From NCBI GenBank assembly GCA_964036665.1, contig OZ038527.1, positions 26,453,901 to 26,517,900 on the forward strand: a stretch of 64,000 nt of DNA. Reading direction: 5' to 3'. Each line of letters starts with the position of its first letter. The first letter of the stretch is position 1. Below are positions 1 to 64,000 of this stretch, piece by piece. The notes beneath the pieces are model-generated. The model worked only from the letters and a program-made list of their open reading frames with translations, did not search any database and had not been told where the DNA came from. Made by a program: the position numbers and the translations under genes. This DNA is from Gordius sp. MW1 (Eukaryota; Nematomorpha; Gordioida; Gordea; Gordiidae).

Positions 1-551
1 ATATTGGGTTTTATGCGTTTTGACGTTCAATAAAATGTCAATCAAACGCACCTCCTCTTCGTTGAAAATTTGAATATACAGACAGTTCTGTAGTAAAAGT
101 GTATCACTTATAGTAGTTTGTAAAACGTAATCTTTTCTTAACGGTGACAACATTAAATTTCTTAAACGTCATCTTTTCTTAACGGTGACAATATAAAATT
201 TATGAATTAAATTTCTTAAACGTCATCTTTTCTTAACGGTGACAAGACAACATAAAATTTATGAATTAAATTTCTTAAACGTCATCTTTTCTTAACGGTG
301 ACAACATAAAATTTATGAATTAACCTGAAATAAATAAAATTATAGATTATTTGAGAAAATATATAGGTGAAGAAGATGAATTTTTCTCATTATCATTAAA
401 TGAGATATTTTAAAGAAAGATGAAAGTATATATAATTTAAATGTAATATAAAATACTCCAACGTTGATTATTCTGAGTAAATGCTATTTATATATAAATG
501 TCATTATTTATCTATCATTAATTTTTATTAAATGAGATATTTAAATGAGAA
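1..551. other. AT-rich DNA around a minisatellite, no gene seen
   Basis: Outside the tandem repeat at about 125-325 this stretch is AT-rich with no convincing reading frame, splice pattern or RNA gene. Confidence 0.6.
125..325. repeat. Tandem minisatellite, ~60-bp unit, 3-4 copies
   Basis: The block TCATCTTTTCTTAACGGTGA recurs near 168, 226 and 282, with a divergent first copy near 130. Copies are followed by a shared segment ending AAATTTATGAATTAAATTTC. Copies differ by small indels, such as an extra GACAA in the third. No coding potential is visible. It looks like an ordinary local minisatellite. Confidence 0.8.
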
Positions 552-835
552 TAAATTCTGAAACTACCGGCCCGATTCGCGCGAAACTTTACCCGTAGGT
601 TCTCAGGGCGGCCAGGTGTAAAATAGCTTTTTCAGATTGCTAAAATTCCTTTTAGTTTTAAAAATATCGGACATTTCTCGGCTTTTTGGTTTAAAAAAAG
701 GGCTAAATTCTGAAACTTCAGATCCGATTCGAGCGAAAATTTAGCCGTAGATGCCCAGATAGGCCAGGGGTAAAATAGCTTTTTCAGATACCTAAAATAC
801 CTTTTTGTTTTAAAAATATCTGACATTTCCCGTCC
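552..835. repeat. Two tandem copies of a dispersed ~150-bp repeat
   Basis: Two diverged head-to-tail copies (about 552-700 and 706-835) share AATTCTGAAACT, a CCGATTCG core, the stretch GGTAAAATAGCTTTTTCAGA (imperfect in copy 1) and a TTTTAAAAATATC end. A third copy lies inverted at about 4805-4965. A reading frame on the minus strand spans both copies but resembles nothing I know and follows the repeat, so I do not call it a gene. Confidence 0.7.
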
Positions 836-839
836 AGTT

Positions 840-1400
840 TCATTTATAGCAGCATATACAATAATGACGTCATACATACAAAGCTGAAGTTTTCTCGAAT
901 TAGATATTTAAAAGTATAATAAAAATGTTACAGTATACGGTTAAAATTATTGGGGTTTAACAGACTATTTAAATTAAATAAATAAAATTTAAATTATGCG
1001 TTTTTGTCATTATTATCACGTGGTCGATCATAGAAGCATATTTTTAATAAATATCCATCCTTCAATTAATTATTTTATTATATTAAAGAAAATTGTATTT
1101 CAAATAAATCAGCTAACTAGAAAAATAAAATAATGGTATTATTGTATAATAAGTAACAGCATTAATAAGCAATTTTTTCAAAAACATTTAATTTTAGTCG
1201 GATTTGATGACTAAAACAGAATTTGCATTTGGTTTGTCTTATTATATAAATATATACTATAAATAGTGGGTTCATAAAATCATTCGGACCTTTCACATTA
1301 CAAATTATTTCATATATGACCCCAAAGTCTTATTAATAGCTTATACTTATTTAACCACTTAAGGACTGAGCCAAAGCAACGCTTGGCCGGGCACAGCTAG
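840..1400. other. AT-rich intergenic DNA, nothing recognised
   Basis: No reading frame or repeat of note. Near 1360-1405 there is a short GC-richer patch (GCTTGGCCGGGCACAGCTAG on the plus strand) resembling the ends of some dispersed animal repeats; I cannot assign it. Confidence 0.5.
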
Positions 1401-1402
1401 TT

Positions 1403-1490
1403 TACTATAAATCAATAGCTACTACATATACTACAAATCAATGGCTACTACATATACTATAAATCAATGGCTAACACTTATACTATAAAT
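1403..1490. repeat. Minisatellite, ~27-bp unit
   Basis: The unit TACTATAAATCAATGGCTA recurs with small variations about three to four times (TAGCTACTACATATACTA, then ATGGCTACTACATATACT, then ATGGCTAACACTTATACT). Confidence 0.75.
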
Positions 1491-1494
1491 CCGT

Positions 1495-1712
1495 AGACAT
1501 ACGTAGAATACAATTATTTAAAAACATAATAAAAATATAAAGTTTACAAACATTTTTTAGTTAACTACACAAAAATCAGAGATATACGATAAAATTTTAT
1601 ATTCCAAAGCAATACACAATTAATTTCGAAAACGCAATACAATTTATCCCCAAACACAATCCATTTCCACGACACACAGGAGCAATACAATTTCTCCACT
1701 TCCTCTCCCCGT
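1495..1712. repeat. Direct repeat flanking the HINE array (copy 1)
   Basis: About 215 bp from GACATACGTAGAATACAATT to CCACTTCCTCTCCCCGTTT recurs in the same orientation at about 5650-5895 with only scattered differences. The two copies bracket the two Helentron-like copies between them. They could be a duplicated target segment produced by unequal exchange or a repeat family of their own. Confidence 0.8.
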
Positions 1713-2049
1713 TTATTTTTTTAATTGCTATGCAATTTATGGGCTCGTTTTTGGTTGTCCGTTGTCCGTTGATGTCCGTCTCTATCTATTTGCATTGGGT
1801 ATATTAGGTTATCGATTTTTTAAATTAATGCATGAGAAAGAGGTGCCCCACCCCTCATCTCTACCTCCCTCGCTGTGTTATTTTTTAAATTAATGCATAA
1901 GAGGTGGCCCACCCCTCATCTCTATCTACCTCGCTTTCGGGCGGGGTCGGGTTTTAATTGCTATGTTAAATTAATGCATAAGTATATCTATTCGTTTTTG
2001 GATTGGGTAACATTGATATTAATTGCTATAATTACCCTATGCCCTCCAC

Positions 2050-2200
2050 TACAAGGGCCTATGCCTCTACTGATATGGGTGCCTGTGCCCCTACAAAAGC
2101 CTATGCCTCTATTAATGTGGGTTCGAACCCCGGCGAACGTCCTGAATTGCTGGTTTGATTCCCGGAGAGGGCAAATTTTTTTTTTTTTTTTTAATTAAAT
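2050..2200 (+). repeat. tRNA-like T-arm motifs inside HINE copy A
   Basis: GGGTTCGAACCCCGG (2119) and GGTTTGATTCCCGGAG (2150) resemble the pol III B box/T-arm, followed by GAGAGGGCAAA and a long T run at 2169. The same tail follows the more complete tRNA-like head at 5150-5240. This may be a captured SINE fragment. Confidence 0.4.
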
Positions 2201-2379
2201 TAATATATTTTTCCTGTTACTACCATTGATAATATGACTTTTTGGCCGTCCGCTTGTTCTAATATTGTTTCATTTTATTATATAATAAACATAAATAAAA
2301 GTTGTTTACTTTTAATTGCTATGCAATTTAACTAGTTTTTGGGTTAGAATCCCGGAGTTTTTTTTGACTCTTATGATTG

Positions 2380-2900
2380 TTCTTGTTATTATCATTGATA
2401 ATAAGACTTTTTGGCCGTCCGCTGGCTGCTGACCAATGAAAAAATATGACCATTGGCCAAAATGTGAATCCGAGTTTATTTTTTCGTTTTTTTTTGACTA
2501 TTATGATTGTTCCTGTTACTACCATTGCTATTATGACTTTTTGGCCGTCCGCTGGCTCCTGACCGATGGAAAAAATGACCATAGGCCAAAATGTGAATCA
2601 AAATTATTTTTTTCTTTTTTTTTTGACTATTATGATTGTTCCTGTTCTTACCATTGCTATTATGACTTTTTGGCCGTCCGCTGGCTGCTGAACAATGGAA
2701 TAAAATGACCATTGGCCAAAATGTGATTCGAAAATTTTTTTTTCGTTTTTTTTACTCTTATGAATTTATATCCATTTTTACCGTGTGCTGGCTGCTGACC
2801 AATGGAAAAAAATAATTATTGGCCAAAGTGAGCATCACATTTTTTTTCCGTTTTTTTGGCTATCATTGACTTATAGAGTATCTGTTGGTACTGACCAATG
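2380..2900 (+). repeat. ~130-bp tandem repeats with CCAAT/ATTGG dyads
   Basis: Four or more units each contain TGGCCGTCCG (about 2411, 2543, 2671), then CTGACCAATGG, an A-rich spacer and GACCATTGGCC, ending in a T tract. CCAAT on one strand and ATTGG a few bases later form a short dyad in every unit. Reading frames spanning the array on both strands are repeat artefacts. Confidence 0.8.
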
Positions 2901-4804
2901 GAGAAAAAATGACCATTCGCCAAATTTTTGATTTTTTTAATTAAAAATTGTTCAAATTCAACAAAAAATTTCTCCCAACAATTCTGCAAATTCTTAACAT
3001 TGTGATGTTTTATAATATAATGTTTGTTAGACCCATAATCACTAAAGGCCGTAAAAACTAATGTAATACGCAACTAGATGCAAACATTAAATCTAACCCT
3101 AACCCTTGCCTATATTACATTTTGCCTATAAATGGAAAATTTGTATGAATAATTAATTAATCATTAGGCATTTAATACCCCCCTATAGGCATTCTCGCCC
3201 CTTCCCACCTTTCTCGCCCATAAATTGCATAGCAAATATGATACATTTATACGAAATATAGATGAGTCGTCCCCCCTTCCCTTCCCCCCTTCCCTTCCCC
3301 CCTTCCCTTCTCCCCTCCCCCTTCCCACGAGGGCCGAAGGCCCGAGTATTTTTTTTTAATTGCTATGCAATTTATGGGCTCGTTTTTGGTTGTCCGTTGA
3401 TGTCCGTTGATGTCCGTTGATGTCCGTCCGTTTACCCTCCAATGTATATATTTAATTAAATTAATATTTTGTTCTTGTTAATACCATTGATAATATGACT
3501 TTTTGACCGTCCGCAGGCTACTGACCATTGAAAAAAATGACCATTGGCCAAATAAATCGAATTTTTTTTTCGTTTTTGAATAGGTTAACATTGATAATTA
3601 CCCTATGCCCTCCACTACAAGGGCCTATGCATCTACTGATATGGGTCCCTGTGCCCCTATTTAATTAAATGCTATGCAATTTATGGGCTCGCTTTCCATT
3701 TTAGTTGCTATGCAATTTATGGGCTCACTTTCCATTTTGTTTGTCCGCCTATTCGGCGTGCTACACCGAATGTCTTGTGCTACACCGAATGTCTTGTCAC
3801 GCACCGAATGTCTTGTTTTGTTTACTTTTAATTTTTGTTAATTTAACTAGTTTTTGGGTTCGAATACCGGAGTTTTTTTTGACTCTTATGATTGTTCTTG
3901 TTATTACCATTGATAATAAGACTTTATGGCCGTCCGTTGGGTGCTGACCAATGAAAAAAATGACCATTGGCCAAAATGTGAATCCAAGTTTTTTTTTCGT
4001 TGTTTTTTTTGACTATTATGATTGTTCCTGTTACTACCATTGCTATTATGACTTTTTGGCCGTCCGTTGTCTGCTGACCAATGGAATGAAATGACCATTG
4101 GCCAAAATGTGATTCGAAAACTTTTTTTTTGTTTTTTTTGACTATTATGAATTTATATCCACTTTTACCCTGTCCTGGCTGCTGACCAATGAAAAAAAAT
4201 GACCATTGGCTAAATTGTAATTCGAAATTTTTTTTTCTCGTTTTTTTTTACTCTTATGAATTTATATCCACTTTTACCGTGTGCTGGCTGCTGACTAATG
4301 GAAAAAAATGACCATTGGCCAAAGTGAGCATCAAAATTTTTTTTCCGTTTTTTTGGCTATCATTGACTTATAGAGTATCTGTTGGTACTGACCAATGAAA
4401 AAAAATGACCATTGGCCAAATTTTATATATAACATAAAATTTATTATAGATGGTCTAACAGACAGCCAACTATGTAATATACATTTTTAACCTTATAAAT
4501 GCATTTATATTTTTTTATTGGGTTAATATATTTCATTTAATTAGATTGTTATTTCATAGAAAACCTAAAAAGTAATAGTTAAAAAAAATATAGGTATTAG
4601 ATTCTAATTTACGATACAATATATTGATAGAAACTAACACAAAATTCGAAACCTCCTTCAAAGGTATAATCATAGCCCGTTCTTTCTTATTAAATTCAAT
4701 CTACTATTAAACTATTAAAACACGAATTGTACTTTATTAGATGGCGCGCGTTGGTTTAAATAATTAATTATCTACGTTTTATAGATATTACACCGCACGT
4801 GTGG

Positions 4805-4965
4805 CCGGGAAAAGTCCGATATTTTTAAAACGAAAAAGTATTTTAGGAATCTGAAAAGGCTATTTTACCCCTGGCCGCCCTGGGCACCTACGGGTAAAGT
4901 TTCGAGCGAATCGGGCGGGTAGTTTCAGAATTAAGCCCTTTTTTAAAACTAAAAGGAATTTTTAT
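4805..4965 (-). repeat. Inverted third copy of the 552-835 repeat
   Basis: It shares the TATTTTACCCCTGGCC, CACCTACGGGTAAAG and GTTTCAGAATT blocks with 552-835 in reverse orientation. It sits in the segment that interrupts HINE copy B. Confidence 0.75.
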
Positions 4966-5149
4966 TTTAATTTTTTTCTTTAAAATTAAATTAATATTAT
5001 GTTCTTGTTAATACCATTGATAATTTGACAATTTGACAGTCCGCTGGCCACTGACCGATGAAATATATTGATTTTCTAAACATATAACAGAACTTTATTA
5101 TTTCATTATCTATATAAATAACATAATAACTTCTACTATTTTAATACCA

Positions 5150-5245
5150 GCATGGTGTGACGGGTTATAGCGCACGGCTTGTAAACAGGGTGACCTGGAT
5201 ATCCCGGGTTCAAGGTCGGGAGAGGGCAAATTTTTTTTTTTTTAA
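5150..5245 (+). repeat. tRNA-derived (SINE-like) segment
   Basis: GGTTATAGCGCACGGCTTGT resembles a D-arm/A-box running into an anticodon-like stem-loop with TTGTAA, and CCCGGGTTCAAGGTCGGG resembles a T-arm/B box. The loop would carry TGT, suggesting a tRNA-Thr ancestor. A GAGAGGGCAAA tail and T run follow. The fold is imperfect and there is no proper acceptor stem, so this is not a functional tRNA gene. Confidence 0.4.
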
Positions 5246-5649
5246 TTAATTTAATATTTTGTTCTTGTTAATATCATTGATAATATGACTTTTTGATCGT
5301 CCGCAGGCTACTGACCAATGAAAAAAATGGCCATTGGCCAAATAAATCGAAATTTTTTTTTCGTTTTTGAATTGGTTAACATTGATAATTACCCTATGCC
5401 CTCCCCTACAAGGGTCTATAACTAATTATTTTGCATTTAATACCCCCCTATAGGCATTCTCGCCCCTTCCTACCTTTCTCGCCCATAAATTGCATAGCAA
5501 ATATGCTACGTTTATACGGAGTATAGATGAGTCGCCCCCCCCTTCCCTTCCCCTACTCCCCTTCCCACGAGGGCCGAAGGCCCGAGTGTTTATTTATTTT
5601 TATTTATTTTTTCTATTTTTTTTATTTCTTTTTTTTGAGAGGGGGGTTT

Positions 5650-5895
5650 TAAACATACGTAAAATACAATTATTTAAAAACATAATAGAAATATAATATA
5701 TATACAATTAAAACGTATAAAGTTTACAAACATTTTATAGATAACTACACAAAAATCAGAGATATACAATACAATTTTATATTCCAAAGCAATACACAAT
5801 TAATTTCGCAAACGCAAAACAATTTATCCACAAACACAATCCATTTCCAAAACAAACAGGAGCAATACAATTTCTCCACTTCCTCTCCCCGTTTT
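5650..5895. repeat. Direct repeat flanking the HINE array (copy 2)
   Basis: Second copy of the 1495-1712 segment in the same orientation, with a short insertion (ATATATACAATTAAAACG) near 5699. A weaker third similarity begins near 5950 (GTAGACATTAGTGGAATACG). Confidence 0.8.
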
Positions 5896-6384
5896 TTTTA
5901 TTTTTATTTTATTTTTTTATTTTTTTTTATTTTTTTTTTTGGAAGAGGGGTTGTAGACATTAGTGGAATACGATTATCATATAAACATTCAATTCCATAC
6001 ATATATTCATTACATTATAAATAATTCGCATATAAAATATTTCACTCCAGACAACGCTACGCCCCGACATACCATATCCCATTTTGATATGTATACAATA
6101 TCTTGCCAATTGTCTTTTTTTTTTGTATTTTTTTTATATATATATATTATTTTTTTTATATATAAATAATTGAGGATAAAATACAATTAAGTACTAGAAC
6201 ATAAAGCAGGGTAGATGTATAGAGGTAGGATAGTGTTAGAATAGCAAAATATATCTAGATGTTAATAGTTAAGCAGCACGTAAGATACATGTTAGATATA
6301 GTGTTAACATAGCAAGCGTTAGACTAAAAATTAGCTATTAAATGGCCCATCATAACGTTTCATTAAACCAATATTTACAGACCT
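5896..6384. other. T-rich low-complexity DNA, no gene seen
   Basis: Long T/TTTTA tracts (5897-5940, 6116-6165) and AT-rich DNA. No supported feature. Confidence 0.6.
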
Positions 6385-7227
6385 TCCTTTCTTCTTTTTA
6401 GCTGATTCATGTGCCGCACCACTAAATTCCCACTGTTATCCTCGACCATCTACTTAAAGTTACTATCTGCCTTTCGCACTATCCCTTTCGTCCACTTTAT
6501 ACCGCCGTCAAACATCTGCACCCACACCAAATCTTCTTTTTTGAACTTTTTTTCTTGGCTAACTCTCCTACATTCTCATTTTTTATTAAGTCTAGCCAAC
6601 ACCTGCCCCTCTCACCCAAGAATTTTTCACTGGGGGACTTCTCCACTTCCTTCCGTGTGCTATTTTACATAACTGCATCTTCCATAATTCTCCTCCACCA
6701 GCCTCTCTCTTTATAAACCAACTCTTTACTACGCCTATCATTCTTTCCGCCTGGCCATTGTGGGTAATATGGAGCCGTCACTTCATGTCTCACTCCCTGT
6801 GCCAGGAAGAAATTTTTTAACTCTTACTTATAAAAGCCGGACCACCATCCGACACTATCATCAGAGGCAAGCCATATTTTCCGAACAAGCCTTTCATTAT
6901 GCCAATCACCACCCTCCCCTACATCTTACTAACTTTAAAGAATTTAACCCACTTGGAATAAGCGTCTACCACTAATAGATATGCCTTACCCCATTCAAAG
7001 AAATCCACATGTATTCTTTCCCAACCCTTGCGGCCAATTTCCACTTACCCTTCTTCCCACCACGAGGCATATCACTTACAGCATTACATGCCTCACATGC
7101 TCTGGCCAGGTCCTCAATATCCCGGCTCATTTCTGGGCACCACCTATATTCCCTCGCCCATTGTTTTATCTTAACAATCCCTTGATGTCCCGCATGTAAA
7201 ACCCTTAATGTTTTCTCTTTTAAAATC
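6385..7227 (-). pseudogene. Integrase region of the old gypsy element
   Basis: The minus-strand translation contains a zinc-site-like segment with CEACNAVSDMPRGGKKG, then the core motif WERIHVDFF with DAYSKW, VSDGGP and, lower down, GAPYYPQW, which matches the integrase GxxYhPQxNG block. The frame ends near 6390 with VRHMNQLK, the usual end of the tail domain. Stops occur after the core start and near the PQW block. By family knowledge the protein would insert element cDNA into the genome; this copy cannot. Confidence 0.7.
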
Positions 7228-7597
7228 TCAGATTATTACTCTTGCCCCTCCCATTAAACAACCCTCCACCAAGTGCAACTCTTTACTCACCCTCCTAAAC
7301 GCTCTCCACTCATAACTCCATTCTTTGTTCCATTGCACACACTCACAAACCTGTTGCAAAACATCATCTCCAACCATGCTATTTTTTATCCGATCCCAAG
7401 ACACGGGCCCACTTTCCTCTACCATTAGCGCGGCCACTCTCACATACTCATTGGCCAGCCCTTCCAAATGGTGACAACTATCATCTGCTTTTTCAACCTC
7501 CTTTTTAGGTACCCATCTAGACAGAATATCTGGCAGATAGTTAATCTTGCCGGCCATATATTCGATTGTAACACTAAACCCGCCCATTAATATCAAC
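7228..7597 (-). pseudogene. C-terminal RNase H and linker of the old gypsy element
   Basis: YMAGKINYLPDILSRW matches the end of Ty3/gypsy RNase H (the G-K-x-N-x-x-D-x-L-S-R block). It is followed by a linker with GDDVLQQVCECVQWNKEW. The frame starts exactly at the left target duplication (TCAAC, 7593-7597) of the inserted mag-like element, and its N-terminal partner is at 11822-12191. Confidence 0.75.
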
Positions 7598-7780
7598 TAT
7601 AGGATATCCAATAAGATAAACACTTTATTGGATAAGACAAAAAGTAACTGTTGGTAATTACAATAACACGTTTAAATAGACATTCAATTTAAGAACAATA
7701 AACAATCAATTACCATTGTATTGCAATTCAAACGCTCAAGGTCATTGCCAATTAGGTAGATAGTATTTGCATACATTACA
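7598..7780 (-). repeat. 3' LTR of the mag-like element
   Basis: 183 bp, ending CATACATTACA on the plus strand (TGTAATGTATG at the LTR start in element orientation) and beginning TATAGGATATCC. It differs from the 5' LTR at TTGGATAAG/TTGAATAAG and TTACCATTG/TTAACATTG. Confidence 0.93.
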
Positions 7781-7797
7781 TTACTCCCCCATTTAAA
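7781..7797 (-). other. Polypurine tract of the mag-like element
   Basis: On the minus strand AAATGGGGGAGTAA directly abuts the 3' LTR start TGTAATG. A purine tract at this point is where plus-strand cDNA priming occurs in LTR elements. Confidence 0.8.
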
Positions 7798-8440
7798 GTT
7801 GCCCTCCATCGTATCGATCAGGTGGTTTGGATACCCTTTTGTGTTCTAGAATGTTTCGCTCTGACACCGCACCTTGGTCGATCGTTGTTCTTTCCCGTAA
7901 CTGATCTCCGTGTTTCCTTCTTGTATTTCCGTCTATATTAACGTCATACGTAGTCAAACTTGTTCGTGCTTCTACAAGTCCTTCCCTCCATCCCGGACTT
8001 GTGTCATTATGTACCCACACCTGCTGCTCGGGTTCGAAGAATCTTTCTTGGGTCCATCGGTTTTTATAGTACTTTTGTTTCCAGATCGATTCTTCAACCT
8101 TGTCGCAAGTCGTTCTTCTGAGCTGGTCTAGCGTCGTACGAATCCTGCGATTGAACATCGCCTCAGCCGGGCTAATACCTGTAGTCACGTTTTGACTACT
8201 ACGCATGCTCATTAATACTTGTAGTAAGTTTAACGAGTCATTAACCCCCGACTTTTTATTCGCATAGAACTTACTTTTAATAGTTCTAATATATCTCTCG
8301 GCTAAACCATTAGATTTGGGGTGGTAGGGCGGTCCCGTAAATTGAACTATGCCATTGTTTTTACAAAAAATTTTAAACCGTAGATTTAAATTGCGGACCA
8401 TTGTCACTGACAATATATCTAGGCAACCCAAAACGCGCAA
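7793..8440 (-). pseudogene. Integrase C-terminal half of the mag-like element
   Basis: The useful part starts at about residue 16 and continues the integrase core that stops at 8373 in another frame. GPPYHPKSNGLAERYIRT contains the third catalytic acidic residue (E of AER). TGISPAEAMFNRRIRT and a basic tail ending near the polypurine tract follow. The first residues (MRVLGCLDIL) overlap the previous frame and are probably not coding. A single indel near 8375-8440 would explain the break. Confidence 0.8.
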
Positions 8441-9806
8441 AAATAGTCCTTAAATTTTGAATAATTTTTGTTGAGTTTATCTCGCCCAGCACCATTACTT
8501 CGGGCCATTTGGTAAAAGCATCAATGCAAACTAACCAATACTTCTTATTGATGGGTCCCGCTAAGTCTATGTGAACCCGTTCCCAAGGCTTGTTAGGAAC
8601 GTTCCAAGCGTATAGGGGTACCTCTTTAATGTTTGGTCGTTCTTCTTGACAATATTTACATGTATTTACGTATTTTTCTATGTCTAAGTCAATATTACTC
8701 CAGTAAACATAATATCTCCCTAATGACTTCATAGCCACGATTCCCGGATGACCATCATGTAAAATTTTAAGAATATCTGGCCTTAATTTTTCCGGAATTA
8801 TAAGTCGATCTTTATAAAATAAAAGATTATTTTCGAAAGAAATGTAATTTCTTAATTGCAGGTATTTTCGTACGTTATCGTTATTTGAAGAGCCTTGCCA
8901 TCTATTTTTAAATTGCTCTATAACTTCTTTAAGTACATTATCTTTTATTGTTTCCTCTACAATATTTTTTGTATTCAAAGTCAAATCATCGATTAGTTGT
9001 AATTTAATTCTTCGTATATCATTATCTATGTTTAAATTATGAGGTGAATCCTTTAGGCATAAACGAGAAAGTGCGTCAGCACACTGATTAGATTTCCCAG
9101 GAATGTATTTTATATCATAATCATATTGAAGTAATTTAATTGCCCATCTTAGTAACCTATTATTCGTTATTTTACTAAGATCCCGGGTTGTCCCAAAAAT
9201 ATTTTTAAGAGGGTGGTGGTCTGTCTGAATTGTAAATTTACGACCATAAATATACTGATGGAATTTGTTTATCGCATAAATTACTGCCGATGCCTCTCTG
9301 TCGATGACAGAGTAATTTTTCTCAGCGGGATTTAGGGAACGAGAGGCGTAGGCAATAGGTTTTTCTTGGCCTGAGGAAAACTTATGCGCTATAACTGCTC
9401 CTAGACCTAAATCTGACGCGTCGATTGAAATTATGATAGGCAATTCTTTTTGATATGGCACTATAGTTTTTCTGTTAGAAATTATAGTTTTAACTTTTTC
9501 AAAAGTTAATTTTTCTAAGTCGCCCCATACCCATTTTGTATTTATGGAAGTTAATTTGTATAAAGGAGCGCAATTTATCTGAAGTTTGGGGATAAAAGTT
9601 TCTAAATAGTTTACCAACCCAAGGAAAGAACGAAGTTCCTTTTTGTTTTCTGGTGTTTTAAAACTTTTAATCTTTAGAACCTTATCCTCACTCGCTGTTA
9701 TACCTTCACTATTAATAATATGTCCTAAGTATTTGACAGACTTTTTAAATAGTTGCATTTTTGTTTGAGATGTTGTTAAACCAACAGTTTGAAAAAGATT
9801 TAACAC
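8373..9806 (-). pseudogene. RT thumb, RNase H and N-terminal integrase of the mag-like element
   Basis: 477 codons open. Residues 1-90 are the RT thumb/connection (VKYLGHIINSEGI, LRSFLGLVNYLETFIP). RNase H spans about 122-250 with D129, E171, D196 and the GKSNQCADALSR end. The integrase zinc site is H350, H353, C383, C386. The core carries D414 (VHIDLAG) and D468 (VSDNGPQF). The frame is lost just after the second catalytic aspartate. Upstream it lacks the RT palm, which lies in two other frames (9806-10514). All visible catalytic residues in this part are intact. Confidence 0.88.
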
Positions 9807-9905
9807 TGTTACTAATTTGTTTAAAAGGATCCTTTTCGTTTTTACCGCTAATTATAACATCGTCCATAAAGACGCTCACCCCGGGTATGTTATTAACCAA
9901 TTGTC
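9807..9905 (-). pseudogene. RT catalytic loop segment between two frames
   Basis: The minus-strand translation around 9855-9890 reads VSVFMDDVIIS, the RT motif C with both aspartates (FMDD, equivalent to YxDD). It lies in a frame different from the palm N-half (9906-10514) and from the thumb (8373-9806), so at least two indels bracket it. Confidence 0.75.
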
Positions 9906-10514
9906 TCATAAACCTATGAAAGATAATCGGCGCTGTTGTGAGCCCAAACGTAATCTCTTATAACGAAAATATCCTACATGCGTTGATATGTTTAAATATT
10001 TCCTTGATTTCTCATCAAGTTCAAGCTGTAAAAAGGCATCCCTGAGATCAATGATAGAAAAAATTTTACCTCCGGCTATTCTTTCGGCCACGTCACTAAA
10101 AGTCGGTAAAATATCCTGATCTTTAGCCAAGTGTTGATTTATGGTTAAACGAAAATCACCACATATACGCACCTGCCCTGTTTTCTTCTTAACATTTACC
10201 GTTGGCGTAGCCCATTTAATCGGCGTTAAAGTAGGATTAACTTTTTCAATGACGTCTTCGTTAAGTAGACGTTGTAGTTCATCTTCTACAGCTTGTCGTA
10301 GTGGAAACGGTACTCTTCTTGCTGCAAACATTTTTGGCATCGCATCATCATTGATTTCCAGTGTCACTTTGAAGTCTTCTACTTTTCCTAATTTATCGGA
10401 AAAGACATGGGGAAATTGTTTAAGAATTGCATGTACATTTGAAGGTATTTCAATAATAGAATTTAGGCAAACCAGCTTTGGTAAAGTTAAGTTAAATTTG
10501 GAGATAAAAGGCAT
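9906..10514 (-). pseudogene. RT palm N-half of the mag-like element
   Basis: 202 codons. The first 60 residues are the protease-RT linker (FPHVFSDKLGKVEDFKV, typical of the family). RT motifs follow: VRICGDFRLTIN (about 115-126) and SIIDLRDAFLQLEL (motif A, catalytic D156). The frame goes wrong after YKRLRLG, where the palm should continue toward the FMDD loop. The break to the upstream gag-protease frame at 10515-10566 may be a programmed frameshift or an indel. Confidence 0.82.
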
Positions 10515-10566
10515 ACCAAAATTGCTGAACCTTTACCTTGGATGACATAAATATCTAAGTACTTTG

Positions 10567-11532
10567 TCACTTTGTCACACCACCAACGTCCACCTTCACT
10601 TTGGTTTTACCGAGTGTTGAAATAGCCGTTCTACCATAGCCGTATATCTTCGGAGCTTGGTAAAGTTTAGGCTTGCCGATTCGAGACCACGTTATTTCAT
10701 CAATGACGCTACATGCAGCACCCGTATCGAAGATCATTTCATAGGGTATATCGTTAATTCGTACGTTAATGTGAGCTTTGGTGTGTCGATCGGAGTCATG
10801 GTTGATGGCTGATAACGTATTCATCACCATTCTACAATTTTTAGCTATATGGCCTGGTTTCCCACAACGATAACATTTAGGGGGTGGCTTTTTCCTAAAG
10901 GTGCTAAATTTAGGAAAATGTACATCTCTATTGTTGAAGTTATTAAACGACTGCTTAACCTTGTTTACTTCAACAGCCCTCGATGTTTCGTGTTCTACCG
11001 AATCTAACGCCAATGCTAGATTAACTGTTTCTTCGAAACTTATGTTACCACTCGGATACTTAGCTCTTAACTCAATGTTAAGCCTTGGTAAGTTACATCC
11101 TAGGACAAATATATCCTTTAATACCTCGTCTAGATTATTTTCAAATTTACAGTTTTTCAAAAGAAATTTCAAACGAATACTAAATTCAATAATACTTTCG
11201 TTATTTCTAATTGCCTTATAAAATTGTTCTCTATGATGATAAATAGAAAACTTATTGGCGAATATACTCCTAAGGGCATTAATTATCTCATCGTAATTAG
11301 TCTTGTCTACTAATTTTGGATATAAAAAGTCCCTTAATTTTGTTAAAGTGTTAAGGCCTACGTAAGTGAGTAACAATGTTTTTCGCCTTTCTCCCGTGAT
11401 GTCTCTCAACTTGAATAAGAGCTCGATATTAAATAAATAGTCATCAATAGAATTACTTGGATCATAAAGAATTGAATCCTTCAATTCCTTTGAGTAATCG
11501 CAAGAAAAATTGTTCTCCGGTTTGATGGCCAT
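10567..11532 (-). CDS. gag-pr: Gag-protease polyprotein of the mag-like retrotransposon
   Basis: 321 codons from the ATG at 11532, about 100 bp downstream of the 5' LTR in element orientation. Residues 1-210 form a helical capsid-like region. Residues 220-233 are a retroviral-type zinc knuckle, C220-x2-C223-x4-H228-x4-C233 (CYRCGKPGHIAKNC). Residues 255-321 are an aspartic protease with MIFDTGAACSVID (D269-T-G). The frame ends within or just after the protease before the RT frame starts. The family product packages element RNA into particles and cleaves the polyprotein. This is the best-preserved frame of the element. Confidence 0.85.
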   Translation of the reverse strand: MAIKPENNFSCDYSKELKDSILYDPSNSIDDYLFNIELLFKLRDITGERRKTLLLTYVGLNTLTKLRDFLYPKLVDKTNYDEIINALRSIFANKFSIYHHREQFYKAIRNNESIIEFSIRLKFLLKNCKFENNLDEVLKDIFVLGCNLPRLNIELRAKYPSGNISFEETVNLALALDSVEHETSRAVEVNKVKQSFNNFNNRDVHFPKFSTFRKKPPPKCYRCGKPGHIAKNCRMVMNTLSAINHDSDRHTKAHINVRINDIPYEMIFDTGAACSVIDEITWSRIGKPKLYQAPKIYGYGRTAISTLGKTKVKVDVGGVTK

Positions 11533-11626
11533 CTGAAAATAATATGGATAATCTTTTTATTTCAGTTGAACGAGGTAGGGAGCGTCTTCTAAACGAGGTT
11601 GAGTTTAAGGTCCAAGGGTTCTAAGG

Positions 11627-11637
11627 CCTCGTCGCCA
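11627..11637 (-). other. Primer binding site, tRNA-Ser type
   Basis: On the minus strand, one base after the 5' LTR, TGGCGACGAGG is complementary to CCA plus the acceptor 3' strand CCTCGTCG known for animal tRNA-Ser(GCT). The match is 11 nt. Mag-type elements are known to prime from tRNA-Ser. The tRNA identity is from memory and was not searched. Confidence 0.7.
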
Positions 11638-11638
11638 T

Positions 11639-11821
11639 TATAGGATATCCAATAAGATAAACACTTTATTGAATAAGACAAAAAGTAACTGTTGGTAATT
11701 ACAATAACACGTTTAAATAGACATTCAATTTAAGAACAATAAACAATCAATTAACATTGTATTGCAATTCAAACGCTCAAGGTCATTGCCAATTAGGTAG
11801 ATAGTATTTGCATACATTACA
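11639..11821 (-). repeat. 5' LTR of the mag-like element
   Basis: 183 bp, near-identical to 7598-7780. It ends at A11821, immediately followed by the target duplication TCAAC (11822-11826). The element promoter should lie here, but I see no clear TATA box in transcription orientation. Confidence 0.93.
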
Positions 11822-12191
11822 TCAACCATCTTTGTAGCCGAGGGGACAATAATACTTCATTATTCCCTTTATTAAATAAGTCCCGCAGCGGCTTATGATC
11901 CGTATAAAAGGTAAATGGGCGACCTATTAGATATTCCCGGCATCTTACTACCCCATATACCATGGCTAATGCCTCCTTTTCAATGACCGAATACCGCAAC
12001 TCACAATCCCTTAACTTCCGAGAAAAATATATAATTGGTTTTTCTATCCCTTTATCCACCTGCAACAGTACCCCGCCCACTCCCAACATTGAGGCATCAA
12101 CCGCTAACCTCGTCTCCCTTTCATTATCAAAACAAATCAGGACGGGCAAAGCTACGAGACATTGTTTCAGTTGCTCAAAACACTTTGACAC
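11822..12191 (-). pseudogene. N-terminal RNase H of the old gypsy element
   Basis: Minus-strand translation shows TRLAVDASMLGVGGVLLQ (first catalytic D), KPIIYFSRKL, EKEALAMVYG (catalytic E) and FTFYTDHKPLRDLF (catalytic D). It runs to RLQRWL at the insertion point of the mag-like element. The rest of the domain is at 7228-7597. Confidence 0.85.
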
Positions 12192-12261
12192 CTCTCATCC
12201 CAAACAAACGCTGCTCTTTTTCGTATTAAACCCTATAAAGGTGCCGACAATTGGGCAAAAT

Positions 12262-12516
12262 TTATAATAAACTTACTATAGTAATTAAATACTCCCAAAA
12301 ACTATGCAGCTCTTTTTTTGTACCAGGTTCCCACAATTTTTGAATCACTTCAACCTTGTCCCTCACCGGGGTTATAGTATCCCCCTTTAATACATGGCCT
12401 AAATATACGACTTCCTCCGTAGCAAACTTACTCTTCTCCCAACTTACTACCATACCGCTTTCCTTAATATGCCTTAATACCTCACCACTGTTCAGTTCAG
12501 GGAATATACAATACAC
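12262..12516 (-). pseudogene. RT thumb of the old gypsy element
   Basis: VVYLGHVLKGDTITP followed by LWEPGTKKELHSFWEYL corresponds to the RT thumb/connection of Ty3/gypsy elements. A small frame change separates it from the RNase H frame at 12191. Upstream of 12516 the similarity stops, so the element is truncated there. Confidence 0.75.
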
Positions 12517-14521
12517 AATCCAAATTTATAATATCCACAAGACCAAGATCACAAAAATAATATGTATGCAGTATTCGCGAGACGAAGACCATCATAAAAA
12601 TATGCGAATGCTTCACTACATAAAAACAAATGTGTGTGTCTGTTGTCTTCCCTCATCTTTCCTTCATCCTTCCCTTTTTTCTTTAATCACTTCATACGTC
12701 TATATACTTCGGTCATATTGTTTTTACTTTCTTCTCCACACCCGCCTTTGTGTCGATAACCACAACAGCCTTCTAACCTAATTTTCCTTAGTAATTTCGT
12801 CGATTATAACTTTTCATTAATACAAGGGTCCTCAATGCACAATGAAATATTTATGCAACCAATATTAAATTTGGAGGTACAGATTTGAATACTAAATTTT
12901 GATCGTTTTCTGCTAAGATTAATTATATGAAGGTCTTATGTTTAGAACCGTGCTTTTATCCTTATTATTTGGAACTGGTTTATAGCAAGCTATCAGTTTT
13001 ATTGAGTTCAAAATTAAACTCAACCTTACACTTCTTTGGCTAAACTTTGGTTATTTTGTCATAGAAATTAACAAATATTTGGGTTAGTTTTTATAATCAT
13101 CAAAAAACTATGTATTGCCTAAGAGCATTTCCGCATGCGGGACATAAACAATGACGTCAGGGCAGAATTAAGGTATTGCGCAAACTGCTAAGGCAAACCA
13201 CGCATTCTGCGACACCAAACAAAAGATTAAGTTCTTTCACCTGCTTCTCCTGACCACCAGATCAGCACTGCCCACTTCCGGCACGCCCATTACCTCAAAC
13301 TTCCTGCTTTGATGACGTACGAGAAGATAAAATTTAAGGTGAATAAAAACTAAAGATTTTTAAAGGAAATAAATAAATTGAGGTTAGAAGATGAAGAAAT
13401 TTTGTTATATAGAAAGCGCAAAATATTAACTGTCCCTAAATCTTCTTTGTAAATATAAACTTTAAACATTGACTGCCTCAGTTATATAAGTAAAATTCAT
13501 ACTAAGATTGTTATGTGAGCCAGAGCGATTGCTCGTCGAGCTAATATAATGGACGTTTTTAACAATGTTTTAATTTTTACTCAACTTTAGTTTTGTTATT
13601 TACTTAAGTACGGAGGGACCGACTGCCGCTCTTCACACAGTTAAAACCAATGGTTTATTGTTAAAAACATGAGAAGGGTAGGAAAATAGCATAACGCGAA
13701 GGTTGCAGCCATTGTGATGGCAAACGTATTTAGATTCTATTCCAAGGAATTAACAAGCAATTTGGGAAAGATAGCGCAACATAAAGACAGTTGGTAAAAT
13801 AAACTATAAGATGTACCATATGAGGGTCAAAGGAACAGATCTTGTAATCAAATCATAATAGGAACTTTGAACAGATAGTTGAGTTTCTTAACGCTATCTA
13901 AAAGTTGGCTGTGTGTCGAAGGCTCATGTCAGATGACACTGCTCATAGAGATCAGATGGTATCATGAATAAATCTCGCTTATCATGTTGGCGTATAATCT
14001 TAATGCCTCTTGTTAGCACATATTGGGTTTCTTATACAAAACGCGTTTTTTTAAATTTGAGTTAAAGATTTAATATAGTTTAATAGCACGTCGCAACAAT
14101 GAAAGGGCATAATTGAAAGCCCCTTGAATCTTAGTAAATATAGTACGTTTAACCTTTGAGAAACTGAGATTTGGAGACAGTAGAAAAAAGTACCAAATGG
14201 TGAAGGCATATAAAGAATCAATTGCACAAGTATACAAAACTTAAATTCATCCGACATTTGGCCATAGTTGATGTTAGGACTTTATTGCAAGATTGAAGGC
14301 AAGGAGGTACTCTTGACACTTTACCACCAATGGGCCTTTAGGAATAAATAAGATCGGTATCCAATTTTTCAAAATAAATGTGGTCAGTTTAAATTTATTA
14401 TAAAAATCAATCAAGCATATAACTACTCCGCAACAAATATAACTTTAGATAACGGACTATAACAGATTCGAAGATCCTAATTAAAGTAATTCTCGCAACT
14501 CTTAAATGTGTTAAGGACGCC
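12517..14521. other. Unannotated AT-rich DNA
   Basis: No gene-like frame or splice pattern that I can support. A GC-richer patch at 13110-13330 contains TGACGTCA (a perfect CRE-type octamer, near 13153) and TGATGACGTACGA (near 13310). A minus-strand frame at 14051-14257 resembles nothing known. Confidence 0.5.
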
Positions 14522-15190
14522 ATGACTGTTCAATGTGGAGACAATGTTTGGACCCGCATGTTTAGAGACTCTGGTCACGAGCTGGAATGTATTTTAAACA
14601 AGTTCTCTAGGCTTTTACTCTCAAACCCCGATATTACTTATGCGATCGCCTTAAGACCGGGGATCTTAATTTGCATGCAATCGACTTGTAAAAATTGTAA
14701 GAAACAAATTGATGTTTGGGCCCATCACCACTTAATATATTCCGTTTCATTCGCCATCAAAGATCAACCTTTTGATTCAAACCGCTTTACTAAAAGCCGG
14801 CTCCCCTTCTATTCTCGAACCATCAGAACCCACTCTTGAGGGTAAAATGCGCCCGATGGAACATCCACAGTTTCATAGGATGATGGTAAGTTTCTATCTT
14901 GTGACTTTACCTGCATCGACGTATTTGCATCCTCTAACAATAACGCTGACTTATTTAGCGGAAGCACGCAAAACTCATAAATACCGTGATGTAATTCCTT
15001 CAAAATATTCTATCCCTATCGTGGCTTCCTGTTCCGCCACTTTGGCAAACAGGCATTAACCATCTTTAAATTGATAGGAAAGAGATCTTCCGAAGGAATA
15101 TTCAGCAAGTTGTCTATTGCGCCAAAAAATAGGAATTTTAATAGCCAAATACAATTATAAGGCATTTTCCGACACCTGCCCTCGATGAAG
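14522..15190 (+). pseudogene. Retroelement C-terminal fragment (zinc-finger plus nuclease-like domain)
   Basis: The end of one frame (C-x2-C near CKNCKK, then HHH) shifts near 14775 into ALLKAGSPSILEP, with YLAEARKTHKYRDVIPSKY and then QKIGILIAKYNYKAF beyond stops. This layout matches the C-terminus common in animal reverse-transcriptase proteins, where a C-C-H-C finger with RHxxxN is followed by a LEP...DGKRPD nuclease-like block. Here the RPD block is degenerate (GKMRPME). Two other fragments of the family lie at 23933-24290 and 62243-62539. Frameshifts and stops make it non-functional. Confidence 0.5.
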
Positions 15191-15663
15191 ATGAATAGTA
15201 GTCACGCTTTTTATTTATTCATTGATCGTGTTTTATATTTTTCATGTATATAGATTTTACCTAATAAAGATTTTTAAAAAAAAAATATATATATATATAT
15301 ATGGGTTGTAGAAGGTATGATCAAACACAAAAAGACGCATAGATTATGACGTACCATCAATATCTCAACCAATTAAAATCTTTAGCCATCCATAATTGCA
15401 ATTTAAGACGATAATTAAATTTACAATCCGAAATTTCCATAATGTAACCCCACATACTTAAGAGATTTGTGGAAAACACTTTTTAGATGGAAAATTCTGG
15501 CTTCGTTAAAAATCAATAATTTAATTATATAAAGCACTAGTTGTTGATTCAGTCAATCAAATAAAATTTCCCAACGGCTCTTTGGTATTCTCCTATATCT
15601 TTATTTTCTGTTACATTATTTAATTGACCTGGCAAACCTATCTGTCAAATAATAAAAATCATC
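15191..15663. other. AT-rich DNA upstream of GPCR 1
   Basis: Contains a TA microsatellite (15285-15301). It probably includes the promoter and 5' leader of the GPCR gene, but no specific element could be identified. Confidence 0.5.
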
Positions 15664-16749
15664 ATGATTTCGGTATATTATTCGTGGTTAAATGCAATAT
15701 TATTTAGTATAATTATAATAACTACCTTATTTGGTACCATCGGCAATACATTTATAATGTTTCTGGTATGGAGAACTAACAATTTAAGGTCACAATCGGC
15801 CATGATCATTATATCCAGCATAGCCCTAAGTGATACTTTAGGTGGCCTGTCTACTGGTATAAGTTATGTGATCAATTATACGCGACCTTTAATATTAAAA
15901 AACGTAATGAGTTGCACCTTTTTTGGAATTCTTACCGAAATTGCATTTATGACTCATTCCATGCAATTACTGGTGCTCGCTATCAATCGCCTGCTCCTCG
16001 TTTGTTTTCCTTTTACTCCGGCCAAGGAACGAATAACATCTTGGTGGGCAACCATAGTTCAAATATGCATGATGTGGATGATAAGTATAGTAGCCCGTAT
16101 AATTCAATGGAAGGTTGGTGGTATTGTATACAGCGACTTCTATTTGACCTGCTTAGTGGATTATCACGATTTTAAAATGCCAATCTTTAAGGCCCATATT
16201 ATATGGCAATATTCTAACTCTTTTGCCACTTTAATAATGTACGTTTTAATAATACGTGGTATGCGGAAACAAAGAAGGGTCTTGGTTCAATGGTCGAGAA
16301 ATAGGGCCGGGCAGAGTAGCGCCCTTTTATCAACCAACCACTCAGTCAGAAGGAATATTAACATATCTTCAATCACACAACCAAATACAAATAATGGAGC
16401 TCAGAGGCCCTATAAAAAAGCTCGCGAAACAAGCGTTGCAATCTATTCCTTGCTTATATTTAGCGTTTACTCTTTTGTAACTCTTACCTTCAATTTTTAT
16501 CATAAAAGGCTAAGTTCCAATCCCATAGCTCAACTGATTGGTTCACAATTTATAACTTTAGCCTTTTACTTTATCTTCACGTTTAATCCCATTATATCTT
16601 TTGTGTTTACTAATCTATTTAAAAAGGAAACTAGAATCTTTATAAACAAATACAGTTGTCTAAAGATTATAAGGAAACAGTTTATTTTTTTGAAATATCT
16701 ACTTTTAAATTACTTAAACTATATGAAGTCTTTAGAATATTTTAAGTAA
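15664..16749 (+). CDS. Class A (rhodopsin-like) GPCR 1, single exon
   Basis: A 361-residue intact frame with seven hydrophobic segments, probably a plasma-membrane receptor. Landmarks are TM1 GN (N28), TM2 ALSD (D57), TM3 C84 paired with ECL2 C163, and TM7 NPIISF (N308-P309) in place of NPxxY. The DRY motif is replaced by NRL (N108-R109-L110, in LAINRLLLVCFPF). ICL3 (about 200-255) is polar and basic, then TM6 and TM7 (260-318) precede a basic tail. The overall plan recalls divergent invertebrate chemoreceptor-like or peptide-receptor-like families, but no ligand can be inferred. It is clearly homologous to the gene at 19022-20038 on the other strand, sharing SAMIIIS(S/N)IALSD, LTEIAFM and the NPIISFVFT end. 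A single exon may reflect an old retrocopy or a lineage habit. Confidence 0.85.
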   Translation: MISVYYSWLNAILFSIIIITTLFGTIGNTFIMFLVWRTNNLRSQSAMIIISSIALSDTLGGLSTGISYVINYTRPLILKNVMSCTFFGILTEIAFMTHSMQLLVLAINRLLLVCFPFTPAKERITSWWATIVQICMMWMISIVARIIQWKVGGIVYSDFYLTCLVDYHDFKMPIFKAHIIWQYSNSFATLIMYVLIIRGMRKQRRVLVQWSRNRAGQSSALLSTNHSVRRNINISSITQPNTNNGAQRPYKKARETSVAIYSLLIFSVYSFVTLTFNFYHKRLSSNPIAQLIGSQFITLAFYFIFTFNPIISFVFTNLFKKETRIFINKYSCLKIIRKQFIFLKYLLLNYLNYMKSLEYFK

Positions 16750-19021
16750 CAATATAGCCCATTTGTTAACATCATATTATTGCGAAATGTAATCGATTTG
16801 TATGACGCATAAAAATTTCGATATTATATGGACATTTTAACTTTGCATTCATACAATTTAGTCTACACACATTCAACATTTCGTTCTTATTGTGGTCATA
16901 TAAATAAAAATTAGATGGTGTGGATGCTTTAAGTTTATATTTTTCTAAATGTCAATGATAATTGTAAAACGTTTTTAGTGCACCTTAAAGTTTATAATGT
17001 ATAAAAATTAACTAAGGTAATTAGGACCTAAGTATAGAGCTTAAATAGAGCAAACACCATTTGTTTATATGCTTGCTAATATTTAAAGCTCGCCCTTTCT
17101 ATCATTTTAACCACCTTTTTATTGAAAAAACGAATGTTTTATAATAATATTATGATTTTTAATCTCAAGTAATCAACGTAGAATATATTAATGCATTTGC
17201 GAGAATTTAGAATTCTCAATTACATTTAAGCATAAAAGTAAAGTCACATAAAATTAATAAATAGCCCGATCAAAGAGATATGTTTAAAACTTGCATAATT
17301 TAACTATAAAGCATTAAAGGGACGAATGATTAAATTTTAATTTGACAAATATACGAATCTAGTACAAATTTTAACATAGTTTAAATTCTTTAGGCGATTT
17401 AATTAATTTATTTAATATGAATTGAAAAATTCCACTGAGACAAATTATCGGAAAAATAATTGTTATAACGGAACAAACAATAAATATTACTTATTCTGAG
17501 AATTAAGATACAATAACAATACTTTAGAAAATTTTTACCTTCATATTCAATCTTCATGGATTTATTATCGGGACCCGATAATAAATCTATGAAAAATAAC
17601 AATACTATTGATCAAGATTATTTATCTTATAACAGGAACTTGCTATGGATTGTTCTTTCAATATATTACTTATTATGTTTACTGCTACATTGTTCATATT
17701 ATATTTTATGGCAAAAAATAGCTGGTGTAGAACTAACATATTCCACAAAAGTGCAGCTGTTTAAAATTTATAAGCTGTCTTTATAATAATGACATAAATC
17801 CCCATAAAATTTTAGCTTTCAATAATTATTTGGTAAATATTTTCGTGTTAAATAAATTTTTATTCAATTGATTAAAAAATAAAAACATATTAAATATAAA
17901 AGATATTATTTTATTTACACAAAACTTTAAAATACCTTATATTTCCAGAGTTTTAAGTATGTTAATATGAACATTAACATGAAAAAAGTAGAATAACTAA
18001 TTAGTTAATTTAGGAAATTGATCTCTAACACTTTTTAATCTTACAAACATTTAACTTTTCAAGGCTGTAAGTTTTAAAGTGTCTTCCTTCTTCAAAAAAT
18101 GGACACTATCAAAATAAAGGCATTAATGTTTCTAAAACTACTAAGGTGAGCAATGAACTTAAAAAATATTGGAAAATATTTTGGAAGCTTGTTATCGTTT
18201 TTATGTGTTCATTAAATATTAATAACTTTATGAGGATGGAGGGAGCTTTTAAGCTCTAAACCTAGTAATGTAAACCATTGTATTAATTAAAATCGTTATA
18301 TTTTTAGATCCCTTTTAATTTGGTTTTTATCTACATGTAAATCTATATGAGGTAAGTACATTATAATTGAACACCTAAAACTAATAATTATTTTATAATG
18401 CGATTATCAGTTAGATAAATTTGTGCCAAGGATTATATACAAACAATCCCAAAGCTTTCCAATACTGCTCCTTTTAACGCACAAATCATAAATTACTTTT
18501 TTCCGGTAGGGTAAAACATTTTAAATCTTAATGTGTTGCATTTCGGTTATTTGTATGAACATGAATACATCTAACACAAGTTTTGAAGGATTAATCATTG
18601 ACTTTAGCTTGATGAACATAAATTTATCCCACGGTACATAAATTAATATTGTATGTTTAAAGAGACAAATAGTTTAATGGACATTAATATTGAGTCGTAT
18701 TAGGGCAGATGTAGTAATGAGGGCAACTATGATAAGATGTCTATAATAGAAGGAAAAGAATTATAATATAATAGCAATAAAAGAAAGTTAGGAACAAGTC
18801 CTCTGATATAAAATTATTGTTAGAGTAAAATGGAAGAATACATCATACAATTAAACACTTTAAAAGATGTTACATACACACTATTTTTGAAAATTTGGAT
18901 ACTTGATATTTTGAACAATTTGGTTAAAATATTATTAGATCAACATCGTTAAATATTTATTTGTCACATGGAATGCACATCTAAAAAGTAATTTGTGCCT
19001 TTTAAAGATTTAGAGTAACGT
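16750..19021. other. AT-rich spacer between the two GPCR genes
   Basis: The 3' flanks of two convergent genes. Apart from the palindrome at 17553-17593 I see no gene or repeat. The short frames at 17408-17602 and 17556-17786 begin with the same residues (DLLSGPDNKSMK) only because they read the palindrome from both strands. Confidence 0.6.
17553..17593. repeat. Near-perfect 41-bp palindrome
   Basis: The core GATTTATTATCGGG / A / CCCGATAATAAATC (17559-17587) has perfect 14-bp arms around one base. Beyond a single mismatch the pairing continues (TTCAT/ATGAA). It could form a cruciform or be a dimeric protein-binding site. Confidence 0.9.
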
Positions 19022-20038
19022 TCATTTTAAAAACGTATGAGTTTTTAAAATGCTTATGGCTTCTTGTTTAAAAACCTTTGTAAACACGAAGGAAATGATA
19101 GGATTGAAGGTAAATATGAAATAAAAAAGTAAGGATATGATGTTGGTAAGTATTCTTTGTGTTAAAGGATTAGAACTAAAAGCTTTGTTTGAGAAATTAA
19201 ATGATAAAGTTTCAATTAAATAAATGACAAATATAAACAACGAGTATTGGGCTAAATCGTTTTCACGAGCCTTTCTGGTAGAAATTAGATTGCGACCAAG
19301 ATTAGATGGGACAGAGTTATTAGCCTGTGATGTATTTGATTGTTGACTGAAAGATCTGTTATCATTAGAAGTACAAGCAATGTGTGCGGCGGTTCCACTA
19401 GTTGTCATGTTGGCAAAAAACTCTCTCTGTTTACGCATAGATCGAATTATAATTAAGTATATAACTAGGATTATACAGGAATTTGTGTATTGCCATATTA
19501 AATGGGCTTTGAATAAAGCCGGTTTAAAATTCTGATAATTTTGAAGACAAGTAGAATAAAAATTGTTATAAATAATTCCACTCATACAATTTTGTAAGAT
19601 ACGAACTATAACGCTCACAGTCCAAATAATCCCTATTTGTATGTAGGTGGATTTGTGCGATGTCACCTTTCTCCTAATGACGCCAAAGGGAAAACAAACG
19701 TTAAGTAAGCGATTTAAAGCTAATATCAATAAGTGTATGGAGTGCGACATGAAAGCGATTTCCGTGAGCATACCCATAATAGTGCAGCACAGAGGATTTT
19801 TAACAAAATTTAGCTGATGGTATTTGAAGACATATCCTATACCTGTACTAAGACCTCCTAAGACGTCACTTAGAGCAATGTTTGAAATGATAATCATGGC
19901 TGATTGTTGTCTAAGTTTTTTAATACACCATATAAGCAGCAGTAAGCAAGTGTTACCCACAGTACCAATAATAGTTGAAATTATAATAATGCCTAAAAAT
20001 ATTCCATTAATCCATAAGTAATCATCCGATTTTGACAT
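19022..20038 (-). CDS. Class A (rhodopsin-like) GPCR 2, single exon
   Basis: A 338-residue intact frame, start at 20038, tail-to-tail with GPCR 1 about 2.3 kb away. Seven hydrophobic segments with N29 in GN of TM1, D58 in ALSD of TM2, C84/C85 before TM3 and C164 in ECL2, NRL (109-111) replacing DRY, and N312-P313 in TM7. ICL3 (about 203-258) is Ser/Asn-rich and longer than average. Most identity with GPCR 1 is in TM2, TM3, the start of TM5 (FKAHLIWQYTNS) and TM7. The two are probably products of an inverted duplication. The ligand is unknown; the receptor family is inferred from the seven-segment plan and the conserved N, D, C and P residues. Confidence 0.85.
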   Translation of the reverse strand: MSKSDDYLWINGIFLGIIIISTIIGTVGNTCLLLLIWCIKKLRQQSAMIIISNIALSDVLGGLSTGIGYVFKYHQLNFVKNPLCCTIMGMLTEIAFMSHSIHLLILALNRLLNVCFPFGVIRRKVTSHKSTYIQIGIIWTVSVIVRILQNCMSGIIYNNFYSTCLQNYQNFKPALFKAHLIWQYTNSCIILVIYLIIIRSMRKQREFFANMTTSGTAAHIACTSNDNRSFSQQSNTSQANNSVPSNLGRNLISTRKARENDLAQYSLFIFVIYLIETLSFNFSNKAFSSNPLTQRILTNIISLLFYFIFTFNPIISFVFTKVFKQEAISILKTHTFLK

Positions 20039-22239
20039 AAAGTATTAGACTTATAAGAATATTAGGATTTAAGATTTAACTTTAAGACATAATATATGCA
20101 AAGAGAGCAAATGATAAGGGGGTAGCATTTTATTAAACATTAAAATATATACTAAAGTTAGAAACCTGAAAATGGTCTTTTATAGCTGTAAAAATATTAA
20201 TGGACCCAAAAATACATTATTTTTTAAAATTTATAATTTATACATTGGTGTCAGAATACGGATTGTCAACATAAATCCTCATACCAATGTTTTAGTCTTT
20301 ACAAATTAGTTACTATTTGACAAGCACAATATATTTTTATTATTGCTATAAAAGGTAAATGTAAAAGCAATAAATCCTTTTTGGCCATATATATTATAAC
20401 GACGTATGTAATCCTTAACTACAATTTAGAATTATATCCGTTAATAACAAAAAGTATAACGAAAAAAACTATATGCTACCTACCAATTTTTGTTAAATTC
20501 TTTGTAAAGCCAATTACAAAACTAAACGAAGGCACTCATATTATCCCAAAATAAAAATTTATTGCAAATTTTATTTATTTTAACACCATGGACTTAATAG
20601 ATTTTATAATACCCTCGCAGCTTCCAGTATGTCTCAACAAACGCCTTAGCAATAAATTTTTTTACTTATTTCAACAAAAAAATTATCACCAAACATCATT
20701 TTTTTTTAAAACTTGAAATTTTTTTTAATAATTAAACGCTTTCTCACTATTCTATAATGTTGAGTCGGCTTAAAAAGTGTAATTCAGACATTCATCTATC
20801 TCCTATCAAAATAGTTTAAATGAATATGCCTAACTTAAATATATAATAATTGGATTAATAGAGCATACAGCTCAGCCGCATCTTTGAGCAATGGTTGGCA
20901 ATAAGCATTGCCACTTTTTTACTCAAACATGATATTAAGTTGTGTCCGAGTTTTTCTTAATTGAATGGACACGTCCTAATATTATAGAAAGTGATTTTCA
21001 CAATATCTTATAAGTATTTTTTTTTTGGGGGGGGGGGCTTGACTTAACCTACCATCTTTATTAAAATAGTATATCAGAATTTTTATTGGATTGTGATTCA
21101 AATTTAGAAAGAGAACATGGGAATAGGGCTGATATCTTGCCGATGAAAAAGCACGGCTACACACCACCATCAAGTCACTTAGTATCTTTTATGGTTTTTG
21201 TATTATGCAAGTATATACAATCCAGAGGTTTGATGTTGAAAAAGCTAGAACAATTATATTTCTAGTATTATTAGAAAAATGTATATAAAAAGTTTCGCTA
21301 TACTTAGTTCAATGATTGATTATTTATACTCATTTTCTTTCCGTTCTTTATTACATCTATTTTCGTTTAAAAATGTCTTAAATTAAAAATAAATTAATGT
21401 TGAAAAACAATATATCTATATATAAAGCAGCCGCCTTATGAACTTAAGTTTGCATCTTATCATTTTATAAAAGACTCATTTAATTGTCCTTCAGAACTTT
21501 AATGAATGAGATCAAACGGGGTGGTCATTTGAGTAGCAGATTTTCCGATTAAAAAATATAATTTATGATTCATGATTAGACTTAGTCTAAAGGGGATAAT
21601 ATAGTGAAAGTGACGCTCAGAAGTTCAATAATCAATTTGACTTTGACGTAAAATGAATTTTAAATATACTAATAAACGATTAAAACAAACCTAATAATAT
21701 GACTTATTCGTAAATCGTGAGTGATTTATAAGTCTGTTATGTGTTTTATATTATATATGGCTTTTGGGTTAGATACCTTATAGCAAAAATATGAAAAACA
21801 CACAAAATTAGAATAATATTTATAAATGACGATTCTTAATGACAGAAAACCATGTTGTTACATTTCCTACAAATGATGTTAACAAGCGCGTCTTATTAGA
21901 CCTAGACTGTTGAAAGGAGTAAACAGCTCGGTACCATAACCATCAAAAGAGTCTATCGTGAGAAGTACGCTTGATGTATGGTCCGATCCTAAATCTTAGA
22001 TAAAATTACTATGGGGCTAGCCTTGTTGATTTTATAGCATAGCCACATGTGCCGTAATTTCTTGCTACACTCAACCTGGCAATATCAGTACTACATTATT
22101 AGTAACACACTGTTGTTGATTATACATATTAGCTGTACATGAGAGACTACATCACAAAAGAATTTACTAGTGGTAGGCTGACACCATACCCACGTTGAAA
22201 GTCCTCAAAAAAAGGGACTAGCACTTATGGTATGGCTAT
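20039..22239. other. Unannotated AT-rich DNA
   Basis: No supported gene. Notable only are a homopolymer junction TTTTTTTTGGGGGGGGGG at about 21020-21037 and several long A/T tracts. The upstream part (20040-20300) may include the GPCR 2 promoter. Confidence 0.5.
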
Positions 22240-22247
22240 ATGCACAC

Positions 22248-22452
22248 TAGTGTTGTTAAAAGGGCTGGGTTTTGTTTGGTCGATCTTTGTTTTTAGTCAA
22301 CTAGAGATAAATAGACCAAAGGTCTTCTGGTCAAACTTTTGGTCAATTTATGCGACTAAGGAAAATAAACCAAAAAATCTTTGGTTTGTTGATGTTTAGT
22401 CAACTTAAACCAATAGTCGACCAATTGAAACCCAGCCGTTTTTACAACACTA
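22248..22452. mobile_element. hAT-type MITE, 205 bp, with 8-bp target duplication
   Basis: Terminal inverted repeats start TAGTGTTGTTAAAAGGGCTG and end with the matching CAGCCGTTTTTACAACACTA. The flanks are a perfect 8-bp duplication ATGCACAC (22240-22247 and 22453-22460). An 8-bp TSD with a TAG-type end is diagnostic of the hAT superfamily. The interior is itself largely palindromic (GGTCGATC, CGACTAAG and GACCAA blocks). No coding capacity. A more diverged relative is at 59676-59863. Confidence 0.88.
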
Positions 22453-22460
22453 ATGCACAC

Positions 22461-23930
22461 CATAATATCTGTACTCGGCGACCCCTTTACGTTCCCAAGG
22501 CACGGTCACCTATTAATATGTATTATCATCATAGCGAGTTTTTTACTTGACGCCTACCCCCAACTTTTTCCACAAGGGATTGGGACTGTCGTTAGAGTCA
22601 GTTATAAATCCCAATAGATATAAAGATAGCATAAAAAGCAAGAAACAATTTATGATTATCGACCCATTTAATGACGCCATGTTTTAGCATCTTTACCAAT
22701 CTAATCGTCCTTCATTTTGTTGAATATTAATATTTATCTTAAAAAATTTATATTATGCGAATATGACATTATAAAAGATTGTAACAACAACAAAAATTTA
22801 TGGAAGGTGGAGAAATTTAAAATTACATTGTAAATAGTTGAAATTAAATATGACATTAGCGCCATATAATATATTTTATCTTTGACCTATCAATATAATA
22901 GTTATTTACTGAATTTTAATGCAATCAGCTCTACACAAATTAATTGTATTATTACTTGTTCAACCCTGCATCAGTTATATCGTTGTCAACCCAAACCCAG
23001 TTAGCCAAAGTTTAAGCTCTATTTCGATAAGGTTGCTACGAACTTGCATTAAAGCTTGCCAATTATTAATAAGAATACTGGTATATTTTAACCTTATGGT
23101 ATTCTGACAAGTTTGACATCTTTAGAAAAAAAGATTTGTAATGGATAATAAATATAAAAATTTATTACGGCGATGTATCATTTTATCGCTAACCTACATA
23201 TGCGAATGACAAGGTATGCCATATAATTAATAGGAATTCATTAATTTGTCATGGTAAATTTTTTTTTTTAGTTTTATTACATTTTTGGCAACCACGATGC
23301 AATGAAACATGTCAATTAATGCTTTAACTTAGTTATTGGGGAATATAACAAAATTTACAGAGAGGAAGGGATGGCACCCTCTTTATACACGGAAAAAAAC
23401 TCATTAGCTAGAATTATTTTGCACTATTTTTGAAACAGCTGCGACTATAACTTCAAAAATCACTTAGCTTTTTATTACTATAAATTCTTTTTTAAGCTTT
23501 TTTTAAATAAAACATAAAAAATTTATTTAACAGCTTTAAACTAATCTATTGCAACGTTTAGGTTTTTTTTTATTTTCATAACTACATGAAAAATTATTTA
23601 GACTATTAATCTATTTTGACTAAATATCTTGTTAAAAGAATTATAATATAAAAAAAGGAGATTTTTCTTAAAACTCGGCAACAATTAATCAACTTTTTGA
23701 AAAATAGCTAGCATTTGAATTACCCGATTTTATATTAATAAAATTTAAATTAAAGGCATGACTTATTATTAAAAAATATGACAAATAATTTCTCTCTCTT
23801 GCTAATAAAGAAAACTCATTTATATTCTTCGATCTCATTAACTCAAAATTGTGCTACCTAAACTTTCTCAGAACTCTGAGATTTTTTTGTAGAACCATAT
23901 GATAAATTCAATAAAAGAACGGATTTAATT
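22461..23930. other. Unannotated AT-rich DNA
   Basis: No gene or repeat that I can support. Short frames such as 22919-23107 lack codon bias or family resemblance. Confidence 0.5.
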
Positions 23931-23932
23931 TT

Positions 23933-24290
23933 TTGAATTCTAGTTTAAGGTCCTTTTTGTTTGATGGCTCAGGCGAACAAGATGTATTCCTAGATGATGC
24001 TGGAGCTCTTAGACTAGGGGTGAAATTTTCGAAGCCTTTTATTTGTCAAAATTGCAATACACTCGTAGACGAACAAGCCAGGCATCCCTTACACTGCCTA
24101 ACAAACAAATGTAAATACGTTAGACACAATAAGGCTAATAATTTAAAGCGCTCTTAAAAGGGCAAAGATTCCATCCATTTTAGAGCCATCGGGCTCCTTT
24201 GGGACGTATGCGCCCTGATCGGTCATCTTTAGTCCGATGGAGAATTGGCCTTCACCTTAAATGGGACTTAAGTTGTTTTTACTTATTTGC
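23933..24290 (+). pseudogene. Retroelement fragment with C-C-H-C finger and RHxxxN motif
   Basis: Reading through from 23933: LRLGVKFSKPFICQNC, then DEQARHPLHC and VRHNKANNLKR. This is the zinc-binding C-x2-C...H-x4-C plus RHxxxN signature of a common animal reverse-transcriptase C-terminus. After a stop at 24155 the same frame family continues with PSILEPSG-like and LKWDLSC-like blocks up to about 24290, as expected for the downstream nuclease-like domain. It is truncated on both sides. It is related to 14522-15190 and 62243-62539. Confidence 0.5.
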
Positions 24291-24334
24291 CCACTCTAGC
24301 AAACAATGATAACACAGGTCTGCAAAAAAAATAT

Positions 24335-25165
24335 CATGCAAACGGACTCATAATTTTGATAGAAAATTTTGCGCTGAAAAGTAATATGTTTTTAGTTTTT
24401 TCCTACATCTACCAGTTTTTTAGATAAACGAGGTTGAAGGTGAAGGTGCCAAAAATGCCCATCTTAAGCCTTTTTAGGGCTATATTGCCACGGCATTTTT
24501 GTAATATATTCATGTAGATTAAAATTTTAGCTATAGGTCCATTAATTTAATTTTTTTGTTTTACCTATATATTTAAATTTATTCGCATTTACGTGAACTC
24601 CTTTCCCTTATTAAAATTCGCCCCACTATGTCTGGAAAAAGGAGTACATTAGAGTTCATACTACACACGCGATGTTTACTAACACATCTCTCTCTCCCTT
24701 CACCTACCCTCCTCATTTCTCATCTACTTCCGCCTCCTTCATGTGTGCCTGGATAAATATGGGGGCGGAAGTGGAAGAGATGGAGAAAGGGAGAGATTGA
24801 TGTAGTAAACAGCGCGTGTGTAGTATGAGCTCTAATGAACTCCTTTTTCCAGACATAGTGGGACGAATTTTGACAAGGAGAAGGGGTTTACGCAAACGCG
24901 TATAAATTTGAGTATAAGGGAGATATAGAAAAAAAATGAAAAATGGACCTAAAGGTGAAACTTTAATCTACATGAATATATTACTATTTTTCGCTAAATA
25001 TTAAAAATGCCGTGGCAATATAGCCTCAAAAAGGCTTAAAGTGAGCATTTTTGGCACCTTCAACCTCGTTTATATAAAAAACTGGTAATTGTCGAAAAAA
25101 ACGAATATCATATTATTTTTCAGCGTAAAATTCTCTATCAGCAGAATTATTGGTCTGATTGCAGG
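24335..25165. repeat. Foldback (palindromic) element, ~830 bp
   Basis: Left arm from about 24335 to 24730 and right arm from about 24750 to 25165 are inverted copies. Paired blocks include ACCAGTTTTTTAGATAAACG with its partner at about 25066-25086, GCCGTGGCAATATAGCC near 25008, CATGAATATATTA near 24972, and CATAGTGGGACGAATTT near 24856. The reading frame at 24713-24895 lies in the arm and is not a gene. The structure is that of a foldback or long-TIR MITE. I could not fix the exact ends or a target duplication. Confidence 0.85.
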
Positions 25166-25650
25166 ATGTAATCACAAAGCCAATATTTGTAGAGCTGTGT
25201 AATTTAGCCGTTGCTGAGTGACGAAAAACCATTAAATACAATGCCCCTTTACCCTTAAACCATTTTACTCCATTGGTCGTTTCGTGTTCGTGCACCTATG
25301 GCAAACAAGCCTTAGCTTTTTTAAAGAGTTAGGAAGCGGTCCCCCGCCTAAACATTCGCTACCCTTTTTACTTAAACAAAGACTTGATATTCTTAAGACT
25401 AAATATAAAACATGCGCGGATACAATTTTGGAAGTTCATCTTCATGACTTCATATTATAATAGTTTATTTTTATTATTTGATGCACATTTTGTTTAATAT
25501 ATTGTATGTAATTATTTTATATAATTAACAACCGATTTTTATAAACAAATAAACCTTTGGTAAAAAATTAATGTTAGGCGGCTTTAAATATTTTATTATT
25601 TTACACTAAAAAAATGCCTATTTTTAAATTAATTTTTTTAAAGATTCCCA
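25166..25650. other. AT-rich DNA, nothing recognised
   Basis: Spacer between the foldback element and a decayed gypsy RT. Confidence 0.5.
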
Positions 25651-26333
25651 AAATCCTTTAACTATAAACACCCAATGCGGTTTATTTAAATATTAAAAAT
25701 TATCCTTTGCCATCGCTTTTGCACCAGCTTTTTTCCAACGATTTGTGAACCCATTATTTGAAGATTTTCGTGGAATAGTATGTTACCTTGACAATATTTT
25801 TGTAGCGGAAAAGTCTTTTGACGACCTTAATCAAAAATTATAGAAAGTATTTGATATTCTGGAAAAAGCGGATATTAAATTAAAACTAGAAAAATGTAAA
25901 TTTTTACAAAAAAAGTGGAAACCTTAGGTCATATCATTAGTCAAGATGAGATTTTTATGACTGACAAAAATACGCAGACAATAATAACAGCACCTTCCCC
26001 CACTAATGTCAAGGACAATCTTTTTTCGGATTACATATTATTCAAAATTTATTGAAAAAAATTCTACTATGGCACAACCATTATACATTTAAAAAGTCAA
26101 TAACTTGGAAGTGGTGCCAAGATTGTTCGACTGCTACCTAAACTATTAATAATGCGATTGTCCAAGCACCTATCTTAAAGGATTTTGATTCTGAGTTACC
26201 TTTAGTACTTTAGACGTATGCTTCGTCAGGACTTGGTACAGTAGTAGCAGATGAAATTAAAGGCACCCGATTGCTTTTGTTTCTCGCACCCTCAGCGCCG
26301 CCGAATAGAATTATAGTCAAATGGAAAAAGAAG
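25650..26333 (+). pseudogene. Decayed Ty3/gypsy RT and RNase H (left part)
   Basis: The translation includes APAFFQRFVNPLFEDF followed by YLDNIF (RT motif C region, with the second aspartate changed to N), a thumb, then RNase H remnants (SGLGTVVADEIKG, then an AFVSRTLSAAE-like block in another frame). Several stops and frameshifts are present. It is cut at 26334 by the hAT element, and the RNase H continues at 29113. Confidence 0.7.
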
Positions 26334-26341
26334 GTTCAGCT

Positions 26342-29104
26342 CAGAGGTGTGCACGGATCAAATTTTTTTAATCCGATCCGATCTGAGAGGATTTTGAAAA
26401 ATTTATATCCCATCCGATCCGATCCGAGTTTTTTAAAATCTAAATCCGATCCGAAATTTTTAAATTAAAATTTTACGAACGGAAGTTTTTATTGATGATT
26501 TAATTCAAAATACATAAAAATTAGGTATATCAATTTTAATAGACCTGAAATAAATATAAAATTTTATTTGACTAGTTTTATATTATCATATAAAAATAAT
26601 AAAGAATCTAAATTTTCTGGTTTAATTCGCGTTCTTTTTACTTCTAATGTTCTTCCAGCCACCGAGAAATTTCTTTCTAAAGTGGTAGAGGTAGCAGGTA
26701 TAGCTAAAACTTTATTTGCCAGCTTATAAAGCCTTGGCAGGACTGTCTGATATAAAACCCACCATTTCAGCAAATCTTTTTTTGAATCATATTTGCAATC
26801 TTCATTCTTTAACGAAAGGTAAATTGAGATTTCATCGGTGGCTTTATCTTCTTCCTGCTCATCTTCCCATTGATTAACTATTTTAAACTATAAATTAAAT
26901 AATTTATTTTATGTAAAAAATATATTTACATATTTAAATGCATGTTAATTACTTTTTTGTCTTTTTTTTGAGGCTGGCTATCACTACTACTTGCCGCATA
27001 ATTTTCAATCTCAGTTGCAGAATCTACCAAAAAATCCTTAGACGCTAGTGTGGATCTTATTTCATTAATTACGCCTTCTCGCTCATTTGGGGGGAGCATC
27101 CTGAGTTGGCGATAATTTGGGCATAAAAATATGGCAATTTTATGTTGTTGAGTGATTAGAAATTTTGACTTGAGGGTGGTACAAATATCTTTTTTAAGAT
27201 TATTAATTTCATGATGTTCTTCAAAATCATCAGTTTGCTCGTGGTCTGATTGTGAAAGATCAGTGAGTAATTGGTAATATTGAATCAATATATTGTGAAA
27301 GGTTAGGTGTTTTTCAGCTTCCAGAACTAAAGAAGCCGTTTTAAACGGCCGGAGTATTTCTATTAGTTTGGTCAGCAAATTTTTATCAATCACATCTATC
27401 TTCTCTGGCATATCTATAGAAGTTAGATATGTGGTCAGTTCCTTATACTCCTTCAATATGCTCTCAAACATGTCGAGTCAGGAGTTCCATCTTGTTTCTA
27501 TTGCTTGATGCAATGTATGATTTAAATATTTATTTTTGCCACTTTGCTTCATATATGTCGTTAGCTTTTTGCATGCTTCTATCAAGTCATTAACCTGAGG
27601 GTAATGGAATGTAAAATCATTTTTATTGTATACGTTTCGTAGTACTGTATTCAGTAAATGGGACGTGCAATTCATTCGCTTATTTTGCAAGGCTTTGACC
27701 ATGTTAGAGCCCTGATCGGTAACGTAAGTTATCAATCTCATGTATTCCGTAGGGATGTGAAGTTTTCAAAATTTACAGATATTTCTCTTAAAATTCCCCT
27801 GTTTTTTTTCAACATCTATTTTTGAAGTGAAAAGAATATGCTTATGTAGGATTCCGAGGGATATATAATGTAAAGAAAATGTTAAGTAGTTTATTTTAAT
27901 AAAGTCATCTGTCCAGAGGTCGAGAGTGGCTGAACATGATTTTGCTTTTAAATGGGGGAGTAACTTTAATATTAATGCTTCTCTACTTACTGCAAGTTTT
28001 GCTGTATTCTTACTTAAGGTAGTCCTATCTGAAGGTAATTCATCAACGTTTATATGACCATGAATGGCACCAATATTCAGAGCTCCTTGGAGCATTGCTC
28101 TAAATCCTTCCCCGTTAACGATTAAAAACGGTGGAATATCTTTTGAAATAAAATAAATTAGATGCTTTTCAAAAAAAAATTTTAATTTTATGATTTCAGC
28201 AAGAGGTTTGGTAACAAATTTGTCAATTGCATTTTTAGCTGAAGTTTTTGGAATACATTTATGATGCAAAAGATGGAAACTACCTCGAATGGAATTGTAT
28301 GTGTAGATATGATGACATTTCTTGCAGATAACATAACCGATGTATGTATCATTTTCATTTAGAAGGCAAAGTAACACCAAATTTGACTTTTTCTGTCTTC
28401 TTTTTTAATTTGTTGAAGCATATTTCTTTTACATTTTATTATTATTTCTTCCATGACGGTTTTTAATATGATAAACAATATTGTTGTATTTGCTAGCTGT
28501 TACGAATCCCAATGATTCTTTCCAACACACCCCCCCCCCTCCCCCATTATTTTTTCCCCTCAAGTCAGCATTACTCACACCATCTCGTCAACGACAATAC
28601 CCCTGCACAATGGAGATTGCTTCTAAGAAGGCAAACTACATCATTCACGATTACCCGGAATCAAGAGGGAAAGGAGCTACGCGTGTTCTTTAAGGAAAGG
28701 GGAGATTGTAATTGATGATTTTCGGAGTTGAGTTGAGTTGAGTTGAGATAGAAAGAGATGCGTGTGCTAAAAAGGAAACGGGAGATGTTGATTTATCATT
28801 GACACTAGCTCCTTTCTCGGCAAACAAGAAAGTCTAGCTAGAAAAAAACGCTAGGGAAATACTGACAAATATATTAGGGTATATTGAGCATCAAAAATGG
28901 TAAAGTTAAAAAAGAATGCAAAGATAATTATGAGGAGATATACTAAAAATTATTAATTTAAGTAATTAGAACTTATTATTGTTTATTTTAAATTAAAAAT
29001 CCGATCCGATTCGACTAAAATAAAATGTTGATCCGATCCTATCCGACTTCTAAAATTAAAATGTTTGTCCGATGTCGGATCGGATTGATCCGTGCACACC
29101 TCAA
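26342..29104 (-). mobile_element. hAT transposon with degenerate transposase, 2763 bp
   Basis: Terminal inverted repeats are AGGTGTGCACGGATCAAA at the left and the reverse of it (TTGATCCGTGCACACCT) at the right. Further in are clusters of ATCCGATCCGA motifs, the usual hAT subterminal transposase-binding repeats. The 8-bp target duplication is GTTCAGCT (26334-26341) / GTTCAGCC (29105-29112), one mismatch. The element lies inside the RNase H of a decayed gypsy. The right interior contains a GAGTT microsatellite (28723-28747). Confidence 0.9.
26564..28440 (-). pseudogene. hAT transposase (BED finger, RNase-H-like, hAT dimerisation)
   Basis: Minus strand, N to C: a BED zinc finger (SQIWCYF, then GYVICKKC and a GSFHLLHHKC end, with one frameshift near 28385), the first catalytic block ATLDLWTDDF, VTDQGSNMVKAL (second acidic block), CTSHLLN and ETRWNS, an insertion domain, then ATSTTLERNFSVAGRTL in the C-terminal dimerisation domain ending LLFLYDN. 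Two in-frame TGA stops (near 27767 and 27477) and one frameshift break it. A probable intron of about 66 bp (GTAATT...TTATAG, about 26887-26952) joins the last two parts in phase 0. By family knowledge it would cut and paste hAT DNA. It was recently functional but is now inactive unless the breaks are sequence errors. Confidence 0.8.
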
Positions 29105-29112
29105 GTTCAGCC

Positions 29113-29640
29113 ATAATTTTAATTTCCACACATTAAAGAACTATATGTATGGCCACCAATTTACATTAATAATCAATAGCCCTTAATATCATTAATTAAG
29201 CCATATAAAAATGTACAGCAGGCCGTGGCGAGACTCCAGAGATTTGCCTTAATTACGACACCCTACCGGTATAACATGATATATAAAACTGGTATAGAGA
29301 ACGTGTAGGCTGATATGTTATTTAAACTTTCAATAGAATTCTAAGAAACACCAAATCAGGGGGAAGAAATATACAGCATCTACATAGGACCCTTTACACA
29401 TTTTCCTATCAATTTGATTTAAATAGCGAGATATACTTGCCAAGATTCTATCTTGGAGGCAAGTATACAATTATATTATCGACGGCTGGATTGCTACTAT
29501 CTCCACGTCAAAAGGAATGACGATACTAAATGGCTGCATATTTTGGGGATACCGATATTAAACAAAGATTAATAAAAGATATTTCAAATCTTATCCACCT
29601 AGGACATCAGGGATGAGCCGGTGTAGGGTGTCAGCATTGA
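29113..29640 (+). pseudogene. Decayed gypsy RNase H and integrase zinc region (right part)
   Basis: Continues the RNase H of 25650-26333 after the hAT insertion (HxxLKxYMYGHQF-like block near 29120-29160). The end of RNase H and an integrase N-terminal segment follow (ILNGCIFWGYRY near 29525, LIHLGHQGMSR near 29600), with many stops. No LTR was found, although AT-rich sequence up to 29850 could hide one. Confidence 0.6.
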
Positions 29641-29762
29641 GCTGCTAACACTAAACAGCCCTTTTGATCGGGTGGAAGCATGATTAATTGTTTTTTTGCA
29701 TGCTCTCCCTTAAATGAGACTGGGTAGAGGCGTGTTAGAGGAGATATTTTGAAATTTTAGCT

Positions 29763-29811
29763 CGTGTTAACACCAGCATTCATCGTGTTAACACCAGCAT
29801 TCATCGTGTTA
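29763..29811. repeat. Short tandem repeat, 23-bp unit, ~2.3 copies
   Basis: CGTGTTAACACCAGCATTCAT occurs twice and the start a third time. It contains GTTAAC palindromes. Confidence 0.85.
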
Positions 29812-29858
29812 TTACTGAGACATTGTTCTTAAATAAACAATTATTCATTCCTCACACT

Positions 29859-30209
29859 TAGAGATGTTAAAATTCTTTTATGCTACATGCTCAACCCTGG
29901 TAATAGGCACTTATCTCCTACCATTCCCAGCTAGCATAAGGAGCAGATGCTGCTTAATAACCCGGTAACTAGCACCAGCAGATTGAAGCTGCTGATGGGT
30001 GCTGGTTGAGTAGGATATAAACTAGCTGGGCATCGAGCAGAGTTGCTTGATATTAACCGTGGTATCGAGCATGGTTGTTTGAAACTAAACATGGTTTTCA
30101 GCAGATTTTATTATAGCGTACTCGCTGAGTAGGCAATTGGCATTTAATGCTAATACAAACACAATTTTTATATTTATACATAATTGCTTATCAATATTAT
30201 TTGAATTTT
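29859..30209 (+). repeat. Outer left arm of the satellite hAT element
   Basis: About 350 bp matching the reverse complement of 39030-39380. Shared blocks include CTCAACCCTGG, GGCACTTATCTCCTACCATT, AGCTGCTGATGGGTGCTGGT and GCGTACTCGCTGAGTA. Internal near-palindromes are visible (CCAGCAGATTGAAGCTGCTG). The HINE insertion follows immediately. Confidence 0.9.
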
Positions 30210-31594
30210 AATTGCTATGCAATTTATGGGCTCGTTTTTGGTTGTCCGTTGTCCGTCCGTTGTCCGTTGTCCTCCCTATCTATTTGCATTGGGTATATTA
30301 GGTTATCGCTTTTTAATTGCTATGCATGAGAAAGAGGTGCCCCACCCCTCATCTCTATCTCATGCATAAGAGGTGCCCCACCCCTCATCTCTCTCTCCCT
30401 CGGTGTGTTATATATAAGATTTGTTAAATTATCTATTATATAATAAACATAAATAAAAGTTGTTTACTTTTAATTGCTATGCAATTTAACTAGTTATATA
30501 ATAAACATAAATAAAAGTTGTTTACTTTTAATTGCTATGCAGTTTAACTAGTTTTTGTTATATAATAAACATAGATAAAAGTTGTTTACTTTTAATGCTA
30601 TGCAATTTAACTAGTTATATAATAAACATAAATAAAAGTTGTTTACTTTTAATTGCTATGCAATTTAACTAGTTTTGGGGTTAGAATCCCCGAGTTTTTT
30701 TGACTCTTATGATTGTTCTTGTTACTATCATTGATAATAAGAATTTTTGGCCGTCCGCTGGCTGCTGACCAATGAAAAAAATGACCATTGGCCAAAATGT
30801 GAATCGAAATTATTTTTTTCGTTTTTTTTTGACTATTATGAATTTATATCCACTTTTACCGTGTCCTGGCTGCTGACCAATGGAAAAAAATGACCATTGG
30901 CCAAAATGTGATTCGAAAATTTTTTTTTCGTTTTTTTTTACTCTTATGAATTTATATCCACTTTTACCGTGTGCTGGCTGCTGACCAATGGAAAAAAATG
31001 ACCATTGGCCAAAGTGAGCATCAAAATTTTTTTTCCGTTTTTTTATGGCTATCATTGACTTATAGAGTATCTGATGGTACTGACCAATAGAGAAAAAGTG
31101 ACCATTGGCCAAATTTTTGATTTTTTTAATTAAAAATTGTTCAAATTCAACAAAAAATTTCTCCCAACAATTCTGCAAATTCTTAACATTGTGTTGTTTT
31201 ATAATATAAAGTTTGTTAGACCCATAATCACTAAAGGCCATAAAAACTAATGTAATACGCAACTAGAAGCAAACACTAAATCTAACCCTAACCCTTGCCT
31301 ATATTACATTTTGCCTATAATGGAAAATTTGTATAAATAATTAATTAATCATTAGGCATTTAATACCCCCCTATAGGCATTCTCGCCCCTTCCCACCTTT
31401 CTCGCCCATAAATTGCATAGCAAATATGATACATTTAAACGAAGTACAGATGAGTCGTCCCCCCTTCCCTTCCCCTCTTCCCTTCCCTTCCCCTCTTCCC
31501 TTCCCTTCCCCTCTTCCCTTCCCTTCCCCTCTTCCCTTCCCTTCCCCTCTTCCCTTCCCTTCTCCCCCTTCCCACGAGGGCCGAAGGCCCGAGT
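30210..31594 (+). mobile_element. HINE-like element, copy C, inserted in the left hAT arm
   Basis: Starts AATTGCTATGCAATTTATGG and ends at the GGGCCGAAGGCCC hairpin (31578-31590) plus GAG and T residues. Internal parts match copies A and B: the ATTGCTATGCAATTTAACTA module repeated four times (30472-30680), CCAAT-dyad tandem units (30690-31110), CTAACCCTAACCC (31283), the inverted subterminal block (31406) and a long CCCTTCC microsatellite (31461-31570). The right arm of the host hAT has the uninterrupted site GAATTTTTAATAATAG (reverse of 39013-39028), so the insertion went into a T5 run. Insertion between Ts is the Helentron habit. Confidence 0.75.
30690..31110 (+). repeat. CCAAT-dyad tandem repeats of HINE copy C
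   Basis: Three to four units with CTGACCAATGG, an A-rich spacer and GACCATTGGCC. The minus-strand frame at 30810-31262 spans the units and resembles the frame at 2816-3073 in copy A only because the repeats match. Confidence 0.8.
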
Positions 31595-31639
31595 TTTTTA
31601 ATAATAGATCAATACATTGAGAATTGAGATGTTATGATG

Positions 31640-34035
31640 TTATATATAATAAAAAATATTTATTTTGCGGTTTACATTAGTCATATTTGTCATAATTTTC
31701 ATTTTTAAAGCTAGAGAGAAAATTCAAACGCAAATTGGTAGGTTAGGGTGTCATAAAGATAGTACAAATTAAAAAAATAGTTGCAGTTTTACTATAGTGA
31801 CAATTGTCATAATTGTCATTTTTAAAGCTAGAGAAAAAATTTAAACGAAAATTGGTAGGTTAGGGTGTCATAAAGTTATTACAAATTAAAATACTAGTTT
31901 TGCGGTTTTACTATGATGACAATTGTCATAATTGGCATTTTTAAAGCTAGAGAAAAAATTCAAACGCAAATTGGTAGGTTAGGGTGTCATATAGTTAGTA
32001 AAAATTAAAAAAATAGTTTTGCGGTTTTACTATGGTGACAATTATCATAATCGTCATTTTTAAAGCTAGAGAGAAAATTCAAACGAAAATTGGTAGGTTA
32101 GGGTGTCATAAAGATAGTAAAAATTAAAAAAATAGTTTTGCGGTTTTACTATGGTGACAATTGTCATAATTGGCATTTTTAAAGCTAGAGAAAAAATTCA
32201 AACGAAAATTGGTAGGTTAGGGTGTCATAAAGATAGTACAAATTAAAAAAATAGTTTTGCGGTTTTACTATAGTGACAATTGTCATAATTAACATTTTTA
32301 AAGCTAGAGAAAAAATTCAAACGAAAATTGGTAGGTTAGGGTGTCATAAAGATAGTACAAATTAAAAAAATAGTTTTGCGGTTTTACTATGGTGACAATT
32401 GTCATTTTTAAAGCTAGAGAAAAAATTCAAACGCAAATTGGTAGGTTAGGGTGTCATATAGTTAGTAAAAATTAAAAAAATAGTTTTGCGGTTTTACTAT
32501 GGTGACAATTGTCATAATCGTCATTTTTAAAGCTAGAGAGAAAATGCAAACGCAAATTGGTAGGTTAGGGTGTCATATAGTTAGTAAAAATTAAAAAAAT
32601 AGTTTTGCGGTTTTACTATGGTGACAATTGTCATATTTGGCATTTTTAAAGCTAGAGAAAAAATTCAAACGAAAATTGGTAGGTTAGGGTGTCATAAAGA
32701 TAGTAAAAATTAAAAAAATAGTTTTGCGGTTTTACTATGGTGACAATTGTCATAATTGGCATTTTTAAAGCTAGAGAAAAAATTCAAACGAAAATTGGTA
32801 GGTTAGGGTGTCATAAAGATAGTACAAATTAAAAAAATAGTTTTGCGGTTTTACTATAGTGACAATTGTCATAATTAACATTTTTAAAGCTAGAGAAAAA
32901 ATTCAAACGAAAATTGGTAGGTTAGGGTGTCATAAAGATAGTACAAATTAAAAAAATAGATTTGCGGTTTTACTATGGTGACAATTGTCATAATTGTCAT
33001 TTTTAAAGCTAGAGATAAAATTCAAACGCAAATTGGTAGGTTAGGGTGTCATATAGTGAGTAAAAATAAAAAAATAGTTTTGCGGTTTTACTATGGTGAC
33101 AATTGTCATAATTGTCATTTTTAAAGCTAGAGAGAAAATTCAAACGCAAATTGGTAGGTTAGGGTGTCATATAGTTAGTAAAAATTAAAAAAATAGTTTT
33201 GCGGTTTTACTATGGTGACAATTGTCATAATTAACATTTTTAAAGCTAGAGAAAAAATTCAAACGAAAATTGGTAGGTTAGGGTGTCATAAAGATAGTAC
33301 GAATTAAAAAAATAGTTTTGCGGTTTTACTATGGTGACCATTGTCATATTTGGCATTTTTAAAGCTAGAGAAAAAATTCAAACGAAAATTGGTAGGTTAG
33401 GGTGTCATAAAGATAGTAAAAATTAAAAAAATAGTTTTGCGGTTTTACTATGGTGACAATTGTCATAATTGGCATTTTTAAAGCTAGAGAAAAAATTCAA
33501 ACGAAAATTGGTAGGTTAGGGTGTCATAAAGATAGTACAAATTAAAAAAATAGTTTTGCGGTTTTACTATAGAGACAATTGTCATAATTAACATTTTTAA
33601 AGCTAGAGAAAAAATTCAAACGAAAATTGGTAGGTTAGGGTGTCATAAAGATAGTACAAATTAAAAAAATAGTTTTGCCGTTTTACTATGGTGACAATTG
33701 TCATAATTGGCATTTTTAAAGCTAGAGAAAAAATTCAAACGAAAATTGGTAGGTTAGGGTGTCATAAAGATAGTAAAAATTAAAAAAATAGTTTTGCGGT
33801 TTTACTATGGTGACAATTGTCATTTTTAAAGCTAGAGAAAAAATTCAAACGAAAATTGGTAGGTTATGGTGTCATAAAGATAGTACAAATTAAAAAAAAT
33901 AGTTTTGCGGTTTTACTATGGTGACAATTGTCATTTTTAGAGCTAGAGAGAAAATTCAAACGAAAATTGGTAGATTAGGGTGTCATATATATTATAGTTA
34001 GTACAAATTAAAAAAATTATTTTGCGGTTTTACCC
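31640..34035 (+). repeat. ~119-bp satellite array, left arm (about 20 units)
   Basis: Unit: GGTAGGTTAGGGTGTCATAA, then AAAAAATAGTTTTGCGGTTT, TACTATGGTGACAATTGTCA, and TTTTTAAAGCTAGAGA. The GGTAGGTTAGGG start recurs at about 31737, 31853, 31972, 32091, 32211, 32330, 32440 and so on to about 33967. Some units lack ~10 bp (TTGTCATTTTTA instead of TTGTCATAATTGGCATTTTTA). Each unit contains the perfect 12-bp palindrome TGACAATTGTCA and one TTAGGG. Variant-carrying units recur every 5-6 units (ACTATAGTGAC with TAATTAACATT at about 32270, 32865 and, slightly altered, 33570), a higher-order period. Confidence 0.95.
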
Positions 34036-34194
34036 AAACGAAAAAAAATACATACATTTTTTCCAGTAGAAATAAAACTTACGCGAGAGCATTCGTGGGG
34101 TCTACAGGACCCCTGTGGCCAAAAAGATGCTATATTTTAAAAAGTAGTGGGCCTAAACTTATAAAATTTTCCTAAAACTTAGTTCTTGCTAAAA

Positions 34195-34440
34195 TATTAG
34201 GCTACTGAAAAGGCCAGATCAATTCGTTTTGAAATGCGTTTTTTATTCAAGTTTGTAACTATCGTGGGGTCTGTGAGACCCCACTTGTGCCTTCGAGGGT
34301 TAAGTAGTGTAAAACGTTGAGACAGATTCAATACTTCATTTTTATAAATAAATTTTGTCCTATATTTTAGTGAGATCGTTTTTGAGAAAATCACGTAAGA
34401 ATTAACTTCCTCTTCATTTAAAAAATTTAAATTAAAATGA
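34195..34440 (+). repeat. Inner left arm with 9-bp-stem hairpin
   Basis: Matches the reverse complement of about 37465-37690. It contains the perfect hairpin GTGGGGTCT-GTG-AGACCCCAC (34264-34284). The short frame at 34197-34463 lies wholly in the arm and is not supported as a gene. A related but unpaired patch, GTGGGGTCTACAGGACCCC, occurs at about 34096 only in this arm. Confidence 0.9.
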
Positions 34441-34529
34441 TATCCTGATTTAATTGTGTTCATTTAAATTGTTATGCTTTGTAGTGTAGCTATAGCTAAT
34501 AGTGTAAAAAAACTATACCCTTATATTTG

Positions 34530-34740
34530 ATTTATTCCTTGCAATTGCAATTGCAACTGGTACGCCGGGTAGTATAATAAAATAATACCAATTTTGCAAT
34601 CTAGCCTCCCAGATCTCATGTATGATGATTGTCTCTCTCCTCTCCCTCCCCTCCCCTTTGCAATTGCAACTGGTACGCCGGGTAGTATAATAAAATAATA
34701 ATAATTTTGCAATCTAGCTAGCCTCCCAGTCCCAGATGTC
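34530..34740 (+). repeat. Direct duplication in the inner left arm
   Basis: CAATTGCAACTGGTACGCCG with GGTAGTATAATAAAATAATA and the TTTTGCAATCTAGC segment occurs twice, about 115 bp apart, each followed by CTCCC pyrimidine tracts. The CTAGATTGCAAAATTTTTAC segment of the right arm (37158) is the inverted partner. Confidence 0.8.
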
Positions 34741-34887
34741 ATGTGTGTGCCTGTGCATATTGTATCTCTCCCTCCCCTCCCCTATCATAAAATATTTGAG
34801 TGTGTAGTAAAAAATAAATCTTACTCCAACTCCAACTCCAAGGCACGCTTGCCTAAAATCATATTAAACTTTATTCAAAATTTTATT

Positions 34888-37030
34888 ATGAGTTCTCAAG
34901 AAAATTCTCTTTCTCAGGATCAGGAATGCGAAGACACGGTAATGATAAAATATTTTTTATATATTATTATAGCAATTAATTAATACCTTATTTAAAAAAT
35001 TTAGGGTGTCCATCAACCAGGACCCTCAAGTACGCGAGAAAAAAGTCTTATCCATTCTAAATTTCTTAAAACTCCTACCAAGGGTCACCGAAAATGTCAA
35101 CTTTGTTTGCGAAAATATTCAAAAGGGACTTCTATAAGTAATTTAATTTAAAATAACAATATTATAAGCTTATTTTTTGGTTATAAAATCTGATACCTTT
35201 GGACTTATTTAAGTTTTATTTTATAATCTTATAAAGGTATAGAAAAAGTTCTAGTGATTTAAATTATTAAATATAATAATAACTTTTATATAATCGGATT
35301 ATTTTTTTATTTAAGCAAACTTAAAGAATCATTATAAAGTCTAACATCCTGATATCCAAATAGTGTGTAATATTTCCGAAAAAAATTTATTCCCGGTACC
35401 AAAAAAATCACAACCCATGAAAATGATTGCTTAAATAAGCTTATTTTAAAAGCTATAATCGACAACTACCTACCAATATCCCTTTTTGAAAGCGATTCTT
35501 TCAAAGATTCATATTTTTACTTAAATAATTCATCCAAATTATGGACCCGGCAAAACGCCACGAAAAGCTTAGAGGCATCCTATGAAAAGGGAAAGAATGA
35601 CATTATTCTACAGTTAAATGGCGTTGGTAGCCAAATTGGTATAAGCACTGATATATGGACCGGTGCAAATTCGTGCACATTTTGTGCTATTACAATTCAT
35701 TACATAGACTGCAATTGGTCTATAAATAGTTATATTTTAGATTTTATTGATTTCCCCCATCCCCCATTCGTCGGCTGATATATTGGATGCCATATATAAT
35801 TCCTTAAACGACCATAATCTCAGAAAAGATTTTATCCATAACCCACGACAATGGAGCAAATGTCGTTAAAGCTGGGAACGAGATGAAGAAATTATTTAAA
35901 TCAAATCATCGGAGAGATGTGTATACTATTCGATGTCTAGCACACATCGTTAATATATTGTTCAAGCTGGCTTGCAGCACTTGTCCGAACCACTGCAAAA
36001 GGTGAAAACATTTGTGCGAAAATTGCACAATTCTCCCAAATTTTTACAGAGCTTTAAAAAGGCAACTGGTAGGGTTATACCGCTTGATGTTTCCACGCGG
36101 TGGAACAGCACTTATCTTATGCTTAGTATGATGAACAAGGTAAATTATGAAATACGAATAAGATAATATATTTTTATAGCACATATCTGAAATGAATTCA
36201 ACATGTAATCCTAGTGAGGGCTTACACATCAATAACGAAGACTTGGAGATTCTGATCAATATAGAAAAATTTTTAATGCCCTTTTATAATATCACCAATA
36301 TTGTAGGATCAGAAAAGAAAACATCAATTGGGATGGCTTTTATTTATATGAAAAATATCGCCCAAAAAATCGACGATAAAATAGGTGATGGCATACTCAA
36401 CGAAGCCTGCATGGCCATGCGCGCCAAATATAAGAAGTATATGGCAAAGTTTCAGACTTTTAACTTTTATGCCGCAGCCTATTTAGACCCCAGGGTGAAA
36501 AAGCACTTAATGCCCTCTTCCATGAATACTTCAGGTATTATATTGTAAAAAGGAAATTATTTTTTAAAGAATTATGCACGATTTATACGGTTGCATGCAA
36601 CATATATATCCAACACCACATTTACATTTGAGGAGCCTGATGATTCTACAGATTATAGCATGGCTATTTAAAATGAATTGCGGAGGTATATATATTTTTT
36701 TCATCTTTATCTAATGTATAATCTTAAATTAAATTTAGTGAAACTCTTTCATCAAGGACCGATCTCGATGAATTAGAGGATTATGAAAAGGAAGCCCCTA
36801 TTATGACAAATACAGTTTTAGAATGGTGGAGAATTCATGGGGCGCGATATCCCGGGCTGAACAAAATGGCTAGGGATTTTTTGGCTCAGCCAACTACCTC
36901 TGTGCTTTCCGAACGAATATTCTCCATTGCGGGGAACATATTAAGGGATAGAAGAAATCGATTAGCTCCATCAACACTTAAATATAATATATGCCTTAAA
37001 TCGTGGGAATTTACCGGTGTTGAAGATTAA
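34888..37030 (+). pseudogene. hAT transposase of the satellite element, degenerate
   Basis: From the ATG at 34888: a short leader, a probable intron of about 65 bp, then a BED finger (KCQLCLRKYSKG, a second short-to-medium intron, then LKNHYK) with a stop just before the HPD. ISTDIWTGANSC is the first acidic block. THDNGANVVKAGNEMKK, IRCLAHIVN and LDVSTRWNSTYLML follow in shifted frames. A 47-bp intron (36140-36180 region) leads to AAAYLDPRVKK, and SVLSERIFSIAGNILRDRRN in the C-terminal hAT dimerisation domain ends near 37030. At least one stop and about four frameshifts. It is the only protein-coding part of the element and differs from the 26564-28440 transposase, so the two hAT copies belong to different families. 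Confidence 0.75.
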
Positions 37031-37104
37031 TCATTTACAATAATTTTTACCATTTAAAATAATTGATGCTTTGTCAATAAACTATAAATAACGGTGGAGT
37101 ACGA

Positions 37105-37690
37105 ATTTTTTTACTACACACTTAAATATTTTATGATAGGGTAGGGCGGGGGAGGCTAGATTGCAAAATTTTTACTATTTTATTATACTAAAGCTAGCAA
37201 TCAATAACAAAATAGTGGCGTAGGGAAGGAAGGACTCTCTTTACGGGTTAGAAGTAATTAAAAATTCTCAATACGTAGCAAATTTTTTTAAAACAGTTTT
37301 GAAGTCTTTCCAATATCAATAACTCAAAATAATAGGTAAATTTTAGGTTTAATTTGATTTGTAACTAAGGCATAAATTAAATTTTAGGTTTAATTTGATT
37401 TGTAACTAAGGCATAAATTGCTTAACAATTTAAGATATAATTTTAATTTAAAATTTCTTAAATGAAGAGGAAGTTAATTCTTACGTGATTTTCTCAAAAA
37501 CGATCTCAACAACTAAAATATAGGACAAAATTTAATTATAAAAATGAAGTATTGAATCTGTCTCAACGTTTTACACTACTTAACCCTCGAAGGCACAAGT
37601 GGGGTCTCACAGACCCCACGATAGTTACAAACTTGAATAAAAAACGCATTTCAAAACGAATTGATCTGGCTTTTTCAGTAGCCTAATATT
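37105..37690 (-). repeat. Inner right arm of the satellite hAT element
   Basis: Reverse-complement partner of left-arm blocks. The segment TACTACACACTTAAATATTT (37111) pairs with about 34790-34820, and 37465-37690 pairs with 34195-34440, including the hairpin GTGGGGTCT-CAC-AGACCCCAC (37599-37619). A 54-bp direct duplication (AAATTTTAGGTTTAATTTGA) occurs at about 37337 and 37379. Confidence 0.85.
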
Positions 37691-37779
37691 TTAACAAGAA
37701 CTAAGTTTTCGCGTAAGTTTTTTTCTATTGGAAAAAATGTATGTATTTTTTTTCGTTTGGGTAAAACCGCAAAATAATT

Positions 37780-38945
37780 TTTTTATTTGTACTAACTATA
37801 ATATATAGACACCCTTATCTACCAATTTTCGTTTGAATTTTCTCTCTAGCTCTAAAAATGACAATTGTCACCATAGTAAAACCGCAAAACTATTTTTTTA
37901 ATTTGTACTATCTTTATGACACCATAACCTACCAATTTTCGTTTGAATTTTTTCTCTAGCTTTAAAAATGCCAATTATGACAATTGTCACCATAGTAAAA
38001 CCGCAAAACTATTTTTTTAATTTTTACTATCTTTATGACACCCTAACCTACCAATTTTCGTTTGAATTTTTTCTCTAGCTCTAAAAATGCCAAATATGAC
38101 AATTGTCACCATAGTAAAACCGCAAAACTATATTTGTAATTTTTACTAACTACATGACACCCTAACCTACCAATTTGCGTTTGAATTTTCTCTCTAGCTT
38201 TAAAAATGACAATTATGACAATTGTCACCATAGTAAAACCGCAAAACTATTTTTTTAATTTTTACTCACTATATGACACCCTAACCTACCAATTTGCGTT
38301 TGAATTTTATCTCTAGCTTTAAAAATGACAATTATGAGAATTGTCACCATAGTAAAACCGCAAAACTATTTTTTTAATTTTTACTCACTATATGACACCC
38401 TAACCTACCAATTTGCGTTTGAATTTTTTCTCTAGCTTTAGAAATGACAATTATGACAATTGTCACCATAGTAAAACCACAAAACTAGTTTTTTAATTTG
38501 TACTAACTTTATGACACCATAACCTACCAATTTTCGTTTAAATTTTTTCTCTAGCTTTAAAAAGGACAATTATGACAATTGTCACCATAGTAAAACCGCA
38601 AAACTAGTTTTTTAATTTGTAATAACTTTATGACACCCTAACCTACCAATTTTCGTTTAAATTTTTTCTCTAGCTTTAAAAATGACAATTATGACAATTG
38701 TCACCATAGTAAAACCGCAAAACTAGTTTTTTAATTTGTAATAACTTTATGACACCCTAACCTACCAATTTTCGTTTAAATTTTTTCTCTAGCTTTAAAA
38801 ATGACAATTATGACAACTGTCACTATAGTAAAACCCTAAAACTATTTTTTTAATTTGTACTATCTTTATGACACCCCTACCAATTTGCGTTTGAATTTTC
38901 TCTCTAGCTTTAAAAATGACACAAATATGACTAATGTAAACCGCA
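37780..38945 (-). repeat. ~119-bp satellite array, right arm (about 10 units)
   Basis: The same unit as 31640-34035 in reverse orientation (CCTAACCTACCAATTTTCGT, TGACAATTGTCACCATAGTA). Copies begin at about 37817, 37931, 38050, 38168, 38287, 38406, 38525, 38645, 38764 and 38877. The outermost unit in both arms shares the variant GACTAATGTAAACCGCAAAA, so the array borders are conserved while the copy number differs. Confidence 0.95.
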
Positions 38946-39025
38946 AAATAAATATTTTTTATTTTATTATATATAACATCATAACATCTCAATTCTCAAT
39001 GTATTGATCTATTATTAAAAATTCA

Positions 39026-39380
39026 AATAATATTGATAAGCAATTTTATGTATAAATATGAAAATTGTGTTTGTATTAGCATTAAATGCCAATTGCTTAC
39101 TCAGCGAGTACGCTATAAAAAATCTGCTGAAAACCATGTTTAGTTTCAAACAACCATGCTCGATACCAGGGTATATATCAAGCAACTCTGCTCGATGCCC
39201 AGCTAGTTTATATCCTACTCAACCAGCACCCATCAGCAGCTTCAATCTGCTGGTGGTAGGTACCGGGTTATTAAGCAGCATCTGCTCCTTATGCTAGCTG
39301 GGAATGGTAGGAGATAAGTGCCTATATCCAGGGTTGAGCAGTATACAAGCACAACCATTTCGAGCATTTTAACATCTCTA
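39026..39380 (-). repeat. Outer right arm of the satellite hAT element
   Basis: Inverted partner of 29859-30209. It carries the empty site for HINE copy C. The frame at 39058-39297 is contained in the arm and is not a gene. Confidence 0.9.
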
Positions 39381-39388
39381 CTCACACT

Positions 39389-39690
39389 AAACTTTAACTA
39401 CCCCAAAAACACTATAAATTTCTTTTTTCCTATTAGTAATTTGTCTAATATTAATATAATTTAAATTCAAAATAATTTTTATTGACATATCAAATATATT
39501 TTTTATTTTATTTATTTTTTTTTCTTTGGGGGGGGGGGGGGGTGTCCCACTAAAATAAATAAACCTTTTTACTATTAAGAGTTTGTCTCTTGTATAATTT
39601 AGATTCAATTATTATGTAAGAGAGTAATTTAAACTTAACTGATATGAGTTGTCGGCCTGGTAACGCAATAGTTTTACCAGGGCTTTTGTT
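39389..39690. other. AT-rich spacer with poly-G run
   Basis: A TTTCTTTGGGGGGGGGGGGG junction (39520-39542) is the only feature. Confidence 0.5.
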
Positions 39691-39931
39691 TCTAAAAAAG
39701 ATGCGGGGGCACATAAGAAAACATTAAACGCGGTAAGAAAAATGGGAAAGCCAATTTAACGGTAAAGAAGGAGTAAATAAACTGCAAAGGTAAAGTGAGA
39801 GGGCAAAATGAGCCACGTGCGAAAATCGAGCGAATGAGTGGATGGCAAAACGGGCGGGGTATGACACGGTCACGTGACGGGTAATTTTTAACTCTATAGT
39901 TATTATCGACGACGTAATCCCCCTTTACCAT

Positions 39932-40330
39932 GTGCCGGACTGCCGAATCTATGCGGATGCGTCTGGTTCATACACCGGACTAGCCTGGGGTAACGAGCAA
40001 TTTTTGGTCACCCTTCAAGACGCAGACCAAGCCATCGGCATGGAATGGTATGACGACTCGACAGCCTTCTTCGTACTGGGAAAAGGAGGTTTCAACTCAC
40101 CTGCCGTCAAGCAAATAATTGGGAGTTTTGTAGCGGCATACGACGTGTCTCACCTACTCAAGCTTCACTTCATCCTGAGATGAACTCCTACCGAGAGCAA
40201 CCTAGCCGATCACCCATTCATTGGATGGTCCCACAACAATACAAAGTGCCAAGCCAAATATCGGAATCGATCCCCCGAGGGATGCCCTTACCAACTCGTG
40301 AGATAGAAGACTCCGACATCGACTTAGGTT
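39932..40330 (+). pseudogene. RNase H-like fragment of a DIRS-like element
   Basis: CRIYADASGSYTGLAW gives the first acidic block. EWYDDSTAFFVLGKGG followed by SPAVKQIIG resembles the D-N-x-T-A block, and after an in-frame TGA at 40181 the frame continues PTESNLADHPF, the usual P-x-x-x-N-x-A-D end. The middle of the domain, which should contain a catalytic E, is absent or unrecognisable. A tiny second echo (GCAGATGGATGCGCCTCTGG) lies at 45822. Confidence 0.5.
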
Positions 40331-40387
40331 TCTGAGAAAGCGAATTACCGGAAAAGACGATCAAAAAAGAGCAGAGCTAAAATCACT

Positions 40388-40415
40388 TGTCACGTGACCG
40401 TGCCTATATAACCCG
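40388..40415 (+). promoter_or_regulatory. Possible core promoter of the DIRS-like terminal repeat
   Basis: GTCACGTGAC (E-box palindrome) is followed 6 bp later by CTATATAACC, a good TATA box, and GC-rich sequence. The left arm retains CACGTGAC but has CATACCCC where TATA should be. Confidence 0.45.
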
Positions 40416-40829
40416 CGCGCTTCGCCATCTACGCATCGCTCGTTTTTCGCACCTGGCTCATCTTGCCCTCTTACTTTACCTTTGCGATTTATTTACTCCT
40501 CCTTTACCGTTAAATTCACTTATCCACTATTCTAACCGCGTTATTGTATCGCCATACGTTTTACATGTTTTCTTATGTACCTCCGCACCTTATTGAAAAA
40601 TAAATGTTCCCGGTGAAACAGGGGAATCTGGGAGAAGGTATTAACCCTTCTCTCAGATTTTAATCATAATAATCCATCTTCATAAGATAATTCATCCCTT
40701 AGGTTATAAAATCCTTTTAGATCTAACCGACAATAATTGATATCCAACCGCCATTATCGCCAGAATCAATTAATGACATAGAGGGTCAACTTTGATTAGT
40801 TTTTTAATATTTCTTGGTCCAATGTTAAA

Positions 40830-43262
40830 TCATTTAACATTATACCCCGACATTATTTATGTTCAATTTAGGGTCCGGAAGCTAGATAATTCATCTGCGC
40901 ATTAGTTACTTTTTCCAACTCAATATTTGATTTCATAATGATATTCATTTAAAAACAAAGCCCAGCGAATCAACCTATTATTAACCACTTTAGGTAAAGC
41001 GTGTTTACAAATAATCTCTCTAACGGTTAGTGATCCGTCATTATGAATTTTCGGCCGCGAAGATATTGGTCAAACTTTTCAACACCAAACACATTTGCTC
41101 TTGAATAACGCTTTTCGGCTGCGCTTAGGGTACGTGAAGCATATGCGATAGGCTTTTAGGCTCCGCCCGGAAATACATGAGCTAGGACCGCTCCTAATCC
41201 CGACTCAGAAGTGTCAACTGATAGAATTAGAGGTAGACTTGTTGAATATGGAACAATCGTATCAGAGGCTGATAACAAATTTTTAACTTCATTAAAAATA
41301 TGGTTTTCTCTCTGCGTTCAACGCCATTCTATGATAGAACCTGATAGGGAATGTAGTTCCGTGCGTTCGTGCAATCGCGGCATAAACCTTTCATGATAGT
41401 TGACTAGCTCCCAAAATGCACGCAATTCCTTTTATTCATCGCCGTCTTAAAATTTTTTATTGCTTCGACCCTTTCATCCGTTAGGTGAATACCAGATGCG
41501 TCAATTTTATGTCCCAAATAGGTGACAGATTCTTAAAAAAGCTTTACTTTTTCCCTTCTTGCTTTTATTCCTGCACGTTGAATTTTTTGTAGTTCTTCGT
41601 TCAACTTCTACAAATGTTTTTCTTCAGTTGTACCAGTAATAATAATATCATCTAATAAAACACCTGCTTGAGGTATGCCTTCTAATAACTTCTTCATGTA
41701 CCGCTGAAATAAGTTGAGTGCGATAGACAATTCAAATGGAAGTCTTTTTTATGTATAATAGCCTACATGTGTAGTTATCATAAGGTACTGTCTTGATTCT
41801 TCCGCCACTTTCATTTGTAAATAGGCATCGCGTAAATCTATAATAGTATACCTTTCTCCTCCTGCAATGTTCATTTCATCGAATGTTGGTAATAGATAAT
41901 TGTTTAGACATAGGTAAGGATTAATGTTACACGAAAGTCACCACATATTTTAATAGAACCATTTGATTTAATGACATATACTAATGGTGTGTTGACTATT
42001 AATTTGGGTTTTTTGAAGGATTTACAGGTTCAATAATATCTTCGTCATCGTTTAATCATCTTCCACTTTCTATCGTAGTCTCCATGCAGAATAAGCTACG
42101 AGTACGTCCTCCTTTAGGGAAATATTTACCTCATAATCTTTGATGCAACCTGTGCCATCTCTAAAGACATCTAAATATTTTTCTACCAATGGCTTTTCTA
42201 AATTTGTAGGTTTCGCGTGTATGGTATTAATTTTGATTTGAGAGGGAAGTTTTAGGTCAAAAGCTTGCATCCAGTTTAAAAAATATAGGTTCTTCTTCAG
42301 CAATTGTAACGACAGCTGGAAACTTCAAAATTTTATAATTAAACTTTACTTGGAGTAATGTTTCACTACAAATTGACACTGGATTATTTTCAAAGCTTTG
42401 ATTATTGGACATGGAAGTAATATTAGTGTTTTTAGAATTTGATACATTGATCACTGACACACACGATCCTGTGTCATACAGCATGGCAAATTTATTGTTG
42501 TTGATCTTAACATTTATATAGGGTTTTTGTTGATTTAAATTGTTTATAAATTATCCCAATTGCATTAATTATTTGATTTTTTTTATTTGTGGTTTTGCAA
42601 AATGTCCTTTCTTTTTACATCTATGGCAAATTTTGTTAAAGGCATAACAATTGTAGGATTGATGGCAACTGCAACATTTACTTCAATTTTTAATGAAATC
42701 GTGTTTGTTTGAGACCCATATATTTTTTTTGATGGTGTAATTTGTTCAATTCATTAGATGGATTAACCTCCTTATTAGCTAGTTGTATATATTCAGCTAA
42801 GTTGTACAAATCATAAGACACCACTTTTCCTGATCCTAACATCTATTTTAAGGTTATATTCTGTAATCTATGTAAAAATTGGTCTTTCAAACGTTCATCT
42901 AATTGTTTAAAATTACTGCATTCAGCTGATGCTTTTAATCTAGTTACTCATTCAATAAGTGATTCATCATCCTTTTTTGTACATCTCATAAAATGTAATC
43001 TAGTCTGAAAGTCTTTTAGGGTGGAATACCTTTTTTTATCAATTTGATCAAATCATCTTTTTCGAGTGAGGATATATTCTCTGGATACACAAAATTTATC
43101 AATAATTCAATATTCTTTTATCCCATGTAACCTGAGGTTATTTTAGTTCTTGTTTCTTTGGGCACATGTTTCGACTCAAATATGTTCTCTAGTTTAAACA
43201 AATATGTTATAATATTTTCCACTACCTTATAACCAGGTATTCTTATGTTGTCCATTTCACCG
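40830..43262 (-). pseudogene. Decayed Ty3/gypsy gag-pol (third gypsy copy)
   Basis: Minus strand: gag starts near 43255 (MDNIRIPGYK), with a zinc knuckle near 42600-42660 (CHRCKKKGHFAK). The protease (LYDTGSCVSVI, about 42470) and the linker (KYLDVFRDGTGCIKDYEV, about 42140-42190) follow, then RT in several frames (42060-41500). RNase H shows KPIAYASRTL-like and YSR-like blocks (about 41100-41200), ending near 40840 (NEYHYEIKYWVGK-like). Stops and frameshifts are frequent. I found no integrase and no matching LTR pair. It may be of the same broad mag-like lineage as the 7598 element but is much older. Confidence 0.75.
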
Positions 43263-43659
43263 CGCCATTATAATAGCGTCAGGTAAATAGAACTAAATGA
43301 TATTATCAATAACGTGTATAAACACGGATTATATAATACTACATATATCCCTATCTTTTTTAGCATGTGTCTCAAAAATGATAACAGACCTATAAAGTTT
43401 TCGCTCTTAATAGAGCTGGTATGCCATAGTTGACTTTCTAGTCACATCCTACGACGGTCAAGTCCCTGTGAAAAAAGTGAAGGGTTGGCGTCAGGTCGGA
43501 AACCGGCTATAGAAGCCAACGACAAAATTATGATAGTTTTAAACAAAATTCTACAACAGAATGCTAGGGGCCTTTACAAACGACGGGCACTGCATACCCT
43601 GCCCGTGCAATGGTAAAAATACATTAAGGTTACTACCCAACTCACAACGAAGGCGGTTA

Positions 43660-44380
43660 AGGAAATTAGTTGTGGAAAGAATGCGAATAGCGTGTTGGAA
43701 TGTGGAAACGTTAATGGGAAAGAGCATCGAGGTCGCACAAATGCTTAAAAGAAGAAAGGTACACATAGCTCAGGAGTTAGGAAGGAAATAGACAACTCTA
43801 CAGTGGATCACCAAATCGAGCAAATGGGGTCGGCATCGTTCTAAGCGAATTATTCAAAAACAAGGTGGTTAAAGTCAAGCGTTATTCAGACAGGCTAATG
43901 TGAAAGATTGCAGATCAAGGGAGCCTCCTAACCGTTATGTGCGCGAAGGCTACCCAAATTGGGTGTATGGAATCAGAGAGACATACTCTTTGATTCATTG
44001 AAAGGGAAATACAAGGAATAGGACAGGAATAAGGCTAATTATTGGGGCGGATTTCAATGCTCACCTAGGGAAAGATTGCCTTAAGTATGAACGCAATCAT
44101 GGAGGCTATGGACATGGTTTGAAGAACAAAGAAGGGGAAAAACTTCTCCAATCCCAAGCATATTACATAGCGATTAACACCTATTTTAAAAACGTCAAAT
44201 TGACCATCTGCTCAGACAGCCAAAGGACTTATGAAGTATCAAGTATTGCAAAATAATAGCTGGGGAAGAAATCGTTGGACAACATCGTCCCCTTGGTACG
44301 GATCTTGACAGAAAAGTATTTCCAAAAATAGAAATGTCTATGAACCTCGAATTTGATACTAAAGACTAAAGGATATGGAG
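43660..44380 (+). pseudogene. APE-type endonuclease of RTE copy 1
   Basis: Starts MRIACWNVETLMGKSIEVAQ (43681), the usual RTE endonuclease beginning with the catalytic N. GADFNAHLGKD (44046) and a VNTYF-like block lead to DRKVFPK near 44305, with several frameshifts. By family knowledge it would nick target DNA for reverse transcription; this copy is dead. Confidence 0.75.
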
Positions 44381-45619
44381 GAACAAAAAATATCATCTTT
44401 TCTATTTTTAAAACATGATCATGATGAAATCTTTATATATTTGTGCAGGATGGGATTTAAGATATAAGGAATATGAATAAATATTTGGGCGATTTGCAAG
44501 GAAAGATAGGGGGATATATCGGGCCGTAAAAAGATAAACTATATTGGGCCGTAAAGGGATAAACCTTGTCCCCCCCCCAAAGGGGGACTCACATTTAATT
44601 CTTTCTTTAGATCCTTAATATATATTTTATTGATAATCAAATCCGAGAATTAAAATAATAATTAAATCACACAAAAATTAAATGAATCGAAACGCGTTAT
44701 CAAGTTCAATGATGCGTATTCAAGTTGATCAATGGGGAAGAAATAACAAATACGTATAAGCGCGTGTGGCGGGGGGGGGGGGGTAAAGTAACACACGTAC
44801 AGAAATTAAATAGAAAGTAAAAGTATCACTATGAACTTAAGGTTACAGGAAAAGGGGTTACTCAGTGAGTATGCCTCTGATAGGCAGATGTTATAAGATC
44901 AAAAGATCCGACAATGTTAAGAAATCTAACAATAAATGTTGTAATTAATCGAATGAGATACACTGTTTTACGAGGGGTTGGGGGAACATGGGGGTTAAAT
45001 TATACTCGTATCAAGGGATACGATATCATCAAAAAGCCTCCTCACTTTTGGGTGCAAGGAAGTCGCAAAGGGACATAGACGACGATTAGGAGACGCTAAC
45101 TAAGGACATAAAGGAAACACCGATTCGAGTTCAAGGATAGACCAAATAAGACAAAACTATGATAGGGAACTATGGTGATGAAATCAATCATTTAGAGATT
45201 TCATCAAAAGAAAGAAAAATCTATACAGGCGGTAGCATATATCAAAAAAGTCGGAGGATTATTAAAAGTATAGGGAGGCAAAGAGAGCCACGAAAAAGGC
45301 CGTTGCAATAGCAAAGAATGGCGCGTAAACCAAGATGTCAAACAAACTCGACCATATAGGGAGCGATAGGCTTATGTACAAATTGGCCAAGATAAGGGAG
45401 AAGAGAAGTCGCGATGTCGGAGTTTATAAATAAACGATAAGGATAAAACCTTCTTTAAGCCGAAGGAAGTGATAAAAAGGTGAAAAGTATTTTTTAAAAA
45501 TTAATGAGTATTACGATCGATAAAGATTTCTTTTCCGATTTGAGCCAAACATAAATATTAAACTCTTTCAGGAGGATGAGTAAGGATACAAATAAATTTT
45601 CTGGAATAAAGATTTATTG

Positions 45620-46640
45620 AGCTAAGGGGAATTTTGTCCGGCCAGGATGGTTACGATTTTATTTAAGAAGTCTTCTATTTAAATTCCCATCATTCTGGTT
45701 TGGAGTATTATATTTTAAAAAGAAAAAGAAGTTATATAATTCGTAGAGGGGCGGGGGAGATTATAGATTATTTATTCTTAAATCATACTAGTTTTTATGA
45801 TTTTTCTAACGGAGTACACGCAGATGGATGCGCCTCTGGTTCATACTAGTTATTTCTTGCCTTAATTTTCAACCATGAATAACTCAAAAAAGCAATAAAA
45901 ATAGTTAATCAGTAAATAGGAGAAAGGGTGAAATTTAACAAAATTTACGACGCGAGTGTGTGTGTGTGGGATATTATATAGTGTTGGGTGAAAGGTTCTA
46001 TCGTGATGAATGAAAGAGAATCACATCTCCAATCGCGCGGGGGGGGGGAAATACACCACATCTCCTTATTTATCGAGAAGTAAAGACTTAATTTCTTTAA
46101 GTTCCGATAAAGGTCTATCAGGAGTGAGTTGTAATCAATGTTGTTACACGCAACTTCTTTTTATTTAGAGGTCGAGGCGGCGATTTACTTTATCTTTTAT
46201 AATCAGTCTATGGGTGGTACGGCCTACTATTTGATCATTTGTTTAGCCTACATAATTTTCAAAATTTTTATAAAATTTAGCCAAAACTAATATAATTTTT
46301 CGCCTGTCATCTAGTGACAGCTTTATGCTTTTGCCCACGGATGGACTGATTTATGTGTAAATCACCGATATTCATGGCTAGCGGACGTATAGTCCAAGCT
46401 CTATAAAGTACCGAGCAATAGCATAAAAATATACGTAATTAATTTATACTAAATTATTACAAATTTATTAGTTTCTTTTAGGCTGTACCATTATACTTTT
46501 ATTTTACCTTTACACTTTAAATTGCTATATTTACTGTTAATATAATAGATACAATTCTTTCTCGCGCCGCCCCTCCATAATTTTGGGTTATGCGTTTAAA
46601 AATATTCATCGATCATGCGCAGACCGCCTATCGGCAGCAG
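45620..46640. other. Unrecognised segment inside RTE copy 1
   Basis: Where the RT should be, no RT motif is seen. Poly-G runs (44770, 46040) and an RNase H-like echo at 45822 suggest replacement or insertion. Confidence 0.4.
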
Positions 46641-46860
46641 TTGCGTTTACATGAGGAAACTCATTAAAACAAACCCCATGACTATAGGGCCAAATAACTG
46701 ATAAAAAAGAAGATTTTAAGCGAGATAGGTGTAAATTAGATTCAACCCATTCTTATGGTCTTTATGGCATAACCCTGATAGTTATGGTAGATAATAATTA
46801 TTTTGCTATATTGTATTTGAAATTGATAAATTACAGTTTTGTTAATATTTTAAAGAATAT

Positions 46861-46966
46861 AATAATAATATCATTTAGGAGTGCCGCAATTAAGATTGCC
46901 TATAGATGGCGCTAATTAGAGTAAACTTCTAAATTAATTGTGGCACTCTTAAATGGTGTTATTATT
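46861..46966. mobile_element. Hairpin MITE, ~106 bp
   Basis: AATAATA...CATTTAGGAGTGCCGCAATTAA pairs with TTAATTGTGGCACTCTTAAATG...TTATTATT, a hairpin with arms of about 33 bp around TGCCTATAGATGGCGC. No coding capacity. No target duplication could be fixed because the flanks are AT-rich. Confidence 0.75.
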
Positions 46967-47212
46967 CTCTTCTTCAAAATAAAGTCACTTGAAACTATAT
47001 TTTCACGGAATTACCTAATATCCAGGTCTAGATAATAGCCCTCTGTTCACAAGCAATTTAAAAATCATTGCACCGCTGATAATATTCCCAACGCATTTTT
47101 AAGCTTCTGCGTTTCAATTAAGAAGCTGAACGTTTTTTCTGAACGTTTATAAATCCTTGAACAAAGCCAAGGATTTCAAAAATGATAAATTATATAATTT
47201 TTATTTTCCTAT

Positions 47213-47460
47213 ATGAATACCATTCACCCATCAACTGGCTTAACGCCTGCCGACCTTTTAATTAAATTACACCCTATTGGCTCGTTAAATTCTCTTATGC
47301 CACAGGTGTCTGGTCTTGATAGAGATGAGTTGCCACTCACAAAAGGAGATTTACAATTGGAGAGAAAGTGTGGGTTAGGAATTTACATCTTGTGAAAGCT
47401 TAGGTGGAATGGTGAAAATTATTAAAACTTAGGACCGGTGTCTTACATGGCGGAGATGAC
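47213..47460 (+). pseudogene. Ty3/gypsy integrase C-terminal fragment
   Basis: NTIHPSTGLTPADLL is the H-x-x-T-G-x-x-P-A block that follows the integrase core. Then comes a SH3-like tail in a second frame (VWVRNLHLVKA). Nothing else of the element is nearby. It is sandwiched between the 3' ends of the two RTE copies. Confidence 0.65.
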
Positions 47461-47539
47461 TTCTCTTCTTCTTTATCAGTTATTTGGTCCCATAGCCGTG
47501 GCCGTGGGGTTTGTTTTAATAAGTTTTTTACATCTAGAC

Positions 47540-47947
47540 CTGGTGAGTGCCATGTTTTGACTAATCTCTTTTGTTTTCATTACTTTATCCGACATGCTCT
47601 TTCCACGTGACACGGAATCGTCCTCTTCCTCTCTTCACCGGTACCTCCATGTCCAGTACTTTTCGATTTAAGTCATTCGTGTCCCTTCTTAGTATATGTC
47701 CATACCACCTTAGCCGATTTTCGTTAATCATGTCCGCCATAGGTTGAATACCCATTTTTGTCATGAGAAAGTCATTCGTCATATGGTCGAGCTTAGTATA
47801 CCCCATGCTCCACCGTATCAATCTCATCTCCGTGGCTTGTAATAGCCTTCCTTCCGTGGTGTTTAATGCCCATGTTTCACTTCCATAGATTAACACTGGT
47901 CTTACGATGGATTTGTAAGCTTTGCTCTTCAACCATTTGTCGCACAT
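47540..47947 (-). pseudogene. RTE copy 2, C-terminal domain
   Basis: SIVRPVLIYGSETWAL, then ATEMRLIRWSMG and ENRLRWYGHILRR match the conserved tail found after the RT in RTE/CR1-like animal LINEs (YGSETW, E-x-R-x-L-R-W, RLRWyGH). It ends with GRGRFRVTWKEHV and a further short tail to a stop near 47575. Confidence 0.85.
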
Positions 47948-48129
47948 TACGCAGTATATACTTCGTCATTGAAGCCATCCTTTTTAGATCCCATTGACTT
48001 CTGTTGCGCAACCTCCCTCTTGATGTAGCATCGGGCCGAGGTATGTAAACCTGTCTACTTTTGGGTACTTTAGATGGTCATCCAGCGATGGGGTGCTTGT
48101 ACCGTTCATTTCCATGTATACCGTTTTTC

Positions 48130-48640
48130 GATCGTTGACCTTTAAAACCATATCCAGCTAAGCGCTTCGATCACGTTTCGGCTTCTTCGAATACTTTCTC
48201 CCTTGTTTCCTCGCATAGTACTATATCATCGGCATATAGCATACACCATGGCAATAGATTTTGAATGTCCCTCGTTATCGTGTCTATAATTATATAGAAT
48301 AAAAAAGGGACTTAAAGCAGATCCTTGATGTAATCCAATTTTAACCCGAAACGATTTAGAGTCTCTAACTGTCGCCCTAACGCAAGAGTTTGAGGCTTCA
48401 TAAATAATTTTCATAAGCCGTATATATGCGTCAGGGATATTTTGTTTTCTCAGGCACCACCATATTAAATCGCGGGGGACCGTGTCATAAGCTTTCTCCA
48501 ATTCAATAAAGACCATTAGGTCTTTCCTCTTTTCACCATACTTATCCATCATTTGTCTTAGTGCGAAGATTGGGTCGATTATGGATTTGCCGGCCACAAA
48601 TCCGAATTGATTAGCTGATATTTCCACCTCGTTTTTCAGC
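48130..48640 (-). pseudogene. RTE copy 2, reverse transcriptase palm
   Basis: NQFGFVAGKSIIDPIFALRQ (motif 2), then VFIELEKAYDTVPRDLIW (motif A; the first catalytic D is replaced by E in FIELEKAYD) and GLHQGSALSPF (motif B). A one-base break near 48300 precedes MLYADDIVLCEE (motif C) in another frame. The motif A residue is expected to be D (F-x-D-x-x-K-A-Y-D), so this copy has a damaged active site as well as a frameshift. Confidence 0.85.
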
Positions 48641-48896
48641 CTTGTTACTCAGATCTTTATAAGCTTAAGGAGTGGCAAGTTAGCTTGATACCTCTGTAAT
48701 TGCCACAGTCTTGAGGGTCTCCTTTGCCTTTAAATAAGGGTGTAATCGTGCTTGCTCTCCATTGATTAGGAATTCGCTCTTCCACGAATCTTGTTAAGGA
48801 GGTTCGTCATGGTGGTGACTTTTTCTTCAGGGCATTCGAGCAATGCTTCCATAGGTATTCCATCTGGGCCATTTGCTTTTCCTTTTTGCATCTTGT

Positions 48897-49343
48897 TCAT
48901 TTGTGTCCTAATTTCACCTGAAAGAATTCGACCATACTTAAATTTGGCTCAATTTTGGGAAGGGAATCCTTGTAATTTGCAATATTCATAAGTTTTTTGA
49001 AATATCCTTTCCACCTTTCCATCACTTCTTTTAGCTTAAATAAGATTTGACTCTTCTCGTTTTTGACTATTTTAAGAACTCCGACATCGTGACTTATCTT
49101 CTTCCTTATCTTGGCCAATTTGTACATAAGCCTATCGCCCCCTTTATGATCCAGTTTGTTTGCCATCTCGGTGTACGCGGCATTCTTCGCTTTTGCAACG
49201 GCCTTTTTTGCGGCCCTCTTTGCGTCCCTATATTCTTGATAATCCTCCGACTTTTTTGATTTATGCCACCGTTTATATAGATTTTTCTTTCTATCGATGA
49301 AATCTTTAACCGATTGATCCCACCACCATAGTTCCCTATTCAA
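48897..49343 (-). pseudogene. RTE copy 2, endonuclease-RT linker
   Basis: ELWWWDQSVKDFIDRKKNLY, then a Lys/Ala-rich coiled-coil-like stretch (AKRAAKKAVAKAKNAAYTEM) and KGGDRLMYKLAKIR. This is the known linker between the endonuclease and RT of RTE elements. It also occurs, decayed, in copy 1 at about 45170-45480. Confidence 0.8.
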
Positions 49344-49422
49344 AGCTTTGCTCCTTTGGTCTGTCCTAGAACATGAATCGCTGTTTCCTTAATGTCCTTA
49401 GATAGCGTCTCCCAATCGTCGT

Positions 49423-50300
49423 CTACGTCCCTTTGCAACTTCCTTGCACCCAAGAGTAAGGGGCTTTTTGATGGTATTCTTCGTTCGTCGAAGTATCCTT
49501 TAGCCTTTCGTATCGAATTCGGGGTTCATAGATCTTTCTTCTTTCGGGAAATACTCTTCTGTCAAGATCCATAACAAGGGGACGATGTTGCATGGCGATT
49601 TCCTCTCTCGGTATTACTTTGCAATCCTTGATACTCCATAAGTCCTTTCGCCGTATAAGCAAATAGTCAATTTGACTACAATGCTTCCCACTTCTATAGG
49701 TCACAATATTATCTTCGCGTTTTTGAAAATAGGTGTTAACGATCGCCATGTCATATGCTTGGGATACTTGGAAAAGTTTTTCCTCTTCTTTGTTCTTCAG
49801 ACCATGCCCATAGCCTCCATGATTGCGTTCATACCTGAGGCGATCTTTCCCTACGTTAGCATTGAAATCTGCCCCCATAATTAGCCTTTCTTCCGGTCAG
49901 ATTCCTTTTATTTTTTTTCCAATGAATCGAAAAATATGCCTTTCTCTGATTCCAAACACCCAATTTGGGGAGCATACGCGCGCATGACGGTTAGGAGGCT
50001 CCCTTGATCTGCAATCTTCATCCACATTAGCCTGTCGGAACAACGCTTGACTTCCAGCACCTTGTCCTTGAACGATTCGCTTCGAACGATACCGACCCCG
50101 TTTCTACGATTTGGTTACCCACTGTAGAAAAGCTTGTAACCTTCTCCTAGTTCCCGAGCTTTCGTTCCGTTCCACCTTGTTACTTGTAGGCAAGCGATGT
50201 GTACCTATCTTCTTTTTAGCATTTGTGCGACCTCGATGCTCTTCCCCGTCAACGATTCTAACACGTTATTCACATTCTTTCAACAACTAATTTCCTTAAC
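49423..50300 (-). pseudogene. RTE copy 2, APE-type endonuclease
   Basis: From about 50290 (ESLTGKSIEVAQML region). The main open part is 49878-49423: GADFNANVGKDR, then VNTYFQKREDNIVTYRSG and SQIDYLLIRRKD (the S-x-I-D-Y block) and KVIPREEIAMQHRPLVMDL with the catalytic H of QHRPL. Motifs of this fold are complete in the second half; the first half is in other frames. Confidence 0.82.
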
Positions 50301-50480
50301 CGCCTTCGGAGTTGGGCAGTGACCCTAGTGTATTTTTCACATTGCACGGGTGGGGTATGCAGGCGTGTCGTTTGTGAAGGACGCCCTAGCCTTTTTTTGT
50401 AAAATGTTGTTTGAAACTATCATAACTTTGAAGTTGGTTTTTATAGCCGGCTTTTGACCTGACGCCAACCCTATTTGTGT

Positions 50481-51020
50481 GTTTTTAATTTTGTTAATCA
50501 ATAATACACAAGTAGCTTAATCTACTAATATATTCAAGAATTCTAAAACTTTGCTAGCATTATTTTGTTAATATGTGCAACAAGATGGCGTCCTATTTCT
50601 TAATTTCACACATCCCCTGTTTTCAGATTAAAAACTTATTAGTAGTTAATGAACTAGTTAAAAGTTTTCATTTCCTAAAGCACTATACTTTTTTTGAAAG
50701 AGGAATTGAACTTGATAATTTTGAAAATGGGTACGTGGAACTGGTACTAGAGACTTTTGAGGCAGAGGATAGGCCAAAATATCTAGTTCCTTTTTTTTAA
50801 AGCAAATTCAAATTTGATGGAAGGGAAAATTTTCATTTGAATCAAAAGAAAAGTACTAATTAGTGTGATTTAACAGGATATATAAAAAGAATTAATAGTA
50901 ATTAATTTAAAATAAATTTTATACCCTTAATCATTTTGAGAACAATTGGGTTTTTCATATTGACGCTAAGATAAATTTTTTTGAAAAGTCATACTATTAA
51001 ACAAAGAATTTTAAGATTAT
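50481..51020. other. AT-rich spacer, no gene supported
   Basis: A 75-codon frame at 50573-50800 has no recognisable relatives or splice context, so I leave it uncalled. Confidence 0.5.
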
Positions 51021-51024
51021 ATAC

Positions 51025-51700
51025 ATCAGTGGCGTAGGCAAGATTGCTTATTAGTGGAGAGGGGGTTAATTTTGTGTCAAAATGCCTGGATAAATCCAAA
51101 AATAATTAAAATTATATATTAATTATAAACGATGGGGTAAAAGGTGTGAGAAGAAGCCGAAAAGTGATCAAAGCGCTTAGCTGGATATAGTTTAAAGGTG
51201 AACGATTGAAAAACGGTATACATGGAAATCGTTACAGGAAGCCCATTGCTGGACGACCATCTAAAGTACCCAAAAGTAGACAGGTTTACATACCTCGGCT
51301 CGATGATACCTCAAGAGGGAGGTTGCACAACTCTATGCCCGGATCCAAAAAGGATGGTTTAAATGGCGAAGTATACCGGTGTATGACCCCCTCAAAACTA
51401 GCCTTGTGAAAGGTATCCAAAAGTTCGTTTACTCGCTGACTACTATAATGTCAACCTTAGCCTTTCTATAATTTAACTTAAATTGTCTATTGCATTGCCT
51501 TGCCTGACCGACCTCCACAAAACGATCGAACTAAACGTGCCTTTATCGCATGGGCATGGCCTTTGAATTAGGGGGGGGGGCGAAAATTGTTTGAGTTTAA
51601 CTAGGGGGGGGGGGACAAAATATTAATTTTTTGGTTTTAAGCGTTAATTTTTTTTTTGCCATTTGGGGGGGGGGGGGGGACCCGCCTCCTGGCTACGCTC
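51025..51700. mobile_element. Possible GGCGTAG-ended element carrying an RTE piece
   Basis: AGTGGCGTAGGCAAGATTGC at 51027 and TCCTGGCTACGCTCATGC at about 51687-51704 are roughly inverted, as in the small element at 57450-57607. Poly-G tracts precede the right end (51570, 51605, 51665). The RTE fragment 51130-51400 lies between them. Confidence 0.35.
51130..51400 (+). pseudogene. RTE LINE fragment (RT thumb region)
   Basis: KNGIHGNRYRKPIAGRPSKV, then VYIPRLDDTSRGRL match, in the same reading phase, the sequence of copy 2 just after the YADD loop (48130-48000). A third, separate copy of this RTE family, 5'- and 3'-truncated. Confidence 0.7.
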
Positions 51701-52030
51701 ATGCTTCATTGAATCTATCTCCAACTTTCCTAACCAGATACCCCCATATCCGTTAGTTTTCTCATCCCTTCTACCCCCAAGAGAATTTCTAATCAACTAG
51801 ACCCGACTCCTCACCTTTTATCAGTAAGTTTAGCTGATAAGTCTAATCATTAATTTTTTTAATTTACGTATTAAAGTTCTTGGAGATATTTTTGTAGTGC
51901 GCCTTAATAATGTTTGTATCTTAAATTCTCCTGTAACATTTGTTGTCAACTTATTTTTGACTAGCATAAATATATTTGTTGTTTACCGCACATGCCTCAC
52001 TTACCTTATATTGATTTGAATTTATTTTAC
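51420..52030. other. Spacer with poly-G runs
   Basis: Nothing coding. Homopolymer G runs at about 51570, 51605 and 51665. Confidence 0.5.
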
Positions 52031-52283
52031 CTTAATTCGGTTCCCCCGTATAATCCCGAAAACGCAGAATCCCGAATTTCGAAACTACGTTTTTCCGCCA
52101 ATTTCAACATATGGGAAATCTGGAAAACTCTTTAACTATTGCAAATCAAGATAACAAAGAGAATATAAGTAAGCTTTATTATGAAAGTATACACATATTG
52201 TTATAGGTTTTAAAAAATCTAATAGAAAAAATGATATAGTCACTTTCAAAAAGTTTTACTATATCAAGATCAAAGCAAGTAAG

Positions 52284-53130
52284 ATGGGACAAGTATACTA
52301 TAAGAGCAGGCACTACAGTATATGTAAATGCCCAGGAAGAGCTGTCCTTAGATATAATAATTTTATGATAACATCAGAACATTCCCAAAATTGTATACAA
52401 AAACAAAATCTCCAAAGTAAGAAACTTAAAAGTTTTTTAATACAAATTTAGCTTTGAATAAAAAACAACAAGTGTTATGGTTATAGAAAATATCTCTACA
52501 CCCATAGAAAATCAAGAAATAAGATATGTCTATAATTTTTTGAGATTTTTTTAAGATTCTAGTCAAGGTGCAATTTTATTAAACTCAGTGGATATAATAC
52601 CAAGTAATGTCATATGATTGATTATCATAGACATTAACTGTTAGTTACTATTAACTATTAAATTTATTGTAAATAGATTCTAAGAATAATGCCTTAAATG
52701 TTATGGAACCTTTTAAGGTAGCTATTTCCATTTTTCACAAGCAATAATTGGAAAATATAAGAAGTTGGGTCTTACTAGAGACTATATTAAAGATCAAACA
52801 ATTCGTACAATTATAACAAATTAACCCTAACCCTAACCCCGGGCATAACCACCAACAGCCACTTGGAAGGTTATCACAGTGCCTTAAAAAAGATAGTGAA
52901 CAACCACATCCTAATATCTATAGTTTTATACAAATGATAAAGGAATATCAGAGGAATACTGAAACAAAAATAATACAAATCAGCAATGGAAATATATTGT
53001 TTAAAGTTAAAAGGAAAATGGAAACAAAGGCTAAAAAAGTGATACACCTACAAACTCTTTATAAAAATAATGAAATTGATTGTTATGAATTTTTAGATAC
53101 TATATGTATTTATATAAAAATATGAACAAA
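52284..53130 (+). pseudogene. FLYWCH finger and C-terminal MULE transposase remnants
   Basis: 52284-52440 reads GQVYYKSRHYSICKCPGRAV with EHSQNC, a FLYWCH/WRKY-like C2H2 zinc finger as found at the N-terminus of animal MULE transposases. The central DDE region is missing. 52845-53120 reads TTNSHLEGYHSALKK, PHPNIYSFIQMIKEYQRN and a trailing helical part, the conserved end of MULE transposases (T-N-N-x-x-E-G-x-H). A CCCTAACCCTAACCCC patch (52822-52840) sits immediately before this block. Confidence 0.65.
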
Positions 53131-53301
53131 AAACATGTAATAAAAGCAATAAGATTAGTACTAGCAACAATTGAATTTATTTATTTTTGCAAGGCTCTTT
53201 ATAATGTTCAACATGTAAATAATTCACAATATGCGGATAAGAAAAAATACATCTTTTTTAAAATAATGATTCCAACAACTTCAACTAATGATTTTATATT
53301 T

Positions 53302-53590
53302 TTAAATCTTGAAATAATTTATTTCCTTTTAATGTGTAACATATTAGCATCAGTTATTTCTTGAAGAGCTAACAAGTTATCAATAATTTTCTCTTAATAC
53401 AACAATTTATATGATTATTATATAAGGTTACTTGTGGAATGAATTTCATATTTTCTTATCTTGAAATAATTTATTTTCCTTAGTTAATGTGTAACATATT
53501 AGCATCAGTTATTTCTTGAAGGGCTAACAAGTTATCAATAATTTTCTCTTAATACAACAATTTATATGATTATTATATAAGTACTTGTGA
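53302..53590. repeat. 150-bp tandem duplication inside the MULE
   Basis: CTTGAAATAATTTATTT...TAATGTGTAACATATTAGCA...CTCTTAATACAACAATTTAT occurs at about 53308-53430 and again at 53458-53590, nearly identical. Confidence 0.88.
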
Positions 53591-53696
53591 GATGAATTGA
53601 AAAATATTATATGGTCATTTCAAATCGTAGCTATAGCCTTATCGTAGTTTCGGGATTATGCGGTTTCGGGGATATGCGGAGTTCCCCTTAATTCTG

Positions 53697-53925
53697 CATC
53701 ACTATAAATTGCTAAATCTTGGACAAGCAGTCCCTTTTATTACTTTATCAACATCTATAAATAGACTGTCAATTATTAGTAAATTTAGCAATTATAATAC
53801 TCCGGACAGCCACAGCTCAGATTATATTGATGGTTTTAAAGTGACGAGTGTAAAACCGCAAGACGCTACTATATGTGCGTAATTCATTCATATTAACGGC
53901 TGATAAATTGTATGGTGTCATAGTT
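53697..53925 (+). promoter_or_regulatory. Probable promoter/5' leader of VPS37A
   Basis: Only 239 bp separate the end of the MULE (53687) from the VPS37A start codon. CTATAAATAGAC (53753) is a plausible TATA-type element. No other gene is between, so the host promoter must lie here or extend into the transposon. Confidence 0.35.
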
Positions 53926-56900
53926 ATGAATTGGCCTGGAAATTGGCTATTTGGTGCCCCTAAACCAACTAATCATAGCCAAAATCAAAAGACTCGCCAA
54001 ATCGATTATTTAAAACACGCTTTTCCTGAGTATGCTTAATTAGATTTAGCATGATAGCTTTTGTTCTAGCATTAAAGAAAATATTAAGGAACAAGAGTAT
54101 TTGGTGCCATTGCATTTAGCGCATAGCCCTCAAATCGCTTTAAATATGTAATAAAATTAAGAATTTAAAAACTTATTTCTAGTTATCTGCCATCTGATTA
54201 TCCAATTGAAAAACCCATAATTAAGATAGAACCTGCTGTCAGGCATCCTTGGGTTAATGATAACATGATAGTAACTAATTCTCCAGCAATAAATAAAGTA
54301 TTACAAAATTTTAATTTTGCAATACAACAAATTTAAGTACAACTCTCATTCAGAATTATTATCTATTGTCAAAGAAATATTAAATGAATTTAAAACAAAC
54401 CCACCAATCTCACTTTTACCAGAAAGGTACTGTCATCACTTAAAAATAAATCAAATTTATTTTAATACAGGTCTGTTTTATCAGATGTTTCAATCTCATC
54501 TAATTTGCCTTATTCTCTCACTCCATACAGCAAAGGTTATGGTTATTATCCCAGTTTAACAAATGAACAAAATTGGAATAATTTTAATCAACAGTCTTTA
54601 TCTCCCTATTATAATAACAATACAAACAATAATGATAATAATTCAGGAAAACCACAAACTTGTGTATAATTAGCTTTTAATTAACTACTATTTTACTCAA
54701 TATTATTATATTTAGCCAGCCATATCCCTCCCATCTTTGAACAACACTATCGCCAAAACTTACACAATGCCAGAGATACCAGATGCATTTCCTAAGCTGT
54801 CTGATTTCACGTATATATTTCATTTATTTTAGCAAATTACTTAATTTTTTAATATTAGACATTTTATATAACGATTATAATTTCATTGTTTATTGTGTTT
54901 TAGGTTGATAAATATTAAATTTGGTTATAAAAATTAATGATAAATGACTGCTAGAACGGGTGGTTTTTAAAACAATAAGATGCTGATTTGATTATTACTT
55001 TTCTTGTTTCTATGACTGTTTATCAACTAGGCTGGTGGTCAGTCCTTTCAGCATTAATACTTATATGTCTCTACTTTTACATAGATCCTTATTTATCTTA
55101 TGCATTTTCATATTGTACCCTATTTTATGAATACAATATATTATTCAAAAAATTTTTGTTTGAACATATTCTTATAAGACAAAAAAAACTATATGTGTAT
55201 GTAAGCTCAAAGATTTTACATATATTATTAACCTATTTGATTTAAATGCAATGCTTATAGGTGCAAAACATTATTTCAACATTAAAAATTTGAGTGCTTG
55301 AATTGTTTTGTAGGTTGGAACAATTGAAAGAACTTAACGACAATGAAGGTAAGCTAGTTGATGAGGTTATCAGTAAGTTGCCTCAAATCGAAAAATTGAC
55401 CAAAGATCGAGAAAAATTACTTCAAAATATCGAAAATCTTGCAAGTATTTCACTCTCACTTGAATATTTTTTTTTTTATCTATATTGGTTTATGCACATT
55501 TAGGAATAAATTTATCGAAAAAATCTGATATGGAAAATAAGAAAATGGACCTACTTACCAAGGTTAGAATGTTACTTATACCAGAGTAGCCCTGATTTGC
55601 CATATAAAACTAAGTCATAAATTTTTTGTTTATAATTTAAAAATACACCCAACGTTATTTTTTCAGGCTTCCATAGATGAAAAATAAATACAAATGTGCA
55701 TAAAAAACCAAACGATAATTTAACTTTGTCATTTAATCATTTCGATTTAATCGTAATAAAAGGCTACAAATTATAACATAAAAATTACTAATGAGTCCTC
55801 CCTTTTTTTAATTTTTTTCAAGAAATTTAACAATGTGCAAACGCAACGCTTTGTAAAGGCATCTAGCATGCATATAATATATATATATACATATTAGCTT
55901 TTATTTTTTCCCAATTGCTATTATCAAAACGTTAAGATTGGGTGTTTTTTGTTTGAATTGCATATATGTTATATAAAGATTTCTTTTGATTGATTTCTTT
56001 GATTATTAAGTTATATATAGTTTTTCTTACAAATTTGTCATAAATTGTTATAAATGCAATTTGTGTTATTTATGGGAATTAAATAAATAAATGCGGGTAT
56101 TACAAATCGTTTGGTAATCGTTTAACAGATAGACGCTACTAACGCTAAAAAGGAAGAATTAAATTCAGTCATATCAAATTTGAAAGAAATTTCGGAGAGA
56201 TATGAACCATCATCCCTTTGTTTAAATCTCAAAGTAGCTGCTAGTCAAGCTGAAGAAGAATCTGAAGCAATATTTGATTCCTTTTTAGAAGGTAAATCGG
56301 CGGACTTAATTTATTACTTGATCATTAAATGCAATCGAAGTTTATTTTTAATAGTTTACAAATTTTATTTTACAAAATTAATACTACATTATGTTAAATA
56401 TAAGTAAATTAATAAGAGGATTGTTGTTATAAGTATTATTTATGACTGTGTGCGAATTAGCATTTCTTACAAAATTGTGATGGTAAACTCTGAATTGGCA
56501 GAGCTTTACGCCTTGTTTTGAAATCAATGAGATTATAAAGCGCATGTTTATATTTTTGTGATCGTATCATTTTATTTATAAATGTCGAATTACCATTTTT
56601 CTTATAATTTTAAACAACATAAAGAAGGGCAATCTTATCTTATGCTTTATTTTAACAATTAAACATTTTTTCCTTAGTTGAAAAAACCAATAGATTTCAA
56701 GCCTAAAATATATAAGTAAACTGTTATAGAATTGAAAGAAACCTTTATTTTAGAGTTTTTTTAAAACATTTTTTATTAAAATTTTTAGGAACAATTATTA
56801 GTAAGACTTTACATAGCGCTAAAAATGCTGATAGCAATTTTTATAGACGTCCAATAACCACGTACCTCAACTTTTTCGTTATTAAAATGCAAAAACCAAA

Positions 56901-57699
56901 GTTTACCGTCGTGTAAATGGTGATTCATTCTTTTAAAAGCCAGGTGCTAGGTGATACAAAACTCTTAGCGTGCAAGTGGCAATGTTTTTTATTTGAAAAT
57001 TTAGTTCCTGGTAGGCGTCTGGGAAGCATAAACTCCCCCCCCCCCCATCTTTTATATATAAAAAAGTGCTTTTGTATCTAATATGTTAAACTATTATTTA
57101 AAGTTTTAATTTTGACCCATTTTTAGCTAGGTTCGATGCTATTTAGACATTTTGGTTTAAATAGAATTGCTTTTTCAATTATTTGCATTTTGGCCCAGCG
57201 CCTGCTACCTTAGCGTTGTCTCTTTGGCTAGACTGCATCTTTTTATCTGGACAAAAAACGATAGCTAAAATTACGATCTTGGCAAAAAAAAATTACTTAG
57301 CATTTCGCAACATATATTATATTTTAAATGGTTCGTTTTGTTAGGTAAATTGGAGACTGAAGAGTTTGTGCAAAAGTTTTTGGACAAACGTCAGGTTAGT
57401 ATTCAATTTTAATTCTAAAAGCTTAAATTTATTTTAAAAAAGTTTAGATATGGGCGTAGCCATGATTGGAATTAGAAGGGGACAATAATGATTTAGGAGG
57501 GGCAAAATGATCTCAGCAATAATTATAATAAATTTTAACAATTTTTTGGATTTAGAGGGGGCAGCTGCCCCTCCCTGCCCCCCCCCCACTTGGCTACGCC
57601 CATGAATTTAGCTATGGATATTAATCTTGCCTATTTATTTAGTTATTTCATTTGCGGAGGATCAAAGAAGAAAAGCTACAATCGATGTCAACCAATTGA
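53926..57699 (+). CDS. vps37a: VPS37A-like ESCRT-I subunit, eleven exons
   Basis: Exons: 53926-54029, 54070-54147, 54183-54297, 54338-54426, 54471-54663, 54716-54810, 55314-55444, 55504-55562, 56129-56291, 57345-57394, 57643-57699. All junctions are GT-AG and keep one frame, giving 377 residues (human VPS37A about 397). Residues 1-130 are the UEV-like N-terminal domain (LPSDYP, RHPWV, then NEFKTNPP). About 140-190 is an Asn-rich linker, MPEIPDAFPKLSDF (211-224) matches the conserved PDAFPEL segment, and 225-377 is the Mod(r) coiled-coil domain with AASQAEEESEAIF and FHLRRIKEEKLQ near the end. By family knowledge it works with TSG101, VPS28 and MVB12/UBAP1 in ESCRT-I on endosomes, sorting ubiquitinated cargo. 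Introns 1-5 are 35-52 bp; later ones are 59-1053 bp. Start chosen as the ATG giving MNWPGNWLFG, equivalent to the MSWLFP start of the human protein. I recognised this by motif order, not by search. Confidence 0.88.
57450..57607. mobile_element. Small TIR element (GGGCGTAGCCA ends) in VPS37A intron 10
   Basis: ATGGGCGTAGCCATGATTGG at 57451 and its reverse TTGGCTACGCCCATGAATTT ending about 57607 frame about 155 bp with G-rich and C-rich runs (GGGGCAGCTGCCCCTCC, near-palindromic). Similar ends occur at 51027-51704 and 60210-60390. A short non-autonomous element. Confidence 0.7.
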
Positions 57700-58690
57700 T
57701 GATCATTCTGTGCCCCTTAAATACATTGATATTTCGGTACAACTTGATATAGGCTAGCGAACGCAGCAGATCGAGCTCATCATTTTTCAATTATCGCCCT
57801 ATTCATATTATAATGTCATCTATTTCCGATACCAATATCGTTTATAAATGTCGTTCTTATAAGTTATAAAAGTGGACGAGAATCTTATGGATTAGTTTTT
57901 TTAATACTTGAAAAGTCGGCCATCTTAAAATATGCAAGATTACTGCTTTGGTATGATTTTAGTTTTTTTGATTTTTATAGTACAAGGATATTATTCATTT
58001 TATTGATTTTAGTTGATGACTCGGAAATGTTAACCTTGAGAGTAATAGCTAGTAGTAGGTACAAAAAAAATTCATATTAAAAATTTTTTAAATTACATAT
58101 CTTTATAATAAAATAAGAAATTGTTAGCAAAAAAAATAACAATAATATTTATAAAATTTGTGGAACAATGGCCAAAAGTTTGAGAAAGCTTTCTCTGCTA
58201 TCGAATCGGTTTGTTGACGCATGAAACATGTTAGAATGATATTATGAAATTGGAATAACAAGTGGTAAAGCATTCAAGGGCATTGCTTATTTCAAATCTT
58301 TCACTCTTTAGGCGTATTTAAAAATTTTGTATTTGCCCAAGCACACCTCTATAAGGGCTTGGATTTTGCTGCGCAGCAAAAATTGTCGTACGGGTTATAT
58401 CATAGCCGTGTCTTAACTTCGAATTTACAGCAGATTTAAATTTCAGTCGCTTAACATAACAGCGATTTGTAAGATACAAAAAATTTTCTAAGTTTATATG
58501 TTGTATGTTTTTTAAATTTTTAGGCATCAGCAAAGTTTAGATTTAATCTCAAGAGTTGAAATAAACAAAAAACGTTTTTAAATATCAAAAAACAAAATAT
58601 TTATAATTACAACCGAGTTAGACCTATGAAATTGAATTAGACAAAAATAAATTTGCGCGATTTGAATTTGAATCCGATATAAGAGAAGCC
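57700..58690. other. Downstream of VPS37A; no gene seen
   Basis: The probable 3' UTR continues from 57700, but I see no AATAAA close by. A perfect 18-bp palindrome TTTTGCTGCGCAGCAAAA lies at 58364-58381. A 71-codon minus-strand frame around it (58318-58533) has no recognisable relative. Confidence 0.5.
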
Positions 58691-58734
58691 CTAAGAAGGG
58701 TGTATTATGCGTATAGTAGAGACGAGACCTGCAC

Positions 58735-59250
58735 TGGTGACCCGAAACCCGACTGAAAATTTTTAAATGTCTTTGTATTCGGGGTTAAAATCTTAAAATG
58801 CTTTTGGGTCGGGATCGGGTTGCAATAAGTAACTTTGCTGTTCTCTAGCGTAATGGGCAACGGATAATGTTCCAATTGCTAGGTTGCACAGTTCTACATA
58901 GACTATACAAAGTTCTTTATCCCCGGTAGCTTGTTGTCCGAATATAGAGGAAGATACTAGGTCTTACCGGGCGTACCTAGGAGTGTCGAAGCTGCAATTA
59001 CACTCCTGCAGCTTTCAAAAGATGGCCATAAACATGTGCAAATGAGCTTAAAGCAGTGGATTCATGTGCATACTAACGTCTTAGGCCCTATTAGGATTGT
59101 CATTCTTCTGTTGGTAGATAACGGTTGTATTTTAGGTAGAGAGGATTGCTAAGTCCCTTTTTTCAACCCGATTCGACCTTAAAACATTTCAAATTTTTCA
59201 ACTCGAACCCGACTCGACCGCTAATAAATTGGATCCTACCCGAAAATAGT
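58735..59250. repeat. ACCCGA-rich repeat fragments
   Basis: CTGGTGACCCGAAACCCGAC (58735) and AACTCGAACCCGACTCGACC (59200), with GGGTCGGGATCGGG between, are the kind of subterminal motif clusters seen in hAT elements. No TIR pair or transposase could be placed. Confidence 0.35.
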
Positions 59251-59270
59251 TAATGTATCAGCCTCAACAT

Positions 59271-59667
59271 ACTAATTGAAGCTTAAATTTGTAATACTAA
59301 AATTATCTGAACTACACTATATCTTTGTGAATTAATATCGTTTGATTCAAAATTTCTGGTCATTCTGTTTTGTACAAAGTTTGACTGCCACTAGTTTTTA
59401 AATAAACGTAAGATAAAATACAATTATAGATAATCAAACGTACTAATTTTTCAGTTTCCTTGCTTAAGTTCAAGATGTGAAAATTTAGGACACTAATTTT
59501 TAAATTATTTAAGATATAGTGCATATATTGGCTTTTTTGTTGTAGACTTTCAAAACAATATACATGACAAAGTTGTAGTTATAGCTTATTAAATAAGCGA
59601 CCCAACAAATACTACAATATATCTTATTATTTATATTTTTCCTTATATTCTTCCTTATCCATCAATT
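59271..59667. other. AT-rich spacer, nothing recognised
   Basis: No supported feature. Confidence 0.5.
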
Positions 59668-59675
59668 CTGTTAAC

Positions 59676-59863
59676 TAATGTTGTAAAAATGCCTGTGGTT
59701 TGTTTCGTCGATCTTTGGTTTTAGTCGACTATACATAAACAGACCACCTGTGGTTTGTTTATGCGACTAAGAAACATAGACCAAAAAATCTTGGGTCAGT
59801 TTTTGTTTAGTCGGTTAAAATCAAAGGGCGACCAAACAAGACCCAGGCGTTTTTGCGACACTA
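59676..59863. mobile_element. Diverged hAT-type MITE, relative of 22248-22452
   Basis: Ends TAATGTTGTAAAAATGCCTG and (reversed) ACCCAGGCGTTTTTGCGACA. Internal blocks GTCGATCTTTGG, ATGCGACTAAG and GGGCGACCAAAC are shared with the 22248 MITE. The flanks CTGTTAAC / TTGTGAAC agree at six of eight positions, a decayed 8-bp duplication. Confidence 0.75.
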
Positions 59864-60204
59864 TTGTGAACCATTAATTAGGTCAATTCTCATCATCTTA
59901 ATCGTTTTTGCACATGTTTATCAAAATAAACATTTTAAGGATAAAAATTTAACAACCCTCTTTTAAGATAGATTTCCTATGCCTTATAAAACGTGACTGG
60001 GTAATGTAGGCTAACCATTAACTTGGAAACAAAATACTTGTAATCTAATAATTGTTCAAAATTTACTACATTTTTCGACAAATGACTTTGCATAATATTG
60101 TTCTTTTATCGCTGATCATAGTTAGAGGAAAATGAACTTATCACGCCTTCTGCATAAGCATTGTCTGAGGGTTGTCGGAAGCAAACTGAAGAAAGGTATG
60201 TGTC

Positions 60205-60390
60205 ATATAGTTAGGCGTAACCAGGTTTTAATTTAGAGGGAATAAGTTTGAAAAATAATTAAGATGGGAGATTAAATGATATTATTTTTAAATTTTAACC
60301 TTTTCGCAATATATTTAAAATCATTCGATATGTGTGGCAATCACCCTTATCTGCACCTCTACTGGCTAAGCCCCCCCCCCCCCTATGTTA
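60205..60390. mobile_element. Diverged GGCGTAACCA-ended small element
   Basis: TTAGGCGTAACCAGG (60211) and CTACTGGCTAAGCCCCCCC (60357) are degenerate versions of the ends at 57450-57607. A C-run of about 14 at 60370 marks the right end. Confidence 0.5.
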
Positions 60391-60544
60391 CCTTATAATT
60401 GAAGCTATTGACTTTCAAACCCATTACCAACAATAATTAAACATTATTTTTAAATTTACACTCAAAATGTTTAGCATTGTCTCCAAATTAGTCGGGAACA
60501 TAGCTATTGAAAAGTAGTACTTTCAGCTTGCATTAGGCTCATAT

Positions 60545-60655
60545 GCGGAAAAACTGAGAAACATGAGATGAGAAATTGAAAAACGACCCGAGATCGAGAC
60601 GAGAATTGTGATGTCGAGAAGAGACAATACGAGTTTTTTTTTGGCTAGATCTCGG
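60545..60655. repeat. GAGACGAG-type repeat cluster 1
   Basis: CCGAGATCGAGACGAGAA with further GAGAAGAGAC motifs. A related cluster in the same orientation is at 61795-61910. These look like hAT subterminal repeats, but the two clusters are direct, not inverted, so they do not delimit one simple element. Confidence 0.4.
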
Positions 60656-61790
60656 CTGAATTTTTTTAAAGATTATAAAATTTTAGTAAATTTATCTGTG
60701 TATTTTTATTATGTATGATCTACATTAATATATTAGATTTAAATCAATATTGTTGGAATATATTTAATATTAAAAAAACACCCAAATGTAGTAAATAAAA
60801 TTTTGGTAGTTTGAATTCATTGCTATATGAGTGGCTCTTAGGGTATGTGAATAATTTAATAATATATCTATAACATATTTGTATCCATCGCTATATATTA
60901 CAAATTTTAGACTTAGAATCAGTTCAGTTCTGATGGTGTAGTAAATATTGCTAAAGTATTTTTAAATTTCGCAATTTCTCATCCGGCCTGATCTGGTAAT
61001 ATTATATTGGTGATTACTCTTTTTTAAGTTAAGGTAGTACGAGATTTTTGAGCACTAAGGAGACATCTCCTGCCAAACGATTATTTTCAAAAATAAATTT
61101 GAATGACACCTTAATAAATTAAATATTGAAAGTTTTTATGCCTTAACTGATAGCATACCTCCTAAATCTTCGAACCTTAAAAACACAGTATGTTATTCAT
61201 TTATTACTTTTCACATTACAAACTGGGGTTGGCAGGTGCCTTCGAGTTTATTAAGTTTTCTTTTTATAAATAATTATATTATTAAAATGTTACACTCGCA
61301 CTTTGTGTTTATAATATAACGTTATAATAATCATGCAATAAACTCTATGGACTATAATTGATGATAATACTATCAATGGACTAAAAAGCTTGAGTTAAAT
61401 TAAATAAATAAAGGGTGTAATGAGACTTTAGACGTGAAAGGGTCTCAATTAACCCAAATTTTTAACAAGTCTAAACTTATAAATTAAGTCCATTTATATT
61501 TGACAAACATATTAAATGGTATAATTTGTTCAAACCAAAAGTTTAATTTTATATACTTTAAGTTTATTTATAGTCTTTTTGTTTAATTTGCACTTTCTAT
61601 GGAAAATGTTATTTTTATTAATCAATTCATGACTTTATATTGTCAATGACATGTCGCAATAGATCTTTATCAAGTTTGTGTTTGTGCATTATATAATAGT
61701 TTAAAAATTAAAATGGTTTGCCATTATGATTTTTTTAAAGTTTCTAACTTATTTTATAATTTTATTAAATCAAGAGAAAATTTTATCTAT
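60656..61790. other. Unannotated AT-rich DNA
   Basis: No supported gene or repeat. Confidence 0.5.
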
Positions 61791-61794
61791 AATT

Positions 61795-61910
61795 TTTTTA
61801 AAAAGTCGAGACAAGTCAAGAATTCTCGACAAGACCGAGATTCTCATAATCACACCCGAGACGAGATTTTGCTGTCAGGACCGAGACGAGATCGAAACAC
61901 TACTCATATT
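61795..61910. repeat. GAGACGAG-type repeat cluster 2
   Basis: CCCGAGACGAGATTTTGC and ACCGAGACGAGATCGAAACA end with CACTACT, which reads AGTAGTG from the other strand, a hAT-like terminus. The reading frames crossing it (61713-61968) are not supported as genes. Confidence 0.4.
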
Positions 61911-62240
61911 CGCTGATGTTTGGCGTTACCTATTAATCGGGTGTCCCTTTTCTGCTTCCCCGCGTTAAGTGAAAGATGTTTTTTTGTCTTGTCCTTAAAC
62001 AGTATAATAAAGATCATGACAAATGTGAAGATTTCGTATAAATTGCCCCATTTTAAGATAATAGCGTGCGGTCTAACAAAACAAGTCTGTGAGCACTTAC
62101 CACATCTTCCGCTATGTTTGTTCGTATTTGTTGTATCCAGAATGGATCGGTAAAGTGGGATAATTTTAAGTTAGTTTATTGATATATATCTAAATATAAT
62201 ATTAAATGGTACAATTTTATAATAATGATTTTTAAAAAAA
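61911..62240. other. AT-rich spacer, nothing recognised
   Basis: No supported feature. Confidence 0.5.
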
Positions 62241-62242
62241 CA

Positions 62243-62539
62243 TTATATGAGTAATATGTCTTCATCTTCCTCTTTTAGAAGAGACCAGGAATCCAAAAAA
62301 GATTTGAAATTAAATTTTGCAATTAAGATAGCTATCGATTGTTTCAATAAAAATGCGGGGGAATATTTAGAGGGAGGGGATCGCCTGCCTATTTCTTTGA
62401 ATAAAGCCAACGCCATGTTTCCATAGGATCCTAAACCACTTCGGCCAAAAGAATAATGTCCAAAATTCTTAAAACCTATCAAAACACTTAATAAATTTGC
62501 GCCTGTACGACATAACATATAAACTTCGGGGTTAATCAT
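62243..62539 (-). pseudogene. Retroelement C-terminal fragment (third copy of this family)
   Basis: LFKEIGRRSPPSKYS, then FLLKQSIAILIAKFNFKSFL resembles the very end of the same animal RT family as 14522-15190 and 23933-24290 (LG-R-R, F-L-x-Q-R-x-S-I-x-I-x-x-x-N). Only about 98 codons remain. Confidence 0.45.
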
Positions 62540-62639
62540 ATTATTGCTCGAATTATAAATTTTAATATTTCGTTTTCAATTAAGACCAACAATCAATTTA
62601 CCGTTTATTTCAAATTTTACTAATTCACTTTTCAATTTG

Positions 62640-63460
62640 TCAATTGTGCAATCTCCTCTTGTTGGAACATTTATTCTGATTATGCCTGGTACCCCTCAAG
62701 CTAGGCAGACAGCTTGTCCAAGTATATTTATTGTTTATTATATTTTTAGCATCATCTGTATATGTCGTTAGAGCAGCAATACAAAATGTGCAATGTTCTC
62801 GAATTCTGCCTGGAAACCTTCTAAGCTAGGCAGACAGTTTGCCCAAGTATATTCATAGTTCATTTTTTATTATATTTATGCCATCATCTGTAAATGTTAT
62901 TGGAGCAGCAATTCAAAGTGAGCAATGTCTTCGAATTCTGCCTAGAACCTTCCAAGCTAAGCAGTCAGCTTGCCCAAGTAAATTCATAGTTCATTATTTA
63001 TAATATTATGGCATCATCTGTAAATGTTGTTGGAGCAGCAATACAAAATGTTCAATGTTCTCGCTGCCTAAAACCTTCCAAGCTAGGCAGACAGCTTGCC
63101 CAAGTAAATTCATAGTTCATTGTTTATAATATTTTAGCATCATCTGTAAATGTTGTTGGAGCAGCAATTCAAAGTGTGCAATGTCTTAGAATTCTGCCTA
63201 CCTTCCAAGCTAGGCAGTCAGCTTGCAATAAATTCATTGTTTATAATATTATAGCATCATCTGTATATGTCATTGGTATAGCAATACAAAATGGGCAATC
63301 TTCACAAATTCTGCCTAGAACCCCCCAAGCTAAGCAGACAGCTTGTCCAAGTAAATTTATAGTTCATTGTATATAATATTATAGCATCATCTGTATGTCG
63401 TTGGTAAAGCAATACAAAATGTGCAATCTCCACAAATTCTGCCTAGTGAATCTGAGGAAT
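62640..63460. repeat. ~126-bp tandem repeat, six to seven units
   Basis: The unit contains ATTCTGCCTAGAACCTTCCA, AAGCTAGGCAGACAGCTTG, then TTCATAGTTCATTGTTTATA, GCATCATCTGTAAATGTTG and GCAGCAATACAAAATGTGCA. Starts are at about 62677, 62806, 62939, 63064, 63196, 63311 and a partial 63438. The segment CAAGCT-aggcagac-AGCTTG is a short inverted repeat in most units. The frame at 63176-63376 follows the repeat and is not a gene. Confidence 0.9.
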
Positions 63461-64000
63461 AAATCATAAACACAAATACTTATGAATAATTTTTTAAATC
63501 TATTTCTTACATATTTTGTAGAATAGTGAATCCAAATTATGTAATTATTTACGTGCTAGGTTATTATCAGGTCAAGCTTAATTTTACCAAAAAAATAGCT
63601 TAGACTTGTTAATAACTTTAAAAGGACTCTATAAAATTTAAATCTAAAAGTGCTTATATGATTTTAAATTATAATACTGTGGGGTTTCTCACACCCCCTA
63701 AATACTTTTAAAGGTTAATAAATACAATTATTCTCCTTTATAATTTTTGATTTTTATCATGCCACTTATCTTTTATTTAGAATAATTTTTGTGGACCCAT
63801 ATATTGTTTTGTATTAAACGCCACTCTTTAGTTCTGTAATTCATTATTTATTTTTATTACCCACTAAAAGGTTAAAAAACGATATAGCATTACAATTTAT
63901 TATATGTTTCCACAAACTTACGTTTATGCACTTAATATAGGTATTAATATGGCAATAGACGTTATGTTAAATTGGAAAACTATATATTGTTACAATTTAT
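63461..64000. other. AT-rich DNA to the window end
   Basis: Nothing coding. A hairpin-like GTGGGGTTTCTCACACCCCC at 63680 is the only structure. Confidence 0.5.

Follow-up and report, generated by a model that had tools for sequence, protein, structure and literature searches.

Architecture of the Element in the Window

The window, a stretch of 64,000 nucleotides from Gordius sp. MW1, harbours an element of 9522 bp (29859-39380) that is flanked by a perfect 8-bp target site duplication and whose two ends both start, in inverted orientation, with TAGAGATGTTAAAAT. A single element with a perfect 8-bp duplication and matching ends had been claimed in an earlier note on this DNA, and both sides indeed carry CTCACACT; the span given there, 29851..39388, is correct for the element together with its duplications, whereas the element itself occupies 29859-39380. 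The parts are as follows.

29851..29858, no strand: left target site duplication, 8 bp, CTCACACT, a perfect repeat of the right one
29859..30208, plus strand: left outer domain with tip type A; matches the right end at 92.6% when inverted, and is also seen in the alignment of the ends
30209..31597, plus strand: nested insertion in the left arm, later and foreign to the element; borders uncertain by a few T
31708..34034, plus strand: left array with 20 units of ~119 bp, not all of full length (nhmmer; TRF gives 31687-34033)
34035..34828, plus strand: left inner arm; patchy match to the right inner arm, with 276 bp at 96% and further short pieces
34829..37094, plus strand: unique centre, 2266 bp, the span between the innermost arm matches
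34888..37030, plus strand: hAT transposase gene in pieces (ORFs and Pfam domains); introns putative, frame broken
36731-37027, plus strand: C-terminal dimerisation domain of the hAT transposase (Dimer_Tnp_hAT match)
37095..37759, minus strand: right inner arm, matched to the left inner arm
37760..38910, minus strand: right array with 10 units of ~119 bp, oriented opposite to those of the left array (nhmmer)
39018..39380, minus strand: right outer domain with tip type B (alignment of the ends)
39381..39388, no strand: right target site duplication, 8 bp, CTCACACT, a perfect repeat of the left one

The arms had been described as 10 to 20 inverted copies of a unit of about 119 bp. Arrays of 20 and 10 units do face each other (counts as assembled, truncated units included), but they form only the middle of arms that consist, from the outside inwards, of an outer domain of ~350 bp, the array and a patchy inner stretch. 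Moreover, about 1.39 kb of the left arm (30209-31597) is a separate insertion that neither the right arm nor the other aligned ends contain. This nested element sits in a T run, has tandem repeats in its interior and a stretch rich in CCCTT, and carries a GGGCCGAAGGCCC hairpin close to one of its ends; by eye it looks Helentron/HINE-3-like. Similar sequence is also present at 1722-5566 of the window. The unique middle, put at about 2.3 kb in the earlier note, measures ~2.27 kb between the innermost arm matches (34829-37094). The TIRs of hAT elements are usually short, in the range of tens of bases, which we treat as a habit of the superfamily rather than a requirement. The array-bearing copies, with inverted arms of, e.g., ~1.6 kb in C6_8983 and ~2.7 kb in C3_2261, do not follow this habit, whereas the MITEs of the same family do have short TIRs.

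The centre encodes a hAT transposase. A Pfam scan found the Dimer_Tnp_hAT domain above its cut-off both in the window copy (E 4.2e-22) and at a second locus, L048 (E 1.8e-22), and this match, together with the 8-bp duplications, supports the hAT assignment made at the outset. The hAT-like_RNase-H domain scored under its curated cut-off in both (E 1.5e-5 in the window copy). According to the ORF listing, the transposase frame is broken in the window copy, while the segments are open in the inspected frames of the sister copies C3_2261, C8_35004 and C6_8983, for which the exon structure is a predicted one. Part of the hAT superfamily has a BED-type zinc finger at the transposase N-terminus; CQLC and NLKNHFKVYH were seen by eye in separate transposase segments, and Pfam scans of single segments gave no match to a BED domain. 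The closest protein matches of a transposase segment were a metagenome protein (34% over 97%) and a record from the hairworm Gordionus (46% over 58%), with others including plants; sequence comparison of the main segment matched no solved structure.

A Recently Mobile Family

The left end was searched across the 211.8-Mb genome, yielding 412 candidates, 40 of which were scored; 20 fetched stretches and the window account for 32 of the 40 scored end matches, the other eight being left out. Fourteen copies with paired inverted ends, the window copy included, could be delimited, and partnerless single ends (C8_4350, C7_17206, C1_24412, C6_21674 and C5_1258) were set aside. Perfect 8-bp duplications flank nine of the 14 paired copies, and all nine are different (CTCACACT, GTCAAACG, GGGAGGGG, ATGAAGAA, CCAAGTTG, CCTTTACT, CACCCAAA, GGTGTACT and CCCCTTAC, the last belonging to C8_8908, a paired copy with its left tip). 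Two further copies are near misses, with one extra base in C6_8983 and a truncated tip in C7_14209, and three (C2_2138, C8_21860 and C7_17269) have no duplication. Paired inverted arrays are present in the window copy, C3_2261, C8_35004, C3_19224, C6_8983 and C2_2138. The earlier note had proposed to look for further loci that combine these ends with 8-bp duplications and paired inverted arrays, and such loci are found on several contigs. With many copies in the genome, a structure peculiar to the window is ruled out.

C3_2261 and C8_35004, two copies on different contigs, agree at every position of the central 2071 bp, and the centre of C6_8983 is 99.7% and that of the window copy 88.8% identical to theirs. 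C3_2261 is inserted at ATGAAGAA and C8_35004 at CCAAGTTG, both targets being duplicated, and their flanks are unrelated. Different duplicated targets and flanks identify the two as products of transposition rather than of segmental duplication, and identical centres at such targets mean that the whole design moved recently. Thirteen of the 14 aligned substitutions between the two copies fall in the right array, where a stretch of 238 bp, equal to two units, is also missing from one copy and smaller gaps measure 9 and 1 bp. Between these two copies the array has changed faster than the remaining sequence.

Long inverted repeats are hard to assemble, which speaks for an assembly artefact or a local segmental duplication in place of a mobile element. 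Since the design recurs at many loci spread over several contigs, with nine different 8-bp duplications, and since two copies share an identical centre although their flanks are unrelated, this explanation retains next to no probability. The element represents a genuine, recently mobile Foldback-type hAT family.

At C5:9.46 Mb lies a fragmentary related copy, for which 7 kb of sequence showed no 119-bp array. Two loci on one contig, L054 and L055 (C7:17.27 Mb and 17.21 Mb), have similar outer flanks, and in L054 inverted copies lie on both sides and no 8-bp duplication is seen; these copies are possibly nested in a larger palindromic repeat.

The 119-bp Unit Is Carried by the Element

Long inverted arms with direct tandem repeats, whose number varies from arm to arm, place the family among Foldback elements. 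The left and right arrays of the core copies count 20/10, 13/13, 13/11, 12/7 and 4/4 units, and C2_2138 has 12 units on the left and 28 on the right, where insertions split the array. In cluster II (C3_2261, C8_35004, C6_8983 and C3_19224) the outermost unit starts near phase 65, and at the inner end of the array the core copies have one unit that is short by ~12 bp and a last unit truncated at 89 or 99. This shared phase and these shared end units indicate that the arms seem to derive from one ancestral arm in which the number of middle units varies.

The unit length and tandem order resemble those of a satellite, and the unit might have been captured by the element, or might have served as its insertion site, while spreading independently. 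A pattern for the core of the unit matched the genome 709 times at no more than three mismatches, whereas the same pattern read backwards gave 0 matches. Among the matches listed in this and other searches (for this pattern, 100 of the 709), 33 loci were grouped by hand, and 30 of them lie at transposon ends, two loosely so: at C3:2.075 Mb the tip is 2.4 kb away, and at C5:1.25 Mb the family fragments are not in simple order. An end or outer-domain match was present at 25 of the 33 listed loci; for the remaining eight, an outer domain was found in five and none in the fetched flank of three (L077, L078 and L080). These three are what an independent satellite can claim in its favour. The position of the other loci and the single phase of the array edges across core copies speak against it, as does the finding that, among the matches listed, no contiguous array is longer than the window's own. 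Judged from the matches listed, an independent satellite is accordingly a very improbable explanation, and the 119-bp unit looks like a part of the element itself rather than a satellite in its own right. The earlier suggestion that a satellite spreads as transposon arms is right only in that the unit travels as part of the element; the matches listed include no long free array.

Arrays and Transposition

The other suggestion of the earlier note, that transposase-binding subterminal repeats had been amplified into arrays, bears on the role of the arrays in movement. In the accessible part of a study of Galileo, THAP binding sites are placed within tandem repeats of the TIRs (PMC3688188). Arrays that are binding sites of the transposase would also fit the conservation of the unit: in 19 lineage consensuses (L079 and C6_21674, with one unit each, were dropped) the conserved positions cluster beyond permutation (P 0.0012, 0.0028 and 0.0014), as in the block GGTGACAATTGTCATAATT, which is flanked by variable linkers, and units persist even in strongly diverged copies such as C5_6497. 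However, no single conserved window of the unit is significant by permutation (best P 0.078), and part of the variable stretch is A-rich, which makes the alignment less sure there. The unit shows no similarity to either outer domain of C3_2261 beyond that of shuffled sequences, of which 46-69 of 300 score as high; given this shuffle-level similarity, we consider it unlikely that the unit arose from the outer domain. GAGCA/TGCTC is absent from the unit, and its raw count in the outer domains of four copies is 4-6 for each domain.

Further evidence comes from the MITEs. Twelve slices with two close 18-bp tips were picked among the matches listed, and all 12 are MITEs of 61-106 bp that have the 18-bp ends of the family and no arrays. 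Their 8-bp duplications are perfect in nine cases, match in 7 of 8 bases in two and are absent in one; since six slices share one target on C4, this corresponds to four perfect duplications in seven independent insertions. If the same transposase moves the MITEs, arrays are not needed for insertion. Arrays thus look dispensable for movement, and the range of 4 to 20 units per arm in core copies is a further point against binding sites. With the shuffle-level likeness of unit and outer domain and the duplications of array-free MITEs, the proposal of amplified transposase-binding repeats could not be upheld, and we regard a binding role of the arrays as unlikely. The conserved blocks leave some function of the unit possible.

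The six MITE slices with a common target belong to a stretch of C4 (G000:C4:3791288-3893255, L068-L073) that contains at least 15 close tip pairs among the matches listed. All six fetched pairs are one MITE of 102-106 bp with one target duplication, ATAAAAAG, and its sixfold occurrence suggests that it is carried in a larger local repeat.

The Two Arms of a Lineage Evolve Together

Outer domains were compared over columns 41-365 in 13 of the 14 paired copies, C8_8908 being represented by its right end only. The left and right ends of one copy diverge by 0.037 on average (13 copies), compared with 0.076 between copies for ends of the same tip type and 0.078 for ends of different type, and none of 1000 random A-B pairings was as low as the within-copy value. 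Inward of column 41, similarity is predicted by copy membership and no longer by tip type. Because close relatives occur among the 13 copies, the comparison was redone with one copy per cluster, and for these nine copies the divergence was 0.050 within and 0.091 between copies. The left-right distance lay below every distance to other copies in six of the nine cluster representatives; in C5_6497, C7_14209 and C7_17269 the left and right ends are not the closest pair. Within cluster I the left-right distance and that between sister copies are both 0.021, within cluster II both are 0.008, and the two clusters are separated by 0.055. With left-right distances no lower than those between sisters, the co-evolution of the arms shows at the level of the lineage rather than of the single copy. 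Both arms stayed together while the lineages diverged.

The units of the arrays behave in a similar way. In six core copies the best match between left and right units is 0.3-3.4% divergent and the best match to the other cluster 5.8-7.0%, with units of one arm differing by 5-9% on average. In C3_2261 and C6_8983 the two arms share corresponding unit classes, which are 98-100% alike and partly mirrored in their order. In the window copy, a unit's closest match within its own arm and its best match in the other arm are equally distant (0.021 and 0.021), and in C2_2138 the former is closer (0.023 and 0.034), which implies that duplication within an arm contributes too. The units of C5_15865 show no clear co-evolution, with 0.073 between left and right and 0.077 to the main clusters.

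Both Orientations of the Centre

Tip types A and B differ over ~30 bp. Among 13 paired copies, 11 combine one A with one B tip, one is A/A and one B/B; with C8_8908 the mixed copies number 12 of 14. Read 5' to 3', the order is A-centre-B in the window copy and C6_8983, with which C8_4350 agrees from its one known end, and B-centre-A in C3_2261, C8_35004, C2_2138 and C3_19224 (the last judged from a 295-bp remnant). As assembled, both orientations occur in each of two clusters, which requires at least two events if the clusters are true lineages. In the comparison of C3_2261 with C6_8983, the inner arms keep with the centre (97.7% direct, 90.5% inverted), the left outer part fits better inverted (96.4%) than direct (94.7%), and the right outer part is nearly even (96.1% inverted, 95.8% direct), so that the signal of the flip resides mostly in the ~30 bp of the tip. 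Both orientations of the centre relative to the tips are as expected of recombination between the arms and, at the level of sequence comparison, suggest that the arms exchange sequence. A flip of the centre could be mimicked by tip conversion or by assembly error, and near-identical inverted arms are a setting in which an assembler could mis-orient the centre or miscount units.

The reading that we favour, with a probability of roughly 80%, is a cut-and-paste transposon of the hAT superfamily with Foldback architecture, its own transposase, and arms that recombine with each other. Its own hAT transposase would recognise the terminal tens of bases and insert the element with 8-bp duplications, and the 119-bp arrays, as parts of the arms, would travel with it. 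Recombination between the inverted arms would keep the arms of one lineage alike; a crossover would, in one step, invert the centre relative to the distinguishable tips A and B, and unequal exchange between the arms would alter the unit numbers. The mechanism probably comprises both crossing-over and conversion between arms, the encoded transposase presumably moves the family and its MITEs, and the arrays are, we infer, mainly a by-product of recombination that movement does not need.

A more speculative extension is that the palindromic arms serve as a maintenance device, in which recombination repeatedly copies one arm onto the other and repairs a damaged end, while the difference between the tips persists and flips of the centre arise as a by-product. 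We consider this doubtful. Were it true, the transposon would carry its own end-repair system, visible as the co-evolution of the arms and the isomers of the centre, and the conserved blocks of the unit would be sites that start or bind this process.

Relation to Known Elements

Comparisons in this section draw on the accessible parts of the cited papers. Foldback elements are known in the P (Galileo) and Mutator (Tetris) groups (PMC3688188, PMC4079207), and sea urchin Foldbacks are cited in the latter. The statement in the earlier note that no described hAT element has such a design was too strong in view of gadMor-hAT-1784 of Atlantic cod (PMC12368964) and Herves (PMC3143072). The cod element, reported in 2025 for chromosomal inversion breakpoints, is non-autonomous and shares with the window family the hAT annotation and two long TIRs (~600 bp) built of tandem repeats of 167-169 bp, but its consensus has no ORF, and its main text, as accessible, contains neither "target site duplication" nor "TSD" (PMC12368964). 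Herves, a hAT element of Anopheles gambiae, also has ~100-bp tandem repeats near an end, though only three of them, at the left end, and its TIRs are imperfect and 11 bp long; its transposase binds the two ends unequally (PMC3143072).

Galileo (P superfamily, Drosophila) has long TIRs with internal tandem repeats, the copy number of which changes independently in each TIR, and two copies at inversion breakpoints have oppositely oriented middle segments; it differs in its P-type transposase and 7-bp duplications, and in D. mojavensis its repeats are ~210 bp long, with three copies in the longest arrays named (PMC3688188, PMC3573991, PMC2775673). In the Foldback element Tetris of Drosophila virilis, the TIRs consist of an outer domain, ~220-bp tandem repeats and an inner domain, duplications are 8-10 bp long, and a MITE relative has the same ends (PMC4079207). 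Unlike in the window family, no transposase is reported for Tetris in the accessible text, and the element is Mutator by its authors' assignment. A stretch of 37 bp is common to its repeats and its outer domain, and the repeats also make up longer satellite-like arrays (PMC4079207); neither feature was observed in the present family. Muta1 of Aedes aegypti, called a type 2 Foldback, resembles our family in its subterminal tandem repeats and predicted transposase and differs in being Mutator-like, with 12-bp repeats (PMC5225508).

The Foldback architecture described here lies within the hAT superfamily, for which this design, known from other transposon groups, is rarely described. Among the titles, openings of abstracts and excerpts covered by the literature search, with subscription journals mostly outside it, none describes a Foldback element of the hAT superfamily that combines a transposase gene of its own with verified duplications. 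Duplications of 8 bp are also made by the TU elements, the Foldbacks of sea urchins. The present family unites the design with a hAT transposase gene, and it includes near-identical copies in which the coding segments look open. Natural copies that range from 4 to 20 units per arm, array-free MITEs and both orientations of the centre offer a way to test the role of such arms, the candidate roles being binding sites, by-product and end repair.

Neighbouring Features in the Window

A second hAT-like remnant lies at 26926-28404 on the minus strand. A Hermes-type DNA-binding domain was detected in one of its two ORFs (E 2.2e-6) and none was found in the other, and AATCCGATCCGATCCGA-type repeats lie at 26370-26454 and 28999-29073. 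Two similar ORFs, 15628-16749 (plus strand) and 19022-20044 (minus strand), are rhodopsin-type receptor-like by eye, and the latter had no homolog at E 0.001. ORFs at 7793-11556 on the minus strand read by eye like a Gypsy-type retrotransposon.
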